In this document: positions 1 to 64,000 of the stretch, one piece after another | Position numbering within the stretch: position 1 is the stretch's first letter | How the letters are laid out: every line of letters starts with the position of its first letter | Source of the DNA: Taklimakanibacter albus | GTDB lineage: Bacteria > Pseudomonadota > Alphaproteobacteria > Rhizobiales > Aestuariivirgaceae | Reading direction: 5' to 3' | Length of the DNA stretch: 64,000 bases | Assembly (NCBI RefSeq): GCF_016595235.1 | Contig: NZ_JAENHL010000007.1 | Location: 1,772,765-1,836,764 of the forward strand | Translations under genes and position numbers: made by a program | The notes under the pieces: model-generated | Databases searched by the model: none | What the model saw: the letters and a program-made list of their open reading frames with translations, nothing else | What the model was told of the DNA's origin: nothing

Positions 1-864
1 GCGGAGCGTCTCATCCGCCATCATATGGGTGGCGTGGATGGCGCACCAGCGCTGGGAAAGCGCGAAATTATCGAGCAGGTATTCGACCGGCCGTGTGCCG
101 CCAGACCAGGCGAGGCAGTCATCGACTTCCTTGGTCTGCTCGGCGACATGGATATGGATCGGCGCGTCCTTCTTGCCCATGCCGTCAAGGCCGGCAATGA
201 CCTCGCCCAGCAATTCCTTGGTCACCGCGCGCAGCGAATGCGGCGAGATGCCGAGCCGGTGCAGCGGCTTGTCGGCGATGGCCTTCTGCAAGGTGGCGAG
301 GATCTTGAGATAACGTTCGGCGCCATTGATGAAGCGGCGCTGGCCCTGGGTCGGTGCCTGGCCGCCGAAGCCGCCATAGGCATAAAGCGTCGGCAGCAGC
401 GTGATGGCGATGCCCGCCTCCTCCGCCGCCGCGAGGCAGCGCAAGGTGAGCTCGGCGGGCTCGACATAGGGTGAGCCGTCCGGCTGATGATGCAGATACT
501 GGAATTCGCCGATGATGGTGGAGCCGCTTTTCAGCGTCTCGACATAGAGCTGGGCGGCGACCGCCTGAAGGTCTTCGGGGGAGAGCTTGAGCGCAAAGCC
601 ATACATCACCTCGCGCCAGGTCCAGAAGGAATCGGCGCCCGGGCCCGCCACTTCGGCGAGGCCCGTCATCAGCCTTTGATGGGCGTGGGAATGGACATTG
701 GGAACCGCCGGGATGGCGAAGCCTTTCACGGCGGCGAGGCTCTTGTCGGAATTGCCGGTTTCGACCGTCTCGATCAGGCCCTGGGCATCGATCGTAAGGA
801 CGACGTCCTTCTGCCAGCCGGCGGGAAGCAGGGCGGATGCGAATTTCAACTTGCGCTGTGCCAT
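1..864 (-). CDS. hutF: Formimidoylglutamate deiminase HutF (C-terminus cut by window edge)
   Basis: HutF deiminates N-formimino-L-glutamate to N-formyl-L-glutamate and ammonia, the step of the five-enzyme histidine pathway that follows HutI. The reading frame starts at ATG 864 and stays open for 288 codons to the window edge, so roughly the last third of a usual ~450-residue protein is missing. Visible amidohydrolase-superfamily metal motifs are HSHAH at residues 58-62, HIHVAEQ at about 237-243 and HATH at 277-280, in the family order. It is divergent from hutI across 44 bases that hold an operator-like palindrome. The ribosome site is weak (CGGATC). hutG, the usual partner for formylglutamate hydrolysis, may lie beyond the left edge. 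Identity is strong because motifs and hut context agree. Confidence 0.9.
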   Translation of the reverse strand, partial: MAQRKLKFASALLPAGWQKDVVLTIDAQGLIETVETGNSDKSLAAVKGFAIPAVPNVHSHAHQRLMTGLAEVAGPGADSFWTWREVMYGFALKLSPEDLQAVAAQLYVETLKSGSTIIGEFQYLHHQPDGSPYVEPAELTLRCLAAAEEAGIAITLLPTLYAYGGFGGQAPTQGQRRFINGAERYLKILATLQKAIADKPLHRLGISPHSLRAVTKELLGEVIAGLDGMGKKDAPIHIHVAEQTKEVDDCLAWSGGTRPVEYLLDNFALSQRWCAIHATHMMADETLR

Positions 865-877
865 GATCCGACTATAC

Positions 878-899
878 TGTATATACAACCTTATACAAG
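878..899. promoter_or_regulatory. Probable HutC operator between hutF and hutI
   Basis: The perfect 10-base palindrome TGTATATACA lies at 878-887, followed at 891-899 by TTATACAAG, a second partial half-site. It occupies the 44-base divergent spacer between hutF and hutI, where a repressor could control both directions. HutC-family GntR repressors are known to bind AT-rich TGTATA-type inverted repeats upstream of hut genes, and hutC is two genes away. Binding itself is inferred. Confidence 0.6.
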
Positions 900-908
900 T
901 GGGTTTCG

Positions 909-2105
909 ATGCTTTTTTCAAATCTCAAGCTGGCGACGATGGCCGACGGCTCTTCTTATGGGCTGATCGAGGACGGGGCGGTGCTGGTGGAGAAGGGCCG
1001 CATCGCCTGGGCAGGTCCCGCCAAGGACGCGCCCAAGGGCGACCGGATCGATTGCGGCGGCCGCCTCCTCACCCCGGGCCTGATCGATTGCCACACCCAC
1101 ATCGTCTATGGCGGCAACCGCGCCCATGAATTCGAGAAGCGCCTCAATGGCGTGTCTTATGCCGAGATCGCCAAGGCCGGCGGCGGCATCGTCTCGACGG
1201 TGCGCGCCACGCGCGAGGCGAGCGACGAGCAGCTCCTCAAATCGGCGGCGACCCGGCTGCAGTCTCTCCTGGCCGAAGGCGTCACCACCATCGAAATCAA
1301 ATCGGGCTACGGCCTCGATGTCGAAACCGAGTTGAAGATGCTACGCACCGCCCGCAAGCTCGGCGCGACATATCCGATCGATGTGGTGACGAGCTTCCTC
1401 GGCGCCCATGCCTTCCCACCCGAATATCGCGACGATCACGCCGCTTATGTCGATCTGGTCTGCAGCCAGTCCCTGCCCGCCGCTGCGCGCGAGAAACTCG
1501 CCGATGCGGTCGACGGCTTCTGCGAGGGCATCGCCTTCTCGGTCGACGACATGGACCGTGTCTTCACCGTCGCCAAGAAGCTGGGACTTCCCATCAAGCT
1601 CCATGCCGAGCAGCTGTCCAATCTGGGCGGCGCCATTCTCGCCGCTCGTTATGGCGCGTTGTCCGTCGATCACATCGAATATCTGGACGAAGCCGGCGTT
1701 GCGGCGATCGCCCAATCCGGCACCGTCGCGGTGCTGCTGCCGGGCGCCTTCTATTATCTGAGAGAGAAGCAGCATCCGCCGCTCGCCGCTCTGCGCGCCC
1801 ACAAAGTGCCGATCGCCATCGCGACTGATCTCAATCCCGGCTCCTCGCCGGTCCATTCGCTGCTCGCCACCATGAACATGGCCTGCGTCCTCTTCGGCCT
1901 AACGCCTGAAGAAGCCTTGCGCGGCGTGACCCAAAATGCGGCCCGCGCTCTGGGGTTCACGGACCGCGGCGTGATAGCGGCCGGCCTCAAGGCCGACTTC
2001 GTTCTATGGAATGTTGAGCGGCCGGGCGATCTTGCTTATCCGCTGGGCTTCAATCCGTGCGCCGCGGTGATCCGCCAGGGTGAGATCGTGCGAGGCAGTC
2101 TCTGA
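909..2105 (+). CDS. hutI: Imidazolonepropionase HutI
   Basis: Cytoplasmic metal-dependent amidohydrolase that opens 4-imidazolone-5-propanoate to N-formimino-L-glutamate, the third step of histidine degradation. At 398 residues it has the family length (about 400-410). The metal site is visible as [12 protein letters not shown] with His62 and His64, followed by HAEQ, VDHIEYL and [10 protein letters not shown], the standard HutI signature order. Start ATG 909 leaves a full N-terminal beta domain. The stop TGA shares one base with the hutC start (2105), indicating translational coupling in a hutI-hutC-hutU-hutH operon. Likely repressed by HutC through the palindrome at 878-887. Confidence 0.95.
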
Positions 2106-2830
2106 TGACCTCCCCGCTTTACGCTCAGGTGAAGGAGCATATCCTCGAGCATATCCGTTCCGGTGCCTGGACGCCCGGCACCCGCGTGCCGTCCGAGAAC
2201 GAGCTCGTCGAATCCTTCAGCATCTCGCGCATGACCGCCAACCGGGCCCTGCGTGAGCTCACCGCCGACGGCTTCCTCTCCCGCGTGCCGGGAGTGGGCA
2301 CTTTCGTGAAGGAACCGCCGGCCCGTTCGAGCCTGCTCGAATTGCGTAACATCGCCGAGGAGATCGCGGCGCGTGGACACAAGCACGCGGCTTACATCGA
2401 CCGGCGCGAGACGATCGAGGCGCCACAGGCCTTGGCCGACGAATTCGAGCTCCGGCAAGCTTCCAAGCTCTTCCATCTCGTGATGGTCCATACCGAAAAT
2501 GGCGTGCCGGTGCAGCTCGAGGACCGTTATGTGAATCCTTTCGTCGCGCCGAAATTCAACGACCAGGACTTCGCCGATATCACGCCGACCGCCTATCTCG
2601 TCGCCGCGGTGCCGGTCGATGAGCTCGAGCATACGGTCGAGGCGATCATGCCGACAGTGGAGCAGCGCGAGCTTCTCGATATCGGCGAGCACGAGCCCTG
2701 CCTCGCTTTGCACCGCCGCAGCTGGAGCAAGGGTCACGTCGTCACCGTCGCGACCTTGATCTATCCCGCCAGCCGCTACGCCCTGTACAGCCGCTACAAG
2801 ACATCACCCTCCGGAACACTGAGCCAGTAG
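2105..2830 (+). CDS. hutC: Histidine utilization repressor HutC (GntR family, UTRA domain)
   Basis: Transcription factor of 241 residues with an N-terminal GntR winged helix (about 1-70, including SISRMTANRALRELTADGFL) and a C-terminal UTRA ligand-binding domain (about 90-235) ending in HVVTVATLIYPASRYAL, typical of HutC. Members of this family repress hut genes and are released by urocanate. It sits inside the operon it presumably controls: its start overlaps the hutI stop by one base and hutU follows after nine bases, so it is probably autoregulated. The intergenic palindrome upstream of hutI is the likely binding site. Confidence 0.93.
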   Translation: MTSPLYAQVKEHILEHIRSGAWTPGTRVPSENELVESFSISRMTANRALRELTADGFLSRVPGVGTFVKEPPARSSLLELRNIAEEIAARGHKHAAYIDRRETIEAPQALADEFELRQASKLFHLVMVHTENGVPVQLEDRYVNPFVAPKFNDQDFADITPTAYLVAAVPVDELEHTVEAIMPTVEQRELLDIGEHEPCLALHRRSWSKGHVVTVATLIYPASRYALYSRYKTSPSGTLSQ

Positions 2831-2839
2831 GAGTCATTC

Positions 2840-4516
2840 ATGGATCCCCGCCGCGACAATAGCCGTGTCATCAAATCGCCGATCGGCAACGAGATCAGCG
2901 CCAAGAGCTGGCTCACCGAAGCGCCCTTGCGCATGCTGATGAACAATCTCGATCCCGGCGTCGCCGAGCGCCCCGAGGAGCTCGTCGTCTATGGCGGCAT
3001 CGGCCGCGCCGCGCGCAATTGGGAAGCGTTTGACCGCATCGTCGCCTCGCTGCGTAAGCTCGAGGCGGATGAGACCTTGCTGGTTCAGTCGGGCAAACCG
3101 GTCGGCATCTTCCGCACCCACAAGGATGCGCCGCGCGTTCTCATCGCGAACTCCAACCTGGTGCCGCATTGGGCCAATTGGGCGCATTTCAACGAGCTCG
3201 ATCGCAAGGGGCTCATGATGTACGGCCAGATGACGGCGGGCTCGTGGATCTATATCGGCACGCAGGGTATCGTGCAGGGCACCTATGAGACCTTCGCCGA
3301 AGTGGGCCGCAAGCATTATGGCGGCAATCTCAAGGGCAAATGGTTCCTGACCGCGGGCCTCGGCGGCATGGGTGGCGCCCAGCCGCTCGCCGCCACCATG
3401 GCCGGCGCCTCGATGATCGCCATCGAATGCCAGCCGTCGCGCATCGAGATGCGCCTGAAGACGCGTTATCTCGACGCCAAGGCGGCATCGGTCGACGAGG
3501 CGCTGGCGATGATCGAGCGGTCGCATAAGCAGGGCAAGCCGATCTCGGTCGGCGTGCTCGGCAATGCCGCCGAGATCCTGCCCGATATGGTCAAGCGTGG
3601 CATCAGGCCCGACGCGGTCACCGACCAGACCTCGGCGCATGACCCGGTCAATGGGTATCTGCCGGCCGGCTGGACCATCGCCGAATGGGAAGCGAAGCGC
3701 GTCTCCGATCCCGAGGCGGTCGAGGCGGCAGCGAAGAAATCGATGCGCACCCATGTCGAGGCGATGCTTGCCTTCCATAAGGCCGGCGTGCCGACTCTCG
3801 ATTACGGCAACAACATCCGCCAGGTCGCCCAGGATATGGGCCTTAAGGACGCCTTCGCCTTTCCGGGCTTCGTGCCGGCCTATATCCGCCCGCTCTTCTG
3901 CCGCGGCATCGGTCCATTCCGCTGGGCCGCGCTCTCCGGCAACCCGCAAGACATCTACAAGACCGATCAGCGCGTGAAGGAGCTGATCCCCGACGACCCG
4001 CATCTCCACAACTGGCTCGACATGGCCAGGGAGCGCATCGCATTCCAGGGCCTGCCGGCGCGCATCTGCTGGGTCGGTCTCGGCCAGCGTCACCGTCTGG
4101 GTCTCGCCTTCAACGAGATGGTGCGCAAAGGCGAGGTCGACGCGCCGATCGTCATCGGCCGCGACCATCTCGATTCGGGTTCGGTCGCTTCGCCGAACCG
4201 CGAGACGGAAGCGATGATGGACGGCTCCGACGCCGTCTCCGACTGGCCGCTCCTCAATGCGCTGCTCAACACCGCGAGCGGCGCCACCTGGGTGTCGCTG
4301 CATCATGGCGGCGGCGTCGGCATGGGCTTCTCGCAGCATTCCGGCATGGTTGTCGTCTGCGACGGCACCGATGATGCGGCGCGCCGGCTCGAGCGGGTAT
4401 TGTGGAACGATCCCGGCACTGGCGTCATGCGCCATGCCGATGCCGGTTACGACATCGCCATCGACTGCGCCAAGGAACAGGGTCTGAAATTGCCGTCACT
4501 TGGCATTGGAGTCTGA
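2840..4516 (+). CDS. hutU: Urocanate hydratase HutU
   Basis: Urocanase adds water to urocanate to give 4-imidazolone-5-propanoate, using tightly bound NAD+ as an electrophile. The 558-residue length matches the family (about 555). The conserved catalytic segment [12 protein letters not shown] is present and its cysteine is residue 410, the same number as the essential Cys of the Pseudomonas putida enzyme. Gly-rich NAD-contacting stretches ([19 protein letters not shown]) and the [14 protein letters not shown] motif are intact. It starts at ATG 2840 behind a good ribosome site (AGGAGT overlapping the hutC stop) and is followed eight bases later by the hutH-like gene. Confidence 0.96.
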
Positions 4517-4524
4517 GCCCGATC

Positions 4525-6039
4525 ATGACACGGCATACGGCGTCCCTGGTCATCACCGGTCACGATCTCGATTTCCGCGCTATGGCCAAGGCGGCGGCGG
4601 GCTCTCTGCCCGTCTCCGTCGCGGCCTCCGCCTTCACGGCGATCGCCGCCTCGCGCGCTATCGTCGAGACGATCCTCAAGGAGAACCGCCCGGCCTACGG
4701 CATCACCACCGGGGTCGGCTCGCAGAAGGACTTCGCCGTCGATCCGGCGACCGCCGCCCAATACAATGCGCGGCTCGTCGCCGCCCATGCGACGCGTGTG
4801 CCGGGCCCGACCTTGCCCGCTGAAGCGGTGCGCGGCGCTTTGATCTTTCTCGCCAACCAGTTCGCCAACGGGCTGTCCGGCGTCTCGCCGGAGCTCGTCG
4901 AGCTGATCGCCACGGCCATCAACGGCACGGAGATGCCGGAGATCGACGGCTCGGGTTCGGTCGGCGCGTCCGATCTGGTGCCCAATGCGCAATTGGCGCA
5001 TTGGCTGCTCAACCGGCCGGAAGCCAGGAAGCTTGGCCTGCCGAAGCCGAAGGAAACCCTTTCGCTCATCAACAACAATGCCGTCTCGCTGGCGCAGGGC
5101 GCCATCGCCCTCGCCTCGGCCGAGCGCCTGCTCGCCGCCTTCGACCTTGCCGCCGCGGCGGCGCTCGAAGGTTTCCGCGGCAATCTCGGCGCCATTTCGG
5201 AAGCGGCGAACCGCGCCCATAAACGCGAAGGCCAGCGCCGCTCGGCGCTCCGCCTGCGTAATCTTCTCGGCGACAGCCGTTTGTGGAGAGAGGGGGAAGC
5301 GCGTCTCCTCCAGGATCCCTTGTCCTTCCGCTGCGTGTCACAAGTGCATGGCGCATCCGCCGAGGTTTTTGCCGAAACGGCGCGTATTTGGAACTCCGAG
5401 CTCAGTTCGGTGAACGACAACCCGATCATCGACCAGGAGACGGCGGGCGCCGTGTCGAACGGCAATATGGACACGACGCGCCTGACGCTCGCCGCCGACC
5501 ATTTGCGCCAGGCCTTGGGCAAAATCTGCGATCTCGCCGGCGAGCGGGTGCATAAGCAGCAATGGCCGGCTTTCACGGGATTGCCCACCGGCCTTGCCGA
5601 GGAAGGCGGCGCCATTGGCGGCGTGCAGTTCCTCAATCTGGGTCACATCACCGCCTCGCTCGTCACTTCGGTGAAGATCTGGGCGCGCCCGAGCCTGCTC
5701 AACTCCGTGGGCCAGGTGGCGGACGGCGTCGAGGATACTGCGAGCCACGCGCTGCATGCCGTGCATGATCTGATGCGTGTCGTCGATGCCGGCTGGAAGA
5801 TCGCCGGCCTCGAATTGATGATCGCGCTCTGGGCGATGAAGCGCCGCCGGCTGCGCAAGGCCGATCTCGGCCGCGGCATCCGCCCCGCCATGGAGATTTT
5901 GGGCGAGATGCTGCCGATCGGCCGCGAGGGTGATGCGATCTTCGACATCGCGCCGCTCATCGCCGAATTGCAGTCAGGGCCTCTCCTCGACCGCGCCTTG
6001 ACGGAAGCCGGTGAAAGGATTGATCTTGTCCTGACTTGA
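4525..6039 (+). CDS. hutH: Histidine ammonia-lyase-family protein with altered MIO triad (HutH position)
   Basis: By operon position this should be histidine ammonia-lyase, which converts histidine to urocanate and ammonia. Length (504 residues) and fold signatures fit the aromatic amino acid lyase family: AYGITTGVGS near residue 53, NNNAVSLAQGA, QDPLSFRCVSQVHGA and NDNPI. The key oddity is at residues 148-150. The family normally has GSVGASGDLAP, whose Ala-Ser-Gly cyclises to the MIO electrophile; here the sequence is GSVGASDLVPNAQ, so Ala-Ser is followed by Asp and one residue is missing. The usual C-terminal QEDHVSMG is replaced by GVEDTASHA. ATG 4525 is chosen over an upstream in-frame ATG inside hutU. 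It is either a divergent true HutH or a lyase with another substrate. Family call is firm, activity is not. Confidence 0.8.
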   Translation: MTRHTASLVITGHDLDFRAMAKAAAGSLPVSVAASAFTAIAASRAIVETILKENRPAYGITTGVGSQKDFAVDPATAAQYNARLVAAHATRVPGPTLPAEAVRGALIFLANQFANGLSGVSPELVELIATAINGTEMPEIDGSGSVGASDLVPNAQLAHWLLNRPEARKLGLPKPKETLSLINNNAVSLAQGAIALASAERLLAAFDLAAAAALEGFRGNLGAISEAANRAHKREGQRRSALRLRNLLGDSRLWREGEARLLQDPLSFRCVSQVHGASAEVFAETARIWNSELSSVNDNPIIDQETAGAVSNGNMDTTRLTLAADHLRQALGKICDLAGERVHKQQWPAFTGLPTGLAEEGGAIGGVQFLNLGHITASLVTSVKIWARPSLLNSVGQVADGVEDTASHALHAVHDLMRVVDAGWKIAGLELMIALWAMKRRRLRKADLGRGIRPAMEILGEMLPIGREGDAIFDIAPLIAELQSGPLLDRALTEAGERIDLVLT

Positions 6040-6045
6040 CGGGAC

Positions 6046-6465
6046 ATGGCGGTCATCATGAAGAAACTCTGGGCGATAGCCCTGCTCGGTCTATTGAGTA
6101 ATGGCCCGGCCCTGGCTCAGGCACCGCTCGATCTCGATTCGGTCGATCCGGCCATGGCCGCCGATTTCCTCGGCGACTGGTCGATCCAGAATGCCGATGG
6201 CAGCAAGACCTGCAAGGTGACCTTGCATAAGGACCAGGTCATCGGCGGCATGCAGATCGATGTCGATCCGCACTGCGGCAAGGTTTTTCCGGTGATGGAC
6301 GACGTCGCGAGCTGGCGGCTTCTCGAAGGCTGGGAGATCGTGCTCGTCGATGCGACGCGCAAATCGCTGATCCGCTTCTTCACGCCCGATAATGCCTATG
6401 TCGCCGACCCTGAGACCGACGGCATCGCCACCATCGTGAAGCTGGGCGGGGTGCTCGAAAACTGA
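6046..6465 (+). CDS. Secreted protein with protease-inhibitor Inh/Omp19-like domain
   Basis: A small exported protein. The N-terminus carries a Sec signal peptide (MKKLWAIALLGLLSNGPALAQA, read from ATG 6058, an equally plausible start 12 bases downstream). The mature part reads AADFLGDWSIQNADGSKTC, two cysteines about 30 residues apart, CGKVFPVMDDVASWRL and IVLVDATRKSLIRFF, the pattern of the AprI/Inh metalloprotease inhibitor beta-barrel family (also Omp19 of Brucella). There is no lipobox, so it is probably periplasmic. It begins six bases after the hutH stop, so it may be transcribed with the hut operon although no role in histidine degradation is expected. No metalloprotease gene is visible nearby. 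Confidence 0.65.
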   Translation: MAVIMKKLWAIALLGLLSNGPALAQAPLDLDSVDPAMAADFLGDWSIQNADGSKTCKVTLHKDQVIGGMQIDVDPHCGKVFPVMDDVASWRLLEGWEIVLVDATRKSLIRFFTPDNAYVADPETDGIATIVKLGGVLEN

Positions 6466-6505
6466 TATTATTCCTCTTCAGGCCCATCTGCAGAGGAGCG
6501 CGATC

Positions 6506-7108
6506 ATGAGCATGTCCCTGGATCTCGCCGCCGAGGTCTTCCGCGAGGCGATGCGCGAGACGGTCAAGCGTTATTCGCTCTGGTACCTTGTCGAGGGCGT
6601 CCTGCTCGTCGTCGCCGGCATTCTCGCCATCATCTATCCGGTGATCTCGTCCGGGGCCGTGGTGATCCTTCTGGGCTGGCTGCTGATCGCCAGCGGTCTG
6701 CTGCAGGGCTTGAGCCTCATCGGCGCGCGCCAGGTGCCGCATTTCTGGCTGCAGCTCATCTCGGTCATCCTCGCCATCCTGATCGGCCTCCTGTTCCTGC
6801 GCGACACGACGCAAGGCTTGATGACGCTGGCGCTGCTGCTCATCATCTTCTTCATGATGGAGGGCATCTCGAAGGTCGTCTTCGCGCTCACCATCCGCCC
6901 CTTCCCCAATTGGGGCTGGGTGCTGGCGAGCGGCCTCGTCGGCATCCTCCTGGCCTTGATCCTGTGGGCCAGCCTGCCGGTGACGGCGGTGTGGCTCATC
7001 GGCGTCCTGCTCGGCGTCAATCTGATCAGCATAGGTGCGGCCATCGCCTATCTCGCCTGGCAAGTGAGGAAGAGCGACGCCGCCACGCCGACGCAACCTC
7101 CTGCGTAA
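6506..7108 (+). CDS. HdeD-like DUF308 membrane protein
   Basis: A 200-residue integral membrane protein of the HdeD/DUF308 family. Six hydrophobic segments are visible, including VEGVLLVVAGILAIIYPVIS, AVVILLGWLLIASGLLQGLS, VILAILIGLLFLRDTTQ and VWLIGVLLGVNLISIGAA. The pairs of helices repeat internally, as in HdeD, which in enteric bacteria is linked to acid resistance; its molecular function is unknown. ATG 6506 follows AGAGGAGCG, a strong ribosome site; a second ATG at 6512 is possible. It converges with the dehydrogenase gene at 7200, with a hairpin repeat between them. Confidence 0.75.
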   Translation: MSMSLDLAAEVFREAMRETVKRYSLWYLVEGVLLVVAGILAIIYPVISSGAVVILLGWLLIASGLLQGLSLIGARQVPHFWLQLISVILAILIGLLFLRDTTQGLMTLALLLIIFFMMEGISKVVFALTIRPFPNWGWVLASGLVGILLALILWASLPVTAVWLIGVLLGVNLISIGAAIAYLAWQVRKSDAATPTQPPA

Positions 7109-7140
7109 AGCGCGTTCACAATCTTGCGGCGAAGGAAATG

Positions 7141-7170
7141 CCCTCGCCCCGCGGAAGCGGGGAGAGGGCA
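7141..7170. repeat. GC-rich palindromic repeat (REP-like), also a possible bidirectional terminator
   Basis: A hairpin with arms CCCTCGCCCCGC and GCGGGGAGAGGG around a GGAA loop. It shares the CCTCGCCCC...GGGGAGAGGG core with the repeats at 16709 and 16851. It lies between two convergent genes, so it could stop transcription from both sides. Confidence 0.7.
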
Positions 7171-7199
7171 ACACGGCCCCCTTCGTGACAGGTCTGAGA

Positions 7200-9647
7200 C
7201 TACGCCTTCACTTTCAAATTCCGAGGGTCATAAAGCGGCTCGAGATGGACTTGCGCTTTGACGACGTCCTTCGCCACCACGAGCTCATAAGTCCCGCCCT
7301 GCACATAGCCGTCGTCGACGCCGGCGCTGTCGCGGATATAGCCATAGCCGATCGGCCTGCCGACCGTATAACCATAGCCGCCGCTGGTGAGGTAACCGAC
7401 CTGCTTGCCGTTGCGCAGGATAGTCTCGCGTCCGACCAGCACGATGGAAGGATCATCGGTGGTGAAGGCCGCGAGCCTCTTGGGCAGTGGCGCTGACGCT
7501 GCCTTCTCGCACGCCTCGCGGCCCATGAAGGCGATAGTGGATTTGAGCTTCACCGCCCAGCCGAGCCCGGCCTGGAACGGATTGTCATTGGGGGTGATGT
7601 CGGAGCCCCAGGCGCGATAGCCCTTTTCGAGACGCAACGCTTCCAGCGCGCGATAGCCGGCGGGCGCGATCCCAGTCTTTTCTCCCGCTTTCATCAGTGC
7701 GTCATAGACATCGCCGGTGGCGCCAATCGGCATATGCAGTTCCCAGCCGAGCTCGCCTACATAGGTGACGCGCAGCGCCCGCACCTTGTGGCCGGCGATC
7801 TCGATCTCGCGCACATGGCCGAAGGGGAAAGCCCCATTCGACATGTCGGCCTTGGTAATCGCCGCAATCACGTCGCGCGATTTGGGGCCCATGACCGACA
7901 GCGTGCCCCAGCCCTCCGTCACATCCACGATCTTCGCATCGAGGCGCGGCTTGATATGGTCCTTGATCCAGGCGAGGTCATGGGTGCGGAAGCCCGTGCC
8001 GGTGACGACATAGAAATGATCTTCCGCGAGCCGGGCGACGGTGAGATCGCATTCGATGCCGCCGCGCGAATTGAGCATTTGCGTATAGGTGAGCCGGCCA
8101 GGCGCACGCGCCACGTCATTGGCCGCGATCCAGGACAGAGCTTCCGCCGCATCCTTGCCCCTGACCTCATATTTGGCGAAGGACGACTGGTCGAAGACGC
8201 CGACCCGCTCGCGCACTGCTTTGTGCTCTTCGCCCACCGTGTCGAACCAGCTCTGCCGGCCCATCGAATAGACATCCTTCGGCTCCGCGCCGGGGGCGGC
8301 GAACCAGTTCGGCCGCTCCCAGCCGAGCTTCGAGCCGAAGCAGGCATTGGCCGCTTTCAGCCGCTCGTAAAGCGGCGAGACGATACGCGGCCGGCCGCTC
8401 AGATACTCCTCATGCGGAAAGCCGATCGTGTAATGTTTGCCATAGGCCTCGAGCGTGCGTTCATTGACCCAGTCGCGGTCCTTATGGAGATCGGAGAAGC
8501 GCCTGATATCGACGACCCACAGATCCATCGGCGCCTCGCCTTGCGCCACCCATTGCGCCAGCACCCAGCCGGCGCCGCCGCCGCTCGCAATGCCGAAAGC
8601 GTTGAAGCCGGCGCCGACATAATAATTGGCGAGCTCGGGCGCCGCCCCCAGGATGAAATTGCCGTCGGGCGTGAAGCTCTCCGGACCGTTGATCATCTTC
8701 TTGATGCCGGTCGTTTCGAGCGCCGGCACGCGTGCCAGCGCCTGCTCCATATGCTGCTCGAAATGATCCCAGTCGTCACCGAAGAGCTGGAACTCGAAAT
8801 CGCCCGGCACGTCCCCCAAGGTCCAGCTCTGCGGATTGGGCTCATAGCCGCCCATCACCAGCCCGCCGACCTCTTCCTTGAAATAGGTGCGCCGGTCGGG
8901 GTCACGGATGGTAGCGATATCCGTCGCCAGGCCGTCGACCTTCTCGGTGATGATATATTGATGTTTGACCGGCTGCAGCGGCACGCTCACCCCGGCCATG
9001 GCGCCAAGCTGCCGGGCCCACTGCCCGCCGCAATTGACCACCTTCTCGCAGGCAACGCGCCCGTGATTGGTCCGGACCCCGATCACGCAGCCATTCTCGA
9101 TATCGAAGCCTTCGACCCTGACACCTTCGAAGAGCTTGGCGCCATGCATGCGGGCGCCCTTGGCGAGCGACTGCGCGATGTCGGACGGACTCGCCTGGCC
9201 ATCGGTCGGCAGGAAGCTGGCGCCGACGAGATCGGAGACTTCCATCAGGGGCCACATCGCCTTGACCTCTTTCGGCGAGAGCAGATGCATCTCCATGCCG
9301 AAGCTCTGCGCCGTGGTGGCGAGCCTTTTATATTCGATCCAGCGGTCCTCATTGCAGGCGAGCCTGAGGCAGCCGGTCATCTTCCAGCCGGTTTCGAGTC
9401 CGGTTTCCTTGGCGAGGTTCTTATAGAGCTCGACCGAATATTTGAGCACCTGGGTGATCGAGGCCGAGGACCGCAATTGCCCGACGAGCCCGGCCGCATG
9501 CCAGGTCGAGCCCGAGGTCAGCCTGTTCTGCTCGAGGAGGATGACGTCGGCCTTGTGGTCACGCGCCAGGTGATAAGCGGTCGAGCAACCTATGATGCCG
9601 CCGCCGATGACGATGATCTGGGCGTGGCTCGGAAGGGAAACGGTCAT
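7200..9647 (-). CDS. Dimethylglycine/sarcosine dehydrogenase-type FAD protein with GcvT domain
   Basis: An 815-residue two-module oxidase that removes N-methyl groups from small amines, passing the one-carbon unit to tetrahydrofolate. Residues 10-40 are a Rossmann FAD site (VIGGGIIGCSTAYHL). SGSTWHAAGL with His50 matches the segment in which dimethylglycine dehydrogenase covalently binds FAD. From about residue 430 the protein is GcvT-like (glycine cleavage T, folate-binding), ending in QVHLEPLYDPRN. It is the last gene of the ABC/kinase operon: its start overlaps the kinase stop by four bases. The betaine-type transporter upstream suggests dimethylglycine or sarcosine as substrate, but the exact methylamine cannot be read from sequence. 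Confidence 0.85.
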   Translation of the reverse strand: MTVSLPSHAQIIVIGGGIIGCSTAYHLARDHKADVILLEQNRLTSGSTWHAAGLVGQLRSSASITQVLKYSVELYKNLAKETGLETGWKMTGCLRLACNEDRWIEYKRLATTAQSFGMEMHLLSPKEVKAMWPLMEVSDLVGASFLPTDGQASPSDIAQSLAKGARMHGAKLFEGVRVEGFDIENGCVIGVRTNHGRVACEKVVNCGGQWARQLGAMAGVSVPLQPVKHQYIITEKVDGLATDIATIRDPDRRTYFKEEVGGLVMGGYEPNPQSWTLGDVPGDFEFQLFGDDWDHFEQHMEQALARVPALETTGIKKMINGPESFTPDGNFILGAAPELANYYVGAGFNAFGIASGGGAGWVLAQWVAQGEAPMDLWVVDIRRFSDLHKDRDWVNERTLEAYGKHYTIGFPHEEYLSGRPRIVSPLYERLKAANACFGSKLGWERPNWFAAPGAEPKDVYSMGRQSWFDTVGEEHKAVRERVGVFDQSSFAKYEVRGKDAAEALSWIAANDVARAPGRLTYTQMLNSRGGIECDLTVARLAEDHFYVVTGTGFRTHDLAWIKDHIKPRLDAKIVDVTEGWGTLSVMGPKSRDVIAAITKADMSNGAFPFGHVREIEIAGHKVRALRVTYVGELGWELHMPIGATGDVYDALMKAGEKTGIAPAGYRALEALRLEKGYRAWGSDITPNDNPFQAGLGWAVKLKSTIAFMGREACEKAASAPLPKRLAAFTTDDPSIVLVGRETILRNGKQVGYLTSGGYGYTVGRPIGYGYIRDSAGVDDGYVQGGTYELVVAKDVVKAQVHLEPLYDPRNLKVKA

Positions 9648-10531
9648 GATGCTCCATATCGGTCATGGAAGGTCGCGAGCGCCCGCTCATAGCGCCCGAG
9701 ATATTCATTGGCATGCGCCACATAATCGACGCCCGGCGCGTTGAGATGCAGCTCGGACACCATGCCCCACATCGCCTCGCGCAAGGCGGAGGCCGTCTTC
9801 ATCGCATCGAACGCGCGGAGCACGGCCTCACTGGGGCTTCGATCGAAATAGATTTCCAGCGCCTGGCGCTCTTCCGCCTCGTTCAGCGAGTTATTCGCGG
9901 CGATATTGGCGAGATCGAACATCGCAGTGCCGAAGCCGCCATATTCCCAGTCGATCAGCCAGATGCGCTCGCCGTCATCCATGAAATTGCCGGGCAGCAG
10001 ATCGTGATGGCCGAAGACCACTGGCAGCGGAATCTGCGCATCCTCGAGCGCATCGACCGCAGACAGCCAGCGCGGCACCTCGAGCTTGAGGCGGTGGAAG
10101 CCTTCGGTGAGCGTGTTGCCGTAGTCGCGCAGCACATGGAAGACCCAGAAGATCGAGGCCGGCCCGGTCACCAGCCGCTTCATGTCGCGATGGCACTTGT
10201 GCACGATATCGACGCAGCGCTCGAGATTCTTCCGCACGTCCTCTTCGCTGAAGGTATGCGCCTCGATGAAGCGCACCACCATGAGCCCCGGCTCGGCATG
10301 GACGACTTCCGGCGACAGCCCGGCCTCGAAGGCGGCGCGGCTGGCGCGCAATTCGCGGTCGCGGAACACATGATGGCAGGGGAAATCCTCCCCCACCCGG
10401 GCGACATATTTGCCGCGCTCGTCGCTGACGATGAAGCTCGCATTGCTCAAGCCGCCTTTGAGCGGCTGAAGCGTGACCGTCCCCCGCCAGCAGGGGAGTT
10501 TGCGCACCCGTTGTTCGGCCGTATCACTCAT
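9644..10531 (-). CDS. Choline/ethanolamine kinase-like phosphotransferase
   Basis: A 295-residue aminoglycoside-phosphotransferase/choline-kinase fold protein. The catalytic loop VFGHHDLLPGNFM (Brenner motif HxDxxxxN) and the metal-binding IDWEYGGFGTAMFDLA are intact near residues 170-205. FIVSDERGKYVARVGED is the N-terminal ATP-side lysine region. Family members phosphorylate choline, ethanolamine or other small alcohols. Its place between the permease and dehydrogenase genes, joined to both by four-base overlaps, links it to uptake of a quaternary or methylated amine. A true choline kinase would divert choline to lipid; a different hydroxylated substrate is equally possible. Confidence 0.78.
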   Translation of the reverse strand: MSDTAEQRVRKLPCWRGTVTLQPLKGGLSNASFIVSDERGKYVARVGEDFPCHHVFRDRELRASRAAFEAGLSPEVVHAEPGLMVVRFIEAHTFSEEDVRKNLERCVDIVHKCHRDMKRLVTGPASIFWVFHVLRDYGNTLTEGFHRLKLEVPRWLSAVDALEDAQIPLPVVFGHHDLLPGNFMDDGERIWLIDWEYGGFGTAMFDLANIAANNSLNEAEERQALEIYFDRSPSEAVLRAFDAMKTASALREAMWGMVSELHLNAPGVDYVAHANEYLGRYERALATFHDRYGAS

Positions 10532-12507
10532 GCCAGACCCCGCTTGGCTTTCAGTCGCTCGACCCAGGCGGTGATCAGCCGGTCGGCGATGATGCCGATG
10601 AAGGCGATGGCGAGACCGGCGACGAGACCTTTGCCGGAATCGGCCTTGGACAGCGCCTTGAACACTTCCTGGCCGAGATCGCGCGTGCCGATCATGGCGC
10701 AGATCACGATCATGCTGAGCGACAGGAGGATCGTCTGGTTGAGGCCGAGCATGATTTCCGGCATCGCCACCGGCAATTGCACCCGCCAGAACAGCTGCCG
10801 TTTCGTGCAGCCCGCCGCGGTGCCGGCTTCGATCAGCTCATGCGGCACCTGCCTGATGCCATGATTGGTGTAGCGGATTGCCGGCACGACGGCGAAGGCA
10901 ACCGTGGCGATGAGCGCCGTCACGTCGCCGACGCGGAACAGCATCACCACCGGAATGATGAAACAGAAGGACGGGATGGTTTGCAGCGTGTCGATGAAAG
11001 GCGTCACGACCTTCTCGACCCGGTCGGAGCGCGACGCCCATACGCCGATCGGTATGCCGATGGCGGCCGCGATCAGCGCTGCGACGCCGCAGAGATAAAG
11101 CGTAGCCATGGTCTGGACCCAGAGCCCGGTGGTGGCGCAGAAGGCGGTGAGGAGCGCCACGATGAGGGCAAGCCAGATACCGCCAAGCCGCCAGCCGGCG
11201 AAAGCGAGAAGCAGCACCACACCGAGCCACGGCAGGCCTTCGAAGAAGGCGCGCAAGGGATTGAGCACATACAGCAGGAAGGTGATACGCACCGCCTCGA
11301 TGACGTCGAAGTAATTGACCGTGACCCAATCCACCGCCGCCTTCCAGGCCGGCGCCGTGGTGAAGGTGATTTCGTTCGGCACCTTGCCGAAGGCCGGCAG
11401 AACGAGGCTCGCCAAGGTCGTCACGGCGAGAACAGCCAATATGGCGATGAGGCTCGCATGGCGCTGAACCCACGGCTTTTGCGTCGTGTCCTGCTCGGGC
11501 CGCTTAAGGGCGGCGGCCTGGCTCACCCGGTCGAGCACGATGGCGAGGACGACAATGGCGAGGCCCGCTTCCATCGCCTGGCCGACTTTCAGCGCGCGCA
11601 AGGCGAGGAGCACGTCATAGCCGAGCCCGCCGGCGCCGATCATCGAGGAGATGATCACCATATTGAGCGCCAGCATGATCACCTGGTTGACGCCCAGCAT
11701 CAAAGATGGCTTGGCGCTCGGCACCAGCACGCGCCACAGCTTCTGCCGTCTTGTACAGCCCGCCATGTCGGCGAAGTCTTTGATGTCCTGCGGTACCTTT
11801 GAGAGTCCGAGCACGGTGGCGCGCACCATGGGCGGCGTCGCGAAGAGGCCGGTGGCGAGCAGCGCCGAGACCGGGCTGTTGCCGAACAGGAGCAGCATCG
11901 GGATGAGATAGGCGAAGGTCGGGATCGTCTGCAGGAGATCGAGCGCCGGCATGATCAGGACGCGGTTCACCTTCGGATTGAGATAGCCCCAGATGCCGAG
12001 GAGAAGGCCGGTCACCACGCAGATCGGCACGCAGACCAGGATCAGCGCCAGTGTCAGCATGGCGCTGTCCCATTGCCGGAACAGCGCGATGGCGAGGAAG
12101 GAGAGACCGCTGAGCAGCGCCAGCTTCAGTCCGCCGAAGCGATAGCCGACAAAGGCGGCGACGGCGCAGACACCGACCCAGGAGAAGCGCGGCAGCGTGA
12201 TGAAGCCTTCGGTGAGATAGATGCGATAGCCCTTGGCGAGAAAACCGATGGCGAGCTGCAGCGGAATATTGACGAGATCGGCGAGGCCGCGTGTCGCCCA
12301 AGTGAAGGTCGCCTTGATCCACAGCATGATCGCGCTGATCCACTCGGCGAAGGGGATGATCGCTTGCGTCGGATAATCCCAGGCGCCCGGCACGATCCAG
12401 GAGATGATGAAGGCAATGGCCACAACGCCGGCGATGAGTGCCGCGACACGCCAGCCGGGCAGCGCGCTTATCCGCGAATCGCTATGGGTCAGGACGGCAT
12501 CGGTCAT
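10528..12507 (-). CDS. Fused double permease of a glycine betaine/proline-type ABC transporter
   Basis: A 659-residue inner-membrane protein made of two ProW-like permease domains in tandem. Each half has its own helix bundle and its own ATPase-contact loop: AGCTRRQKLWRVLVPSAKPS in the first half (about residue 245) and AGTAAGCTKRQLFWRVQLP in the second (about residue 570). ProW-type permeases are normally one domain that dimerises, about 280-350 residues, so this is a duplication plus fusion that would form the whole channel from one chain. About a dozen hydrophobic segments are visible. Start and stop overlap the neighbouring genes by four bases. It belongs with the ATPase at 12504 and the binding protein at 13674. 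Confidence 0.88.
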   Translation of the reverse strand: MTDAVLTHSDSRISALPGWRVAALIAGVVAIAFIISWIVPGAWDYPTQAIIPFAEWISAIMLWIKATFTWATRGLADLVNIPLQLAIGFLAKGYRIYLTEGFITLPRFSWVGVCAVAAFVGYRFGGLKLALLSGLSFLAIALFRQWDSAMLTLALILVCVPICVVTGLLLGIWGYLNPKVNRVLIMPALDLLQTIPTFAYLIPMLLLFGNSPVSALLATGLFATPPMVRATVLGLSKVPQDIKDFADMAGCTRRQKLWRVLVPSAKPSLMLGVNQVIMLALNMVIISSMIGAGGLGYDVLLALRALKVGQAMEAGLAIVVLAIVLDRVSQAAALKRPEQDTTQKPWVQRHASLIAILAVLAVTTLASLVLPAFGKVPNEITFTTAPAWKAAVDWVTVNYFDVIEAVRITFLLYVLNPLRAFFEGLPWLGVVLLLAFAGWRLGGIWLALIVALLTAFCATTGLWVQTMATLYLCGVAALIAAAIGIPIGVWASRSDRVEKVVTPFIDTLQTIPSFCFIIPVVMLFRVGDVTALIATVAFAVVPAIRYTNHGIRQVPHELIEAGTAAGCTKRQLFWRVQLPVAMPEIMLGLNQTILLSLSMIVICAMIGTRDLGQEVFKALSKADSGKGLVAGLAIAFIGIIADRLITAWVERLKAKRGLA

Positions 12508-13553
12508 GGCTGCGCCTGCTTCACATGGCGCCCGGCAAGCAGATCGATGACGGCCTGCGGCGTGACCTCGCCGAGAAGCCTGCCCTTTCCATCAGTGACG
12601 GCGAAAGGCAGGTTGGCGCCGACGATATCGGCGGCGAAGGTTTCGACCTTCGCCTTGGCATCGACCTTGCCGGCATGCTGGCCGCCCGCTGCGCTGGCGC
12701 GCATCAGGCTCTGTGCCGACATCACCTTGGCGCGGTTCACGTCGCGGGTGAATTCCGCCACATAGTCGGTCGCCGGATTGAGTACCAGCTCTTCGGGCGC
12801 ACCGATCTGGATGATCTCACCGTCCTTCATGATGGCGATACGGTCGGCGAGTTTGATCGCCTCGTCGAAATCATGGGTGATGAAGACGATCGTCTTCTTC
12901 AGCACGCCTTGCAGCCGCATCAGCTCCGACTGCATTTCGCGCCGGATCAGGGGATCGAGTGCCGAGAAGGGTTCATCGAGAAACCAGATTTCCGGCTCGA
13001 CCGCGAGCGAGCGGGCGATGCCGACGCGCTGCTGCTGGCCGCCCGACAATTCGCGCGGATAGTGATGCTCACGGCCCTTGAGCCCGACGAGATCGATCAC
13101 CGCTTGGGCGCGTTTCTTCTGTTCCGGCTTGGGCACACCCTGCACCGAAAGCGGGAAGCCGACATTTTCGAGCACGGTCAGATGCGGCAGCAGCGCGAAA
13201 TGCTGGAACACCATGCCCATCTTGTGGCGGCGGATCTCGATGAGCTCCGCGTCACTCGCTTTCAGAAGATCGCGCCCGTCGAAATTCACCTCGCCATAAG
13301 TGGGCTCGATGAGGCGCGAAAGACAGCGCAGCAATGTCGACTTGCCGGAGCCCGACAGGCCCATGACGATGAAGATCTCGCCCTCATGCACATCGATGCT
13401 GGCTTGGCGTACTGCCCCGATGAGGCGGGCTTCACCGAGCGCCTGCGCCGAGGCGGCGCCATTGTTGCGGCGCATGAACTCCTCCGAGCCGGCGCCGAAC
13501 ACCTTCCACAGATTGCGGCAAGAAAGCTTCACCGGCCGCTTCACATCGGTCAT
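12504..13553 (-). CDS. ProV-like ATPase of glycine betaine/choline ABC transporter
   Basis: A 349-residue ABC ATPase that powers the adjacent permease. Walker A GLSGSGKST, Q-loop HFALLPHLTVLENV, signature [15 protein letters not shown] and Walker B IWFLDEPFSALDP are all present. The long N-terminal extension before Walker A and the C-terminal CBS-like segment (AVTDGKGRLLGEVTPQAVID) are typical of the ProV/OpuAA subfamily. E. coli ProV is about 400 residues with two CBS motifs; only one is clear here. A 120-base gap with a hairpin repeat separates it from the binding-protein gene upstream, so expression of proX may be uncoupled. Confidence 0.9.
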   Translation of the reverse strand: MTDVKRPVKLSCRNLWKVFGAGSEEFMRRNNGAASAQALGEARLIGAVRQASIDVHEGEIFIVMGLSGSGKSTLLRCLSRLIEPTYGEVNFDGRDLLKASDAELIEIRRHKMGMVFQHFALLPHLTVLENVGFPLSVQGVPKPEQKKRAQAVIDLVGLKGREHHYPRELSGGQQQRVGIARSLAVEPEIWFLDEPFSALDPLIRREMQSELMRLQGVLKKTIVFITHDFDEAIKLADRIAIMKDGEIIQIGAPEELVLNPATDYVAEFTRDVNRAKVMSAQSLMRASAAGGQHAGKVDAKAKVETFAADIVGANLPFAVTDGKGRLLGEVTPQAVIDLLAGRHVKQAQP

Positions 13554-13615
13554 TGAAGGTCATTCCGTATCATTGATCGTCAACGCGCCAGCCGTGCCGC
13601 CACCTCGCCCTGATT

Positions 13616-13658
13616 CCCCTCCCCCTTGCGGGGAGGGGTTAGGGGTGGGGGTCGAGCG
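13616..13658. repeat. GC-rich palindromic repeat between proX-like and proV-like genes
   Basis: Perfect nine-base arms CCCCTCCCC (13616-13624) and GGGGAGGGG (13630-13638) around a five-base loop, followed by TTAGGGGTGGGGGT. The same CCCTCCCC-type stem occurs at 45106. Its place after the binding-protein gene could protect or partly terminate the message so that more binding protein than ATPase is made. Confidence 0.65.
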
Positions 13659-13673
13659 GCTTCAGACCAGAGC

Positions 13674-14639
13674 TTACTGCGCCCAGGCCTTCCACTTCGC
13701 TTCATTGGCAGCGATCCACGAGGCCGCGACCTCGTCGAGCGACTTGCCTTCGAGGTCGACCTGGCCGGAAAGCTTGTTCAGCTCCGCTGTGTCGATCTGA
13801 TAGGCCTTGGCGACCTTGTAGGCGACCGGCCATTTATCCTTCATGCCGGCCCAGGAATATTTCCAGATCTCGCCATGCGGCTTGCCGCAATCATAGGCTT
13901 TGTCGGGATTGCCGCCCCATTTCGGGTCGGTGTAGCACTCGGGCGTGTATTCGGGAAAATTCACCCATTCGCCCTCATATTTCGCCGGCGCCCAATGCGG
14001 TGAATAGATCCACAGCATGATCGGCGCCTTGCGCTGATAGGCGGAATCGAGCTCGGCAAACATCGCCGCATCGGTGCCGGCGTGGACGACGGTGAAGGGC
14101 AGGTCGAGGGCCACGACACGTTCGTCATCGAAACCTTCCCAGGTCACCGGCCCGCCGAGATAGCGGCCCTTGGGCGCCGTTTCCGGTGTCGAGAAGGCTT
14201 CCGCGCATTTCGGGTCCTTGAGCGCTTCCCAATTGGGAAGGCCCGGGCACTTCTCCTTCATATAGGCCGGATACCACCATTCTTCCTTGGCCTTGGGTCC
14301 GAGCATGCCGAGCTTCTCGGTCTGTCCGGTGGCGTCCGAGGCCTTCATCGCCTCGCCCGCCGTCGTGTCCCAGAATTCGACGCCCACCGTGAGATCGCCA
14401 TTGGTGAGACCGGTGGTGAGGCTCGAGAGGTAGTCGGCGGTCGGATATTCGACCGTGTAACCAAGCTTCTCGAGGATGCCGCCAAGGATCTTGGCGTTGA
14501 GATTGACGCTGGTCCAGTCGAACAGAGCGATCTTGATCGGATCATTCGACTCGACGGCATAGGAGGTCATCGGCGTCAGCGCCGTCGCCGCCAGAGCGGC
14601 AAGGCCAAGCAAGGCACGTCTTACGCGCAATCTGCTCAT
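13674..14639 (-). CDS. ProX/OpuAC-type glycine betaine/choline binding protein
   Basis: Periplasmic substrate-binding protein, 321 residues from ATG 14639, chosen because it is preceded by a strong ribosome site (GGAAGAGGA) and gives a short Arg-rich, hydrophobic signal peptide ending near TSYAVES. A longer in-frame start at 14708 would add a non-signal extension. The mature protein has the OpuAC pattern: FDWTSVNLNAKILGGILEKL, TVGVEFWDTT, VTWEGFDDERV and several Trp/Tyr residues that in this family build the aromatic cage for quaternary amines. First gene of the minus-strand operon ending with the dehydrogenase. Betaine, choline, proline betaine or dimethylglycine are all possible ligands. 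Confidence 0.88.
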   Translation of the reverse strand: MSRLRVRRALLGLAALAATALTPMTSYAVESNDPIKIALFDWTSVNLNAKILGGILEKLGYTVEYPTADYLSSLTTGLTNGDLTVGVEFWDTTAGEAMKASDATGQTEKLGMLGPKAKEEWWYPAYMKEKCPGLPNWEALKDPKCAEAFSTPETAPKGRYLGGPVTWEGFDDERVVALDLPFTVVHAGTDAAMFAELDSAYQRKAPIMLWIYSPHWAPAKYEGEWVNFPEYTPECYTDPKWGGNPDKAYDCGKPHGEIWKYSWAGMKDKWPVAYKVAKAYQIDTAELNKLSGQVDLEGKSLDEVAASWIAANEAKWKAWAQ

Positions 14640-14691
14640 GGATGTAAATCCTCTTCCTGGCTCCCAGAACACGGACCTCGATTGTTGTACT

Positions 14692-14709
14692 TTTGTCCGC
14701 AGCGACAAA
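14692..14709. promoter_or_regulatory. Inverted repeat in the proX-deoR divergent spacer
   Basis: TTTGTC at 14692-14697 and GACAAA at 14704-14709 form a six-base inverted repeat with a six-base spacer, 53 bases upstream of the proX-like start. A regulator site for one of the two divergent transcripts is plausible. The regulator is unknown. Confidence 0.35.
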
Positions 14710-14832
14710 TGTCACGGCACAAGCCCTTGAGTGTCAATGCTAAACCGCAATTTTCGTGGCATTTTGTGGATTTGAGAGAATTTTCTTGCCGTAATTGACC
14801 GTTTTAGGGGAATATTGATCGAAATCGGGCAA

Positions 14833-15609
14833 ATGGAACCTATGAATCGTCTCTCCCGTCGCCACGCCGAAATCCGCCAGATGCTGCATGACCATATGTC
14901 GGCCTCGGTCACCGATCTTGCCGAATGGCTGGGCGTCTCGGCCGAAACCATCCGCCGCGATCTGCGCCTGATGGCGGAGCGCGGCGAGGTTCTGAAGATG
15001 CATGGTGCCGCGGCGCTCCCCCATGCGGTGGGCGAGGCGCCCTTCGAGCGGCGCATGCGCGAAAATGCGGCGGGCAAAAGGGCGATCGCGCGCCGCGCCG
15101 CCGAAGCCATCGCCGACGGCGACAGCGTCATGCTCGATACCGGCACGACGACGAGTTATCTGGCGCGCGAGCTTTTGCAGAAGCGCGGCCTCACCGTCGT
15201 CACCAATTCTTCCGACATCGCGCGCACGCTGTCGACCGTCAACGGCAACAAGGTGCATCTGGCGGGCGGCGAGCTGCAGGGCGACAATGGCGCCGCCTTC
15301 GGCAATTCGACGATCGCCTTCGTGCAGCGTTTCAATGTCCGCCACGCCATCATCACCGCGGGCGCGCTCGACCCGAAGACCGGTGTCAACGACTACAATC
15401 TGGCCGAGGCCGAATTCGCCGCGACCGTCCTGGCGCGCGGCGAACGCCGCGTCGTCGTCACCGACCACAGCAAATTCGGCAAGACCGCTCTCGTCAATGT
15501 CTGCGGCTTCGCGACGCTCGATTGCCTGGTGACCGACGCCAGGCCGCCGGCCGATCTTGCCCGCGCGCTGGCTGCCGCCAATGTCCTGGTCGAGATCGCC
15601 GCCCCTTGA
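14833..15609 (+). CDS. DeoR-family transcriptional regulator
   Basis: A 258-residue repressor-type protein with an N-terminal DeoR helix-turn-helix (RHAEIRQMLHDHMSASVTDLAEWLGVSAETIRRDL, positions about 8-45, paraphrased from the longer stretch) and a C-terminal DeoRC sensor domain with the phosphosugar-isomerase-like pieces DTGTTTSYLA, TNSSDIA, GGELQ and DHSKFGK. Members sense phosphorylated sugars or polyols. ATG 14833 was chosen; ATG 14842 and a TTG at 14815 are in frame. It diverges from the proX-like operon and is followed 58 bases downstream by the acetylpolyamine amidohydrolase gene, which it may control together with or instead of the transporter operon. Confidence 0.85.
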   Translation: MEPMNRLSRRHAEIRQMLHDHMSASVTDLAEWLGVSAETIRRDLRLMAERGEVLKMHGAAALPHAVGEAPFERRMRENAAGKRAIARRAAEAIADGDSVMLDTGTTTSYLARELLQKRGLTVVTNSSDIARTLSTVNGNKVHLAGGELQGDNGAAFGNSTIAFVQRFNVRHAIITAGALDPKTGVNDYNLAEAEFAATVLARGERRVVVTDHSKFGKTALVNVCGFATLDCLVTDARPPADLARALAAANVLVEIAAP

Positions 15610-15667
15610 GCGCTCAGCTTTTGGACTCTACACATCTCGACGGAACAACGAAGGAAACGAGCCCATC

Positions 15668-16696
<1,029 letters not shown>

Positions 16697-16708
16697 ACTT
16701 TGCGTCCC

Positions 16709-16771
16709 CTCGCCCCTCGAAGAGGGGAGAGGGAGGGGCCCAACGCGTCAGCGTTGGGAGGGTGAGGGGCA
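16709..16771 (+). repeat. Two-hairpin palindromic repeat, copy 1 of an inverted pair
   Basis: Reads CCTCGCCCCTCGAAGAGGGG (hairpin 1), AGAGGGAGGGG, then CCCAACGC..GCGTTGGG (hairpin 2), then AGGGTGAGGGGC. The copy at 16848-16909 has the same order on the other strand with different but still complementary stem bases. It lies right after the amidohydrolase stop. Confidence 0.8.
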
Positions 16772-16847
16772 TCCCTGTTACCTTCCTTCAAGCTACGTGA
16801 GCTTCGCAATAGGTTCGCCTGTTACTGCACCAAGAGACCGGGTGCCC

Positions 16848-16909
16848 CTCACCCTCCCATTGCTTCGCAATGGGTCCCTCCCTCTCCCCGCTCACGCGGG
16901 GCGAGGTAA
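16848..16909 (-). repeat. Two-hairpin palindromic repeat, copy 2 (inverted)
   Basis: Read on the minus strand this gives CCTCGCCCC GCGTGAGC GGGG, AGAGGGAGGG, then a hairpin CCCATTGC..GCAATGGG, then AGGGTGAGGGGC, matching the copy at 16709 in inverted orientation. The two copies are about 80 bases apart and together resemble a BIME-type element between convergent genes. Confidence 0.8.
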
Positions 16910-16921
16910 AGACGCAACGCG

Positions 16922-17350
16922 CTAGAACGCGCGCCTCTGATAGGGCAGCCCCTCGCCCGCCTCGCAATAGGTCTTGAGGCTGTAGAGGAACATGGCCCAG
17001 TTGTAGTTGCAGGAGCGGAAATATTCCGTCACCGCGCGCCAGTTCATGTGCTTCAGAGTAACGGAGGTCTTGCCGTTCTCTTCCGTGAGATCGAAGCTGA
17101 CATCGGTTCCCACCCATTCCGGTTCGGAATCGACGCAATGCCACATAATTCGTTTGGCATTCTCCAGCTCGGTGATCTTCATCAGCGTGGGCGCCTCGTC
17201 GCCGAATCTGAACTCATTGACGGCGCCGAGCTTCGCGTCGACCGACAATGTCTTTGTCCAGATTTCGGCCAAGCCTTCCGCTTGCGTGAGAGCAGCGAAG
17301 ACCCGGGCGGATGGAGAATTGATGTATTGAATATGCTCGATATTAGCCAT
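16922..17350 (-). CDS. SRPBCC/AHSA1-family protein (second copy in operon)
   Basis: A 142-residue helix-grip protein of the AHSA1/START-like superfamily. Typical features are an N-terminal strand with IEHIQYINSPSARVFAALT, the VSFDLTEENGKTSVTLKHMNW middle (abridged) and a long C-terminal helix with YFRSCNYNWAMFLYSLKTY. No catalytic residue is defined for this family; members bind hydrophobic ligands. Last gene of the ArsR operon: its ATG follows immediately after the VOC-gene TGA with no spacer, so the two are translationally coupled. Confidence 0.72.
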   Translation of the reverse strand: MANIEHIQYINSPSARVFAALTQAEGLAEIWTKTLSVDAKLGAVNEFRFGDEAPTLMKITELENAKRIMWHCVDSEPEWVGTDVSFDLTEENGKTSVTLKHMNWRAVTEYFRSCNYNWAMFLYSLKTYCEAGEGLPYQRRAF

Positions 17351-17731
17351 TCAAATCGCGCCCGAATCCTCGTAGCCACTGACGATATGGACGACGCCGG
17401 CGGGACTGGTGATCCAGTAGCCGTCGAAATTTTGCGGCAGCTCCTCGATTGCATCGCAGCGCACCACGTCCTTCTGCGCCAGATGCCGCGCGGCAGCCTT
17501 GGTGTCGTTCGTCCCGATATCGAGCCACAGCTCAGCCTGCGAGGTTTTCACGCAACGGTCGAGCCATAGGCGGATCGGACCGTAATCGACCGCATGCGAG
17601 TTCTCGGATGTCTGCTTCACCTCGAGGCCGAGCGTGTCGCGATAGAATTTGATCGTCGCCTCATATTGGTGCGGCGGCAGTTTCATCGCGATATTGCGTC
17701 CGCCACGGAAAGTGAGATCGCTATTGGCCAT
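17351..17731 (-). CDS. VOC/glyoxalase-family protein
   Basis: A 126-residue single-domain vicinal oxygen chelate protein with beta-alpha-beta-beta modules: YEATIKFYRDTLGLEVKQ, IRLWLDRC, AELWLDIGTNDTKAAARHL and NFDGYWITSPAGVVHIVSG. VOC members include glyoxalases, dioxygenases and antibiotic-binding proteins. Several metal-binding positions of the classic family are not obvious, so it may be a binding protein rather than an enzyme. It has a good ribosome site (AAGGAG) and lies between two AHSA1-family genes in an ArsR-led operon. Confidence 0.72.
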   Translation of the reverse strand: MANSDLTFRGGRNIAMKLPPHQYEATIKFYRDTLGLEVKQTSENSHAVDYGPIRLWLDRCVKTSQAELWLDIGTNDTKAAARHLAQKDVVRCDAIEELPQNFDGYWITSPAGVVHIVSGYEDSGAI

Positions 17732-17741
17732 GGGGTACTCC

Positions 17742-18254
17742 TTACTGTTTTGCCGAAATTGAATAATGCGCGAGCGCCGGCTCGAAGAGCTCGATGAAGG
17801 GCCGGACAGTTTTTCCGCCGAGCCGCGCGGCGAGATAATGCAGATGCGAATCCCACCCTGCCCCGAAGCCCGGCATCTCAGCCCTGCTGAGCTTGCGATG
17901 GGTAAGGATGAGGCGGACCTTGTCGCCTTCGGGCGTCAGCTCGAAACGCACGATCGAAGCGGGTTTCTCTTGCCCCTGTGAATCGACTTCGCGCCACGTA
18001 TAGGAGAGCAGCCGCGGCGGATCGTAATCCTGCACGACACCTGCGGCGCTGCTGTCACCGCAGTCGTCATGGGCGCTGAAGGTGAAGGAGAGCATGATCT
18101 CGCCGCCCGGCCGCCAGTCGCCCTCGACGCCGGCGAGCCAGGTTTCGAGAAATTCCGACTTGGTCAGATAATCCCACACCCGCTCGATCGGTCCGGGCAG
18201 CAGGCGCTCGAACCGCACCGTGCTGTTGTCCAGGAAGACGCCATCGTAGCTCAT
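17742..18254 (-). CDS. SRPBCC/AHSA1-family protein (first copy in operon)
   Basis: A 170-residue AHSA1-like protein: VRFERLLPGPIERVWDYLTK, LETWLAGVEGDWRPGGEI, LSYTWREVD and SIVRFELTPEGDKVRLILTH are characteristic segments of this family. It directly follows the ArsR repressor with a four-base ATGA overlap. ArsR plus AHSA1 pairs are very common in actinobacteria and proteobacteria; the ligand is generally unknown. This copy is not closely similar to the AHSA1 protein at 16922, so they are not a recent duplication. Confidence 0.8.
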   Translation of the reverse strand: MSYDGVFLDNSTVRFERLLPGPIERVWDYLTKSEFLETWLAGVEGDWRPGGEIMLSFTFSAHDDCGDSSAAGVVQDYDPPRLLSYTWREVDSQGQEKPASIVRFELTPEGDKVRLILTHRKLSRAEMPGFGAGWDSHLHYLAARLGGKTVRPFIELFEPALAHYSISAKQ

Positions 18255-18577
18255 GACCGATTATCCTTTTTGGGGTCTGCGGGCTGGCGCAGCGCCTCTT
18301 CGAGGGCATCGAGCCGGCCGCGCCAGAAGCGTCGGACCGTGTCGAGCCAGCTGTCGATCTCGCTCAGGCCTTGCGGGTTCAGCGAATAGATGCGGCGCTG
18401 GCCGTCAATGCGGACCTGCACCAGGCGCGCCTCCTTCAGGGCTTTGAGATGCTGCGACACCGCCGGCGCTGACATCTGGAAATTCTCCGCCAGCGCACCG
18501 GCGGACAGCTCGCGCTCGGCCAGAAGGCCGATGATGCGGCGGCGGGTGGGATCGGAAATGGCCGTGAAACTATCCAT
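18251..18577 (-). CDS. ArsR-family transcriptional repressor
   Basis: A 108-residue winged-helix regulator with the ArsR pattern FTAISDPTRRRIIGLLAERE at the N-terminus, recognition helix MSAPAVSQHLKALKEA and a beta-wing VRIDGQRRIYSLN. There is no metal-binding Cys pair, so it probably does not sense arsenic-type metals. It heads the operon with AHSA1, VOC and AHSA1 genes and likely represses itself through the repeats in the AT-rich stretch just upstream. Confidence 0.88.
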   Translation of the reverse strand: MDSFTAISDPTRRRIIGLLAERELSAGALAENFQMSAPAVSQHLKALKEARLVQVRIDGQRRIYSLNPQGLSEIDSWLDTVRRFWRGRLDALEEALRQPADPKKDNRS

Positions 18578-18597
18578 GGCCAGATATTGTAGAAATC

Positions 18598-18623
18598 ACT
18601 TAAATAAGTCAATACTTAAATAA
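18598..18623. promoter_or_regulatory. Probable ArsR-type operator (ACTTAAATAA repeats)
   Basis: Two direct copies of ACTTAAATAA at 18598-18607 and 18614-18623; the first also forms the inverted repeat ACTTA-AA-TAAGT. They lie 21-46 bases upstream of the arsR start in an AT-rich pocket unlike the GC-rich surroundings, where the promoter must be. This is a standard arrangement for an autoregulated ArsR repressor. Confidence 0.55.
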
Positions 18624-18659
18624 TAATCCCAACTACCTGGCTGAATAATCTGGGTAATT

Positions 18660-19364
18660 TCAAACGAGAGGGAAGACCAGCATCCATTCGCTCTTTACAC
18701 AGCGGTAGTGCCGCCTGCCCACCAGTTCCTTGACGACGGCCCGCATATGCTGAGCACCATAGACGATAGCCAGGCGGCGCGGTTCGGCTGGCGCCGTATC
18801 GAGATAATCACCCATCACCGTGACAAGTTGCTGGTCTCGCGCGGTGACGATCGCTTCGTCGATCGATTCATATTCCGGCCGCCAGCCGAGGGTTTCGGCA
18901 CGGCTGGGGAGATCATCGAGCGCCAGGGCCTTGGCGAGCTTCGCCCGGCTGCCGAACCATCGGCAATGGAGAGCGTAGAGAGGAGCCCCGGCATAGAGCA
19001 GCAGCCTCATATAAAGAGGCACCTTGCGCCAATGCCGCTCGAATTCATCCTTGGGCAAATCCGCATGGATGATGGCGGCCTGTGCATGCTGTTGCGCGGG
19101 AGTACGGGGCTGCACGACGAGCCCTATGCGCTTCGCCCCCTCGATCCACCGATAGGCCCGCGTGATGCGCGCCACCACCGGCGAACCTACGCCTTCGACC
19201 AGCATGGCGTCATGCGCGCCGGCATCCGTGTCGACGGCTTCATAAAACGACGCCCCACCCAGATGAACCATGGGGAAGAGCGTGATGACGACATTGGAGT
19301 CAGCACTCCTGAAGGTCAGTCGCGCCGACCGCAGTCCCAGATCAGAGCTGTCGAGAAGCTGCAT
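18660..19364 (-). CDS. TraB/GumN-like protein of unknown function
   Basis: A 234-residue protein with the two end motifs of the TraB/PrgY/GumN superfamily: VITLFPMVHLGGASFYEAV then DAMLVEGVG near the N-terminus (the GTxH and E positions), and RLAIVYGAQHMRAVVKELV near the C-terminus (the GxxH position). Superfamily members are proposed metalloproteases or membrane-associated degraders of small signals, without firm proof. ATG 19364 lies five bases after the amidase stop with GAGG overlapping it, so it is coupled to the amidase. A longer frame upstream runs backwards through the amidase gene and is not used. No clear signal peptide. Function unknown. Confidence 0.6.
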   Translation of the reverse strand: MQLLDSSDLGLRSARLTFRSADSNVVITLFPMVHLGGASFYEAVDTDAGAHDAMLVEGVGSPVVARITRAYRWIEGAKRIGLVVQPRTPAQQHAQAAIIHADLPKDEFERHWRKVPLYMRLLLYAGAPLYALHCRWFGSRAKLAKALALDDLPSRAETLGWRPEYESIDEAIVTARDQQLVTVMGDYLDTAPAEPRRLAIVYGAQHMRAVVKELVGRRHYRCVKSEWMLVFPLV

Positions 19365-19368
19365 GGCC

Positions 19369-20805
19369 TCAAAGCTTGGGCCGCCCCTTCCGGTCGATGA
19401 ACCAGCCGCCCGCCGCCTTTTCGTAAGCGAGCGCCGCCTTGAAGACGGTGGCGTCGTCGAAAGTCCGCCCGACGATCTGGATGCCGGTCGGCACACCGCT
19501 GCCGGCGAAGCCTGATGGCACCGCCATGACCGGGCAGTTGTGCAGCATGTTGAATTGATGCGTCATCACCCAGCCATATTCGCCGTCGGCCTTGACGCCG
19601 TTGACGCGGAAATCCGGATCCCACGGATCGTGATCGGCATGCACCGCCGGCAGGTTGAGCGTCGGGCAGACGAAGAAGTCGTGCTCTTCGAGCACCGGTC
19701 CGAAAGTCTGATACATGCGATGCGATTGCGCCCAGGCCTTGTGGACATCATCGATCCCGGTGGTCTTCTCGATCGCCTCCGCCATCTTGAGCGCATAGTC
19801 GGTCATCAGATGGCCATGCGTCTTCTTCCACCACACGGTCTGGCGGCCGAAATCCATCGCATTGTACCAATGGAGCGCATTCGTCTCGACGTCACTGGTC
19901 CAGCCGAGGCTCACTTCTTTCACTTCCGCGCCGAGCGCCCGGAACAGGCCAAGCGCCTTCAGCGTGTTCTTGCGCACATCGGGATCGACATTCACGTAAT
20001 CGAAGTCGATCGAATAGGCGACCTTGTAGCCTTTGAGCGAATTGGCGCGTTCCGGCAGCACCACCTTCTCGCGCAATGAATCATGATCGAGCGGATGCGG
20101 CCCGGCAATGATCGACTGCATCAGCGCCGCATCGCCGACCGAACGCGTCATCGGCCCGCAATGATTGTAGCGGTCGAAGCAATTGGGCGCGCCGTCGGGA
20201 TTGCGCCCATGCGGCGGCTTGAAGCCGACCGTGCCGCAGGCCGACGACGGGATGCGGATCGATCCGCCGATATCGGTGCCGGTGGCGAGCGTGGTGAGAC
20301 CTGAGGCCAAGGCGGCGCCTGAACCACCCGATGATCCGCCCGGCCCGTAATCGGTGTTGAAGGGATTATGCGTCGTGCCCCAGGCGCGCGAATGGCAGGC
20401 GCCCGACAGGCAGAATTCCGGCGTCGTGGTACGCGCATGCACGATGGCGCCGGCAGCCGTCAGGCGCTCGATCATCGGATCGGAATGATCGTCGATATTG
20501 TCGATGAAGATGAGCGAGCCATGGGTGGTGCGCTTGCCCTTGAGGCGCTGCGCGTCCTTGACCGCTAGGCTCACCCCCTCGAGCGGCCGCGGCTGGCCGC
20601 TCCTTTTGGCATAGACGGCTTCCGCCGCCTTGGCCTGGGCGAGCGCTTCCTCGAAATAACGGTCGGTGAAGCAGTTGATCGCCGGATTCACTTCCTCGGC
20701 GCGGGCAATCTGGGCGTTGAGCAGTTCGACCGGCGACAACTTGCGGGCGCGAAACAGCTTCAGGGCCTGCCCGGCGGGCAAATAGCAGAGATCGTCATCG
20801 GTCAT
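19369..20805 (-). CDS. Amidase signature family amidase
   Basis: A 478-residue hydrolase of carboxylic amides. The Ser-cisSer-Lys triad is visible: Lys in LAVKDAQ, Ser in PGGSSGGSGAALASG and the nucleophile in GTDIGGSIRIPSSACG. The usual family length is 450-500. ATG 20805 was chosen, with GAGG at a suitable distance; a TTG at 20826 is also in frame. It diverges from the SDR gene at 20880 and is followed by the TraB-like gene. Without GatB or GatC it is not the tRNA amidotransferase; the substrate is unknown. Confidence 0.9.
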   Translation of the reverse strand: MTDDDLCYLPAGQALKLFRARKLSPVELLNAQIARAEEVNPAINCFTDRYFEEALAQAKAAEAVYAKRSGQPRPLEGVSLAVKDAQRLKGKRTTHGSLIFIDNIDDHSDPMIERLTAAGAIVHARTTTPEFCLSGACHSRAWGTTHNPFNTDYGPGGSSGGSGAALASGLTTLATGTDIGGSIRIPSSACGTVGFKPPHGRNPDGAPNCFDRYNHCGPMTRSVGDAALMQSIIAGPHPLDHDSLREKVVLPERANSLKGYKVAYSIDFDYVNVDPDVRKNTLKALGLFRALGAEVKEVSLGWTSDVETNALHWYNAMDFGRQTVWWKKTHGHLMTDYALKMAEAIEKTTGIDDVHKAWAQSHRMYQTFGPVLEEHDFFVCPTLNLPAVHADHDPWDPDFRVNGVKADGEYGWVMTHQFNMLHNCPVMAVPSGFAGSGVPTGIQIVGRTFDDATVFKAALAYEKAAGGWFIDRKGRPKL

Positions 20806-20849
20806 GGACAAGCCTCGGTCAAGCAAGGTAGAGCGAGCTTTGACACTAA

Positions 20850-21623
<774 letters not shown>

Positions 21624-21658
21624 TCGTTTTCATTTTCCCCAAGTGCGACCACGTTAGA

Positions 21659-21775
21659 AGCGCTTCCCGCCAAAGTTGCTCGACTTTGGCGATAAGGAAG
21701 CGCTCCAGATAACATGCGCTTCGAGCCCCCGTTTTGATCGAATCGGAACGGTTCGATCAAAACGGGAAGGGCTCT
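21659..21775 (+). repeat. Composite two-stem palindromic repeat, copy A
   Basis: Stem 1 has arms AGCGCTTCC (21659-21667) and GGAAGCGCT (21696-21704) enclosing CGCCAAAGT and ACTTTGGCG. Stem 2 is a perfect 15-base stem at 21728-21742 and 21752-21766 (CCCGTTTTGATCGAA with its complement) around TCGGAACGG, flanked by GAGCC and GGCTC. An inverted copy lies at 41184-41305. It fills the gap between the SDR gene and the polyamine transporter operon. Confidence 0.85.
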
Positions 21776-21872
21776 AAACGCGAAAATTGCAATCCCTGTT
21801 GGCAACGCCCTTCAATCCTCATAGGATCATGGGCAATAAAAATAAGTAATACGGCCAACAGGGGAGTTGTGA

Positions 21873-22982
21873 TTGGGTAGAGCCGGTTCTGGGGAACGGC
21901 GCAGCGCCATTGAGGCGATCGGCGTCAGCAAGGTCTTCGGCAATGGTGACGATGCGGTAAGAGCGCTCGACAATGTCGATGTCACCATCCGCGAAAATGA
22001 ATTCTTCACATTGCTCGGGCCATCCGGCTGCGGCAAGACGACCCTCCTCCGGCTGATCGCCGGCTTCGATTTCCCGACCGAGGGCGAGATCCGTCTCTAT
22101 GGCGAGGACATCGCGCCCCTCCCGCCCTTCAAGCGGCCGGTCAACACCGTCTTCCAGAATTACGCTTTGTTCCCGCATATGACCGTTGCCCAGAATATCG
22201 GCTTCGGTCTCGAAATGCTGGGCAAGCCCAAGGCTGAGATCGACGCCCGTATCAGTGAGATGCTCAAGCTGGTGCGCATGGAGGAATTGCGCAACCGTCG
22301 CACCAGCCAGATTTCCGGCGGCCAGCAGCAGCGCGTCGCTCTCGCCCGCGCTCTGGCGCCGCGCCCCAAGGTGCTGCTCCTCGACGAACCGCTGTCGGCG
22401 CTCGATTTCAAATTGCGCAAGGACATGCAGATCGAGCTCAAGCGCCTGCAGCACGAGACCGGCATCACCTTCATCTTCGTGACGCATGACCAGGAAGAAG
22501 CGCTCACCATGTCCGACCGCATCGCGGTCATGTCCAAGGGCCACATCCTGCAGATCGGCTCGCCGCGCGACATCTATGACCGTCCGGCCGAGCGGTTCGT
22601 CGCCAATTTCATCGGTGACACGAATTTCCTCGAAGGCCAGGTGAAGGAAGTCCACGGCAGCAAGGCGCGCATCGCCCTCAATGCCGGGGCCGAGGTCGAG
22701 GCCGGTATTTCCGAGGGCGCCAACCCGCAAGGCAATGTCACCATCGTGGTGCGTCCCGAGCACGCGGCGATCCAGGCGCGGCCGGGCGCCGATGCCTTGA
22801 AAGGCACGATCGAGAACATCGTCTATTTCGGCACCGACACGCATTTCCATATCAAGCTTGCCTCCGGACCGCATTTCATCGTGCGCCAGCAGAATCGGCA
22901 TGGCGCGGGTGAGGAGTTCAAGACCGGCATGCCGGTCGGCGTCGAGATCGGCCAGAATGCGGCACAGGTTCTGAAGGACTGA
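21873..22982 (+). CDS. PotA-like ATPase of a polyamine ABC transporter
   Basis: A 369-residue ABC ATPase with Walker [11 protein letters not shown]-loop [14 protein letters not shown], signature [15 protein letters not shown], Walker [12 protein letters not shown] and a C-terminal TOBE domain (about 280-369). These features and the neighbours place it in the spermidine/putrescine (PotA/PotG) group. It starts at TTG 21873: AGGGGAG is six bases upstream and the only earlier in-frame start is blocked by a stop at 21870. The permease gene follows after two bases. Substrate is inferred from the PotF-like binding proteins downstream. Confidence 0.88.
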
Positions 22983-22984
22983 TC

Positions 22985-23926
22985 ATGGCAGTGGACAATC
23001 CGCCTCTCACGCGTGCCGCCGAAGTCGCTGCCGCGGCTGACCGGCAGGAAATCCGCAATCGCTGGTTCCTGGCCTCTCCCGCCCTCTTCATCATCTTCTT
23101 CGCCGCCATCGGGCCGCTCTTCATCGTTCTCGTCTTCTCTTTCCTCACCCCCGCCGATTATGGCGGCGTGGTCTGGAAACCTTCCGGCCAGGCCTGGTTC
23201 CAGGTGCTGTTCCAGAAGGACATTTTCGACGACACGACCACTTTCGCCGACGCGCATCTGTCCATTCTGTGGCGCTCGGTGAAGCTTTCCTTCTTCACCA
23301 CCCTCATAGCGCTCGCCTTCGGTTTCCCGACCGCCTATTTCATCTCCACACGGCCCGAAAAGAGCCGCGACATCTGGCTCTTCCTCATCACCATTCCGTT
23401 CTGGACCAATCTGCTCATCCGCACCTTCGCGGTGCAGGAAGTCATTCGCAATGAAGGCATCTTCAATACGTTGCTGATGAAGCTCGGCATCATCTCGAGC
23501 CCGATCCAGATCATGTTCACCGACGTCGCCATCATGCTGGGCATGCTTTATGTCTATCTGCCGCTGATGGTGCTGCCGCTTTACGCCAGCATGGAGAAGC
23601 TCGATTTCCGCCTGGTCGAGGCGGGCTACGATCTCTATGCCAATCGCTTCCAGGTTCTGCGCCGCGTCATCATTCCCCTGGTCAAGCCCGGCATCATCGC
23701 CGGCTCCATCCTGGTCTTTATCCCCTCGCTCGGCGCCTATGTGACGCCACGTGTGCTGGGCGGCGGCAAGAACATGATGCTCGGCAATCTGATCGAGCTG
23801 CAATTCGGCCAGGGCCGCAACTGGCCGCTCGGCGCAGCACTCTCGATCACCTTGATGGCGATCGTGATGATCGCGCTCATGATCTATGTGCGCTCGGCTG
23901 GGCGTTCGGAGATGCGTCATGGTTAG
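22985..23926 (+). CDS. PotB/PotH-like polyamine ABC permease
   Basis: A 313-residue inner-membrane permease with six hydrophobic segments, beginning with LASPALFIIFFAAIGPLFI and ending with ALSITLMAIVMIALMIY. The ATPase-contact loop is EAGYDLYANRFQVLRRVIIP (about residue 215). It pairs with the permease at 23919 to form a heterodimeric channel for the PotA-like ATPase. The start is two bases after the potA-like stop and the 3' end overlaps the next start by eight bases, so the three are translationally coupled. Confidence 0.88.
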   Translation: MAVDNPPLTRAAEVAAAADRQEIRNRWFLASPALFIIFFAAIGPLFIVLVFSFLTPADYGGVVWKPSGQAWFQVLFQKDIFDDTTTFADAHLSILWRSVKLSFFTTLIALAFGFPTAYFISTRPEKSRDIWLFLITIPFWTNLLIRTFAVQEVIRNEGIFNTLLMKLGIISSPIQIMFTDVAIMLGMLYVYLPLMVLPLYASMEKLDFRLVEAGYDLYANRFQVLRRVIIPLVKPGIIAGSILVFIPSLGAYVTPRVLGGGKNMMLGNLIELQFGQGRNWPLGAALSITLMAIVMIALMIYVRSAGRSEMRHG

Positions 23927-24725
23927 CTCCAGAACGTTCTCCGTAAAACGTCAGACTGGCTTCGGGACCATAGCGCTTCTCTGCTTCGTCCTGCTTTATG
24001 TCCCGATCGCGACATTGGTCGCCTATTCCTTCAATGCCGGCCCTTCGATCGCCATCTGGGAAGGCTTCTCCTGGCGCTGGTACATTGCCGCCTGGAACAA
24101 TCAGCAGATCGTCGAGACATCGGTCCGCTCTTTCGTGATCGCCAGCATCGCCGCCGTGGTCGCGACCACCGCCGCCACCATGGCGGCGCTCGCCACCACC
24201 CGCACCAGGCCCTATCGCGGGCTCAATTTCATCTATGGCTTCATCAACCAGCCGCTGATGGTGCCGGAGATCGTCACCGGCATCGCGCTCCTCATCTTCT
24301 TCGCCATCGTGAAGATCTGGACCGGCTATACGGGCCTCGGCTATCTCATCGTCGCCCATACCGCCTTCTGCATTCCCTTCGCCTATCTCCCCATTCGCGC
24401 CCGCCTCGAGAATATGGACCTGACGCTCGAGCGCGCCGCCGCCGATCTCTACGCTACGCCCTGGATGACATTCCGCAAGGTGACGCTGCCTCTGCTGTGG
24501 CCTGGCATCATAGCCGGGCTGATGCTGGCTTTCGTCGTTTCGCTCGACGATGTCGTCATCACCGAGCTTGTCAAATCCGGTGGCCAGGACACTTTGCCCA
24601 CTTACATGCTGGGACAGTTGCGCCGCGTGGTGACGCCCGAGATCAACGCGATATCGAGCGTGTTCCTGCTCATCTCCATCGTCATCGTCACCTTGTTCTT
24701 CTTCCTCAACCGCAAGCAGACTTGA
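23919..24725 (+). CDS. PotC/PotI-like polyamine ABC permease
   Basis: A 268-residue inner-membrane permease with a typical first helix (FGTIALLCFVLLYVPIATLV), the EAA-type loop ERAAADLYATPWMTFRKVTL (about residue 185) and the conserved FVVSLDDVVITEL of PotC/PotI proteins. ATG 23919 follows GGAGATGCGTC and overlaps the previous gene by eight bases; an earlier in-frame start lies inside that gene and is less likely. It is the second half of the channel of this transporter. Confidence 0.88.
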   Translation: MVSSRTFSVKRQTGFGTIALLCFVLLYVPIATLVAYSFNAGPSIAIWEGFSWRWYIAAWNNQQIVETSVRSFVIASIAAVVATTAATMAALATTRTRPYRGLNFIYGFINQPLMVPEIVTGIALLIFFAIVKIWTGYTGLGYLIVAHTAFCIPFAYLPIRARLENMDLTLERAAADLYATPWMTFRKVTLPLLWPGIIAGLMLAFVVSLDDVVITELVKSGGQDTLPTYMLGQLRRVVTPEINAISSVFLLISIVIVTLFFFLNRKQT

Positions 24726-24781
24726 CGCATCGGATCAAATGGCGTCTCGTGAAGGCGAGCAACAAGCGGAAAAGGAAAATC

Positions 24782-24886
24782 ATGAAGCATGGAACAGTCA
24801 TCGCAGCCTTGAATATCCTGCCGACGACCGGCCCCGCCGAGGCGCAGCCGCATTATGCCCGCATCTGGACGAACATCACCAAATAA
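24782..24886 (+). pseudogene. Internally deleted remnant of a polyamine-binding protein gene
   Basis: A 34-codon frame, still preceded by AAGGAAAAT. Its first ~20 codons encode a signal-peptide-like start (MKHGTVIAAL) and its last codons encode [10 protein letters not shown]. The latter matches in position and sequence the C-termini of the two full binding proteins that follow ([10 protein letters not shown] and [10 protein letters not shown]), and the DNA around CATCTGGACGAAC aligns as well. The middle ~310 codons are absent. It stands exactly where a first binding-protein gene would follow the permease. I read it as the scar of a tandem SBP gene; a short functional peptide is possible but less likely. 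Confidence 0.7.
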
Positions 24887-24953
24887 GAGCAGACTGAACG
24901 GGCCTCGGCATCCAACCGGGGCCCAAAACATAACGACGTTAGGGAGAAGACAG

Positions 24954-25991
24954 ATGATATCGAAACTGAAAACCGCGGGCCTCGGCCTTGCCATGACGGC
25001 GTTCGCCGCCGGGCCGGCATTGGCCGAAGGCGAGCTCAATATCTACAATTGGGGCAACTACACCAACCCCGACCTCATCAAGAAATTCGAGGAGACCTAC
25101 AAGGTCAAGGTCACGGTGACCGACTATGACTCGAACGACACGGCGCTCGCCAAGGTCCGCGCCGGCGGCCATGGCTTCGACATCGTCGTGCCGTCGGCGA
25201 ATTTCGTGCCGGTCTGGGTCAAGGAAGGGCTCATCCTCGAGACGCGCCCGGACCAGATGGAAAATTTCAAGAATGTCGACGACCGCTGGGTGAATGTCGA
25301 ATGGGATATGGGCCGCCACTATACGGTGCCGTGGCAGTGGGGCTCCACCGGCGTCATCGTCGACACGTCACTTTATAAGGGTGACATCAACACCTCCAAC
25401 ATCATCTTCCACCCGCCGGATGAGCTCAAGGGCAAGATCAATGTCGCGCCCGAGATGAACGACGTCATGGCGCTGGTGATCTGGAATCTGGGTGGCGAAT
25501 GGTGCACCGCCGACAAGGAGCTTCTCAAGAAGGCGCGTGACACGCTGATCGAGGCGAAGAAGAGCTGGATCTCCATGGACTATGGCGTGATCGAGAAATT
25601 CGCCAGCCGCGATTTCGGCGCCGCTTACTACTGGAACGGCGCCGCTTTACGCTCCAGGCTCCAGAACAAGGATGTCCGCTTCGGCTATCCGAAGGAAGGT
25701 TATCCCCTGTTCATGGACAGCGTCGCGGTGCTCAAAGACGCCAAGAATGTCGAGAACGCCAAGCTGTTCCAGAACTTCATCATGGATCCGCAGAATGCCG
25801 CGCTGATCTCGGCCTTCGCCAAATATGCGAACGGCATCAAGGGCTCGGAGCAATATCTGCCGGCCGAAATGAAGGGTGCGCCGGAAGTCGAGATCCCGGC
25901 CGAATTCGTCGACAAGGGTCACTTCTTCAAGCTCTGCGAGCCGGACGTGACGGCGCTTTACTCGAAGATCTGGACCGAACTACTGAAATAG
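24954..25991 (+). CDS. PotD/PotF-like polyamine-binding periplasmic protein, copy 1
   Basis: A 345-residue periplasmic binding protein. ATG 24954 follows AGGGAGAAGAC and opens a signal peptide ending near AGPALAEG. The mature protein starts [20 protein letters not shown], a hallmark of PotD/PotF-type proteins, with Trp/Tyr-rich segments ([20 protein letters not shown]) that in this family line the amine pocket. It is closely similar along its whole length to the next protein, so the two come from a tandem duplication. Differences cluster near residues 205-245, which may change ligand preference. It serves the potABC-like transporter just upstream. Confidence 0.88.
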
Positions 25992-26003
25992 GAAACTTCG
26001 CAG

Positions 26004-27038
26004 ATGACTTATGCGCTGAAAGGCGCCGCCGTGGCTCTTGCCATGGCGGCCCTCGCCGGGCCGGCTTTGGCCGACGGCGAGCTCAATATCTACAACTGGG
26101 GCAATTACACGAGCCCCGAGCTGATCAAGAAGTTCGAGGAGACCTACAAGGTCAAGGTCACGATCACCGACTATGACTCGAACGACACCGCCCTCGCCAA
26201 GATCAAGGCCGGCGGCCATGGCTTCGATATCGTCGTGCCGTCCGGCAACTATGTTCCGATCTGGATCAGTGAAGGCCTGCTCGCCGAGACGCGGCCCGAC
26301 CAGATGGAGAACTTCAAGAATATCGACGATCGCTGGGTGAATGTCGATTACGACAAAGGCCGCCACTATACGGTGCCCTGGCAGTGGGGCACGGTCGGCG
26401 TCGCGGTGAACACCGATGTCTATAAGGGTGACATCGATACCTGGGGCATCATCTTCAACGTGCCGGCCGAGCTCAAGGGCAAGCTCAATGTCGTGCCGGA
26501 GATGAACGACGTCATCTATGCCGCGATCAAATATCATGGCGGCGAGATCTGCACCGGCGACAAGACGGTGCTCAAGAAAGCGCGCGACACGCTCATTGCC
26601 GCCAAGCCCGACTGGATGTCGATGGAATATTCGACCATCGAGAAGATGGTGAAGGGCGACTTCGCCGCGACGAGCGACTGGAACGGCTCGGTGCTGCGCC
26701 AGCGCCTGCAGAACGGCAAGATCCACTACGGCTATCCGAAGGAAGGCTACAATGTCTGGATGGACAATGTCGCCGTGCTGAAGGACGCCAAGAATGTCGA
26801 TAATGCCAAGCTGTTTCAGAATTTCATCATGGATCCGAAGAACGCCGCGATGATCTCGGCCTTCGCCCGTTATGCCAACGGCATCAGGGGCTCCGAGGAT
26901 TTCATGCCGGAAGACATGAAGACGGCGCCGGAAGTGATCATTCCGGAGAAATATCTGGCCGCCGGCGAGATCTCCAAGACCTGCCCGCCCGACGTGCAGC
27001 AGCTCTATACGGCGATCTGGACGGAACTGACGAAATAG
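26004..27038 (+). CDS. PotD/PotF-like polyamine-binding periplasmic protein, copy 2
   Basis: A 344-residue paralogue of the preceding protein, 12 bases after its stop and behind AGGAAACTT. The signal peptide ends near AGPALADG and the mature start [20 protein letters not shown] is nearly identical to copy 1, while the middle ([20 protein letters not shown] and [17 protein letters not shown]) differs more. Two binding proteins for one permease are a known way to broaden specificity, for example putrescine and a second polyamine. A strong terminator follows six bases after the stop, so this is the last gene of the operon. Confidence 0.88.
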
Positions 27039-27043
27039 TGTGT

Positions 27044-27080
27044 AAGGACTCCCGGCGGAATGTGCCGGGAGTCCTTCTTC
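27044..27080 (+). terminator. Rho-independent terminator of the polyamine transporter operon
   Basis: A perfect 13-base stem, AAGGACTCCCGGC at 27044-27056 and its complement at 27064-27076, around the loop GGAATGT, followed by CTTC after the stem's own TT. It starts six bases after the last binding-protein stop. The T tract is short but the stem is very stable. Confidence 0.85.
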
Positions 27081-27085
27081 AAATC

Positions 27086-28294
27086 ATGACATCCTACAGG
27101 AATTCAGAGCCGCGCCTGCCCATCATGCGCGAGAGCCCACCCAGACTGCGCGTGCCTTTCGCCGATTGGGATCGCGCGCCCTGGAACCGCTGGTCGTTCC
27201 AGCATGTGCGCGAAGTGCTGCCCACCGCCGAGGTCTGGCGCGGCAACGGCCAGCCGTCGAGCTTGCCGCAATTGCCGCAGGATCTGAGCGGCATCCCGTT
27301 CACCGGCGTCGACGGCGCCACCCGCACCGTCGAGAGCTTCCTCGATGAGAGCTACACCGACGGCTTCCTGGTGCTGCACAAGGGCCGCATCCTCACCGAG
27401 CGCTATTTCAACGGCATGGGCGAGCGCACCTTGCATCTCTCCCAGTCGATGGCCAAATCGGTGACCGCTGCGACGGCGGGCTGCCTGGTGGCGCAAGGCC
27501 TGCTCGATCCCGACGCCCTCATCACCCATTACCTCCCTGAGCTCGAGGCGACCGCCTATAAGGGCGCGAGGCTCCGCCATGTCCTCGACATGACGTCGGG
27601 CGTGCGTTTCAACGAGGACTATACGGATCCGCTTTCGGATATCGGCCGCAGCGATGTGGCTTCGGGCTGGAAGCCCGCCCCCGCTGGCGTGACGGACTTC
27701 CCCGAGCATATGTGGGAGCTGATTCTCTCCCTCACCACGCTCGAGCGCCCGCATGGCGAGCTCTTCGCTTATCGCTCGATCGAGACCGACGTGCTCGCCT
27801 TCTGCATGGAGCGCGCCAGCGGCAGGCGTCTGCCCGAGCTCGTCTCTGAATTTCTCTGGCAGCCGATGGGCGCCGATGAGAGCGGCTGCTTCACCCTCGA
27901 CCGCGCCGGCTACGCGCTGGCCGATGGCGGGCTCAATGCCACCTTGCGCGATTATGCCCGCTTCGGTGCGCTCTATCTGCATGATGGCTTTTTCAACGGC
28001 CGCCAGATCGTGCCGGCCGACTGGGTACGGCAGACACGCATCGGCGACGCGCGGCTGTTCGGCGAGCCCTACACGCTCACCACGCCCAATGGCGCCTATC
28101 GCAATCAGTTCTGGATCGAGGACGTGTCGCGCCCGGCCATCATGTGCCGAGGCGTTTTCGGGCAGCTCATCTATATCGACTCGAGCCGTGACCTCGTGGT
28201 CGTCAAATTGTCGAGCTGGCCCGACTTTCTCAATATCGAATTCGGCGTCAACACCTTGCGCATGATCCACGCGCTGGCGAACGAGCTCGTTTGA
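27086..28294 (+). CDS. Beta-lactamase-fold serine hydrolase (class C-like)
   Basis: A 402-residue protein of the serine beta-lactamase/esterase/penicillin-binding family. The active-site motif is SMAK (Ser121, Lys124) in HLSQSMAKSVTA, the second motif is YRS in FAYRSIETD, and HRC/HxG-type function is suggested by the C-terminal GVFGQLIYIDSSRDLVVVKLS (abridged). There is no signal peptide, so it is probably a cytoplasmic hydrolase of esters or amides; 6-aminohexanoate-dimer hydrolase is a related type. Start ATG 27086 lacks a visible ribosome site and directly follows the terminator; ATG 27125 is an alternative. It converges on rlpA. Substrate unknown. Confidence 0.82.
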   Translation: MTSYRNSEPRLPIMRESPPRLRVPFADWDRAPWNRWSFQHVREVLPTAEVWRGNGQPSSLPQLPQDLSGIPFTGVDGATRTVESFLDESYTDGFLVLHKGRILTERYFNGMGERTLHLSQSMAKSVTAATAGCLVAQGLLDPDALITHYLPELEATAYKGARLRHVLDMTSGVRFNEDYTDPLSDIGRSDVASGWKPAPAGVTDFPEHMWELILSLTTLERPHGELFAYRSIETDVLAFCMERASGRRLPELVSEFLWQPMGADESGCFTLDRAGYALADGGLNATLRDYARFGALYLHDGFFNGRQIVPADWVRQTRIGDARLFGEPYTLTTPNGAYRNQFWIEDVSRPAIMCRGVFGQLIYIDSSRDLVVVKLSSWPDFLNIEFGVNTLRMIHALANELV

Positions 28295-28338
28295 ACAGCA
28301 AAGCGCCGGAGCTGACGCCCCGGCGTGACATCTCCGAA

Positions 28339-28698
28339 TTACTGCAGGACGGCGACGCGCACTTTGGCGACGCCCGAATTGTGCAGGCCCACGGCCTTGG
28401 CCGCGCCAAAGGCCAGGTCGATGATTCGTCCGCGGATGAACGGGCCGCGGTCATTGATGCGCACGATGACCGAGCGGCCATTGCGCAGGTTGGTGACGCG
28501 CACCTTGGTGCCGAATTTCAGCGAACGATGGGCGGCCGTGTAGCCGTTGGGATTGAATTTCTCGCCATTGGCCGTCTTGCGGCCAGATTTGTAGTAGGAA
28601 GCCATACCGACCTGCGCCTGGGCGATATCGGCAGAAAGAATAAAGACAGGCGTTGTAAAGGCGCAAAAGATCAGTGCAGCGAGAAATCGCTTCATCAT
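28339..28698 (-). CDS. RlpA-like septal-ring lytic transglycosylase (no SPOR domain)
   Basis: A 119-residue exported protein with a signal peptide ([24 protein letters not shown]) and a double-psi beta-barrel: [38 protein letters not shown] and [22 protein letters not shown] (abridged). The catalytic-type His and Asp of RlpA are present. E. coli and Pseudomonas RlpA also have a SPOR domain and a lipid anchor; both are missing, and this short form is common in alphaproteobacteria. It probably cleaves peptidoglycan or binds it in the periplasm. A TATAAT-like box (minus strand, 28710-28715) lies close upstream. It converges with the serine hydrolase. Confidence 0.85.
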
Positions 28699-28888
28699 AT
28701 ATCCCCACGATTATAATTATGGAAGATCGGGCCTGTTGTGCTTTCCGGAGCTATTCAGTCCAGAAACAGGATCGTTCCGTCTTCCCACTAATTAGGCCGA
28801 AAATGCCGTAAGGAGCAGTTTTGTTCCCCGCATTCCGTAAGAATGTGGCGTAAGTGCCGTATAAGGCGAGAATGTGACCGCGATTACG

Positions 28889-30130
28889 CTAGGTCAGCAT
28901 TCCGTCGAGCGGGATTTGCGGTGTCTTTTCTGCAACAAGATCGGCGGTGATACGTGCCGCGCCATGGCTCATCGTCCAGCCCATATGGCCCTGGCCCGTA
29001 TTGAACCACAAATTCCTGTAGCGGCCGCGCCCCAGGATCGGGGTGCCTTCGGGCGTCATCGGACGCAAGCCCGCCCAATGCTCCGCCTGCTGCCAATCGG
29101 CGCCATTGGGGAAGAGCTCCCTCATCACCGCGATCATGGTGCGGAAATCCTCCGGCTGGTGCGTGCGATCGAAGCCTGAAAACTCGGCAGTGGCCGTGGC
29201 GCGCATCCGGTCGCCATAGGGCGCATAGGCGACGAGATTCTCCTCATCGATGCCGCCGATGCCCGGCGGATTGTTCTTGCCGGCGACGGGCGCGGTGATC
29301 GAATAACCCTTGACCGGATAGATCGGCAGGCTGGCGCCGAGCTCCTTCGCCAGATGCGGCGAGTAGACGCCGAGCGACAGCACGATGATATCGGCCGCCT
29401 CGCGGCCTTTGTCGGTGACGACCGCCTTGATGCGGTCGCCCTCTTTCTCGAAGCCGGTCACCGTCGTTCCGAATTTGAAGGTGACGCCCTGGCCTTCGAG
29501 CCATTTCGCCATGTTGCGCGTGAACAGCCGGCAATCGCCGCTTTCGTCATGGGGCGCATAGAGGGCGCCGGCGAACTTGTCTTTCACGTCGCTCAAAGCT
29601 GCATCCTTGGCGGTGATCTGGTCGCGCCCGATCACCTCGATGACGCAGCCTTCTTTCCGCAGGAGATCGGCTTTCGCGGCTGCCCCGTCGAGCCCCTTCT
29701 GGCTGCGATAGAGATACAGCAGCCCGTCCTTGCGCCCGTCATAGGCGATCTTGGCGCGCTCCAGCGTATCGTGGAACACATTGAGCGAATAGGCGCAGAG
29801 CCGCGCCTTCCGCGCGGTATTGAGCGCCGCCCTTTCGGCTGTGCATTGCTGCCAGAATTTCCACATCCAGCGCCAGAATTGCGGATCGGGGGTGGGGCGG
29901 AAGCGCAAGGCCTGGTCGTTGCGCCACAAGGAGCGCAGGAGAATGCCGGGCGCGGCGGGCGACGACCAGGCATAGGCATGGCTCGGCGCGAACAGGCCGG
30001 CATTGCCGTAGGAGGTGAAGGCGGCCGGCACCATCTCGCGGTCGATGACCGTAACCTCGTGCCCGTCGCGGTTCAATTCATAGGCCGTCGTCACCCCGAC
30101 GATGCCCGCCCCCAGAACCAATGCCTTCAT
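28889..30130 (-). CDS. D-amino acid dehydrogenase-like FAD enzyme (DadA family)
   Basis: A 413-residue flavoprotein that oxidatively deaminates D-amino acids or related secondary amines, passing electrons to the respiratory chain. Evidence: N-terminal VLGAGIVGVTTAYELNRDGH (FAD site), AGLFAPSHAYAW, YPVKGYSITAPV and the C-terminal GLRPMTPEGTPILGRGRYRN plus NTGQGHMGWTMSHGAA, all typical of DadA. Usual DadA length is about 415-430. No racemase (dadX) is adjacent. It is divergent from the PuuB-like oxidase with a 41-base spacer, so one regulator could control both amine oxidases. Confidence 0.88.
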   Translation of the reverse strand: MKALVLGAGIVGVTTAYELNRDGHEVTVIDREMVPAAFTSYGNAGLFAPSHAYAWSSPAAPGILLRSLWRNDQALRFRPTPDPQFWRWMWKFWQQCTAERAALNTARKARLCAYSLNVFHDTLERAKIAYDGRKDGLLYLYRSQKGLDGAAAKADLLRKEGCVIEVIGRDQITAKDAALSDVKDKFAGALYAPHDESGDCRLFTRNMAKWLEGQGVTFKFGTTVTGFEKEGDRIKAVVTDKGREAADIIVLSLGVYSPHLAKELGASLPIYPVKGYSITAPVAGKNNPPGIGGIDEENLVAYAPYGDRMRATATAEFSGFDRTHQPEDFRTMIAVMRELFPNGADWQQAEHWAGLRPMTPEGTPILGRGRYRNLWFNTGQGHMGWTMSHGAARITADLVAEKTPQIPLDGMLT

Positions 30131-30171
30131 GACTGCCCACTTTTCCTGATCACGCGCTAGTGGTAGGCGAG

Positions 30172-31545
30172 ATGAGGCCGTCCGACAACATACAAGAGAT
30201 CATGCCCTCCACGATCCACGCCGATGCCTTCCACTTCGACCATCCCGTCCAGAGCTACTGGGAGGCGAGCGCCGCACCGCTCGGCATTGCCACCTCGCCC
30301 CTCTCAGGCGACACCCAATGCGACGTCGCCGTCATCGGCGGCGGTTATACCGGCCTTGCCGCGGCGCTCCGGCTCAAGACTGAATACGGTGTCGATGTGC
30401 GCATATTGGAGGCGGCCGAGCCCGGCTGGGGCGCTTCGGGGCGTAATGGCGGATTCGCCTGCATCGGCAGCCACAAGCGAAGCTATTCGTCGCTGATCAA
30501 ATCCTATGGCCTCGACGATACCCGCCGTTTTTACGGCACCATGAAGGACGCCGTCGACATGGTCGGCGATCTCTGCCGGCGCCACGGCATCGACGCCTGG
30601 ATCCATGATGGCGGCGAGATCTCGCTCGCCCATCTGCCGAGCCGCTGGGCTGAGCTCGAGGAGGAGCGCGACTTCATGGCCCGCATCTTTGGCGAGAAGC
30701 TCACCCTCCTCACCGTCGCGGAGTTGAAAGAAAAAGGCCTGTGGGCGCCCACTTTTCATGGCGGCATTCACAATACCACCGGCTTCAGCATCCATCCGCT
30801 CAACTATGTGCGCGGCCTCGCCCGCGTCGTGCATCAGGCGGGTGTTCCCATTCATGGCGGATCACGCGTGCTCAGGTGGGAGGAAACCGGCGGCCGCCAT
30901 CGCCTGACCACAGCGGGCGGAACGCTCACCGCCAATCGTGTCGTCGTCGCCACCAATGGCTATACGCCGGAAGACGTCTCCTCCTATCACGCGGGACGGC
31001 TGATGCCGGCGCTCTCCAACATCATCGTCACCCGGCCTTTGAGCGAAGCGGAACGCACCGAGCAGGGCTGGACCTCGCGCCTGATGGCCTTCGACACCCG
31101 CAATCTCCTGCATTATTTCCGCCTGCTGCCCGATGGCCGCTTCCTGTTCGGTGGGCGCGGCGGCACCGATGCGACCGATGGCGGCGCGGCGCCCATGCAG
31201 CGGCACATGACCGAGACGCTACGCCGGATGTTCCCGGTCTTCGGCACAGCCGAGATCACCCATTTCTGGCGCGGCTTCGTCTGCCTGGCCTACGACCTCG
31301 TGCCCTATGTCGGCCCGCTCGATGACCGCAGGAGCGTGTGGACGGCGATCGCCTATCACGGCAATGGCGTCGCCATGGCGACCTATTCGGGCTCGGCGCT
31401 TGCCGATCTCATGTCCGGAAAGCCCGAGCGCGCCAAGCTTCCCTCGGTCGTGACCCGGCGCCTGGCGCGTTTCCCCTTTGCCGGCCTGCGCCCGCTCTAC
31501 ATGAAAGGCGCCTATCTGTGGTTCAACTACCAGGACAGCCACTAA
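30172..31545 (+). CDS. PuuB-like FAD oxidase (gamma-glutamylputrescine oxidase family)
   Basis: A 457-residue flavoprotein. Residues from about 44 form DVAVIGGGYTGLAAALRLK (FAD site), followed by WGASGRNGGFACIG, the motif shared by gamma-glutamylputrescine oxidase PuuB and related amine oxidases, and a C-terminal GNGVAMATYSGSALADLM. The family oxidises primary or secondary amines with oxygen. No puuA (glutamate-putrescine ligase) is near, so the real substrate could be another amine, but the polyamine transporter lies three kilobases upstream. Start ATG 30172 follows AGGCGAG; ATG 30202 (after AAGAG) is equally possible. Confidence 0.82.
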   Translation: MRPSDNIQEIMPSTIHADAFHFDHPVQSYWEASAAPLGIATSPLSGDTQCDVAVIGGGYTGLAAALRLKTEYGVDVRILEAAEPGWGASGRNGGFACIGSHKRSYSSLIKSYGLDDTRRFYGTMKDAVDMVGDLCRRHGIDAWIHDGGEISLAHLPSRWAELEEERDFMARIFGEKLTLLTVAELKEKGLWAPTFHGGIHNTTGFSIHPLNYVRGLARVVHQAGVPIHGGSRVLRWEETGGRHRLTTAGGTLTANRVVVATNGYTPEDVSSYHAGRLMPALSNIIVTRPLSEAERTEQGWTSRLMAFDTRNLLHYFRLLPDGRFLFGGRGGTDATDGGAAPMQRHMTETLRRMFPVFGTAEITHFWRGFVCLAYDLVPYVGPLDDRRSVWTAIAYHGNGVAMATYSGSALADLMSGKPERAKLPSVVTRRLARFPFAGLRPLYMKGAYLWFNYQDSH

Positions 31546-31561
31546 ATCTCTTCGATCCGGC

Positions 31562-32752
31562 TTACCGCGCCTTATTCTTGTAATAGACGTCGAGGAATAC
31601 GGCGAGCATCAGCACCGTGCCTTTGATCACCTGCTGCCAGTCGATGCCGATGCCCATGATCGACATGCCGTTGTTCATCACACCCATGATGAAGGCGCCG
31701 ATCACCGCGCCGATGACCTTGCCGACGCCGCCGGTGGTGGCGGCACCGCCGATGAAGCAGGCGGCGATCACGTCGAGTTCGAAACCAAGCCCGGCCTTGG
31801 GCGTCGCCACATTGAGCCGCGCCGCGAAGATGAGGCCGGCGAGGGCCGCGAGGGCGCCCATGATGACGAAGATCAGGAAGGTCAGTCTTTCGGTGTCGAT
31901 GCCGGAGAGCTTCGTCGCCTTCTCATTGCCGCCCATGGCATAGATACGCCGGCCCATCGTCGTATTGGTCGTGACGAAGACGAAGAACGCGATCAGGGCG
32001 AACATGACGATCAGCACATTCGGCAACCCCTTGTAGCGCGCCATCAGGAAGGAGAAACCGAGAAAGGCGATGGCGATCAGGACATTGCGGCCGTAGAAGA
32101 TGATGTCCGGCTCCTCGGCGAGCCCATGCTCCTGCTGGTTGAGCCTCTCGCGATAGTTGAAATAAATGATGATGGCCGTCACCAGCGCGCCGATCAGCAG
32201 GGCCAGGATGTTGATCGAGCCACCGAAGATGTCCGGGACATAACCCGAGCTCAGGAGCTGGAATTCCTTGGGGAACGGCCCGACCGAGGCGCCGCCCAGC
32301 ACGGTGAGCGCCAAGCCTTTGAAGATGAGCATGCCCGCCAACGTGACGATGAAGGCGGGAATCTTGTGATAGGCGATGAAATAACCCTGCACGGCGCCGA
32401 TCAGTGCGCCCAACGCCAGGCACGCCGCCACCGACACGAACGGGTCGAGCTTCCAGCTGACCATCATCACCGCCGCCACCGCGCCGATGAAGCCCGATAC
32501 CGAACCGACCGAAAGGTCGATATGGCCCGCGACAATGACGAGCAGCATGCCGAGCGCCATGATCACGATATAGCTGTTCTGCAGGATGATGTTGGTCATG
32601 TTCACCGGCATGAACAATGTGCCGTTGGTGGTGAACTGGAAGAAGACCATGATCGCCAGCAGCGAGAGCAGCAGCGCGTAGTCGCGGATATGGGCCTTGA
32701 TGAAACGCAGGAGATCCGGCTTGGCGTGGTCCTGTGCGGTGACTTCGCTCAT
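31562..32752 (-). CDS. gguB: Multiple-sugar ABC permease GguB/MmsB-like
   Basis: A 396-residue inner-membrane permease of the ribose/xylose class (BPD_transp_2). Many hydrophobic helices are visible, with the conserved AGHIDLSVGSVSGFIGAVAA and PAFIVTLAGMLIFKG blocks, the GGNEKATKLSGID cytoplasmic loop and the final DWQQVIKGTVLMLAVFLDV. Length and sequence features match GguB of Agrobacterium (partner of ChvE). It starts one base after the ATPase stop, so the two are coupled. Last gene of the chvE operon; no gguC is seen behind it. Confidence 0.9.
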   Translation of the reverse strand: MSEVTAQDHAKPDLLRFIKAHIRDYALLLSLLAIMVFFQFTTNGTLFMPVNMTNIILQNSYIVIMALGMLLVIVAGHIDLSVGSVSGFIGAVAAVMMVSWKLDPFVSVAACLALGALIGAVQGYFIAYHKIPAFIVTLAGMLIFKGLALTVLGGASVGPFPKEFQLLSSGYVPDIFGGSINILALLIGALVTAIIIYFNYRERLNQQEHGLAEEPDIIFYGRNVLIAIAFLGFSFLMARYKGLPNVLIVMFALIAFFVFVTTNTTMGRRIYAMGGNEKATKLSGIDTERLTFLIFVIMGALAALAGLIFAARLNVATPKAGLGFELDVIAACFIGGAATTGGVGKVIGAVIGAFIMGVMNNGMSIMGIGIDWQQVIKGTVLMLAVFLDVYYKNKAR

Positions 32753-32753
32753 C

Positions 32754-34286
32754 TCACTTTTCCCATGAATTCATGATGGCCCGCATGATCTTCTCCTGCG
32801 AGGCCTCGCGTGTCGCCATCTCGGCGACGAAACGGCCTTCATTCATCACATAGAGCCGGTCGGAGATGCCGAGCAGCTCCGGCATCTCCGAGGAAATGAC
32901 GATGACGGCCTTGCCCTGCTCGGCCAGGGCATTGATGATGTTATAGATCTCATATTTGGCGCCGACATCGATGCCGCGCGTCGGTTCGTCGAGAATGAGC
33001 ACCTGCGGCCCGGAGAACAGCCATTTGGACAGCACGACCTTCTGCTGATTGCCGCCCGAGAGGTTGACCGTCGCCTGGTAGACGCTGGCGCTGCGGATCG
33101 CCAGCTCGCGGCGGTATTTGTTCGCCACCGCCAGTTCCTTCAGATCGTCGATCACGCCGCGGCGGGCGACGCCGTCGAGATGGGCGAGCGTCACATTGTG
33201 CTTGATGTGGTCGATGAGAACGAGCCCGTAGGTCTTGCGGTCCTCCGTCACATAGGCAAGGCCGGCCGCCATCGCCTTCGGGATGGTCGAGACATCGGCG
33301 CGTTTGCCCTGGACGAGGACCTCGCCCGAGATCTTCTGCCCATAGGCGCGCCCGAACAGCGACATCGCAAGCTCGGTCCGCCCGGCGCCCATGAGGCCGG
33401 CGATGCCCAGCACCTCGCCCTGGCGCACATTCATGCTCACATTGCGGATCACCTGGCGGTCGGCATGCAGCGGGTGGAAGGCGTTCCAGTCCTTCACCTC
33501 GAGCATGATCTCACCGATCTTCGCATGGCGCGGCGGATAGCGGTCGGTCAGCTCGCGGCCGACCATCGCCTTGATGATGCGGTCCTCGCTCACCTTCGCG
33601 GTCGAGGTGTCGAGCGTGTCGACGGTACGCCCGTCGCGCAGGACCGTGATGCGGTCGGCGACCTTCAGCACCTCGTTGAGCTTGTGGGTGATGAGGATCG
33701 AGGAAATGCCGTGCGCCTTGAACTCCTGCAGCAGCGCCAGGAGCGCGTTCGAATCCGTTTCGTTGAGGCTCGAGGTCGGCTCGTCGAGAATGAGCAGCTT
33801 CACCTTCTTGTTGAGCGCCTTGGCGATCTCGACCAGCTGCTGCTTGCCGGTGCCGAGATTGGTGATAAGCGTGTTGGGATGTTCCTTGAGGCCGACCTTC
33901 TTGAGCAGCTCCACCGAGCGGCGGAAGGCCTCGAACCAGTTGATGACGCCACGCTTCGCGGTCTCATGTCCGAGAAAGATGTTCTCGGCGATCGAGAGCA
34001 GCGGGACCAGCGCCAGCTCCTGATGAATGATGATGATGCCGGCGCCTTCGCTGTCGGAAATGCTGGCGAATTTCCGTGCCCCCCCTTCGAACACGATCTC
34101 GCCGTCATAGCTGCCATGCGGATAGACCCCGGACAGAACCTTCATCAGGGTCGATTTGCCGGCGCCGTTCTCGCCGACCACCGCATGGATCTCGGCCGGC
34201 ATCACCGCGAGATTGACGTCCGTCAGGGCATTCACGCCCGGAAACGTCTTGGTGATGCCGCGCATTTCAAGAATGGGCTGCGCCAA
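32754..34286 (-). CDS. gguA: Multiple-sugar ABC ATPase GguA/MmsA-like
   Basis: A 510-residue double ATPase of the sugar-importer class. The first domain has Walker [10 protein letters not shown], signature-like [16 protein letters not shown] and Walker [12 protein letters not shown]. The second has the usual degenerate P-loop [10 protein letters not shown], signature [15 protein letters not shown] and [12 protein letters not shown]. This asymmetric pattern is normal for the family. The chosen start is TTG 34286 because it is preceded by GGAGGCAGGGA and gives the family length (GguA about 512); the open frame extends upstream without a ribosome site. Works with GguB and the ChvE binding protein. 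Confidence 0.9.
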
Positions 34287-34345
34287 TCCCTGCCTCCCCG
34301 TTTGCCGCCCGGTTGGCCCGGAACTTGACGCGATTAGAACAAGAA

Positions 34346-34377
34346 GCCCGGGGTTTCGCAAGCGCGAAGCCCCGGGC
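34346..34377 (-). terminator. Hairpin between chvE and gguA (partial terminator or mRNA stabiliser)
   Basis: A 14-base stem with one G-U type pair (GCCCGGGG..CGC / GCG..CCCCGGGC) around a four-base loop, seven bases after the chvE stop; on the minus strand it is followed by TTCTTGTTCT. Such hairpins after a binding-protein gene usually raise its expression relative to the ATPase and permease. Confidence 0.65.
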
Positions 34378-34383
34378 GGCCGA

Positions 34384-35454
34384 TCAGCCGTCGACCTGCT
34401 CCTGCGTATAGTAGCCGGACTCGACCAGCGCCTTCTTGATGTCGTCCTTGCCGACCGAATGGGGCGTGAGCAGATAGGACGGCACCACCTTGACCTCGTT
34501 GTTGTAGGTCTTGGTGTCGTTGACCTCCGGCTCCTTGCCCTGGAGAACCGTATCCACCATCTTCGCCGTCACCTTGGCGAGCTCGCGCGTGTCCTTGAAC
34601 ACGGTCGAATATTGCTCGCCGGCGATCATGCCCTTGACGGAGGCAAGCTCGGCGTCCTGGCCGGTGACGATCGGCATTTCCGGCCCCGGCGCATAGCCGA
34701 CGCCCTTGAGCGACGAGATGATGCCGCGCGACAGGCCGTCATAAGGCGCCAGCACGCCATTCACCTTCTTGTCGGTGTAGTTGGCCGACAGCAGGTTGTC
34801 CATGCGCGCCTGAGCCACCGCGCCATCCCAGCGCAGCGTGCCGACCTTGTCCATGCCCATCTGGCCGGAGACGACGGCGATCTCGCCGGCATCGATCATC
34901 GGCTGCAGGACCGACATCGCGCCATTATAAAAATAGAACGCATTGGTGTCGTCCGGCGAGCCGCCGAACAGCTCCACATTCCACGGCTTGACGCCGGCGA
35001 AGCGCTCCTTCAGCCCCTGAACCAGCGACTGTGCCTGCAGCACGCCGACGCCGAAATTGTCGAAAGTGGTGTAGTAGTCGACATCCGGAGTCTTGGTGAT
35101 GAGGCGGTCATAGGCGAAAACCTTCACCCCGGCTTCCTTGGCCTTCTTCAGGATATCCGAAAGGGTCGATCCGTCGATCGCGGCGATGATCAGAACCTTG
35201 GCGCCCTTGGTCACCATATTCTCGATCTGGGCCAGCTGGTTTGGAATATCGTCTTCACCATATTGGAGATCCGCCTCGTAGCCGAGCGCGGTGAATTCCT
35301 TCACCATGCTCTCGCCGTCGGATATCCAGCGCGTGGAAGACTTGGTGGGCATCGAGATGCCGATGAGCCCCTTGCTCTCGGCAAAGGCGTCGCCGCCGGC
35401 GGCAAGTGCCGCGAGGCCCACGACGGAAGCGACAAAATGCCTGCGATTCAGCAT
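34384..35454 (-). CDS. chvE: Sugar-binding periplasmic protein ChvE
   Basis: A 356-residue periplasmic sugar-binding protein. It has a signal peptide with twin Arg ([20 protein letters not shown]) ending near DAFAE, then [62 protein letters not shown] and [16 protein letters not shown]. This agrees closely with Agrobacterium ChvE, which binds glucose, galactose, arabinose and acidic sugars and, with VirA, senses plant sugars. GguA and GguB genes follow. A GAGGGAGGAA ribosome site precedes ATG. No virA-like gene is seen, so uptake and perhaps chemotaxis are the likely roles. Confidence 0.93.
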
Positions 35455-35556
35455 GAGTTTCCTCCCTCTTTATGCTGCGGAGCCGTCGCCCATGACAGAG
35501 CGTCCCAGCTCTCCACATGTCCATTAGATTGAAACTAACGGACGTTCAACGCCTAT

Positions 35557-35567
35557 TTGTATTACAA
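35557..35567. promoter_or_regulatory. Palindrome TTGTATTACAA upstream of chvE
   Basis: A perfect inverted repeat TTGTA-T-TACAA about 100 bases upstream of the chvE start, in the only AT-rich part of the 248-base gap. It could be a regulator site for the sugar operon. The rest of the gap holds a GC hairpin near 35640 downstream of the kamA-like stop and no gene. Confidence 0.4.
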
Positions 35568-35702
35568 TTGAGGGGACGCCGGGCATTTGCCTGTGGTTCA
35601 AATTTTTGGAACGCAAAGAATCTGAAACACCGGCACCGGCATGCCGGCACCGTGCCTTTACTGTCTGGCATTCAATGAGATGGAGGACGGCGGCTTCGCC
35701 GG

Positions 35703-36776
35703 CTACGCGCCGCAGCTGTCCCCATAGAGGTGACGGCCGCCCCGATAATCACGGACGATGTAGCTTTCCTCACCATCGGGCGTGAGATAGACAGGGCCGA
35801 TCGGCACCTTGCCGTGCCCGCCCGGAATATCGAGCACATAGGTCGGCTGGCAGAGGCCTGAAAGCCTTCCGCGCAAAGCCTGCATGAGCTTCTGCCCCTC
35901 TTCCACCGGGCAACGGAAATGTCCGGTGCCCTTCGCCTTGTCGAGATGGTGGAGATAATAGGGTTTCACCCGCGCGCGCACGAGGTCGCGCATGAGCTTC
36001 GCCAGAACCTCGACATCATTGTTCACGCCTTTAAGCAGCACGGTCTGCGACAGGAGCGGAATGCCGGCATCGACGAACCGGGCGAGCCCCGCTTTCACGG
36101 CCTCGGTCAGTTCGTTCGGGTGATTGACATGAATGACGATATAGACGGCCGTCTGGCGTTTCAGCGTCGCGATGAGACTGTCGGTGATGCGCCCAGGGTC
36201 GACGACGGGAATACGCGTGTGGAAGCGGACGACCTCCACATGCTCCATCTGTTCGAGACGATCGAGAATCATCGCGAGCCGCCGGTCCGACAGAATGAGT
36301 GGATCGCCGCCCGAGAGAATAACTTCCCAGATCTCCGGCGTCCGCGCGATGTAGTCGAGCGCCGCCGCAAGCTCTTCCCGGTTCAACGCTTCATCCGCCT
36401 GCCCGACCTTCTCGCGCCGGAAGCAGAAACGGCAATAGACCTGGCAGGTATGAGTGGGCTTGAGCAGCACCCGGTCCGGATAACGATGGGTGACGCCCTT
36501 GACCTTCTCAAAAGTGTCGTCGCCGATCGGGTCCGGCAACTCCCCATCCCCGACATGGAGTTCATCCGTCGACGGCACATATTGCGCATAGATGGGATCA
36601 TGGGTGTCGAGGCCCCGCATCTGGCGGAAGGTCTCGGGCGTCAGCCGGATCGAGAAACTCTCCTCCACCTGGCGCAATGACACACCGATGTCGGGCGCGA
36701 CGACGCCATGCGCGACGAGGGCATCGACCGAGGACAGCGCCTTGGCCGGAAGATTCACGGGCTTCTTCTGTGTCAT
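35703..36776 (-). CDS. Lysine-2,3-aminomutase-like radical SAM protein (KamA/EpmB family)
   Basis: A 357-residue radical SAM, PLP-dependent aminomutase-family protein. The [4Fe-4S] motif is CQVYCRFC (CxxxCxxC) near residue 110, with ILSGGDPLILSDRRL and HFRCPVEEGQ downstream. Family members convert L-lysine or an EF-P-bound lysine to beta-lysine. It most resembles the alphaproteobacterial group annotated as lysine-2,3-aminomutase-like, distinct from clostridial KamA and E. coli EpmB. No epmA, efp or ablB gene is in the window, so the partner is unclear. A strong hairpin separates it from the ridA gene upstream, so it probably has its own promoter in that gap. Confidence 0.82.
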   Translation of the reverse strand: MTQKKPVNLPAKALSSVDALVAHGVVAPDIGVSLRQVEESFSIRLTPETFRQMRGLDTHDPIYAQYVPSTDELHVGDGELPDPIGDDTFEKVKGVTHRYPDRVLLKPTHTCQVYCRFCFRREKVGQADEALNREELAAALDYIARTPEIWEVILSGGDPLILSDRRLAMILDRLEQMEHVEVVRFHTRIPVVDPGRITDSLIATLKRQTAVYIVIHVNHPNELTEAVKAGLARFVDAGIPLLSQTVLLKGVNNDVEVLAKLMRDLVRARVKPYYLHHLDKAKGTGHFRCPVEEGQKLMQALRGRLSGLCQPTYVLDIPGGHGKVPIGPVYLTPDGEESYIVRDYRGGRHLYGDSCGA

Positions 36777-36789
36777 GACTGAAAATATG

Positions 36790-36836
36790 AAGCGCGCGAA
36801 CCTCCCGCCGCTTCCGGCGGGATGGCTCGCGCGCTT
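36790..36836 (-). terminator. Strong hairpin after ridA (likely terminator)
   Basis: Outer arms AAGCGCGCGA (36790-36799) and TCGCGCGCTT (36827-36836), inner arms CCCGCCG (36804-36810) and CGGCGGG (36815-36821), loop CTTC. On the minus strand it is followed by CATATTTTC. It lies between the ridA-like stop and the kamA-like start. Confidence 0.7.
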
Positions 36837-36884
36837 CCCCTTCGCAACCGGGCGCCGGCTTTCGCACGGCGCCTATGATTCAAT

Positions 36885-37235
36885 TCAGATCGCCGCCTCG
36901 ACCATGATCTCGACATCGAGACCGGGGCCGGCAAGCTTGGATTCGACCGTGGCACGGGCCGGCGACTGGCCGGGAACCACCCAGGCGTCCCAGGCTTCGT
37001 TCATCTGCGCCCAGGTCTTGATGTCGGTGAGCCAGATATTGGCCTTGACGATTTTGGTCTTGTCGGAGCCGGCTTCCTTCAGCGTGGCATCGATCTGCTC
37101 CAGGATGTCCTGGGTCTGTTCCTTGACCGACTTGCCGACCGTCTTTTCGGCCACATAGCCCGAAAGATAGACCATATTGCCGTGGATCACGGCATCGCTC
37201 ATGCGGTTGCCGGCGCCGATACGCTTCAAAGCCAT
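36885..37235 (-). CDS. RidA-family enamine/imine deaminase
   Basis: A 116-residue RidA/YjgF protein. Members hydrolyse reactive 2-aminoacrylate and related imines released by PLP enzymes and amine oxidases. Visible features are VYLSGYVAEKTVGKSVKEQT (abridged), ILEQIDATLKEAGSDKTKIV, the W-L-T-D motif NIWLTDIKTW and the C-terminal PGLDVEIMVEA. The usual Arg105 of the catalytic RidA group (in R-V-E-V type segments) is replaced here by SPARATVESKL, which does contain Arg at a nearby position. ATG 37235 follows a very strong GGAGGAGAG; 116 residues is normal. The downstream partner set (M20 peptidase and carbamoylase) is amino-acid related. Confidence 0.87.
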   Translation of the reverse strand: MALKRIGAGNRMSDAVIHGNMVYLSGYVAEKTVGKSVKEQTQDILEQIDATLKEAGSDKTKIVKANIWLTDIKTWAQMNEAWDAWVVPGQSPARATVESKLAGPGLDVEIMVEAAI

Positions 37236-37251
37236 TGTACTCTCCTCCGTG

Positions 37252-38853
37252 TTATTCGAGCGTGGCCTTGGTGGCACGAAGGACCAGGAGAGGCAAGACG
37301 TCAAATGCATAGGGCGTATGCAGCCTTTCCAGCCAATGGTGATAGTCCCTGCCCCAGGGGCCGATATTGATGACCGGGTAAGCGGGCGACGGGGCCAGGT
37401 CAAAACTGGCGCCCCAGATCGGCGTATTGGCCTCGGCGACCGCGAGATCGCCCGAAGCTTCGCCGAGGAAGCTCATATCCGAAATGCCGGGGAAATAGCT
37501 GAGCCGCGACACGCTGGTGCCCTTTTCGGCCGCCGCCGCGCCGAGCACGCCCATCAGGCGCTCCGCCAGCACCTCGTCCTTGAGCGTCACCGCCGGATAG
37601 GGCAGCGAGCCGAAGCCCAGGATCACCGCCGGCTCCGGCAGTTTGGTCGAAGCCCAGACGAATTCGGTGACGAGCCGCGCCCGCGCCGGGAAATCGAGAT
37701 CCTGCCTTTCGCTAAGCTCGCGGTTGAGAAGCTCGAGCGACGCCTCGAAGTCGGGATCGGATTTGCGCGCCTGCTCGAGGAGCTCGGCATAGCTCAGCAC
37801 CGGCACACTCTCCGCGCCGAAGGGCTGCGGTGGGCTGACCGTCTGGGCGCGTTGCTTGAGCCGGCTCACCGCCCGCTCCATCGCTTCCCGCGCCATGCCG
37901 GTCGCGATGCTCAGGACCTCCGCCGGGCCGCGGCGATGCTGCAACGTGTTCCAATAGAGAAAGATGCGTGCCGGCGTGGTGACATTATAGCCGGCCTTCA
38001 CATCCTTCACATAAAGCGCGGTCGGCGGTGCCGCGATCTCGTGGCCGCTCGTTTCGGCGAGCTCGGGCGCGCATTCGAGCTCGGCCAGAAGCTCGGCCGC
38101 CAGGTAGTTGGCGTTGATGCCGGCGAAGGGATAACACGCATGCGCCTCACGCCCGATCACCAGGGCTGTCAAGAGCAGCTTGCCGATCGAACCCATCGTG
38201 ACCGAGCGGCCGAAGGAGCCGTCGCCGTCATCGGCGATCGAATCGAGATTGATGACGAGGTCGATATCGAGACCGCTTTCACGCGCAATCTCGGGCAGGA
38301 GGGCCGCCGCCTTGCGCATGCCGGCCGAGCGGTCTTCCTCGTCGGGCGTGGCGAGCAGCAGCACGTTGCCCTGGCGGTGATCCTGCGCCGCGAAGGCCTC
38401 GAGCACCGCGATGCCGGCGGCGATGCCTGCCTTCATGTCGAGCAGCCCGCGTCCCGGCAGATAGTCGCCCGACAACAGGTCGGCGAGGGCTTGCGGATTC
38501 TCTCCGGTGCGCTTGAGCTTGTCGATGATCAGCGGCAGCAGCGCTTCCGGATCGCAGGCGAAGGGCACGAGCTCCGCATAATCGTCGAACGGCACCGTGT
38601 CGAAATGCCCGGCGAGCACCACGGTCCGGCGGCCTTCGCCCTTCACCAGCGCCAGGAGATTGGACCGCGCCGTCCCATCATCGAGCGGCTGGACTCTCAG
38701 ATGCTCAGGATTCAGGTGGAAATAGCGGTCCTGCGCCAGCATCGTCTTGAGGAGATGCGGAAAATCGCATTCTCCCGGCGTGCCCGTGACGCTGCGCCAT
38801 TCCGTCATCTGGATGGCCGCCGCGCGGGCCCGCGCCGAGAGATCGAAGGTCAC
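37252..38853 (-). CDS. RocB-like M20 family peptidase
   Basis: A 533-residue zinc peptidase of the M20 family, long form, similar to Bacillus RocB (arginine utilisation protein of unproven reaction). Metal-site motifs are AGHFDTVPF, GRGLLDMKAG and the Glu-Glu pair in LATPDEEDRSAG; the late His is in DYHHWLERLH. The start is GTG 38853, nine bases after GAGGTAGCC; it lies eight bases after the stop of the upstream carbamoylase. An ATG further upstream would lie inside that gene. It probably cleaves a dipeptide or amide of an amino acid. Substrate unknown. Confidence 0.8.
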   Translation of the reverse strand: MTFDLSARARAAAIQMTEWRSVTGTPGECDFPHLLKTMLAQDRYFHLNPEHLRVQPLDDGTARSNLLALVKGEGRRTVVLAGHFDTVPFDDYAELVPFACDPEALLPLIIDKLKRTGENPQALADLLSGDYLPGRGLLDMKAGIAAGIAVLEAFAAQDHRQGNVLLLATPDEEDRSAGMRKAAALLPEIARESGLDIDLVINLDSIADDGDGSFGRSVTMGSIGKLLLTALVIGREAHACYPFAGINANYLAAELLAELECAPELAETSGHEIAAPPTALYVKDVKAGYNVTTPARIFLYWNTLQHRRGPAEVLSIATGMAREAMERAVSRLKQRAQTVSPPQPFGAESVPVLSYAELLEQARKSDPDFEASLELLNRELSERQDLDFPARARLVTEFVWASTKLPEPAVILGFGSLPYPAVTLKDEVLAERLMGVLGAAAAEKGTSVSRLSYFPGISDMSFLGEASGDLAVAEANTPIWGASFDLAPSPAYPVINIGPWGRDYHHWLERLHTPYAFDVLPLLVLRATKATLE

Positions 38854-38860
38854 GGCTACC

Positions 38861-40105
38861 TCAGGCGAAACGGCGGTCGTATTCGAGGACCGCATTGAGG
38901 AGCACCTGCGCACCCGCCCCGCATTCATCGAATGTCGTCGATTCCTCTTCATTGTGCGACAGCCCGCCGAGGCAGGGCACGAAGATCATCGTAGTCGGCG
39001 CGACGCGCGCGATGTAGGCCGCGTCGTGGCCGGCGCCGGAGGCCATGTCGCGGGTCGGGAAGCCGGCCTGATCGGCGCCGTGGCGCACGCAGTCGATGAG
39101 ATCGGCGGCGAATTTGACCGCCGGCGATTTCCAGATCCGCTTTTCTTCGACCTCGAGCTTGAGCTCTTTGGCGATCTTCGGGATCACCTCCTGATAGGCC
39201 TTCTCCATCTTGTCGAGCACGGTCTCGTCGGGATGGCGCAGATCGACGGTGAAGAACACTTCGCCCGGCACCACATTGCGGCTGTTCGGCTGGTTCTCGA
39301 TGAGGCCGACGCTGGCGACGCCCGGCAGATGGTCGAGGCCGATCTGGTTGATCGCCTCGATCATGCGCGCCGCACCGACGAGCGCATTCTTGCGCAGGAG
39401 CATCGGCGTGGCGCCGGTATGGGCCGACTGGCCCTTCACCGTCACCTCATACCAGCGCATGCCCTGGACGCCGGTGACGACGCCGATCACCTTCTCCTCG
39501 GCCTCGAGGATCGGGCCCTGCTCGATATGGAGCTCGAACATGGCCTGGAATTTGTGCGAGCCCACCTTCTCGGTGCCCTTGTAGCCGATACGCGTGAGCT
39601 CCTCACCGAGCGTGATGCCATCGCGGTCGGCTCTGGAATAGGCGTAATCCTCGGTGAAGACGCCGGCATAGACGCCCGAGCACAACATCGCGGGCGCGAA
39701 GCGCGAGCCTTCTTCATTGGTCCAGTTGACGATCATCAAGGGCGCGTTGGTCTCATAGCCGAGATCGACGATGCTGCGCATCGCCTCCAGCGCGCCGAGC
39801 ACGCCCAGCACGCCGTCGAATTTGCCGCCCGTCGGCTGGGTGTCGAGATGCGAGCCCATGGCGATGGGCTGAAGCGTGTTGTTCTTGCCGGGCCTGACCG
39901 CGAACATGTTGCCGACCGAATCGATCGAGACCTTGCAGCCGAGCGCTTCGCATTGCGCCTTGAACCAGTCGCGCACCTTCTTGTCTTCATCCGAGACGGT
40001 GAGACGCTTGATGCCGCCTTTCGGCGTACCGCCATATTTCGCGGTCTCCATGAGCGCATCCCACAGGCGCTGCGGATTGATGGTGAGGTTGCTCTTGCTG
40101 GTCAT
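38861..40105 (-). CDS. N-carbamoyl-L-amino acid hydrolase / beta-ureidopropionase-type enzyme (HyuC/AmaB family)
   Basis: A 414-residue M20-fold, metal-dependent amidohydrolase that splits N-carbamoyl amino acids, N-carbamoyl-beta-alanine or allantoate. Motifs: GSHLDTQPTGGKFDGVLGV (metal His and Asp), NEEGSRF, FELHIEQGP, GQSAHTGATPM and GAGHDAAYIA. Residue length is typical (410-420). It may act after the dihydropyrimidinase encoded at 43622, completing reductive uracil breakdown to beta-alanine, but it is in a different operon with a RocB-like peptidase. It starts 22 bases after a small membrane protein gene behind GAGAGAC. Confidence 0.87.
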   Translation of the reverse strand: MTSKSNLTINPQRLWDALMETAKYGGTPKGGIKRLTVSDEDKKVRDWFKAQCEALGCKVSIDSVGNMFAVRPGKNNTLQPIAMGSHLDTQPTGGKFDGVLGVLGALEAMRSIVDLGYETNAPLMIVNWTNEEGSRFAPAMLCSGVYAGVFTEDYAYSRADRDGITLGEELTRIGYKGTEKVGSHKFQAMFELHIEQGPILEAEEKVIGVVTGVQGMRWYEVTVKGQSAHTGATPMLLRKNALVGAARMIEAINQIGLDHLPGVASVGLIENQPNSRNVVPGEVFFTVDLRHPDETVLDKMEKAYQEVIPKIAKELKLEVEEKRIWKSPAVKFAADLIDCVRHGADQAGFPTRDMASGAGHDAAYIARVAPTTMIFVPCLGGLSHNEEESTTFDECGAGAQVLLNAVLEYDRRFA

Positions 40106-40127
40106 GAATAAAGTCTCTCGCGGCAGT

Positions 40128-40367
40128 TTATTTTGAAGTGTCGTCGGGGGGCGTCTTCGGCCAAGTCAGGAAGAATGTCCAGATCGCATAGCCCAGCATC
40201 GCGCAGGCGATGGCGATCCACAGCCCCTCATTTTGGTAGATTTCGAAGGCGAGCCAGGCCGCCACGGCGGCGGTGATGGCGACCCGGCGCCACAGAGGTT
40301 TGTAGAAGGGCGAGGCCTGCTCGTAGGTTTTCGCCCGACCACCACCTGGCTGCGGTCTATCGTCCAT
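40128..40367 (-). CDS. Small two-helix membrane protein, function unknown
   Basis: A 79-residue protein. After a polar N-terminus rich in Pro and Gly, two hydrophobic segments are visible, VAITAAVAAWLAFEIYQ and LWIAIACAMLGYAIWTFFL, followed by a charged tail. No family recognised. ATG 40367 overlaps the lytic transglycosylase stop by 11 bases, so it is coupled to that gene, which suggests an envelope role. Confidence 0.6.
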   Translation of the reverse strand: MDDRPQPGGGRAKTYEQASPFYKPLWRRVAITAAVAAWLAFEIYQNEGLWIAIACAMLGYAIWTFFLTWPKTPPDDTSK

Positions 40368-41166
40368 CGATCTGCTTGCCCATGATGGCAATCGCCTGCT
40401 GATAGACAGTAGCCGCATTCCAGCCCTGGATGGCGCCGAAATTGGTCTGGCCCGGCTGGTAACCCTGGCCTCTCACCCAGCCATGGCCTTTGAGGAAATT
40501 GGCGGTCGAGGCCAGCGCATCGGCCTTGGAATTGAGATTGACGCGGCCGTCACCATCGCCGTCGACGCCATAGAGCCGGACATTCTTGGGCAGGAATTGG
40601 GTGTGCCCGACCTCGCCATGCATGGCGCCGCGCGCCGAGGCCGACAACGTGCCGCGGTCGACGAGGGCGAGCGCTGCGTAAAGCTGTTCGGTGAAATATT
40701 CGGTGCGCCGGCAGTCATAAGCGAGCGTCGCCACTGCCGAGAGCGTGTGCTGATTGCCGGTCACATTGCCGAAGCCCGTCTCCATGCCCCAGATGGCGAG
40801 CAGTGGACCGGGCGGCACGCCATATCGCTTCTCGATCGAGGCGAACAGCGCCGCATTGGAATTCTTGAGCGACCGCCCGCGCGACACGATCGCCGGGGCG
40901 CCGCGTTTCGCCATGAAGGCCGACAGAGACAGCTTGAAGCTCTTCTGGCCGCGATCGGCCCGGATCGTGGCCGTCGAATAGGTCGTGTCCATGAGGGCGG
41001 CGAGCGCCCGGGGCTTGACGCCATTCTCTTTCGCCTCGGCGGCAAAGCTCTGCTTCCAGCGCTCGAAATTGGCGCCTGTGCTGCTGCATTTCGCCGCTTC
41101 TGCCGCCGCGCCCCCGACCATGACCGCCAACGCCGCGACCATGCCCATGAATTTGCCGTGCCTCAT
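40357..41166 (-). CDS. Membrane-bound lytic murein transglycosylase (MltB-like)
   Basis: A 269-residue exported enzyme that cleaves peptidoglycan glycan strands with formation of anhydro-muropeptides. ATG 41166 follows GGCGGAGAAT and opens a signal peptide (MVAALAVMVGGAAAEA). The catalytic Glu is in LLAIWGMETGFGNVTGN and the substrate-binding pattern AMHGEVGHTQFLPKNVRLYGVDGDGDG (abridged) is that of SLT family 3 (MltB). There is no lipobox, so it is probably soluble in the periplasm. About 100 bases upstream begins a composite palindromic repeat. Confidence 0.88.
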   Translation of the reverse strand: MRHGKFMGMVAALAVMVGGAAAEAAKCSSTGANFERWKQSFAAEAKENGVKPRALAALMDTTYSTATIRADRGQKSFKLSLSAFMAKRGAPAIVSRGRSLKNSNAALFASIEKRYGVPPGPLLAIWGMETGFGNVTGNQHTLSAVATLAYDCRRTEYFTEQLYAALALVDRGTLSASARGAMHGEVGHTQFLPKNVRLYGVDGDGDGRVNLNSKADALASTANFLKGHGWVRGQGYQPGQTNFGAIQGWNAATVYQQAIAIMGKQIDGR

Positions 41167-41183
41167 GCCATTCTCCGCCTCTA

Positions 41184-41305
41184 GAGCCTTACCCACATTG
41201 ATCGGATCGGAACGATCCGATCAATGTGGGTAAAAAGGCTCGAATTACATTTAATCTGGAGCGCTTCCTTATCGCCAAAGTCGAGCAACTTTGGCGAGAA
41301 GCGCT
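41184..41305 (-). repeat. Composite two-stem palindromic repeat, copy B
   Basis: An inverted copy of the element at 21659. Stem 2 is a perfect 20-base stem (41189-41208 with 41214-41233) around GGAAC, flanked by GAGCC and GGCTC. Stem 1 (41260-41305) has the same AGCGCTTC and CGCCAAAGT arms as copy A. The stem-2 arms differ from copy A in many bases but remain fully complementary. It lies between divergent mltB-like and oxygenase genes. Confidence 0.85.
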
Positions 41306-41396
41306 CTAGGTAACCCCATCTCGCTGGCGGACATTGCCATCAGAACTCGCCCTTGTCACCGCTTGGATGAGATGGCATCAGGGGGTGGATAGCCCC

Positions 41397-42023
41397 ATGC
41401 AGAAGACGCAACCCCAAATCGAGGCATTGTTTCCGACTCTCGTCTATCGCGCCGGTCTCGACCGCGCCGATAGCCTTAACCATGCGCTGGAACAGGCCGC
41501 TTTCGAGCTCGCCGAGCATGACGAGGCCGGCCGGCGCTGGTGCGCCCGGCATGGCTATCCGGGATATACGTCCTATGGCTCGCTCGCCGATCTGCCTGAC
41601 CGCAGCCCGCCCTTCGCGCGGCTGAAGCGCCTGATCCAGCAGCATGCCGCCCGTTTCGCCCGGGAGCTTCACTGGGATCTGCGCGGCGGCAAGCCGCTCT
41701 GCGACACGATGTGGGTGAATGTCCTGCCGGAAGGCGGTTCCCACAGCTCCCACCTTCACACCAATGCCGTGCTGAGCGGCACCTATTACGTGAAATCGCC
41801 GCCGGGCGCCGGGCCGATCGTTTTCGAAGACCCGCGCCATGCGCTGATGATGGCCGCCCCGCCGCGCAAGGCCTCAGCCCCCCGCGCTTCCAGAACCTAT
41901 GTCGCGCAGGACCCGATACCCGGAACCCTGCTCCTGTGGGAAAGCTGGCTGCGCCATGAGGTGCCGCTCAACCGGGCGGCGGGCGAGCGCATCAGCGTCA
42001 GCTTCAATCTGGTAATCGGCTGA
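41397..42023 (+). CDS. Putative 2-oxoglutarate/Fe(II) oxygenase (cupin-like, TIGR02466 type)
   Basis: A 208-residue protein with a 2OG-Fe(II) jelly-roll pattern: SHSSHLHTNAVLSGTYYV (His and neighbouring acceptor), GPIVFEDPRHAL, PGTLLLWESWLRHEVPLN (distal His) and ERISVSFNLVIG (2OG-binding Arg). These blocks match the small family annotated as putative 2OG-Fe(II) oxygenases in alphaproteobacteria and cyanophages. ATG 41397 has a GGGGGTGG upstream; an upstream in-frame start is less likely because it runs into the repeat. Substrate unknown; single-gene unit. Confidence 0.72.
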   Translation: MQKTQPQIEALFPTLVYRAGLDRADSLNHALEQAAFELAEHDEAGRRWCARHGYPGYTSYGSLADLPDRSPPFARLKRLIQQHAARFARELHWDLRGGKPLCDTMWVNVLPEGGSHSSHLHTNAVLSGTYYVKSPPGAGPIVFEDPRHALMMAAPPRKASAPRASRTYVAQDPIPGTLLLWESWLRHEVPLNRAAGERISVSFNLVIG

Positions 42024-42116
42024 ACATCGATAGGCCGGTGCGCAAGTAACACACCCGCTTCCCGCCGCGTTAAAACCGTATATAGTCCCGCGATTGGCGA
42101 TTATCCGGTGCGTATC

Positions 42117-43046
42117 ATGAAGCTTTCCTCGCCTCTCCTCCTGGCGCTGACCGCGCTGCTGACTTCTGTGTTTCTGCTCGCCGGCTCAGGCGAAGCCGCC
42201 ACCAAGAAGAAGCAAAAACAGCCCGAGCCCGAGCAGTCCGTCTATGACCAGCCCTTGCGGGTGGTGGTCGTGCGCAACATCATCGGCAATTGCGAGCCGC
42301 TCTGTCCGCAATGGATTTCGGCCGAAGGCCAGATCACCGCGAGATCGCCCGCCGTGTTCAGGAAGGCGCTGGCCAAGATCGGCGACCAGAAGCTTCCCGT
42401 CGTCATCACCTCGCCCGGCGGCGACCTCGATGCGGCGCTCGCCATCGGCGACATGATCCGCAAGCGCGGCCTCGACGTGGCGGTCGGCGGCACGCATTTC
42501 GGCGGCTGCGCGCCCTTTCAGAAATCCTGCAAGCTGCCGAAGGAGCAGAAAGGCATCTATCGCGGCTTCGTCGTCACCCAGCAGGGCTTCTGCGTATCGG
42601 CCTGTCCGATGATCCTCGCCGCCGGCGCGCACCGCTTCGGCGGCCCGGAGAATTATATCGGCGTGCATAAGATCAGCCGTGTCATCACCCGCGAGAAGGT
42701 GCGTTATCTCGAAAGATATCTCATCGTGAACGGCAAGAAGAAGGTGGTGAGCCGCAAGATCGTCAGCCGCAAGCCGATGAAAAGCCAGATCTCGACCAAG
42801 CTCGACAAGCGGCTCGAGAAGAAGCTCGTCGCCTATCTGAAGAAGATGGGGGTCGAGCCCAAGCTCCTCGCTTTGTTCGATCGCGCCCCGCCCTCGTCCA
42901 TGTATCGCTTGATGGGCGATGAGCTGCGGACCACGAAGCTTGTCACCGATAGTACGCCGAGCGCCGATCTGGCCCTGGTCGGCCGCTGCCTCGCCGCACC
43001 GCCCGCCGCCAATTGCGTGGCCGTGAAGGAGACGGCGAAGCCCTGA
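42117..43046 (+). CDS. Periplasmic ClpP/crotonase-fold protein (COG3904-like)
   Basis: A 309-residue exported protein. A signal peptide (LLLALTALLTSVFLLAGSGEA) is followed by a ClpP-like fold: PVVITSPGGDLDAALAIGDM (oxyanion region) and GFCVSACPMILAAGAHRF with Ser161 in the position of the ClpP nucleophile, flanked by Cys159 and Cys163 and by another Cys pair near residue 135. Members of this periplasmic family have no proven activity. An unusual Lys/Arg-rich insert with repeated VSRK units lies at about residues 200-240. ATG 42117 is used; GTG 42108 is in frame. It converges with a 20-residue peptide gene. Confidence 0.68.
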   Translation: MKLSSPLLLALTALLTSVFLLAGSGEAATKKKQKQPEPEQSVYDQPLRVVVVRNIIGNCEPLCPQWISAEGQITARSPAVFRKALAKIGDQKLPVVITSPGGDLDAALAIGDMIRKRGLDVAVGGTHFGGCAPFQKSCKLPKEQKGIYRGFVVTQQGFCVSACPMILAAGAHRFGGPENYIGVHKISRVITREKVRYLERYLIVNGKKKVVSRKIVSRKPMKSQISTKLDKRLEKKLVAYLKKMGVEPKLLALFDRAPPSSMYRLMGDELRTTKLVTDSTPSADLALVGRCLAAPPAANCVAVKETAKP

Positions 43047-43053
43047 TGTCGTT

Positions 43054-43116
43054 TCAGATGAACACTGAGGCCGTCAGCAGGGACAGCACGAAGAGTGTGA
43101 AGAAATATTGGTGCAT
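43054..43116 (-). CDS. Putative 20-residue single-helix membrane peptide
   Basis: ATG 43116 is preceded by AGAGGGGCCGG, a strong ribosome site that overlaps the stop of the gene at 43126. The 20-residue product is almost entirely hydrophobic (begins MHQYFFTLFVLSLL, ends ASVFI) and would span the membrane once. It ends seven bases before the convergent gene stop. The combination of good initiation signals and pure hydrophobicity makes a chance frame less likely, but no homologue is recognised. Confidence 0.45.
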   Translation of the reverse strand: MHQYFFTLFVLSLLTASVFI

Positions 43117-43125
43117 CCGGCCCCT

Positions 43126-43509
43126 CTACTGGACCGCGCGATTTCGCTGCGCGTCGAGAACCTTGAACTCATCGAGGAGCGCGCTGCAGGCTCTGCCGCC
43201 AGCCTGGCATTTGATGGTGGTCCAGGCCTGCCAATCGCCCCGGCGTATGACACGCCGGCAGGCGACGGCGGGATGCGCTTTGTTGCCGGGCTTGGTGACG
43301 GCCAGCATCTGGTAGGTCTTCTTGTGCCAGTAGCCGACAAAGCGGGCATTGCCGCCGATTTTCGTGAAATCCTTCGTTTTCAGCACATTGGCGGCGATCT
43401 CTTGCGCGGAGTTGCCGGCTACGCCGCAGAAATTTGCTTGCGCCGCGGCTGGAAACAGAACGGTCGCCGCCACAAAGGCGGCCGCCATCGTTTTTCTTGC
43501 ACGTATCAC
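43126..43509 (-). CDS. Small secreted protein, function unknown
   Basis: A 127-residue exported protein. The GTG at 43509 is behind GGGGGCAAG and gives a basic start (IRARKT) and a signal peptide ending near AAAQANF; ATG 43488 and ATG 43530 are in frame, the latter inside a palindromic repeat. The mature part has four cysteines (ANFCGV, VACRRV, TIKCQAGGRACS) that could form two disulfides. No family recognised. It shares its 3' end with the start region of the 20-residue membrane peptide, which suggests coupling. Confidence 0.6.
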   Translation of the reverse strand: MIRARKTMAAAFVAATVLFPAAAQANFCGVAGNSAQEIAANVLKTKDFTKIGGNARFVGYWHKKTYQMLAVTKPGNKAHPAVACRRVIRRGDWQAWTTIKCQAGGRACSALLDEFKVLDAQRNRAVQ

Positions 43510-43526
43510 GCTTGCCCCCAAATAGA

Positions 43527-43571
43527 GCATCGGACCGAAAAGTGCGAAGCGGTTTTCGGATAATCCGATGC
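43527..43571. repeat. Rhizobial-type palindromic intergenic repeat
   Basis: An interrupted hairpin: GCATCGGACCGAAAA at 43527-43541 pairs with TTTTCGGATAATCCGATGC around GTGCGAAGCGG. The ATCGGAC..GAAAA-GTGCGAAGCGG-TTTTC pattern is a very common intergenic mosaic element in rhizobial genomes. Only this copy is seen in the window. Confidence 0.75.
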
Positions 43572-43583
43572 GCAAAACAAAGA

Positions 43584-43626
43584 CTTAGAGCGCCACGGCG
43601 ATTCTGACAACTTACGGCGCTCTAAG
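43584..43626 (-). terminator. Terminator of the dihydropyrimidinase operon
   Basis: An 11-base perfect stem, CTTAGAGCGCC at 43584-43594 with GGCGCTCTAAG at 43616-43626. Read on the minus strand it is followed by TCTTTGTTTTG. The hydA stop codon lies in one arm, so it is directly coupled to the end of that operon. Confidence 0.7.
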
Positions 43627-45079
43627 GCGTCACGACGCCCGCTCTTTTCACCGCGCGCGGCCGGTTGATTTCGCGCCAGGTCGAATTGGCGACATGCGCG
43701 GCGGGGAAAGGATCGCGGCGCACGAATTCGCCGTCGCCCGCTTTGGCCCGGAGATCGCCGTCCTTCCAGGCGATCCGGCCACGCGACAGCACGGTTACCG
43801 GCAGGCCGGTCACCTGATAGCCTTCGAAGACATTGTAGTCGATGCGGCTCACTTGCGTCTTGGCCGAGATGGTTTTCGACCGTGTCGGATCCCACAGCAC
43901 GAGATCGGCGTCGGAGCCGACATCGACCCGGCCCTTCTTCGGATACATGTTGAGGATGCGCGCGATATTGGCCGAGGTGACGGCGACGAATTCTTCTTTG
44001 GTCAGGCGACCGGTATTGACACCGGCCGTCCACAGCATCGGCATGCGGTCCTCGAGACCGCCGGTGCCGTTGGGGATCCGCGTGAAGTCCTTGGCGCCCA
44101 TGCGCTTCTGCTCGGTGGTGAAGGAGCAGTGGTCGGTCGCCACCACTTGCAACGAGCCCGATTGCAGGCCGGCCCACAGCGAATCCTGATGCTTCTTCGG
44201 CCGGAAAGGCGGCGACATCACGCGCCTCGCCGCATAATCCCAGTCCTTGTTGCGGTATTCGTCCTCATCGAGGGTCAGATGCTGGATGAGTGGCTCGCCA
44301 TAGACACGTTTTCCCGCTTCCCGCGCCCGTTTGATCGCCTCATGCGCCTCGCGGCACGAGGTGTGCACCACGTAAAGGGGGCAACCCGCCATATCGGCGA
44401 TCATGATGGCGCGGTTGGTCGCCTCGCCTTCGACTTCCGGCGGGCGCGAATAGGCATGGCCCTCGGGACCGGTGACGCCTTGCGCCAGGAGATCGGCCTG
44501 CATGCGGAAGACGACATCGCCGTTCTCGGCATGGACGAGCGGCATGGCGCCCAAACCGGCGCAGCGCGAGAAGGAATGATAAAGCTCATCGTCATTGACC
44601 ATGAGCGCGCCCTTATAGGCCATGAAATGTTTGAAGGTGTTGATGCCGTAGGTCTTCACCACGGTTTCCATTTCGTCGAAGACCGGCTTGTCCCACCAGG
44701 TCACCGCCATATGGAAAGAATAATCGGAAGCCGCCTTCTCCGACTTGCGCCGCCAGTCCTGATAGGCGGCGAGCATCGACTGCTTGGGCGCGGGAATACA
44801 GAAATCGACGATCATCGTGGTGCCGCCGGAGAGCGCCGCCTTTGTGCCCCATTCGAAATCATCCGCCGACACGGTGCCCATGAACATGAGCTCCATATGC
44901 GTATGCGGATCGATGCCGCCCGGCATCACATAAAGGCCGCCCGCATCGATGATTTCGGCCTTGCCCGGCGCCTCGAGCTTTTCGCCGACGGCGACGATCT
45001 GGCCGCCCTCGATCAGCACATCGGCGCGCCGCGAATGATCATGATTAACGACGGTGCCGCCGCGGATGAGAATGGACAT
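43622..45079 (-). CDS. hydA: Dihydropyrimidinase / D-hydantoinase
   Basis: A 485-residue cyclic amidohydrolase that opens dihydrouracil or dihydrothymine to N-carbamoyl-beta-amino acids. Metal ligands: DPHTH, the carboxylated Lys in FKHFMAYKGAL, PLVHAENG, YVVHTSC and ATDHCSF. Typical length is 480-490. ATG 45079 follows ACGGAGG. It is the last gene of an operon with an NMT1/THI5-like binding protein and two permeases, transcribed away from rutR, so the transporter probably imports a pyrimidine that is degraded by the reductive pathway. The dehydrogenase of that pathway (PreA/PreT type) is not in the window. Confidence 0.92.
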   Translation of the reverse strand: MSILIRGGTVVNHDHSRRADVLIEGGQIVAVGEKLEAPGKAEIIDAGGLYVMPGGIDPHTHMELMFMGTVSADDFEWGTKAALSGGTTMIVDFCIPAPKQSMLAAYQDWRRKSEKAASDYSFHMAVTWWDKPVFDEMETVVKTYGINTFKHFMAYKGALMVNDDELYHSFSRCAGLGAMPLVHAENGDVVFRMQADLLAQGVTGPEGHAYSRPPEVEGEATNRAIMIADMAGCPLYVVHTSCREAHEAIKRAREAGKRVYGEPLIQHLTLDEDEYRNKDWDYAARRVMSPPFRPKKHQDSLWAGLQSGSLQVVATDHCSFTTEQKRMGAKDFTRIPNGTGGLEDRMPMLWTAGVNTGRLTKEEFVAVTSANIARILNMYPKKGRVDVGSDADLVLWDPTRSKTISAKTQVSRIDYNVFEGYQVTGLPVTVLSRGRIAWKDGDLRAKAGDGEFVRRDPFPAAHVANSTWREINRPRAVKRAGVVTP

Positions 45080-45105
45080 CGATGCCTCCGTTAGCTGGTA
45101 ATTCT

Positions 45106-45135
45106 CCCTCCCCCTCGTGGAGACAAGGGGGAGGG
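45106..45135. repeat. GC-rich palindromic repeat between binding protein and hydA
   Basis: A perfect ten-base stem CCCTCCCCCT (45106-45115) and AGGGGGAGGG (45126-45135), loop CGTGGAGACA. It resembles the element at 13616, which also follows a binding-protein gene. Confidence 0.65.
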
Positions 45136-45146
45136 GCACAGGGTTG

Positions 45147-46139
45147 TTACATCTTCTTCATTTCGTCGGTGACGGCCGCCGACCAGGCGCCTTCCGGCTT
45201 TTTGGAGATGACGGGATCCGAGCCGCCCTTCATCAGCGTGTCCACCGTGCGGTCAGCGGCAGCAGTATCGAGCGTGCCGTCGGAGCCTTCGGTGAGCTTG
45301 TTGATCTCCTGCATCATCGTCTTCTGGTGGCCTTCGGTCTGCGCGCCCGTCGCGTCATTATCGAGCACGATCTTGGCCGCATCATCCGGATGCTCGCGCG
45401 CCCAGTCCCAGCCCTTCATCGACGCCTTGACGAATTTCGCCATGGTGGTGACGAAGGCCGGATCCTTGAGCTTGTCCTCGAGCACATAGAGGCCGTCCTC
45501 GAGGGTAGCGACCCCCTGGTCCTCATATTTGAAGACGATCAGGTCTTCCGGCTTCACGCCCGCTTCGATCACCTGCCAATATTCATTGTAGGTCATCGTC
45601 GAGATGCAGTCGGCCTGCTTCTGCAGGAGCGGATCGACATTGAAGCCCTGCTTCAGCACGGTGACGCCGTCCGCCCCGCCATCGGTCTTGAGCCCGAGCT
45701 GGCTCATCCAGGACAGGAACGGATATTCGTTGCCAGAGAACCACACGCCCAAGGTTTTGCCCTTGAAGTCCTCCGGCTTGGTGATGCCGGTGTCCTTCCG
45801 GCAGGTGAGCATCATGCCGGAGCGCTTGAAGGGCTGAGCGATATTGACGAGCGGCACGCCTTTCTCGCGCGACGCCAGCGCCGAGGGCATCCAGTCGACG
45901 ACGACATCGGCCCCGCCGCCCATGATCACCTGCGGCGGCGCGATATCGGGGCCGCCCGGCTTGATCGTGACGTCGAGCCCGGCTTCCTTGTAGAAGCCCT
46001 GCGCCTGCGCCACGTAGTAGCCGGCAAACTGGGCCTGGGTCACCCATTTGAGCTGGATGGTCACCGCCTCGGCATAAGCCGCGGCGCTGCCCGCCAAAAG
46101 CGCCGCGGTCGCCGCCGCGGCCATCAGATATTTCTTCAT
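45147..46139 (-). CDS. NMT1/THI5-like periplasmic binding protein (pyrimidine-type)
   Basis: A 330-residue binding protein with a signal peptide (AAAATAALLAGSAAAYAEA). The mature start VTIQLKWVTQAQFAGYYVAQ then GFYKEAGLDVTIKPGG is the NMT1/THI5-like pattern, which binds pyrimidines, thiamin precursors, taurine or riboflavin. The context (dihydropyrimidinase, RutR box) favours a pyrimidine or its dihydro/ureido derivative. ATG 46139 follows GAGGAG. Second-to-last position of the operon, with a hairpin repeat before hydA. Confidence 0.85.
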   Translation of the reverse strand: MKKYLMAAAATAALLAGSAAAYAEAVTIQLKWVTQAQFAGYYVAQAQGFYKEAGLDVTIKPGGPDIAPPQVIMGGGADVVVDWMPSALASREKGVPLVNIAQPFKRSGMMLTCRKDTGITKPEDFKGKTLGVWFSGNEYPFLSWMSQLGLKTDGGADGVTVLKQGFNVDPLLQKQADCISTMTYNEYWQVIEAGVKPEDLIVFKYEDQGVATLEDGLYVLEDKLKDPAFVTTMAKFVKASMKGWDWAREHPDDAAKIVLDNDATGAQTEGHQKTMMQEINKLTEGSDGTLDTAAADRTVDTLMKGGSDPVISKKPEGAWSAAVTDEMKKM

Positions 46140-46169
46140 GCTGAACGTCTCCTCTTTCTCCCTGTGTGT

Positions 46170-47141
46170 CTACGAGCCTTTGCGGGCCCGGTAGGACGGA
46201 TGCCAGAAGGTCACCGCGCGTTCGACGAGCGCGATCACCCCGTAAAAGGCCGAACCGGCGATGGCTGCGACGGCGATTTCGGCCCAAACCATATCGAGGC
46301 CAAGCCGGCCGACCTCGGTCGAGATGCGAAAGCCCATGCCGACAATGGGGGTTCCGAAGAATTCCGCTACGATGGCCCCGATCAGGGCCAGAGTCGAGTT
46401 GATCTTGAGCGCGTTGAAAATGAAAGGCATCGCGGCGGGAAGCCTGAGCTTCAGAAGCGTGTCGAGATAGGAGGCGCCATAGGAGCGCATCAGATCGCGC
46501 TCCAGGGCGCCAGCCGCCTGGAGGCCCGTCACCGCATTCACCAGCATCGGGAAGAAGGTCATGATGACGACGACGGCGACTTTGGATTGCCAGTCGAAGC
46601 CGAACCACATGACCATGATCGGCGCCACGCCGACGATCGGCAGCGCCGCGAACAGATTGCCGAGCGGCAGGAGCCCGCGCTTGAGGAAGCCCCAGGCATC
46701 GCACAGGATCGCCACCAGGAAGCCGGCAAGCGAGCCGATGATCCAGCCGGGCAGCACCGCGCGCAGGAAAGTCTGGATGAAATCCGCCTTCAGCGTCGGC
46801 AGCGAGGTGATGAGCTTGGCCCAGATGTCGGAGGGCGCCGGCAGCAGCACCAGCGGAATGCCGAAGCCTTTGACGACGAGCTGCCACAGCAACAGCAGCG
46901 TCACGCCGAAGATCGCCGGTACCGCCAGATTGCGCAGCCGCGCCGCCACGGGTGATGCCGTCGAAAGCCCCGACAACGCATCATTGCCGATCCAGATCAA
47001 CGCCCAGAGGACGAGGACGCCGAGCCAGAAGGTCGCGCCGGGCTTCAGCGCTGCCTGATGCGCCATCAGCCACAGCAGCACTGCCGAAACTGCGATGAGC
47101 GCGATCACCGCGAGCGGATTGCGGCGCAGACTTGCGATCAT
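46170..47141 (-). CDS. ABC permease of pyrimidine-type transporter (C-terminal partner)
   Basis: A 323-residue permease of the SsuC/TauC/nitrate class. An N-terminal pair of helices (about 1-60) precedes the family core: PAIFGVTLLLLWQLVVK, LPTLKADFIQTFLRAV and the ATPase-contact loop RSYGASYLDTLLKLRLPAAM, then INSTLALIGAIVAEFFGT. Two permeases in one operon form the channel as a heterodimer. The start overlaps the upstream permease stop by four bases (ATGA). Confidence 0.87.
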   Translation of the reverse strand: MIASLRRNPLAVIALIAVSAVLLWLMAHQAALKPGATFWLGVLVLWALIWIGNDALSGLSTASPVAARLRNLAVPAIFGVTLLLLWQLVVKGFGIPLVLLPAPSDIWAKLITSLPTLKADFIQTFLRAVLPGWIIGSLAGFLVAILCDAWGFLKRGLLPLGNLFAALPIVGVAPIMVMWFGFDWQSKVAVVVIMTFFPMLVNAVTGLQAAGALERDLMRSYGASYLDTLLKLRLPAAMPFIFNALKINSTLALIGAIVAEFFGTPIVGMGFRISTEVGRLGLDMVWAEIAVAAIAGSAFYGVIALVERAVTFWHPSYRARKGS

Positions 47142-48046
47142 GGCCGGCCTCCCATCGCCAGTGCCACCCGGCGCTCGATGAAACCGACGAGCCAGACGAG
47201 CCCCGACGACATCACCGCCGCGGCGACGAGCGCCGCCCAGATCTGCTGCGTCTGGCCGTAATAGGAGCCGTTGAGAAGCCTCGCACCGATGCCGGCCTGG
47301 GCGCCGGTCGGCAATTCGCCGACAATGGCGCCGACCAGTGCGATGGCGATCGCCACTTTGAGCGAGGCGAAGAGGAACGGCAGCGCCGCCGGCCAGCGCA
47401 GCTTCCACAGCACCTGCGCCGTGCTGGCATTATAGGTCCGCATCAGGTCGAGTTGCATCGGATCGGGCGAGGCGAGGCCCTTCACCATGCCGATGGTGAC
47501 CGGGAAGAAACAGAGATACATCGAGATCAGCGATTTGGGCAGCAGGCCGGTGAGGCCGATCGAACCCAGCACCACGATGACCATCGGCGCGATGGCGAGA
47601 ATGGGAATGGTCTGCGACGCGATGATCCACGGCATCAGGCTGCGGCTGAGCGCCTTCACATGCACGATGGCGATAGCCAGACCCACACCGAGAAGAGTGC
47701 CGAGAATGAAGCCTAGCAGGGTCGAGGAAAGCGTGACCCAGCAGTGATAGAGAAGTGATTTCGGCCGCCACGGCGCCACGATGAAAACCGTGTTCCACAA
47801 TTCGATCAGCACCTGATGCGGCGCCGGCAGGACCGGGCGCGGCAATGACCACGAGATCGACAGCGTATTGCCGAGGCCGCCGCCCGCCGCCGCGATCAAG
47901 GGCTCGCTCAGCACCCGGTTCATCGGGATCGCCGCCAGATACCAGACGACGATCACGATCAGGACGATGATCGTGACCGGCAGCGTCGAGCCATGGGCGA
48001 AAGCGCCCGCCAGCGACGGCCTGGATCGGGTGGCGGCGAGAGTCAT
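47138..48046 (-). CDS. ABC permease of pyrimidine-type transporter
   Basis: A 302-residue inner-membrane permease similar to the next one: STLPVTIIVLIVIVVWYLAA, WVTLSSTLLGFILGTLLGVG, contact loop RTYNASTAQVLWKLRWPAALP, and VAIAIALVGAIVGELPTGAQ. It starts nine bases downstream of the ATPase stop and overlaps the partner permease by four bases. Substrate as for the binding protein. Confidence 0.87.
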   Translation of the reverse strand: MTLAATRSRPSLAGAFAHGSTLPVTIIVLIVIVVWYLAAIPMNRVLSEPLIAAAGGGLGNTLSISWSLPRPVLPAPHQVLIELWNTVFIVAPWRPKSLLYHCWVTLSSTLLGFILGTLLGVGLAIAIVHVKALSRSLMPWIIASQTIPILAIAPMVIVVLGSIGLTGLLPKSLISMYLCFFPVTIGMVKGLASPDPMQLDLMRTYNASTAQVLWKLRWPAALPFLFASLKVAIAIALVGAIVGELPTGAQAGIGARLLNGSYYGQTQQIWAALVAAAVMSSGLVWLVGFIERRVALAMGGRP

Positions 48047-48055
48047 GGGGCGAGC

Positions 48056-48841
48056 TCAATCATCATAGGAGTGCCCTTGTCTCAGGCCCTCGCGCACGCG
48101 ATGCGCCACTTTCAGGAATTCCGGCGTCTCGCGGATATCGAGCGTGCGGTCTTTCGGAAATTTCGTCTCGATGACATCGATGATGCGCCCCGGCCGGGGC
48201 GACATCACCACGATATGGGTCGAGAGAAATACCGCTTCTGGTATGGAATGGGTGACGAAGACCACCGTCTTCTTCGTGCGGCCCCACAATTCAAGCAGCT
48301 GCTGATTGAGCTTGTCGCGTACGATTTCGTCGAGCGCGCCGAAAGGCTCATCCATCAAGAGGAGCTTGGGGTCGACGGCGAGCGCACGGGCGATCGAGAC
48401 GCGCTGCTGCATGCCGCCAGAAAGCTGCCAGGGAAATTTCTTCTCGAAACCCTTGAGATTGACGAGATCGAGATTGCGCGCGATGCGCTCGGCGCGTTCC
48501 GCCGCGCTGAAGCCCATGATCTCCAAAGGCAGCGCCACATTGCGCTCGATGGTGCGCCACGGATAAAGCGCCGGCGCCTGGAATACATAGCCGTAAGCAC
48601 GCTTGCGGCGCGCCTCGTCCGGCTTCATGCCATTGACCGAGATATGGCCCTCGCTCGCCTGCTCGAGATCGGCGATCACCCTCAGCAAGGTGGTCTTACC
48701 GCAGCCCGACGGCCCGATGAAGGACACGAAATCGCCGTCCTGGACGGTGAGATTGACTTTCGACAAGGCATAGACCGGCCCATCGGCCGTTTCGAATGTC
48801 AGACTCAGCTCGCGCGCCTCGATTACGGACGCTGCCGCCAT
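48056..48841 (-). CDS. ABC ATPase of pyrimidine-type transporter
   Basis: A 261-residue ATPase of the SsuB/TauB class: Walker [11 protein letters not shown]-loop [15 protein letters not shown], signature [15 protein letters not shown] and Walker [13 protein letters not shown]. First gene of the operon that ends with hydA. It is divergent from rutR with 93 bases between starts, and the RutR box in that gap lies about 60 bases upstream of this start. Confidence 0.9.
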
Positions 48842-48899
48842 TCAACCTCCCCTGTCTTCATTTTTGTTCGAGACTCGTTGCAAATGATGCTAAGCGGTC

Positions 48900-48915
48900 T
48901 TGACCATTTGATCAA
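48900..48915. promoter_or_regulatory. RutR operator between the ABC/hydA operon and rutR
   Basis: TTGACCATTTGATCAA matches the published RutR consensus TTGACCANNTGGTCAA at all specified positions but one (A instead of G in the second half). It lies 20 bases upstream of the rutR start in the divergent spacer, so it can control both. In E. coli RutR is released from DNA by uracil. Confidence 0.85.
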
Positions 48916-48934
48916 GAATTAACACCATCGGCTC

Positions 48935-49561
48935 ATGGCGCAATCCAAGCCAAAGACCCCGGGCAAGACCCGCATCCAGGCCATCAACGAGGATATCATC
49001 CTTGGGGCGGCGCTCGAGGTGTTTTCCGCCTATGGCTATCGCGGCACCACGGTCGACCAGATCGCCGAGCGGGCCGGCATGTCCAAGCCCAACCTGCTCT
49101 ATTATTTCCGCCGCAAGGACGACATCTACCGCGCCGTCCTGGAAAAGACACTGGCCGACTGGCTCGCGCCCTTGCGCGGCCTCGATCCCGAGGGTGAGCC
49201 CCTGGCCGAGATCTCGCGTTATGTCAGCGCCAAGATGGCCATGTCGCGCGACAACCCCAAGGCCTCCCGCCTCTTCGCCAACGAGATGCTGCATGGCGCG
49301 CCCATCATCGGCGACTTCCTGTCAGGTCCCATGAAGGCGCTCGTGGACGACACCGCCCAGATCATCCGCGCCTGGATCGCCAAGGGCCAGATCGCCGCGA
49401 TCGATCCGTATCATCTGATCTTCACCATCTGGGCGATGACCCAGCATTATGCCGATTTCGACATCCAGATCCGCGCCGTGCTGGGTGAGTCGAGCGACCA
49501 CTTCCCCAATGCCGAGACGACCATCATCCGGCTCATTCAGGACGGCCTGCGGCCCAGATGA
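48935..49561 (+). CDS. rutR: Pyrimidine-responsive TetR-family regulator RutR
   Basis: A 208-residue TetR-family regulator with strong RutR features: GAALEVFSAYGYRGTTVDQI then AGMSKPNLLYYFRRKDDIY (helix-turn-helix), LADWLAPLRGLD, SRLFANEMLHGAP, IDPYHLIFTIWAMTQHYADF (RutR C-terminal domain) and an ending LIQDGLRPR. E. coli RutR senses uracil and controls pyrimidine use. The adjacent near-consensus box and the divergent pyrimidine-type operon support the assignment. The stop overlaps the following acetyltransferase start by four bases. Confidence 0.9.
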   Translation: MAQSKPKTPGKTRIQAINEDIILGAALEVFSAYGYRGTTVDQIAERAGMSKPNLLYYFRRKDDIYRAVLEKTLADWLAPLRGLDPEGEPLAEISRYVSAKMAMSRDNPKASRLFANEMLHGAPIIGDFLSGPMKALVDDTAQIIRAWIAKGQIAAIDPYHLIFTIWAMTQHYADFDIQIRAVLGESSDHFPNAETTIIRLIQDGLRPR

Positions 49562-50049
49562 CGTTAACCTTGCGTCCCTGGATGGAAGCCGATCTTCCGG
49601 TTCTCGAAGCCTGCAATACGCCCGAGGAGAAGAAATATCTGGGCGGCCCCGAGACGCCTGAGCGCCTTTTGCAGCGTAATCGCGACTATGCCGAACATGC
49701 CGTGCCGGGCGAGACGCGCATGTTCTGCATCGACCATGACGGCAGGCCCGCGGGCTCGATCGGTTATTGGGAAAAGGATTGGCAGGGCGCCACCGTCTAT
49801 GAAACCGGCTGGGCGGTGATGCCGCAATTCCAGGGCCTCGGCATCGCCGGCAAGGCGACGGCGGTGCTGATTGCGCGGCTGAAGCCCGAAGCGCGCCATC
49901 GCCACCTGCACGCTTTCCCATCACCCCTGAATCCCGCCTCCAACGCCATCTGCCGCCGCGCCGGCTTCGTGCTTTTAGGCGAATATGATTTCGAGTTCCC
50001 GCCCGGCCAAATCATGCGCTGCAACGACTGGCGCTACGACCTGAGTTGA
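49558..50049 (+). CDS. GNAT-family N-acetyltransferase
   Basis: A 163-residue acetyltransferase-fold protein. LRPWMEADLPVLEACN is the N-terminal GNAT strand-helix, SIGYWEKDWQGATVYETGW and AVMPQFQGLGIAGKA form strand 4 and the acetyl-CoA loop (QxxGxG/A), and SNAICRRAGF is the C-terminal motif of the RimJ/RimL-like group. It starts within the rutR stop (ATGA), so it is co-translated with rutR. Acceptor substrate unknown. Confidence 0.8.
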   Translation: MTLTLRPWMEADLPVLEACNTPEEKKYLGGPETPERLLQRNRDYAEHAVPGETRMFCIDHDGRPAGSIGYWEKDWQGATVYETGWAVMPQFQGLGIAGKATAVLIARLKPEARHRHLHAFPSPLNPASNAICRRAGFVLLGEYDFEFPPGQIMRCNDWRYDLS

Positions 50050-50056
50050 GCACCAC

Positions 50057-50455
50057 TCAGGCTTTCGAGACCGCCTTCACCATCCTGGCGACACCTGACT
50101 TGATCGCGTCGACCGTCGCGGTGCTGGCCGGACTCAACCCGTGCCGCGCGATGAGTTCTTCCGGATCGGCATAAGTCACCCACGCTTGTGACTGCGCGTC
50201 TTCCCAGACGAGCAGCTTGAATGGCAGGTCAAGACCCGTTGTCTGCTGGTCCTGCATCAGCGGCGTGCCGCCTTTCGGATGGCCGAAGATCAGGAGTATC
50301 GTCGGCCGCAGATTCATGCCGATGCCTTTCGCATTGGCCGCGTGATCGAGGCGCAGGAAGACCTTGAGCCCATTCGCTTCGATGAGCTTCACCAATCTGT
50401 CCGCGATGTCAGGCACCGATCCTTCGCACGCAACACCGATGAGATCCTGCATCAC
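50057..50455 (-). CDS. DUF302-family protein
   Basis: A 132-residue protein of the DUF302 family: VKLIEANGLKVFLRLDHAANA, LLIFGHPKGGTPLMQDQQTTG (abridged) and LPFKLLVWEDAQSQAWVTY. The family has no defined function; some members are periplasmic or heme associated. This one has no signal peptide. The start is GTG 50455 or ATG 50452; both overlap the stop of the upstream GFA gene (GTGATG), so the two genes are coupled. Confidence 0.75.
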   Translation of the reverse strand: MMQDLIGVACEGSVPDIADRLVKLIEANGLKVFLRLDHAANAKGIGMNLRPTILLIFGHPKGGTPLMQDQQTTGLDLPFKLLVWEDAQSQAWVTYADPEELIARHGLSPASTATVDAIKSGVARMVKAVSKA

Positions 50456-50802
50456 ATCGCGCGCCCGTCGAAGTTCATCACCGCCACCTGGGCGAGATCG
50501 ACGCCCTGCAGGCAGCGGATATTCACATAGGCCATGCGCTCAGTTTTGTCGGCGGTGTCCTCGGCGAACGGATGCATGCCGCAGGTACGGCAGAAGCGAT
50601 GCGCGATCGCATGTTTGTTGAAGGTGTATTTCTGCAGGTCGGTCTCGGGCGAGAGCAGCTGCAGCTTGTTGCGCGGCACCGCGATGAGGAGCGCGCCTTT
50701 GCGCGCGCAGATCGAGCAATTGCAATCGACGGCGCCGCCGGAGAGATCACCTTCGACGGTGAACGTGACCTTGCCGCAATGACAGCTTCCCTTATAGCGC
50801 AT
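50452..50802 (-). CDS. GFA/CENP-V-family zinc protein
   Basis: A 116-residue GFA (glutathione-dependent formaldehyde-activating enzyme-like) protein. Zinc ligands are visible as CHCG near residue 7, CNCSICARKGAL near 30 and FCRTCGMHPF near 78. Members bind zinc and, in some cases, glutathione adducts; true formaldehyde activation is disputed. ATG 50802 follows GGGGAGAG. Overlaps the DUF302 gene by four bases. Confidence 0.82.
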   Translation of the reverse strand: MRYKGSCHCGKVTFTVEGDLSGGAVDCNCSICARKGALLIAVPRNKLQLLSPETDLQKYTFNKHAIAHRFCRTCGMHPFAEDTADKTERMAYVNIRCLQGVDLAQVAVMNFDGRAM

Positions 50803-50850
50803 GTTTCTCTCCCCAGAAAAAGGCAGCCGTCCACATGAGGCTAGCTCATC

Positions 50851-50878
50851 CGTCATCCCGGCGAAAGTCGGGATCCAT
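50851..50878. repeat. Short palindromic repeat with GAAA tetraloop
   Basis: CGTCATCCCGGCGAAAGTCGGGATCCAT: arms ATCCCGGC and GTCGGGAT around GAAA. This pattern is one of the most frequent short intergenic repeats in alphaproteobacteria. It lies just after the methyltransferase stop. Confidence 0.65.
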
Positions 50879-50880
50879 TT

Positions 50881-51693
50881 TTACGGCACACGCGCGATGA
50901 GCCTGAAGAACATATGCGAGGTCACCATCACATCGGGATCCGCCAGATGGCGCTCGAGATCGGCCATGTCGCGCTCGAGCTCGCTCAGTGTGATGAAGCC
51001 GCCGCCAATCAGCCTGTCGCGCACATTGGTGATGAAATCGCGCAGGATCGGCCGCCGGTCATGCCCCGGCGGATAGACATGCATGATCGCATCGACTCGG
51101 ATATCCTCGACACCGGCTTCACGGAACAGGCGATGAATACGCCGGCCGACGAAGATGTCGATGCCCTGCGTGCGCGTATACGCGGTATAGGCATCGAGCA
51201 GATGCGTCCAGGCGGGCAGCGGCGGATCGCAGATATGAGCAAAATAATCGGCTTCGAAGCTCGCGATCCAACCGCCCGGGCGCACCAGCGCCACCATTTC
51301 GCGCACGATGCGCTCGGGCTCCGGCACATTGACGAGAACGAGGCGCATATGGGCGCCGTCGAAAGAACGTCGCGGCAGGCCGGTGTCATAGGCATCGCCC
51401 TCGCGAATTTCCACATGCGCCAAGCCATGATCATTGACGAAGCGGCGCGCCTGCTCGACGAAATGCCCGCTGCGCTCCAGGCCGAGCACCGAGCCTTGCG
51501 GTCCCACGCGTTTGCCGAGGAGATGCAGCACGCCGCCCGGTCCGCAACCCAGATCGACAACGCGTTCGCCAAGCTTGATGCCGATCTTGTCGAATTGCGC
51601 GTCGGAGTCGGGAGCGAGATTGGCGATCTGGCGCTTGAGGCGAATTTCCTCGGCCTCGGCGCGCCCCAGCAGATAGACATCGGGCTGAGTCAC
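50881..51693 (-). CDS. Class I SAM-dependent methyltransferase
   Basis: A 270-residue methyltransferase with motif I VVDLGCGPGGVLHLL, the acidic motif II in VLGLERSGHF, and FDGAHMRLVLVNVPEPERIV (motif IV region) near residue 130. The UbiE/Methyltransf_25-type core runs from about 40 to 160; the C-terminal part is helical. No signal for the acceptor molecule. Single gene between a repeat and a secreted-protein gene. Confidence 0.82.
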   Translation of the reverse strand: MTQPDVYLLGRAEAEEIRLKRQIANLAPDSDAQFDKIGIKLGERVVDLGCGPGGVLHLLGKRVGPQGSVLGLERSGHFVEQARRFVNDHGLAHVEIREGDAYDTGLPRRSFDGAHMRLVLVNVPEPERIVREMVALVRPGGWIASFEADYFAHICDPPLPAWTHLLDAYTAYTRTQGIDIFVGRRIHRLFREAGVEDIRVDAIMHVYPPGHDRRPILRDFITNVRDRLIGGGFITLSELERDMADLERHLADPDVMVTSHMFFRLIARVP

Positions 51694-51773
51694 GGCACGC
51701 TCCTGCTTTTTCGATTGTGAGGCGAAAGATCAGAACGGCAATGTTGGCAGTCTGCGACGGTTGCGGCTTGCGG

Positions 51774-52505
51774 TCAATTCCCGATTCCGGGATCGAATGC
51801 GAGCCCGTCACCGATCTCTTCGATAAGCAAAAGCTTCTTCTTAGGGATCTTGCGCCATTTGTCCTTGAGCTTGTCGTCCGAGATCGTGCCGGTGCTGATC
51901 TGGACCTTGCCGGTGAGATAGTTGATGCTCACCACTTCGACTTCGCCGCTATTGCGCTGCGTCGAGGAGCTGTCATAGCCGATGAGCTCGAAGCCGCGTT
52001 TGCCGGAGCGGAAGCGGAAGGTGGTGGTCCCGGTGCTCCAGGAGCCGGCGCTCGCGAACGAATACAGGTCCACTTTGAGCGTTCCGCGCTCGATCGCGAC
52101 ACCGCCCGATTCACCGACCGGATCGTCCATGACCGGATCTTCGGTCCTGGCGATCAGCGTATGATTTTCGAGCGCGAGCGTGAAGGCTTTGCCGGTGCCG
52201 TTGCTGAAGGCGACCGCCAGAATGCGCGGATTGGTGTCGAACGGATCCTGCCCGAGCCCTTCATTCTTGAGGATATTCTTGCGATCGTCCATGCGCAGGA
52301 GAAGCAGGAGATCATCCTGTCCGTCCTTGTTGAGATCGCCACTCTGCTGCTTCTCGAGCTTCCAGCCTTTCGGCACGAAAGCCTCGGCCGTCGCCCCTTC
52401 TTTGGGCAAGGACGGATAGGTCACCTTGGGGATGACCAGCTCCTGCGCCGAGACGCTGGCCGAGAACAGAATGCCGATGAGGAGGCCGAGGATGGGAGAT
52501 CGCAT
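51774..52505 (-). CDS. Secreted protein with a Dx(N)xDG calcium-type motif, function unknown
   Basis: A 243-residue exported protein with a signal peptide (LLIGILFSASVSAQE). The motif SGDLNKDGQDDLLLLL near residue 58 has the DxNxDGxxD pattern of EF-hand-like or FG-GAP calcium sites. The rest is predicted beta-rich. No enzyme family recognised. Its start lies 33 bases after the enoyl-CoA hydratase stop on the same strand, but it is not obviously related to that operon. Confidence 0.6.
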   Translation of the reverse strand: MRSPILGLLIGILFSASVSAQELVIPKVTYPSLPKEGATAEAFVPKGWKLEKQQSGDLNKDGQDDLLLLLRMDDRKNILKNEGLGQDPFDTNPRILAVAFSNGTGKAFTLALENHTLIARTEDPVMDDPVGESGGVAIERGTLKVDLYSFASAGSWSTGTTTFRFRSGKRGFELIGYDSSSTQRNSGEVEVVSINYLTGKVQISTGTISDDKLKDKWRKIPKKKLLLIEEIGDGLAFDPGIGN

Positions 52506-52538
52506 GGCTGGGCACCTTGCCAGACCGTCGCGGCACCT

Positions 52539-53294
52539 TCAACGGAATTGCGCCACGCGTTTCGTCGTCTCGGGATCGAGAAAGCCTTTGACCGTCGCCG
52601 CGGTTTCCGCGCGCATCGCCGCCGCGAGCCCCGCCCCATCATGGCGCGCCAAAATGCGTCGGAGATCGCTCACCCGGTCGCGCGGCAAGGCCGCCAGACG
52701 TTTTGCGAGACCGGTCGCTTCGGGCATCAGCGCCGCATCGGCCACGACATCGCGTAGAAGCCCCCAGGATTTCGCCTGGTCGGCATCGAATTTTTCGCCG
52801 AGCAGGATCATTTCGCGCGCCCGCTGCAGACCGACGAGGCGCGGCAGGAGCTCGGTGACGCCACCGGTGACGAAGACGCCGAGCGCGATCTCGGGAAAGA
52901 AGAAGCGTGTGCCTTGCGCGGCAAGCGCAAAGTCGCAATTGATCACCCATTCGAGGCCGCCACCCACTGCCCAGCCATGAATGGCGCCGACGACCGGCCG
53001 CTTGCCCAGCACCATGGCGCGGGTGACGTCCTGGATACGCTCGATGTAAGCGGTGGTGCCCGTCTCGTCCGAGGCTTGCGAGCTGAATTCCTTGAGATCG
53101 TCACCGGCGCAAAAGGCGCGGCCCTCGCCGGTGAGCAGGATCGCGCCCACCCGCTCATCCTTATTGGCGGCGTCGAGCGCCGCGATGAGATCGTCAAGCA
53201 GCTCCGGCACGATGGCATTCAGCCGATGCGGCCGGTTGAGCGAGATCTTCTGCACGCCCTCGCTTAGATAGTCGCTGAGAACCGTCTTGCTCAT
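52539..53294 (-). CDS. Enoyl-CoA hydratase/isomerase-family protein
   Basis: A 251-residue crotonase-fold protein. SLNRPHRLNAI, GRAFCAGDDLKEF (first oxyanion segment) and IHGWAVGGGLEWVINCDFAL (second) are present, with Glu in GGGLEW in the position used by hydratases. Typical length is 255-265. The start overlaps the stop of the PaaK-like ligase gene by four bases, so an acyl- or aryl-CoA made by that ligase is the likely substrate. Confidence 0.87.
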   Translation of the reverse strand: MSKTVLSDYLSEGVQKISLNRPHRLNAIVPELLDDLIAALDAANKDERVGAILLTGEGRAFCAGDDLKEFSSQASDETGTTAYIERIQDVTRAMVLGKRPVVGAIHGWAVGGGLEWVINCDFALAAQGTRFFFPEIALGVFVTGGVTELLPRLVGLQRAREMILLGEKFDADQAKSWGLLRDVVADAALMPEATGLAKRLAALPRDRVSDLRRILARHDGAGLAAAMRAETAATVKGFLDPETTKRVAQFR

Positions 53295-54595
53295 GATCTG
53301 TCTTTCCTGATGACCCGGCGTGTCTTGCCCTCGCTGCGCGGCAGGCTGTTGAAGGGAGAGAGCGTCACCCGCGCCGAGACGCCGATATCCTGCTTGATGC
53401 GCCGCTCGATTTCGGCCACCAGCCCTTCGGTCTGCGCCGCACCCAGTGCAAGCTCGGCCTCGACCGGCAGCAGGTCGTAAGGTCCGCTTCCCTCGAGCAC
53501 GATCCGGTATTCGCCCGACAGCGACGGAAACTGATGGAGGACCGCCGCCACCTGGGTCGGGAAGGCATTGATGCCGCGCACCACCACCATGTCGTCAGAG
53601 CGCCCGACGACACGGAAGCGCGGCGCGGTGCGGCCGCAGCGCGCTTTGCCGGTGCCGGTGAGAAGGATGATGTCGCCGGTGCGGAAGCGCACCAGCGGCT
53701 GGCATTGCCGGCTCAGATGAGTCAGCACCAGCTCGCCGCGCTGGCCCTCCTGCCAGGCAAGCACCGCGCCCGTGGCCGGATCGATCAGTTCCGGTTGCAG
53801 GACATCGAGCGCCATGAAATGCAGGTCGTTGTCGACCTCGCTCTGGCCGGCGAAATTGCAGAAGACGTCGGTCACGCCATAATTGGAATTACGCACCGAA
53901 AAACCCCAGACGGTTTCGAGCCGCTGCCGGAATTCCGGGTCGTCGAGCCCGGCCTCGCCGCCGAACAGCCCCAGCCTGAGGCCGAGATCGCGGGGCTTCA
54001 GCTCCGGATAGTGCTCGGCGATGACCTGCTCCAATACCGCCGGATAGGAGGGCGTGCAGGAGATCGCGGTGATGCCGAGCTCCTTGATCGTGCGCACCAG
54101 GAGCTGGGTGTCGCCGACGCCGAAGGGCACCACGGTGGCGCCCGTCGCCTCGAGGGTCGCATGGTCGGTGAAGCCGCCCATCCACAGGCGGTAATTGAGG
54201 CAGTGGACGACCCGGTGGCCGGGGCCGAGGCCGGCCGCCGCCTGGGCGCGCCCGCCGATCACCGCCGTCTCATGGGCGTCCCGGGCCGAGAGCGCCAGAT
54301 TCATCGCCGTGCCGGTGGTGCCGGAGGTCCGGTGGATGCGGGCGACCGCCGTTTCAGGCGCCGCCAGATAATCGCCGAAAGGCGGGGTATCGCGCTGGCT
54401 CCGGCGCAGCATCTCCTTGTCGATGAGGGGCAGCTCGGCAAGGCCGGCGAGGCGCGCTGGTGGCCGTTTCCCGCCCCAGGCGCGCCGATGCAGCGCCGAC
54501 AACGCCTGGACATAGGCGGACTGGCCCTCCCACAGGCGCTGCCGGTGGGCGGCCAGCTCGATGAGATCGGCATAATCCGCCCGCTCGATCAGCAT
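53291..54595 (-). CDS. PaaK-like aryl/acyl-CoA ligase
   Basis: A 434-residue AMP-forming ligase of the phenylacetate-CoA ligase family. The ATP loop is HRTSGTTGTAMNLALS (about residue 90), with GGEAG near 215, FRTGDIILL and the C-terminal GRSDDMVVVRGINAFPTQV hinge. PaaK proteins are about 430-440 residues. It probably activates an aromatic or aliphatic acid as CoA thioester for the adjacent enoyl-CoA hydratase. No other paa genes are present. A divergent TetR gene lies 67 bases away and is the likely regulator. Confidence 0.88.
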   Translation of the reverse strand: MLIERADYADLIELAAHRQRLWEGQSAYVQALSALHRRAWGGKRPPARLAGLAELPLIDKEMLRRSQRDTPPFGDYLAAPETAVARIHRTSGTTGTAMNLALSARDAHETAVIGGRAQAAAGLGPGHRVVHCLNYRLWMGGFTDHATLEATGATVVPFGVGDTQLLVRTIKELGITAISCTPSYPAVLEQVIAEHYPELKPRDLGLRLGLFGGEAGLDDPEFRQRLETVWGFSVRNSNYGVTDVFCNFAGQSEVDNDLHFMALDVLQPELIDPATGAVLAWQEGQRGELVLTHLSRQCQPLVRFRTGDIILLTGTGKARCGRTAPRFRVVGRSDDMVVVRGINAFPTQVAAVLHQFPSLSGEYRIVLEGSGPYDLLPVEAELALGAAQTEGLVAEIERRIKQDIGVSARVTLSPFNSLPRSEGKTRRVIRKDRS

Positions 54596-54603
54596 GTCAT
54601 TTA

Positions 54604-54638
54604 TCCATTAAAATGATTCTGATATCATTTCCATTAAA
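54604..54638. promoter_or_regulatory. Probable TetR operator in the paaK-like/tetR divergent spacer
   Basis: The inverted repeat AAATGAT-TCTGAT-ATCATTT at 54611-54630 is flanked by two direct copies of TCCATTAAA (54604-54612 and 54630-54638). It lies in a 67-base AT-rich spacer between the divergent genes, where a TetR-family repressor would act on both. Confidence 0.55.
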
Positions 54639-54662
54639 GGTGAATCATGTCAATCTGTCCCA

Positions 54663-55337
54663 ATGGACAATGAGGCCCCCGACCCCCTGATTTTCGCCGC
54701 CACCCTGCTGGCCGTGGCCCGGGACGGCGCGGCGCGCAAGACCGACCGCACCCGCGCCCGCCTCCTTGCCGCTCTGGCCCGCGAGCTGGGCTCGGGTCTC
54801 ACCCGGCACGATCTCAAGGTGGCCGAGGTGACGAGGACGGCCGGCCTCGCCCATGGCACCTTTTACCGTTATTTCCCCGACATGCCGGCAGCGGTCGAAA
54901 CCCTGATCGAGGAATTCTCGCACTTCGTGCAGATGCATCTCGTTGCGGCACGGACCGGCACCGAGACGGATTCGCGCGAGCGGGTGAAGGCGGCGACACT
55001 CGTCTTCGCCCGCCTGTTCCGCCGCAATGCCGGGCTGATGCGCTGCCTGATCGGTCTCGCGGCCGAGGAAACCGCCTTTGCCCGCGCCTATCGCCGGCTC
55101 AACCGCGACTGGTATGGCCGCGTCGCCGGCGCCATCGCCAGGGATCGTGAGGACGGCCGGCCAAGTGAGGAGCACCTCCCCGCGGCCTATGCGCTGGGCG
55201 GCATGATCGACGAGTTCCTGGCGCAGATCTATCTCCGCCGCGAGCCGGCGCTGGCGCATCTGGCCAATGACGAAGAAAGGATCGCCGGGATCCTCACCGA
55301 CCTGTGGTGCTTTGGTGCCTATGGCGGGAAGGGATAG
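54663..55337 (+). CDS. TetR-family transcriptional regulator
   Basis: A 224-residue TetR-family protein. The N-terminal domain has TRARLLAALARELGSGLTRH and VTRTAGLAHGTFYRYFPDMP, the helix-turn-helix with the family GTFYRYF. The C-terminal ligand domain is helical (about 70-224). No ribosome site is seen before ATG 54663, so translation may be leaderless or start elsewhere. It is divergent from the PaaK-like/enoyl-CoA hydratase pair and converges on the deacylase gene. Confidence 0.85.
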   Translation: MDNEAPDPLIFAATLLAVARDGAARKTDRTRARLLAALARELGSGLTRHDLKVAEVTRTAGLAHGTFYRYFPDMPAAVETLIEEFSHFVQMHLVAARTGTETDSRERVKAATLVFARLFRRNAGLMRCLIGLAAEETAFARAYRRLNRDWYGRVAGAIARDREDGRPSEEHLPAAYALGGMIDEFLAQIYLRREPALAHLANDEERIAGILTDLWCFGAYGGKG

Positions 55338-56306
55338 TCAGGCACACACGCCGAAGCCCGCAACCCATTCGCCTTCCTTGACCAGCAGATGCGTACCGAT
55401 CCACATGATGACGCCGGAAGCGGGCGCCAAAAGATCACACTGATCTTGTCCGAAGAGATCCTTCATCCGCGCCAATGGCCGGCCAGCGCAAACGCGATCC
55501 CCACTTTTGACGAGCGGATAGAATAGCCCTGAAGCCGGCGCGACCAGGAACCGGTAATCCTGCAAGACGATCGACTCCGACGGCGCCACTCCTTGTGCGC
55601 CATCGATCATTCCGAGATGGCGGGCGATATTGAGGACGCCGGTCACGTGAAAGGCGACATCCTCCGCATTCAGCATCGGAAACCTTCCAGCTTCCGATAC
55701 GACCGCGGGGATACTCCTGTTCGCCAGCGCCGTGCAGGAACGGCCAGGACGCGAAAGCCAATCGGCCGGTATCCGAAACATCACGTCCGGGTGAAAACAC
55801 CTGGCGAGCTCCTCGTTGCGCGAGGAGAGGCCGCCGTCGCGGGTTTCCTGATAGACCACATATTGGATGAGGTCTTCGCCGGTATCTCCGCCATGCATGT
55901 CGACCACGGCATCGGCGCCCTCCGCCCACTCGCTCACCAGCGCGTGCGCCAGCGCATCGGAAAACGTGCCTTCGGCATTTCCGGGATAGAGCCAGTGCAT
56001 GTTCTTTCCATCAACCGGACTCGCGGCCTGATGCTCGAAGGCTCCGGCGATATTGACCACGGGGAGAATGGAGACGCGACCACGCAGCTCCTTCGCCTTG
56101 ACGATGGCGGCGATCTGATAGGCAGCCTCGACGCTCGACGCCTCATTGACATGAACGCCGGCCATGACACAGAGCCGGGGCCCCGGCAATTGACCGACGA
56201 CCTCGAGCAAGGGCCAGCGATATCCGGACAGACCGGGATTGGCGAAAGTGACATGGCCGTGTCGTAATCCCGGCTCGTTCATCGCTTCGTTCCAGCATAT
56301 CTGCAT
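55338..56306 (-). CDS. Succinylglutamate desuccinylase/aspartoacylase-family deacylase
   Basis: A 322-residue zinc deacylase of the M14-like AstE/AspA family. Zinc ligands are His52 and Glu55 in AGVHVNEASS and His138 in VVDMHGGD. A C-terminal beta domain (about 235-322, ASGLFYPLVKSGDRV) is present. Family members remove acyl groups from N-acyl amino acids (aspartate, succinylglutamate, acetyl-diaminobutyrate). ATG 56306 follows GGAGAGAG. It is the last gene of the nine-gene block at the right end, so it probably releases the free amino acid or cleaves an acylated intermediate of that pathway. Confidence 0.82.
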   Translation of the reverse strand: MQICWNEAMNEPGLRHGHVTFANPGLSGYRWPLLEVVGQLPGPRLCVMAGVHVNEASSVEAAYQIAAIVKAKELRGRVSILPVVNIAGAFEHQAASPVDGKNMHWLYPGNAEGTFSDALAHALVSEWAEGADAVVDMHGGDTGEDLIQYVVYQETRDGGLSSRNEELARCFHPDVMFRIPADWLSRPGRSCTALANRSIPAVVSEAGRFPMLNAEDVAFHVTGVLNIARHLGMIDGAQGVAPSESIVLQDYRFLVAPASGLFYPLVKSGDRVCAGRPLARMKDLFGQDQCDLLAPASGVIMWIGTHLLVKEGEWVAGFGVCA

Positions 56307-56338
56307 GGAAGTCTCTCTCCTTCGGATTTTCACGCCTG

Positions 56339-57487
56339 TCAGGCCCGCATCAGGCTCAAGGCGTTTTCGAGATCGTCAATGAGATCGCGTGGATTTTCCA
56401 GGCCTATGTGAAGCCGCACGACACTGCCTCTCGCCGGCCAGGGCTCCGCCGTCCTGACGGGGTCGGCCGGATAGATCAGGCTTTCATACCCACCCCAGGA
56501 CGCGCCGATGCCGAACAGCTTCAGCGAATCGTAGAGCAGCGCGATCCGCGCTTTGTATTTTTCATCCAGGACGATCGAGAACAGGCCGGAGGCGCCGGCG
56601 AAATCGCGCACCCAGATCTCATGACCCGGCGAGCTCTCCAGGGGCGGATAGAGCACTCTGGTGACCAGCGGATGTTTCTCGAGCCACCGGGCGACCGCCA
56701 TCGCCGACTCCTGATGGCGCGACAACCGCACGGCCAAGGTCCGCAGGCCGCGCTGCGCGAGATAGGCTTCATCAGGACCGATACATTGGCCGAGATGACG
56801 CGCCGCCGCCTCGATCGCGGGCCATGCGTCTTTCGAAGCCGCCACTGAGCCCGCGAGCGCGTCGGAATGCCCGACGACATATTTCGTTGCCGCCTGGATC
56901 GATACATCGGCGCCAAAGTCCAGTGGCCGGAAGAAAACAGGCGAAGCCCAAGTATTGTCGGCCAGGATCTTGATGCCGCGCGCCCGGGCGGCCTTCGCAA
57001 TGGCGGGAAGGTCCTGCATCTCGAAAGTCTGCGATCCCGGGGACTCGACGAAGATCAGTCGGGTGGTGTCGTCGAAGTAGTTTTCGATATTCGCCACGGC
57101 GGGCGGATAATAGATCGTCTTCACCTGGATCTTGGGGAGATGGCTGTCACAGAAGATCCGGGTCGCCCCATACACGCTGTCGGCTACGAGGATTGAATCG
57201 CCGGGACGCACAAAGGCCAGGATGGATGTCGCGATCGCCGCGAGCCCGGAAGGAAACAGCGCGCAGCCCGCACCGCCTTCGAGTTCGGCGATGGCATCGG
57301 CGAGACACCAGGTCGTCGGCGTGCCGTTTCTTCCATAATAGAGACGGCGTTCCTTGCTCTGCCTGATCTCGAAGATCTGCGCATAATTCTCGAATAACAC
57401 CGTCGAGGCGCGATAGATTGGTGGATTGACGATATTGTGCGCGGCATCGGCCCGGCCGGCCCGCACGACTTGCGTGGACGCTTTCAT
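56339..57487 (-). CDS. Cys/Met-metabolism PLP enzyme (cystathionine beta-lyase-like)
   Basis: A 382-residue PLP-dependent lyase or synthase. The PLP Lys is Lys202 in QAATKYVVGHSD, the phosphate-binding Tyr is in LYYGRNGTP (about residue 50-57), and DNTWASPVFF (about 177-186) contains the conserved Asp that contacts PLP. These match cystathionine beta-lyase (MetC) and relatives, which split a C-S bond in cysteine-type substrates. It is followed by the deacylase gene 33 bases later and shares four bases with the class V enzyme upstream. The exact S-substituted amino acid is unknown. Confidence 0.87.
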   Translation of the reverse strand: MKASTQVVRAGRADAAHNIVNPPIYRASTVLFENYAQIFEIRQSKERRLYYGRNGTPTTWCLADAIAELEGGAGCALFPSGLAAIATSILAFVRPGDSILVADSVYGATRIFCDSHLPKIQVKTIYYPPAVANIENYFDDTTRLIFVESPGSQTFEMQDLPAIAKAARARGIKILADNTWASPVFFRPLDFGADVSIQAATKYVVGHSDALAGSVAASKDAWPAIEAAARHLGQCIGPDEAYLAQRGLRTLAVRLSRHQESAMAVARWLEKHPLVTRVLYPPLESSPGHEIWVRDFAGASGLFSIVLDEKYKARIALLYDSLKLFGIGASWGGYESLIYPADPVRTAEPWPARGSVVRLHIGLENPRDLIDDLENALSLMRA

Positions 57488-58734
57488 TTCCCTGCGGTGA
57501 TCCCGCGCGAGCTGATGTCCATGATCGATTGGACATCGCTCAGATCATTGTAGAGATGGAAAGAAAAGCGGATCATGCCGCGCCTGACGGAGAAGCGCAC
57601 GCCGCCGCGCTTCAGCGCCAAAGCGAGCGACGACAGTTTTTCGTCGACCAGCTGATTGTCCGCGATGTCCGACCTCATGCCGAGGGACACGATATGTGAC
57701 CGGGCCTCACCGGGTGTCCCTGCGCGAACGGAATAGCCAAGTGTCTGGAACGCCTTTGAAAGCGCACGCGCCAGACCAATGACGTGCATTTCGATGATCC
57801 GGGGCCCGACCGCGATCAATTGCGTCAACGCCACCTGTAAAGACGCCAGCGATACCCAGTTCGGTGTCCCGAGATGAAAGCGTGCTGATCCCGCAGCGAA
57901 GGTGACGCCATCCGCCAATGTCTGAACATGCAACAACTGATTGGCGAGTCCGGTGGACGATATGTAGATCGGCCGGATGCGCTCGGACCATTGCTGCGAA
58001 CAATAGAGAAAGCCGCAACCAGGAAGGCCGAGCAGGCCCTTGCCGGAGGGTGCGCAGAGAGCCCCGACCGGCGACTTCCGGACGTCGATTTCCAGGAGAC
58101 CAGCGCTCTGCGCGGCATCGACGAGCAGGAATATCCCGCGCTCCCGGCAGCGCAGGCTCAGATCCTCCAGATTGCAGCACAGGCCCGGCAGGAAGCTGAC
58201 ATGAGAGACGACGATCATGCGGGTCGACGTATCGACGAGCAGCTCCAGCGCCGTGAAATCCAGACGGACGCCATCGGCAGCGACCGCCGATCTGATCTCG
58301 ATGCCCCTGCTCCTGAGGCCGAGGACGCAGGCCAGTGCCGCCTGGTGCTCGATGCCCGGACAGACGATCACATTGTCGCCTTGCGCCCAAGGGAATCCAT
58401 GCAGGATTGCGTTGAGGCCTTCCGAGACATTCCGGGTAATGGCGATCTCGTCCGCTTCGGCACCGATGAGCTGTGCAAACAACGAGCGGACATTCTGGAA
58501 AATCTCGGCGCGGGCGGCATGTCTCTGCTCGCCCTTCGTTTGATACTCCATCTCGACAACCGCGGCTTCCAAGGCGGCAATCGAGAGCAGGCCTTGGGAA
58601 GCGCAATCGGCATAGAGAGGTGCGCCAGCGAACTCCCGCCTAGCATGCTGCAAAGCGGTGGCGCCGACGACTCCCGGAGCCGTGGCGCCCTGATCCGCCA
58701 AGGGCTGCGAACTAGTCATGGTCGAAGCGGCCAT
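57484..58734 (-). CDS. Class V aminotransferase-fold PLP enzyme (cysteine desulfurase/CsdA-like)
   Basis: A 416-residue class V PLP enzyme. The PLP Lys is Lys232 in APSGKGLLGLPGCG, with the metal-free aspartate Asp206 and Gln209 in LVDAAQSAG and His130 in GIEHQAAL. The class includes cysteine desulfurase, selenocysteine lyase, cysteine sulfinate desulfinase and isopenicillin N epimerase; length and sequence features do not single out one. ATG 58734 overlaps the dioxygenase stop region; ATG 58719 is an alternative. Together with the thiol dioxygenase upstream it suggests handling of a cysteine sulfinate-like compound. Confidence 0.8.
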   Translation of the reverse strand: MAASTMTSSQPLADQGATAPGVVGATALQHARREFAGAPLYADCASQGLLSIAALEAAVVEMEYQTKGEQRHAARAEIFQNVRSLFAQLIGAEADEIAITRNVSEGLNAILHGFPWAQGDNVIVCPGIEHQAALACVLGLRSRGIEIRSAVAADGVRLDFTALELLVDTSTRMIVVSHVSFLPGLCCNLEDLSLRCRERGIFLLVDAAQSAGLLEIDVRKSPVGALCAPSGKGLLGLPGCGFLYCSQQWSERIRPIYISSTGLANQLLHVQTLADGVTFAAGSARFHLGTPNWVSLASLQVALTQLIAVGPRIIEMHVIGLARALSKAFQTLGYSVRAGTPGEARSHIVSLGMRSDIADNQLVDEKLSSLALALKRGGVRFSVRRGMIRFSFHLYNDLSDVQSIMDISSRGITAGK

Positions 58735-59257
58735 CCAAACGGAAAACCCTGGATGTATTGCGCTCAAAATTCGTGGCGCCAGTGCCGTGCACATTGAGAG
58801 CGACGGCGATCTCGGATGTGGGATTGACCAAGGTATGGATATTGGGACGCTGCGGGCTTACCGACCAGACATCCCCCGGATGATGATAGACGCTGCGTCT
58901 GGGGATAGCGACGTCGCCAATCGCCGGGTCCGCTTCGTAATGCGTCTCGAGCAGCACGCCGGCGATCATCCCCGACACATCCCAATATTCGTGGTCATGG
59001 ATGGGCGTGTTTTGTTTCGGCGCCCAGATCGTCGCCAGAATGGTGAAGCTGCCGTCTTCGGCACTCCACAGCGGAATCTTTCGCCGTTCATTCGGATCCG
59101 GCTCGATCCTGTCGTCGGCAAGCAGGCTTCCCGGCTCCAGGAACGACGCGATCTCGCGACCGATGGCTGCGAGCGAGCCTTCGCTCCAGCCGAAAGAATC
59201 CATTTTCTCATCCCGCAGCTGTGTGAGCTTCTGCGCGAGACTGTCGATATTGCTCAT
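58712..59257 (-). CDS. Cysteine/thiol dioxygenase-family cupin
   Basis: A 181-residue cupin of the cysteine dioxygenase type I family, which uses non-heme iron and oxygen to turn a thiol into a sulfinate. The iron ligands are His87 and His89 in TPIHDHEYWD and His141 in PNIHTLVNP. The family length is about 185-200. Members include cysteine, 3-mercaptopropionate and cysteamine dioxygenases; I cannot say which this is. The start shares four bases with the GntR regulator and the stop overlaps the class V enzyme, so the three are translated together. Confidence 0.85.
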   Translation of the reverse strand: MSNIDSLAQKLTQLRDEKMDSFGWSEGSLAAIGREIASFLEPGSLLADDRIEPDPNERRKIPLWSAEDGSFTILATIWAPKQNTPIHDHEYWDVSGMIAGVLLETHYEADPAIGDVAIPRRSVYHHPGDVWSVSPQRPNIHTLVNPTSEIAVALNVHGTGATNFERNTSRVFRLDGRFDHD

Positions 59258-59925
59258 ATTATCCTCGTCAATTTGATATCCTTGTTCGCGTCGCCTTGGG
59301 TGAGGCCGCCGAGCACCACCCTGCGGCCTTCCTCGACATGCGCGGCGGCAAGCTCCACCGCCCGTTCCGGCTCGTTCCCGCCAATGGCTTCGATGAGATC
59401 GCGATGCCCCTGGAAGGTGCGGCCGGTGCGCCGCCTTTCGAACCAGGCGTAGCGCAGGATGCGCTCCATCCGGTCCAGCATGGTGATGGTGATCTCCTCC
59501 AGATATTTGTTGCCGGTTGCGACCGCGATGGCGGCGTGGATTTCACGGTTGGCCGCAATCAGCGCCTCCTCATCGGCGGTCTCATCGGCATAGATCTGAT
59601 CGAGTCGCTGCAGGTAGGCCGTGTCGATGCGGCCAGCCGCCAGGCGTGCGGTGGCCGGTTCGATGATGGCGCGCAGATCATAGAGCTGCACGACATCGCC
59701 AAGACTGATATTCGTGATGAGATAGCCACGTCGTGGCAGGGCCTTGATCAGGCCGCTCTGATTCAATTGCGCCAGCGCATAGCGGACGGGCGCCTTGCCG
59801 ATCCCGTAGCGGCTGGCCAGTTGCGCCTCGCTGATCTGGCTGCCGGGCAACAATGAGCAGGTGATGATGTCCTGCCGGATCAGTTGCAGCGCATTCTCGC
59901 CCAGATGGGGCTTGTCGATTGTCAT
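59254..59925 (-). CDS. GntR-family regulator with FCD domain
   Basis: A 223-residue regulator. Residues 14-70 are a GntR winged helix (IIRQDIITCSLLPGSQI-type start and SRYGIGKAPVRYALAQLNQ), followed by a FadR/VanR-type C-terminal FCD helical domain (about 85-220) with metal-binding-type His and Asp. Such regulators sense small acids, amino acids or acyl compounds. ATG 59925 has AGGAG about ten bases upstream. It sits between the transporter and the catabolic genes, so it probably controls the whole unit. Confidence 0.87.
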   Translation of the reverse strand: MTIDKPHLGENALQLIRQDIITCSLLPGSQISEAQLASRYGIGKAPVRYALAQLNQSGLIKALPRRGYLITNISLGDVVQLYDLRAIIEPATARLAAGRIDTAYLQRLDQIYADETADEEALIAANREIHAAIAVATGNKYLEEITITMLDRMERILRYAWFERRRTGRTFQGHRDLIEAIGGNEPERAVELAAAHVEEGRRVVLGGLTQGDANKDIKLTRII

Positions 59926-59962
59926 CACCAGCGATCTCCTGTGTCGAACGGGCCGGGGGGAA

Positions 59963-59994
59963 GATTCCGGAGAAGCAAGCCTGCTCCTCCGGAA
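59963..59994 (-). terminator. Hairpin between binding protein and gntR (attenuator or mRNA stabiliser)
   Basis: Nine-base arms ATTCCGGAG (59963-59971) and CTCCGGAAT (59986-59994) just after the binding-protein stop at 60000; on the minus strand followed by CTTCCCCCC. As with the chvE hairpin, it can raise binding-protein output and lower read-through into the catabolic genes. Confidence 0.6.
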
Positions 59995-59999
59995 TGATC

Positions 60000-61049
60000 T
60001 TACTTGCTGATTACATCCATGAAGCGCTTCTGCAATTCGTCCTGATGCGCGGCGATCCACGCCCAGTCGGGAACCGCTTGCCGCGCCCAGTTCTCCGGCG
60101 TCGACGCACGGAACGGACGGTCCGCCTCCGGCACCTGCGCCGCAGCCTCCTTGTTCGGCGTGTCATAGACAACCGCCTTGCTGAAGGCCAGATGAGCCGA
60201 CGGGTTGAGGATGAAGAAGTCGAAGAACTTCATGGCGGCCTCCTTGTTCGGCGCATTTTTTGCGATCGACCAGATACCCGGATCCCGGATGGCCTGATTG
60301 AAGGTGAACGAGACGGGCGCCCCCTCCTTCATCAACGCGACGGCGCGCCCCGACCACATGATGGACATGTCGGCTTCACCGGAACGCATCAGATTCTGGC
60401 TCTGATCGCCGGTCTTCCACCAGGAGACGATATTGGGCTTGAGCTCCTCCAGTTTCTTGGCGGCCCGCTCGACATCCAATGGAAACAGCTTGTCGACCGG
60501 AACACCATCCGCCATCAGCGCCAGCATCATCATCCAGCTTTCGGCGCCATTATCCATCAGAGCCCGGCTGCCCGGAAACTCCTTCACATTGAAGAAGTCC
60601 GCCCAGTCTTTCGGCTGGTGATCCTTCGGATACTTCTCGGTGTTCCAGGCCATCACGCCGGCGCCGGAGATCTGGACGATGCCATTCTCCGAGCAGGTGC
60701 CCGGCAAGCCGTGTTTCTCGATATTGGGCAGCTTTGCGCAGTCGATCTTCATAAGCATGTCCGCGAATTTGATCGATTCGTCCGGGCTCGAATTGACGAT
60801 ATCCCATTCGACCTTGCCGGCCTCCTGCATCGCCTTCAGCTTCGCCCACTGCTCGTTGGAGCCGGACGATATCGCGATGACCTTGATGCCGGTCTCTTTG
60901 GTGAAGGGCTCGAAGAAATTCTCCTTGAGCGCCTTTTCGAAGATGCCGCCCGGCGTAACCACGACGAGCTCCTCGGCGCGGGACTCGATGGGGCCGGTGA
61001 GCAGCGCGGCAGCTGCCAGCAGGCCATAGACACTTTTCCAGATGCGCAT
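60000..61049 (-). CDS. PotD-like periplasmic binding protein (ABC family 1)
   Basis: A 349-residue periplasmic binding protein. A signal peptide (YGLLAAAALLTGPIESRAEE) precedes a mature protein starting LVVVTPGGIFEKALKENFFE, PFTKETGIKVIAISSGSNEQ and SGAGVMAWNTEKYPKDHQPK, the pattern of spermidine/putrescine-type and Fe/opine-type extracellular solute-binding family 1 proteins. It belongs to the PotABC-like set transcribed with it. The linked catabolic genes suggest an amino-acid-like organosulfur or N-acyl compound rather than a polyamine. Confidence 0.85.
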   Translation of the reverse strand: MRIWKSVYGLLAAAALLTGPIESRAEELVVVTPGGIFEKALKENFFEPFTKETGIKVIAISSGSNEQWAKLKAMQEAGKVEWDIVNSSPDESIKFADMLMKIDCAKLPNIEKHGLPGTCSENGIVQISGAGVMAWNTEKYPKDHQPKDWADFFNVKEFPGSRALMDNGAESWMMMLALMADGVPVDKLFPLDVERAAKKLEELKPNIVSWWKTGDQSQNLMRSGEADMSIMWSGRAVALMKEGAPVSFTFNQAIRDPGIWSIAKNAPNKEAAMKFFDFFILNPSAHLAFSKAVVYDTPNKEAAAQVPEADRPFRASTPENWARQAVPDWAWIAAHQDELQKRFMDVISK

Positions 61050-61057
61050 GTTACCCT

Positions 61058-61858
61058 CTATTCCTTCTGTTGCGATGGGATACGCTTCATTCGATTCTGC
61101 AAGATGGTGATGACCGCCAGGAGCAGAATGGTTCCGACGGTTATCGTCGTCGCCACCGCCGCGAGCACCGGTGAGACGCTGAAATCGATGTCCTCGAACA
61201 TCTTCCGCGGCAACGTCTTGCCCTGCGTGTCGGATATGAAGAAAGAGACGACGGCCTCATCGAAGGACACGAGGAATGAGAAGATCGCGCCGATGACGAT
61301 TGACGGCGAAAGCAATGGCAGCGTCACATGGATGAAGGTCTGCAGCCTGGTTGCGCCAAGGCCGCGCGCGGCGGTTTCGAGAGTTCTGTCATAGGCATGG
61401 AGCTGCGAGCTGATGCACAGATAGGCGAAGGGCGTGGCCAGAATCGTATGAGCGACCACGAAGCCCAGAAACGTTCCCGTCAGGCCGACCGCGGAAAACA
61501 GCTTGTAGAAAGCGAGCGCACTGACGATGCCGGGGACGACGGTCGGTGAAAGCAGCACCAGGCGGAGTGATTCCTTGAGCCGTGGATTGCTCACTCTTTC
61601 GAGACCGAACGCCGTGCTGAGGCTGATGGCCGCGGCGATTACGGCAGCCACGATGGCGATCTTCAGGCTGAACAGCGTCGCCGATTGCCAGTCGGCGTCG
61701 GAGAAATAGAGCCGATACCAGTCGAAGGTGAAGCCGCGCGGCGGGAAGCGCAGATACGGGTCGGTCCCAAATGACATGAAGGCAATGAGAAGGCTGGGCA
61801 GGACCAGGAATGCCAATACGGCCCAGGCGATGCATTGGACGAGACGGGACACTTTCAA
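61058..61858 (-). CDS. PotC-like ABC permease
   Basis: A 266-residue inner-membrane permease with first helix CIAWAVLAFLVLPSLLIAFM, contact loop ETAARGLGATRLQTFIHVTL (about residue 165) and SFLVSFDEAVVSFFI, the PotC/PotI signature. The start is ambiguous: TTG 61858 has GGGAG seven bases upstream and overlaps the previous stop (TTGA); GTG 61852 is the alternative. The frame is open further upstream but has no initiation signal. Heterodimer partner of the permease at 61855. Confidence 0.83.
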   Translation of the reverse strand: MKVSRLVQCIAWAVLAFLVLPSLLIAFMSFGTDPYLRFPPRGFTFDWYRLYFSDADWQSATLFSLKIAIVAAVIAAAISLSTAFGLERVSNPRLKESLRLVLLSPTVVPGIVSALAFYKLFSAVGLTGTFLGFVVAHTILATPFAYLCISSQLHAYDRTLETAARGLGATRLQTFIHVTLPLLSPSIVIGAIFSFLVSFDEAVVSFFISDTQGKTLPRKMFEDIDFSVSPVLAAVATTITVGTILLLAVITILQNRMKRIPSQQKE

Positions 61859-62739
61859 GCGGCGCTCCCTTGTCTTTTGTCCATATGGCGCAGGCGGGAG
61901 AGCATCGCCAGGCAGACCGTCGCCGTGGCGAGCAGCACCACCGACATCGCAGCGCCTTGCGCCCAGTTCAGATTCTCGCTGATCTCGCGGCCGATGAGAG
62001 TGGCCACCATCATGCTCGCGGGTCCGCCAACCAGCGACGGCACCACGAAGAAGCCGGTGGACAGGACGAATACGAGCGTGAAGCCCGCGATGACACCCGG
62101 CAGGCATAAAGGCAACGTGACATGAATGAAGATCCGCAGCCCGGTCGCGCCGAGACCGCGCGCCGCCGTCGGGAGTTCGCGGGGGATGGAGGCGAGATTG
62201 GTGTAAAGCGGCAGCACGACATAGGGCAGGAGGACATGCACCATGACGGTGATCACCGCGCCCTTGCTGTACATGAAGCGCAGCGGCTGATCGATGAGTC
62301 CCAATGTGAGCAGGAGATCGTTCAGGACGCCGCGATATTGGAGCACCACCGTCCAGGCATAGGTGCGCAGCAATACGCTGGTCCATAGCGGGACCATCAC
62401 GCACGCACCGATAGCGGCGGCGCCGATGGCGGATGATCTCGACATCAGATAGGCGACCGGGAAGCCGAGCGCCGTGCAGATGGCGCCGACCAGGGCGCTC
62501 ATCCACAAAGTCCGCCACAGCACGGAAAGATAGGTCATGTCGAGAAGGGTCGAGAAATGGGCGGTTGAGAGGCCCCCATCGACCACACTGAGCGACAGAA
62601 AATCGAAGAGCGGCACGAAATAGAGCGCCACATAGAGGACGAGCGCGGGCGCCAGCAACAGCAAGGCCACCAGAGCCCGGCGGTTTCCGAGCGCCAGCCG
62701 GAGCGGTCTGCCGGACGATACAATGCTTGCTGCGGTCAT
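61855..62739 (-). CDS. PotB-like ABC permease
   Basis: A 294-residue inner-membrane permease: LVALLLLAPALVLYVALYF first helix, RTYAWTVVLQYRGVLNDLL, contact loop RELPTAARGLGATGLRIFIH (about residue 195) and TGFFVVPSLVGGPASMMVAT. This is the PotB/PotH pattern. ATG 62739 shares one base with the ATPase stop (TGATG), so translation is coupled. Confidence 0.85.
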   Translation of the reverse strand: MTAASIVSSGRPLRLALGNRRALVALLLLAPALVLYVALYFVPLFDFLSLSVVDGGLSTAHFSTLLDMTYLSVLWRTLWMSALVGAICTALGFPVAYLMSRSSAIGAAAIGACVMVPLWTSVLLRTYAWTVVLQYRGVLNDLLLTLGLIDQPLRFMYSKGAVITVMVHVLLPYVVLPLYTNLASIPRELPTAARGLGATGLRIFIHVTLPLCLPGVIAGFTLVFVLSTGFFVVPSLVGGPASMMVATLIGREISENLNWAQGAAMSVVLLATATVCLAMLSRLRHMDKRQGSAA

Positions 62740-63866
62740 CACGCGCGTCCGTCGGCGGGATAGATGAAGGCGCTGGTTTCGTCCCACTGCAGCGATACGG
62801 CGTCGCCCTGGGCGGCATGACTGCCGGCAGACAAGGCCCGGCTGAGATAGATGGCGCCGGAGGCGTGGCGCACGATGCGCGTCGTTGTCCCGCCGGTAAA
62901 CTGGACATCGATGAGAGTGCCGCTCACCCGAGAATCTGGTTTGCTATTGAGGCTCACGGCTTCTGGACGGACGGCGATCTCGACCTTGGCGCCGAGAGCG
63001 ATGCTCTTTCCCTCCGGCAGTTGCCCGGCCAGCACCTTTCCGCCATCGAGCTTCACCTGCCCCTTGCGGCCGGCAGTGGCGATGAGCTGACCTGGAAAGA
63101 AGTTATTGTCGCCGACAAAGTCCGCGACGAAGCGAGAGGATGGCCGATCATAAAGCTCACGCGGTGTCGCAAACTGGCTGAGCCCGCCCTGGTTGATGAC
63201 GGCGACCCTGTCGGAAAGACTGAGCGCCTCGTCTTGATCATGGGTGACGAAGACGACGGTGATCCCCAATTCGCGTTGGATCTGCTTGATCTCGATCTGC
63301 ATCTCCTCGCGCAGCTTCTTGTCGAGCGCGCCCAAGGGCTCATCCATCAGGAGAAGCGCCGGCTGAAAGACGATGGCGCGCGCCAGCGCGACGCGCTGCT
63401 GCTGTCCGCCGGACAGCTGATGCGGCAGCCTCTCCCCGAGGGCCGACAGGCGCATCCGCTCCAGCGCATTGGCGACCATGGGACCGCGCTTCGCCTTCTC
63501 GATGCCGCGCATCTTGAGCGGAAAGGCGATATTTTCGGCCGCGGTCATATGCGGGAAAAGCGCGTATTTCTGGAACACATGCCCGAAGTTGCGCCGGTGC
63601 GGCGGGATATCTGTCAGGCGCTCGCCGCCGAGAAACAGTTCCCCCGAATCAGGCTGTTCGAAGCCGGCTATGATCATCAGGAGAGTCGACTTGCCCGACC
63701 CGCTTGGGCCCAGCAGGGACACGAATTCACCGGCGGAAATGCCGAGAGTGACATCGTCCACCGCCACGGCCTGACCAAATTTCTTGCTGACCGCCTCAAC
63801 GCGCATCTCCCGTCCGGCCACCCTGGCCGTTCGGTCATCGGCAAGCCTCAACTGCTGCTCTCTCAT
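62739..63866 (-). CDS. PotA-like ABC ATPase
   Basis: A 375-residue ABC ATPase with Walker A GPSGSGKST, Q-loop [15 protein letters not shown], signature [15 protein letters not shown], Walker B LLLMDEPLGALD and a C-terminal TOBE domain (about 270-375). ATG 63866 is chosen because AGGGCGGA precedes it and a credible promoter lies just upstream; ATG 63911 is in frame but falls inside that promoter. It is the first gene of the right-end operon. Confidence 0.87.
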   Translation of the reverse strand: MREQQLRLADDRTARVAGREMRVEAVSKKFGQAVAVDDVTLGISAGEFVSLLGPSGSGKSTLLMIIAGFEQPDSGELFLGGERLTDIPPHRRNFGHVFQKYALFPHMTAAENIAFPLKMRGIEKAKRGPMVANALERMRLSALGERLPHQLSGGQQQRVALARAIVFQPALLLMDEPLGALDKKLREEMQIEIKQIQRELGITVVFVTHDQDEALSLSDRVAVINQGGLSQFATPRELYDRPSSRFVADFVGDNNFFPGQLIATAGRKGQVKLDGGKVLAGQLPEGKSIALGAKVEIAVRPEAVSLNSKPDSRVSGTLIDVQFTGGTTTRIVRHASGAIYLSRALSAGSHAAQGDAVSLQWDETSAFIYPADGRA

Positions 63867-63894
63867 TCGGTCGTTCCGCCCTGATATTTTTTCT

Positions 63895-63922
63895 AACATA
63901 TCAAGTGACATGTCAGAGTCAA
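63895..63922 (-). promoter_or_regulatory. Promoter with embedded palindrome upstream of the right-end operon
   Basis: On the minus strand a -35-like TTGACT (63917-63922) and a -10-like TATGTT (63895-63900) are 16 bases apart. The 10-base perfect palindrome TGACATGTCA (63906-63915) lies in the spacer, a standard place for a repressor such as the GntR protein encoded in the same operon. About 30 bases separate the -10 element from the first ATG. The remaining 75 bases to the right edge show no gene. Confidence 0.6.
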
Positions 63923-64000
63923 TAGGGCGTGTTTAGAGAACAGCGTCAGAGGAGGAAGCGCGGGACGAAACCCGGCGTATCGCGTTCAGAAGGAGAAGCG

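Follow-up and report, generated by a model that had tools for sequence, protein, structure and literature searches.

The succination of cysteine by fumarate yields a chemically stable damaged metabolite. As described in the available text of PMC9706529 and PMC12757645, breakdown routes for succinated cysteine begin with acetylation: in the catabolism of S-(2-succino)cysteine (2SC), known from the scm/yxe operon of Bacillus subtilis and from 2SL variants, an acetyltransferase is followed by a flavin monooxygenase or 2SL lyase and then by an N-acetylcysteine deacetylase, cysteine being recovered, and neither a beta-lyase nor a dioxygenase forms part of the route. The terms ‘mercaptosuccin’ and ‘cystathionine’ do not occur in the available text of PMC9706529. 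In a second type of system, mercaptosuccinate dioxygenase (Msdo) genes cluster with genes for a cystathionine beta-lyase (CBL) and a rhodanese, and the clusters convert mercaptosuccinate to succinate and sulfite; that of Advenella mimigardefordensis DPN7 comprises msdo, CBL and rhodanese genes, a LysR gene and, in addition, a PAAT ABC importer, and the cluster is also present in Variovorax paradoxus B4 (PMC5373536, in the parts available).

Here, we describe a block of nine genes in a 64,000-nucleotide stretch of the Taklimakanibacter albus genome (the window) that, judged from its predicted proteins, probably imports and degrades a modified cysteine. Our main reading, to which we give roughly even odds (a probability of about 0.5), is that the block serves as a stand-alone cassette for the catabolism of an acidic cysteine S-conjugate, probably one that is N-acylated, with 2SC as the leading substrate candidate; we infer the steps, their order and the substrate from what is observed, namely the gene content, the absence of the block from relatives, the protein families, the iron ligands and basic residues of one enzyme and the recurrence of partial sets elsewhere. 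The block is like a known thiol-degrading cluster, but its components differ and its key enzyme is unusual. With the Msdo cluster, as far as the latter is described in PMC5373536, it shares the company of a CBL-type lyase, a cupin thiol dioxygenase and an ABC importer; it differs in its Pot-type importer, in a GntR rather than a LysR regulator and in an extra class V pyridoxal phosphate (PLP) enzyme, whose gene stands between those for the CBL and the dioxygenase. The earlier note on this DNA had not recognized the combination as a described system, which holds for the nine-gene set but not for its core of CBL, thiol dioxygenase and importer, a combination already published, with mercaptosuccinate dioxygenase, in PMC5373536, the sole paper matched in a search of open-licence papers. 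With 2SC catabolism the window has in common an importer and a predicted deacylation for a cysteine S-conjugate. It differs in its genes of beta-lyase and dioxygenase type and, in Pfam and NCBIfam searches of the nine proteins, in the absence of acetyltransferase, flavin monooxygenase and class I lyase families.

We confirm that there are nine genes and that, as that note had claimed, they occupy a single strand, which is the minus strand; the note's family labels match the Pfam assignments (PotA/B/C/D-type importer, GntR with FCD, Aminotran_5, Cys_Met_Meta_PP and AstE_AspA). The 8.66-kb block that they fill (55328..63985, no strand assigned) is missing at the same site in all three same-genus genomes compared there, and its junctions in that comparison are tight, which counts in favour of the cassette reading; the block was probably gained as a unit, loss as a unit being less likely. 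This absence is a stronger sign of one unit than are the gene overlaps, which had been put at 1–4 bases at most joints, too generous a count, since only four of the eight joints overlap to that extent (1, 4, 4 and 4 bases), the others being an overlap of 8 bases and gaps of 8, 74 and 32 bases. No terminal repeats of at least 14 bases were found within either end region, and composition gave no clear foreign signal (block GC 61.1%, against 62.3–63.0% nearby). By eye, the four bases TCAG are common to both junctions.

The 74-base gap, between the binding-protein and GntR genes, contains a strong hairpin (59964..59995, minus strand; the fold of 59926–60010 has -33.6 kcal/mol, z -2.73, with 2 of 200 shuffles as good), and third-position GC is slightly lower in the four enzyme genes (0.71–0.75) than in the importer genes (0.77–0.82). 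Both would suit a border between two transcripts, with importer and enzymes as chance neighbours, but the two halves lie within a single block absent from relatives and the pairing of importer and deacylase recurs elsewhere, so that we regard this explanation as very improbable. The hairpin is a possible attenuator or 3′-stabilizer.

The importer consists of a PotA-like ATPase (62739..63911, minus strand; TIGR01187, 359.4 bits against a cutoff of 355.6), a PotB-like permease (61855..62739, minus strand) and a PotC-like permease (61058..61858, minus strand), both with BPD_transp_1 domains and with PotB and PotC, respectively, as best NCBIfam models, below cutoff, and a solute-binding protein of the SBP_bac_8 family (60000..61049, minus strand). 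A consensus scan of 55200–64000 found three promoter-like sites against 2.0 expected, one of them a weak site at 63895..63922 on the minus strand (TTGACT, 16 nt, TATGTT, with TG ahead of the second hexamer); because 63911 falls inside it, 63866 is the likelier start of the ATPase, and the reading frame was checked from there. The palindrome TGACATGTCA within the spacer of this site was rejected as an operator, its single copy in the window being at chance level (1.28 expected with up to one mismatch). The predicted regulator, a GntR-family protein with an FCD domain (59254..59925, minus strand), scores over the cutoff for both domains.

The deacylase candidate (55338..56306, minus strand) is an aspartoacylase/DoeB-family zinc amidohydrolase, related to the solved structures 3cdx and DoeB (6twm), and falls well short of the DoeB equivalog cutoff (75.6 against 402.7 bits). 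Its likely start is ATG 56306; given a start at GTG 56333, the 32-base gap would shrink to 5. Its AstE_AspA catalytic domain (PF24827, 63 bits) carries GVHVNE and DMHGGD, which we take to be the zinc-ligand motifs. Support for the cassette reading comes from mammals, in which aminoacylase-3, like aspartoacylase an M14 enzyme, acts as a deacetylase of mercapturic acids (PMC11511702, in the part available).

Among the best 80 of 238 confirmed deacylase loci (26 of the 80 span less than 15 kb, 12 of them less than 10 kb), eight pair the deacylase with a Pot-type solute-binding protein and both permeases, with neither CBL nor dioxygenase, and this linkage favours the cassette reading; the full nine-gene set occurs in none of the 80, nor does a dioxygenase of either type, and both absences weigh against it. 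In the rhizobial examples L003, L004 and L092, the deacylase is 37–42% identical to that of the window, homologous importer genes adjoin and genes for IclR, hydantoinase or D-amino acid dehydrogenase are found nearby, whereas the C-S lyase and dioxygenase, both present in the window, are not annotated. Such loci, and a binding protein whose closest solved structure (5l9s, E 8.9e-55) is annotated as mannopine-binding, the nearest receptors being of mannopine and agropine type, speak for a different function: the breakdown of an opine or of an N-acyl amino acid free of sulfur, in which the CBL-type enzyme would serve as a racemase or lyase and the class V enzyme as an epimerase, while the cupin, having diverged, would no longer oxidize thiols. 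A racemase (9iz5) does belong to the PLP superfamily of the CBL, and yet the CBL-type protein of the window (56339..57487, minus strand) exceeds the curated CBL cutoff (TIGR01324, 447.9 bits against 365.9), one reason why we consider the opine explanation unlikely. Four other CBL models listed score under their cutoffs on this protein, which matches MetC structures at E of about 1e-101; its Lys202, named in the earlier note, indeed sits in a ‘QAATK’ motif.

The dioxygenase (58712..59257, minus strand) is assigned to the CDO/MDO superfamily through solved 3-mercaptopropionate dioxygenases (3uss, E 1.6e-12) and a residue table, there being no match to it in Pfam or NCBIfam at E<=0.001 and none of the CDO_I Pfam model to its own genome. 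His87, His89 and His141, which the earlier note had named, align with the three iron ligands, kept in all 38 relatives of the table, and Arg166 is the equivalent of Arg168, which in MDO contacts the substrate carboxylate (PMC8050391, in the part available). The best solved relatives (3uss and 6xb9) have the same three histidines and Arg168, but differ in having Gln at the position of Lys60 in the window and an intact Ser-His-Tyr triad, replaced in the window by Ala153, Asn155 and His157. The triad His and Tyr are kept by 43 of 43 relatives, 38 in the table and five, the rows omitted from it (L002, L039, L196, L197 and L198), by local alignment; a split gene, L176, was left unscored. The loss of the triad would suit a cupin that has abandoned thiols, as the opine explanation proposes, while the retained iron ligands and Arg168 equivalent, like the recurring pairing of CBL and thiol dioxygenase, argue against it. 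In MDO, H157N lowers kcat about 20-fold (PMC10966181, in the part available).

The combination of Lys60 and Arg166 matches a feature of Msdo-like enzymes, a basic residue at position 60 with Arg at 168, and so favours the cassette reading: both positions are Arg in 13 of 13 Msdo-like sequences and in 0 of 25 other relatives, although this is a feature drawn here from the Msdo-like set and not a published definition. In a tree that omitted L002 and L039 and included three rows badly cut from fused frames (L196, L197 and L198), the 13 form a clade with 99/100 support, named by gene context and not by biochemically proven Msdo sequences, and the window enzyme falls outside it on a long branch (2.46). 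This branch, together with the lack of counterparts to His157 and Tyr159, counts against the cassette reading and suggests that the enzyme may have low activity or a different substrate. A contig scan confirmed no close relatives (95 stretches matched, 0 confirmed); matches occur in 2 of 397 genomes of the order (the window’s own and one 33% identical) and in 20 of 385 of the class, again including its own, the others being 25–36% identical. A single-sequence AlphaFold model was discarded (mean pLDDT 34.9).

Conserved synteny, which the earlier note had proposed as a check, was found for parts of the set but not for the whole; for the whole set, though not for its parts, this is one of the outcomes that the note had named as refuting its proposal, and the absence of the full set from every other genome searched stands against the cassette reading. 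In favour of that reading, CBL and Msdo-like dioxygenase genes adjoin in 11 of 12 plasmid loci (10 of 11 leaving out Aminobacter, L008, which was found via its CBL) and in 5 of the 9 loci from genomes, whereas CBL is beside the dioxygenase gene in none of 20 control loci centred on CDO/MDO-type genes of other kinds. Of the further dioxygenase loci inspected, most have just the dioxygenase or a GntR gene in common with the window, although L011 holds, in addition, a MalY-type lyase gene and one for a class V enzyme. A third member, an aspartoacylase-family deacylase gene, joins the pair in four of the 12 plasmid loci (Aminobacter SR38, Cupriavidus EM10, C. campinensis and C. necator C39), two further Cupriavidus plasmid loci holding just a C-terminal piece of such a gene, and in none of the nine genome loci, the last a point against the cassette reading. 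The 12 plasmid loci were all 12 best matches, two besides Aminobacter having been chosen for known nearby CBL or deacylase matches; eight of the 12 records are wholly or partly unannotated and were read by tblastn, with Pfam run on L175 only. Flanks extended 7–10 kb, or less where a contig stopped first (L191 and L196 are truncated in this way), so that the counts are lower bounds wherever a gene is scored as absent; related genomes were counted separately, the counts being of sequences and not of independent events.

Rhodanese is present in all 12 plasmid Msdo-like loci, whereas a family search found neither rhodanese nor another sulfite-handling family among the nine window proteins, which again speaks against the cassette reading. 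So does a tree of 20 rows in which 11 of 12 Msdo-linked CBLs form a clade (98/94) with the window and Aminobacter CBLs outside. With its CBL and dioxygenase both outside the Msdo-linked clades, no rhodanese and a different importer, the window appears to resemble an Msdo cluster in its working without being a member.

Under the cassette reading, the Pot-type importer, controlled by the GntR/FCD regulator, would take up the compound, the aspartoacylase-family enzyme would strip the N-acyl group, the CBL-type lyase would beta-eliminate the thiol to leave pyruvate, ammonia and a carboxylated thiol, and the dioxygenase would turn this thiol into a sulfinate. Were the conjugate 2SC or N-acetyl-2SC, the thiol would be mercaptosuccinate and its sulfinate would decompose to succinate and sulfite. 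The sequence of uptake, deacylation, C-S cleavage and thiol oxidation put forward in the earlier note is sensible and agrees with independent partial clusters and with the published association of Msdo, CBL and importer (PMC5373536, in the parts available), though the steps could come in a different order. A bolder proposal, which we hold to be doubtful, is that the cassette, and perhaps Msdo/CBL clusters in general, represent an undescribed succinated-cysteine route, in which N-acyl-2SC would be deacylated, the CBL would release mercaptosuccinate, pyruvate and ammonia, and the dioxygenase, working without the His-Tyr pair, would lead to succinate and sulfite. If true, a route of beta-lyase and thiol dioxygenase would explain why Msdo genes adjoin CBL genes, 2SC would provide a natural source of mercaptosuccinate for Msdo clusters, and a thiol dioxygenase working without the pair kept by every relative seen would be added to the family; the natural Ala/Asn/His variant would probe the need for the triad in thiol dioxygenases. 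Whatever its substrate, the block shows in clear form an apparently whole pathway set between two chromosomal genes.

The least certain member is the class V fold PLP enzyme (57484..58719, minus strand; Aminotran_5, 140.3 bits), whose lysine, given in the earlier note as 232, aligns as Lys227 counted from ATG 58719. Desulfurase models score far below cutoff on it, and in alignments the region of the desulfurase catalytic-Cys loop reads RGGVRFSVRRGMIRFS, with no Cys. Desulfinase activity is not known to require the desulfurase catalytic Cys. Its solved relatives include cysteine desulfurases, the C-S lyase C-DES and CsdA, a cysteine sulfinate desulfinase, which favours a fourth explanation: import of an N-acylcysteine or N-acylcystine, deacylation, CBL cleavage, oxidation of cysteine to cysteine sulfinate and class V desulfination to alanine and sulfite. 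The basic residue at position 60 fits this too, the site of Lys60 being Arg in 18 of 38 relatives of which five are not Msdo-like, but the equivalent of Arg166 is missing in all seven other non-Msdo-like relatives basic at 60 (in three by a gap). Most class V relatives seen, moreover, have as neighbours a hydrolase (of the M20, M24 or aspartoacylase family) or an amino-acid importer but no dioxygenase, and we judge the cysteine route improbable. The desulfination step of the earlier note is thus possible but unsupported, save for one case, that of Paraburkholderia phenoliruptrix, where some 1.5 kb separates a cysteine dioxygenase gene from one for a class V enzyme (31% identity over residues 75–229) and the cluster also holds a MalY-type C-S lyase and a 3-sulfinopropanoyl-CoA desulfinase. 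The joining there of lyase, dioxygenase and class V genes supports the cassette reading as well, within which a desulfinase is one option for the class V enzyme, a further C-S lyase or an epimerase acting on a different stereoisomer being equally likely. A search at E<=1e-30 turned up no homologue of the class V enzyme in the remaining 68 of the family's 69 genomes, and in one locus (L110) a deacylase gene is accompanied by those for a class V enzyme and an importer; both observations favour the cassette reading.

The nine genes follow one another on the minus strand between 63911 and 55338 of the window, and encode a PotA-like ABC ATPase, two permeases, a solute-binding protein (SBP), a GntR/FCD regulator, a cupin dioxygenase, a class V (Aminotran_5-type) PLP enzyme, a PLP enzyme of the cystathionine beta-lyase (CBL) family and an aspartoacylase-family enzyme, referred to here as the deacylase, the eight joints between them measuring -1, -4, +8, +74, -4, -8, -4 and +32 bases. 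Gene calls and family matches bear out the earlier note, which had placed nine genes with these family labels on one strand; alignment confirms its three iron ligands of the dioxygenase (His87, His89 and His141), Lys202 of the CBL was also correctly assigned, and the class V lysine, which it put at 232, falls at position 227 when counted from the likely start. Judged by sequence, the cassette makes most sense as a route for an acidic cysteine S-conjugate, where the importer would take up the conjugate, the deacylase would deacylate it, the CBL-type enzyme would cleave its C-S bond and the dioxygenase would oxidise the released thiol. The main argument for function is that the same enzyme types have been joined more than once, from different branches of their families.

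The cassette forms a discrete block. In a DNA search of five genomes of the genus, the window's own included, three relatives (G435, G437 and G247) lose alignment to the window at about 55,327-55,333; when the contig was followed past the window end, homology picked up again in each at 63,984-63,986. In these three a TetR gene and an MBL-fold gene converge, their ends no more than a few bases apart; in the window the same two genes lie 8.66 kb apart, the space being filled by the cassette. The alignment of a fourth relative, G436, stops near 53,635, short of this site, and is not informative there. No match to the class V enzyme at E<=1e-30 turned up in any of the 68 other genomes of the family (69 in all), so at least this gene is not elsewhere in them, and the simplest reading is the gain of a nine-gene block in the window's lineage. 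Its base composition is close to that of the flanks, and no terminal repeats of at least 14 bases were found at its ends. Past the window end, G435 lacks 1.28 kb holding a frame of 387 aa (L058, about 9643-10923), the junction being otherwise gapless; this stretch may be an insertion sequence.

A described system that works alike is the mercaptosuccinate dioxygenase (Msdo) cluster, but the window is not a member, its cassette drawing on different branches of the enzyme families concerned. The Msdo genes of Advenella and Variovorax paradoxus B4 are clustered with genes for a CBL and a rhodanese, joined in Advenella by a PAAT importer and a LysR gene, and mercaptosuccinate is converted to sulfinosuccinate and then to succinate and sulfite (PMC5373536). 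The locus of Variovorax VAI-C has a similar architecture. Mercaptosuccinate would be the thiol released if a CBL cleaved S-(2-succino)cysteine, a step that we infer ourselves and of which no mention was found in the literature searched.

The CBL-dioxygenase pairing recurs in other loci. The Aminobacter SR38 locus holds a CBL, a cysteine dioxygenase (CDO)-family gene, a rhodanese, a BCAA-type importer, an IclR regulator and an aspartoacylase-family gene. With its CDO as query, all 12 best plasmid loci, Aminobacter included, were examined for neighbours of these 'Msdo-like' dioxygenases, a clade named by gene context. A CBL lies nearby in 11 of the 12 (10/11 without Aminobacter, itself found via its CBL), a rhodanese in every one and an aspartoacylase-family gene in four, two more having its C-terminal piece only; this complete count strengthened the link. 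Among 398 genomes of the phylum the same query matched nine loci in six genomes, five of the nine with a CBL alongside and none with a deacylase. Control loci around other genes of the CDO or 3-mercaptopropionate dioxygenase (MDO) type had a CBL or deacylase in 0/20 and a rhodanese in 4/20. The gene order in Cupriavidus EM10 is LysR, dioxygenase, rhodanese, TctC, CBL, deacylase, TctC; the TctC-type receptors on either side of the CBL and deacylase genes (L175, 10339-11352 and 13836-14792) would fit a carboxylic-acid substrate. Two Msdo-like genes share a span of 7 kb in Cupriavidus necator C39 (L208, 8001-14564) with a CBL, a rhodanese and a distant deacylase. Msdo-like dioxygenase and rhodanese appear fused in single open frames of 857 aa (L196, from about 9194), 920 aa (L197, from about 9358) and 753 aa (L198, about 7591-9700, minus strand). 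In Marinobacter sp. M3C the Msdo-like gene is split across two frames (L176, 8001-8596) and looks broken.

The best solved relatives of the window dioxygenase are 3-mercaptopropionate dioxygenases, and its three iron ligands are invariant against 38 relatives. Lys60 stands at the position that we take to be Arg60 in CDO and Gln in MDO, and Arg166 at that of MDO Arg168, likewise nine residues past the Ser-His-Tyr triad. A basic residue at 60 together with Arg at 168 occurs in 13/13 Msdo-like enzymes versus none of the 25 other relatives, and the pair hints at a substrate thiol carrying two carboxylates. Phylogenetically the window enzyme falls outside the Msdo-like clade, on a long branch, so the basic pair is either convergent or due to chance. 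The window has Asn and His in place of the triad His and Tyr, which are kept in all 38 relatives and in five of five more checked apart. This His and Tyr are a conserved feature of small-molecule thiol dioxygenases, and the H157N substitution costs MDO about 20-fold in kcat (PMC10966181); the triad is also described as catalytically non-essential, ADO and PCO being without it (PMC8503633). A second pairing of a dioxygenase with a GntR/FCD regulator, this one 38% identical to the window's and divergent to a CDO-family gene, is seen in L040 (3814-7392), with a Cons_hypoth698 membrane protein next in line, and L046 (8860-9552).

The window CBL exceeds the curated TIGR01324 cutoff. In a tree of 20 rows, 11 Msdo-linked CBLs form a clade that does not include it. 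With 11 further matches at E<=1e-20 in its own genome, it is unlikely to be the sole CBL-type enzyme there. The class V enzyme, like its six aligned relatives, has the lysine and lacks the catalytic Cys, and the neighbours of those six are M20 peptidases, amino-acid importers or deacylases. On a symbiotic plasmid of Paraburkholderia phenoliruptrix (L011, 1458-12159), a class V gene, 31% identical to the window's over residues 75-229, lies together with genes for a MalY-type lyase, a cysteine dioxygenase and a 3-sulfinopropanoyl-CoA desulfinase, possibly a pathway for S-(2-carboxyethyl)cysteine. The zinc motifs are present in the deacylase; at a motif where canonical family members read LNR, it and six subfamily relatives read MHW, INH, INY, INF or IHW, and its specificity may therefore differ. 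Receptors for mannopine and other opines are the nearest relatives of the binding protein, in keeping with a predicted ligand that is a carboxylated, N-substituted amino acid, with or without sulfur.

Conserved synteny, the check proposed in the earlier note, does not extend to the full set in the loci examined, but parts of the set recur. A scan of genome contigs with the window dioxygenase found no relative. In an alignment-based scan of genome contigs for deacylase loci, of which the best 80 of 238 were examined, neither the window nor the Aminobacter dioxygenase was found, the importer (SBP and both permeases) was present in eight, the class V enzyme in three and a CBL in one (Yersinia, 31% identity); some of these loci are short, making absences there lower bounds. 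At one locus, L110, a deacylase with 41% identity to the window enzyme is accompanied by an amino-acid importer, a class V enzyme and an M24 hydrolase. A further aspartoacylase-family gene of the window deacylase's subfamily (37%) occurs in the same genome, where it is arranged divergently with an SBP_bac_3-type importer (L087, 9193-12487, contig C6 of the window's own genome).
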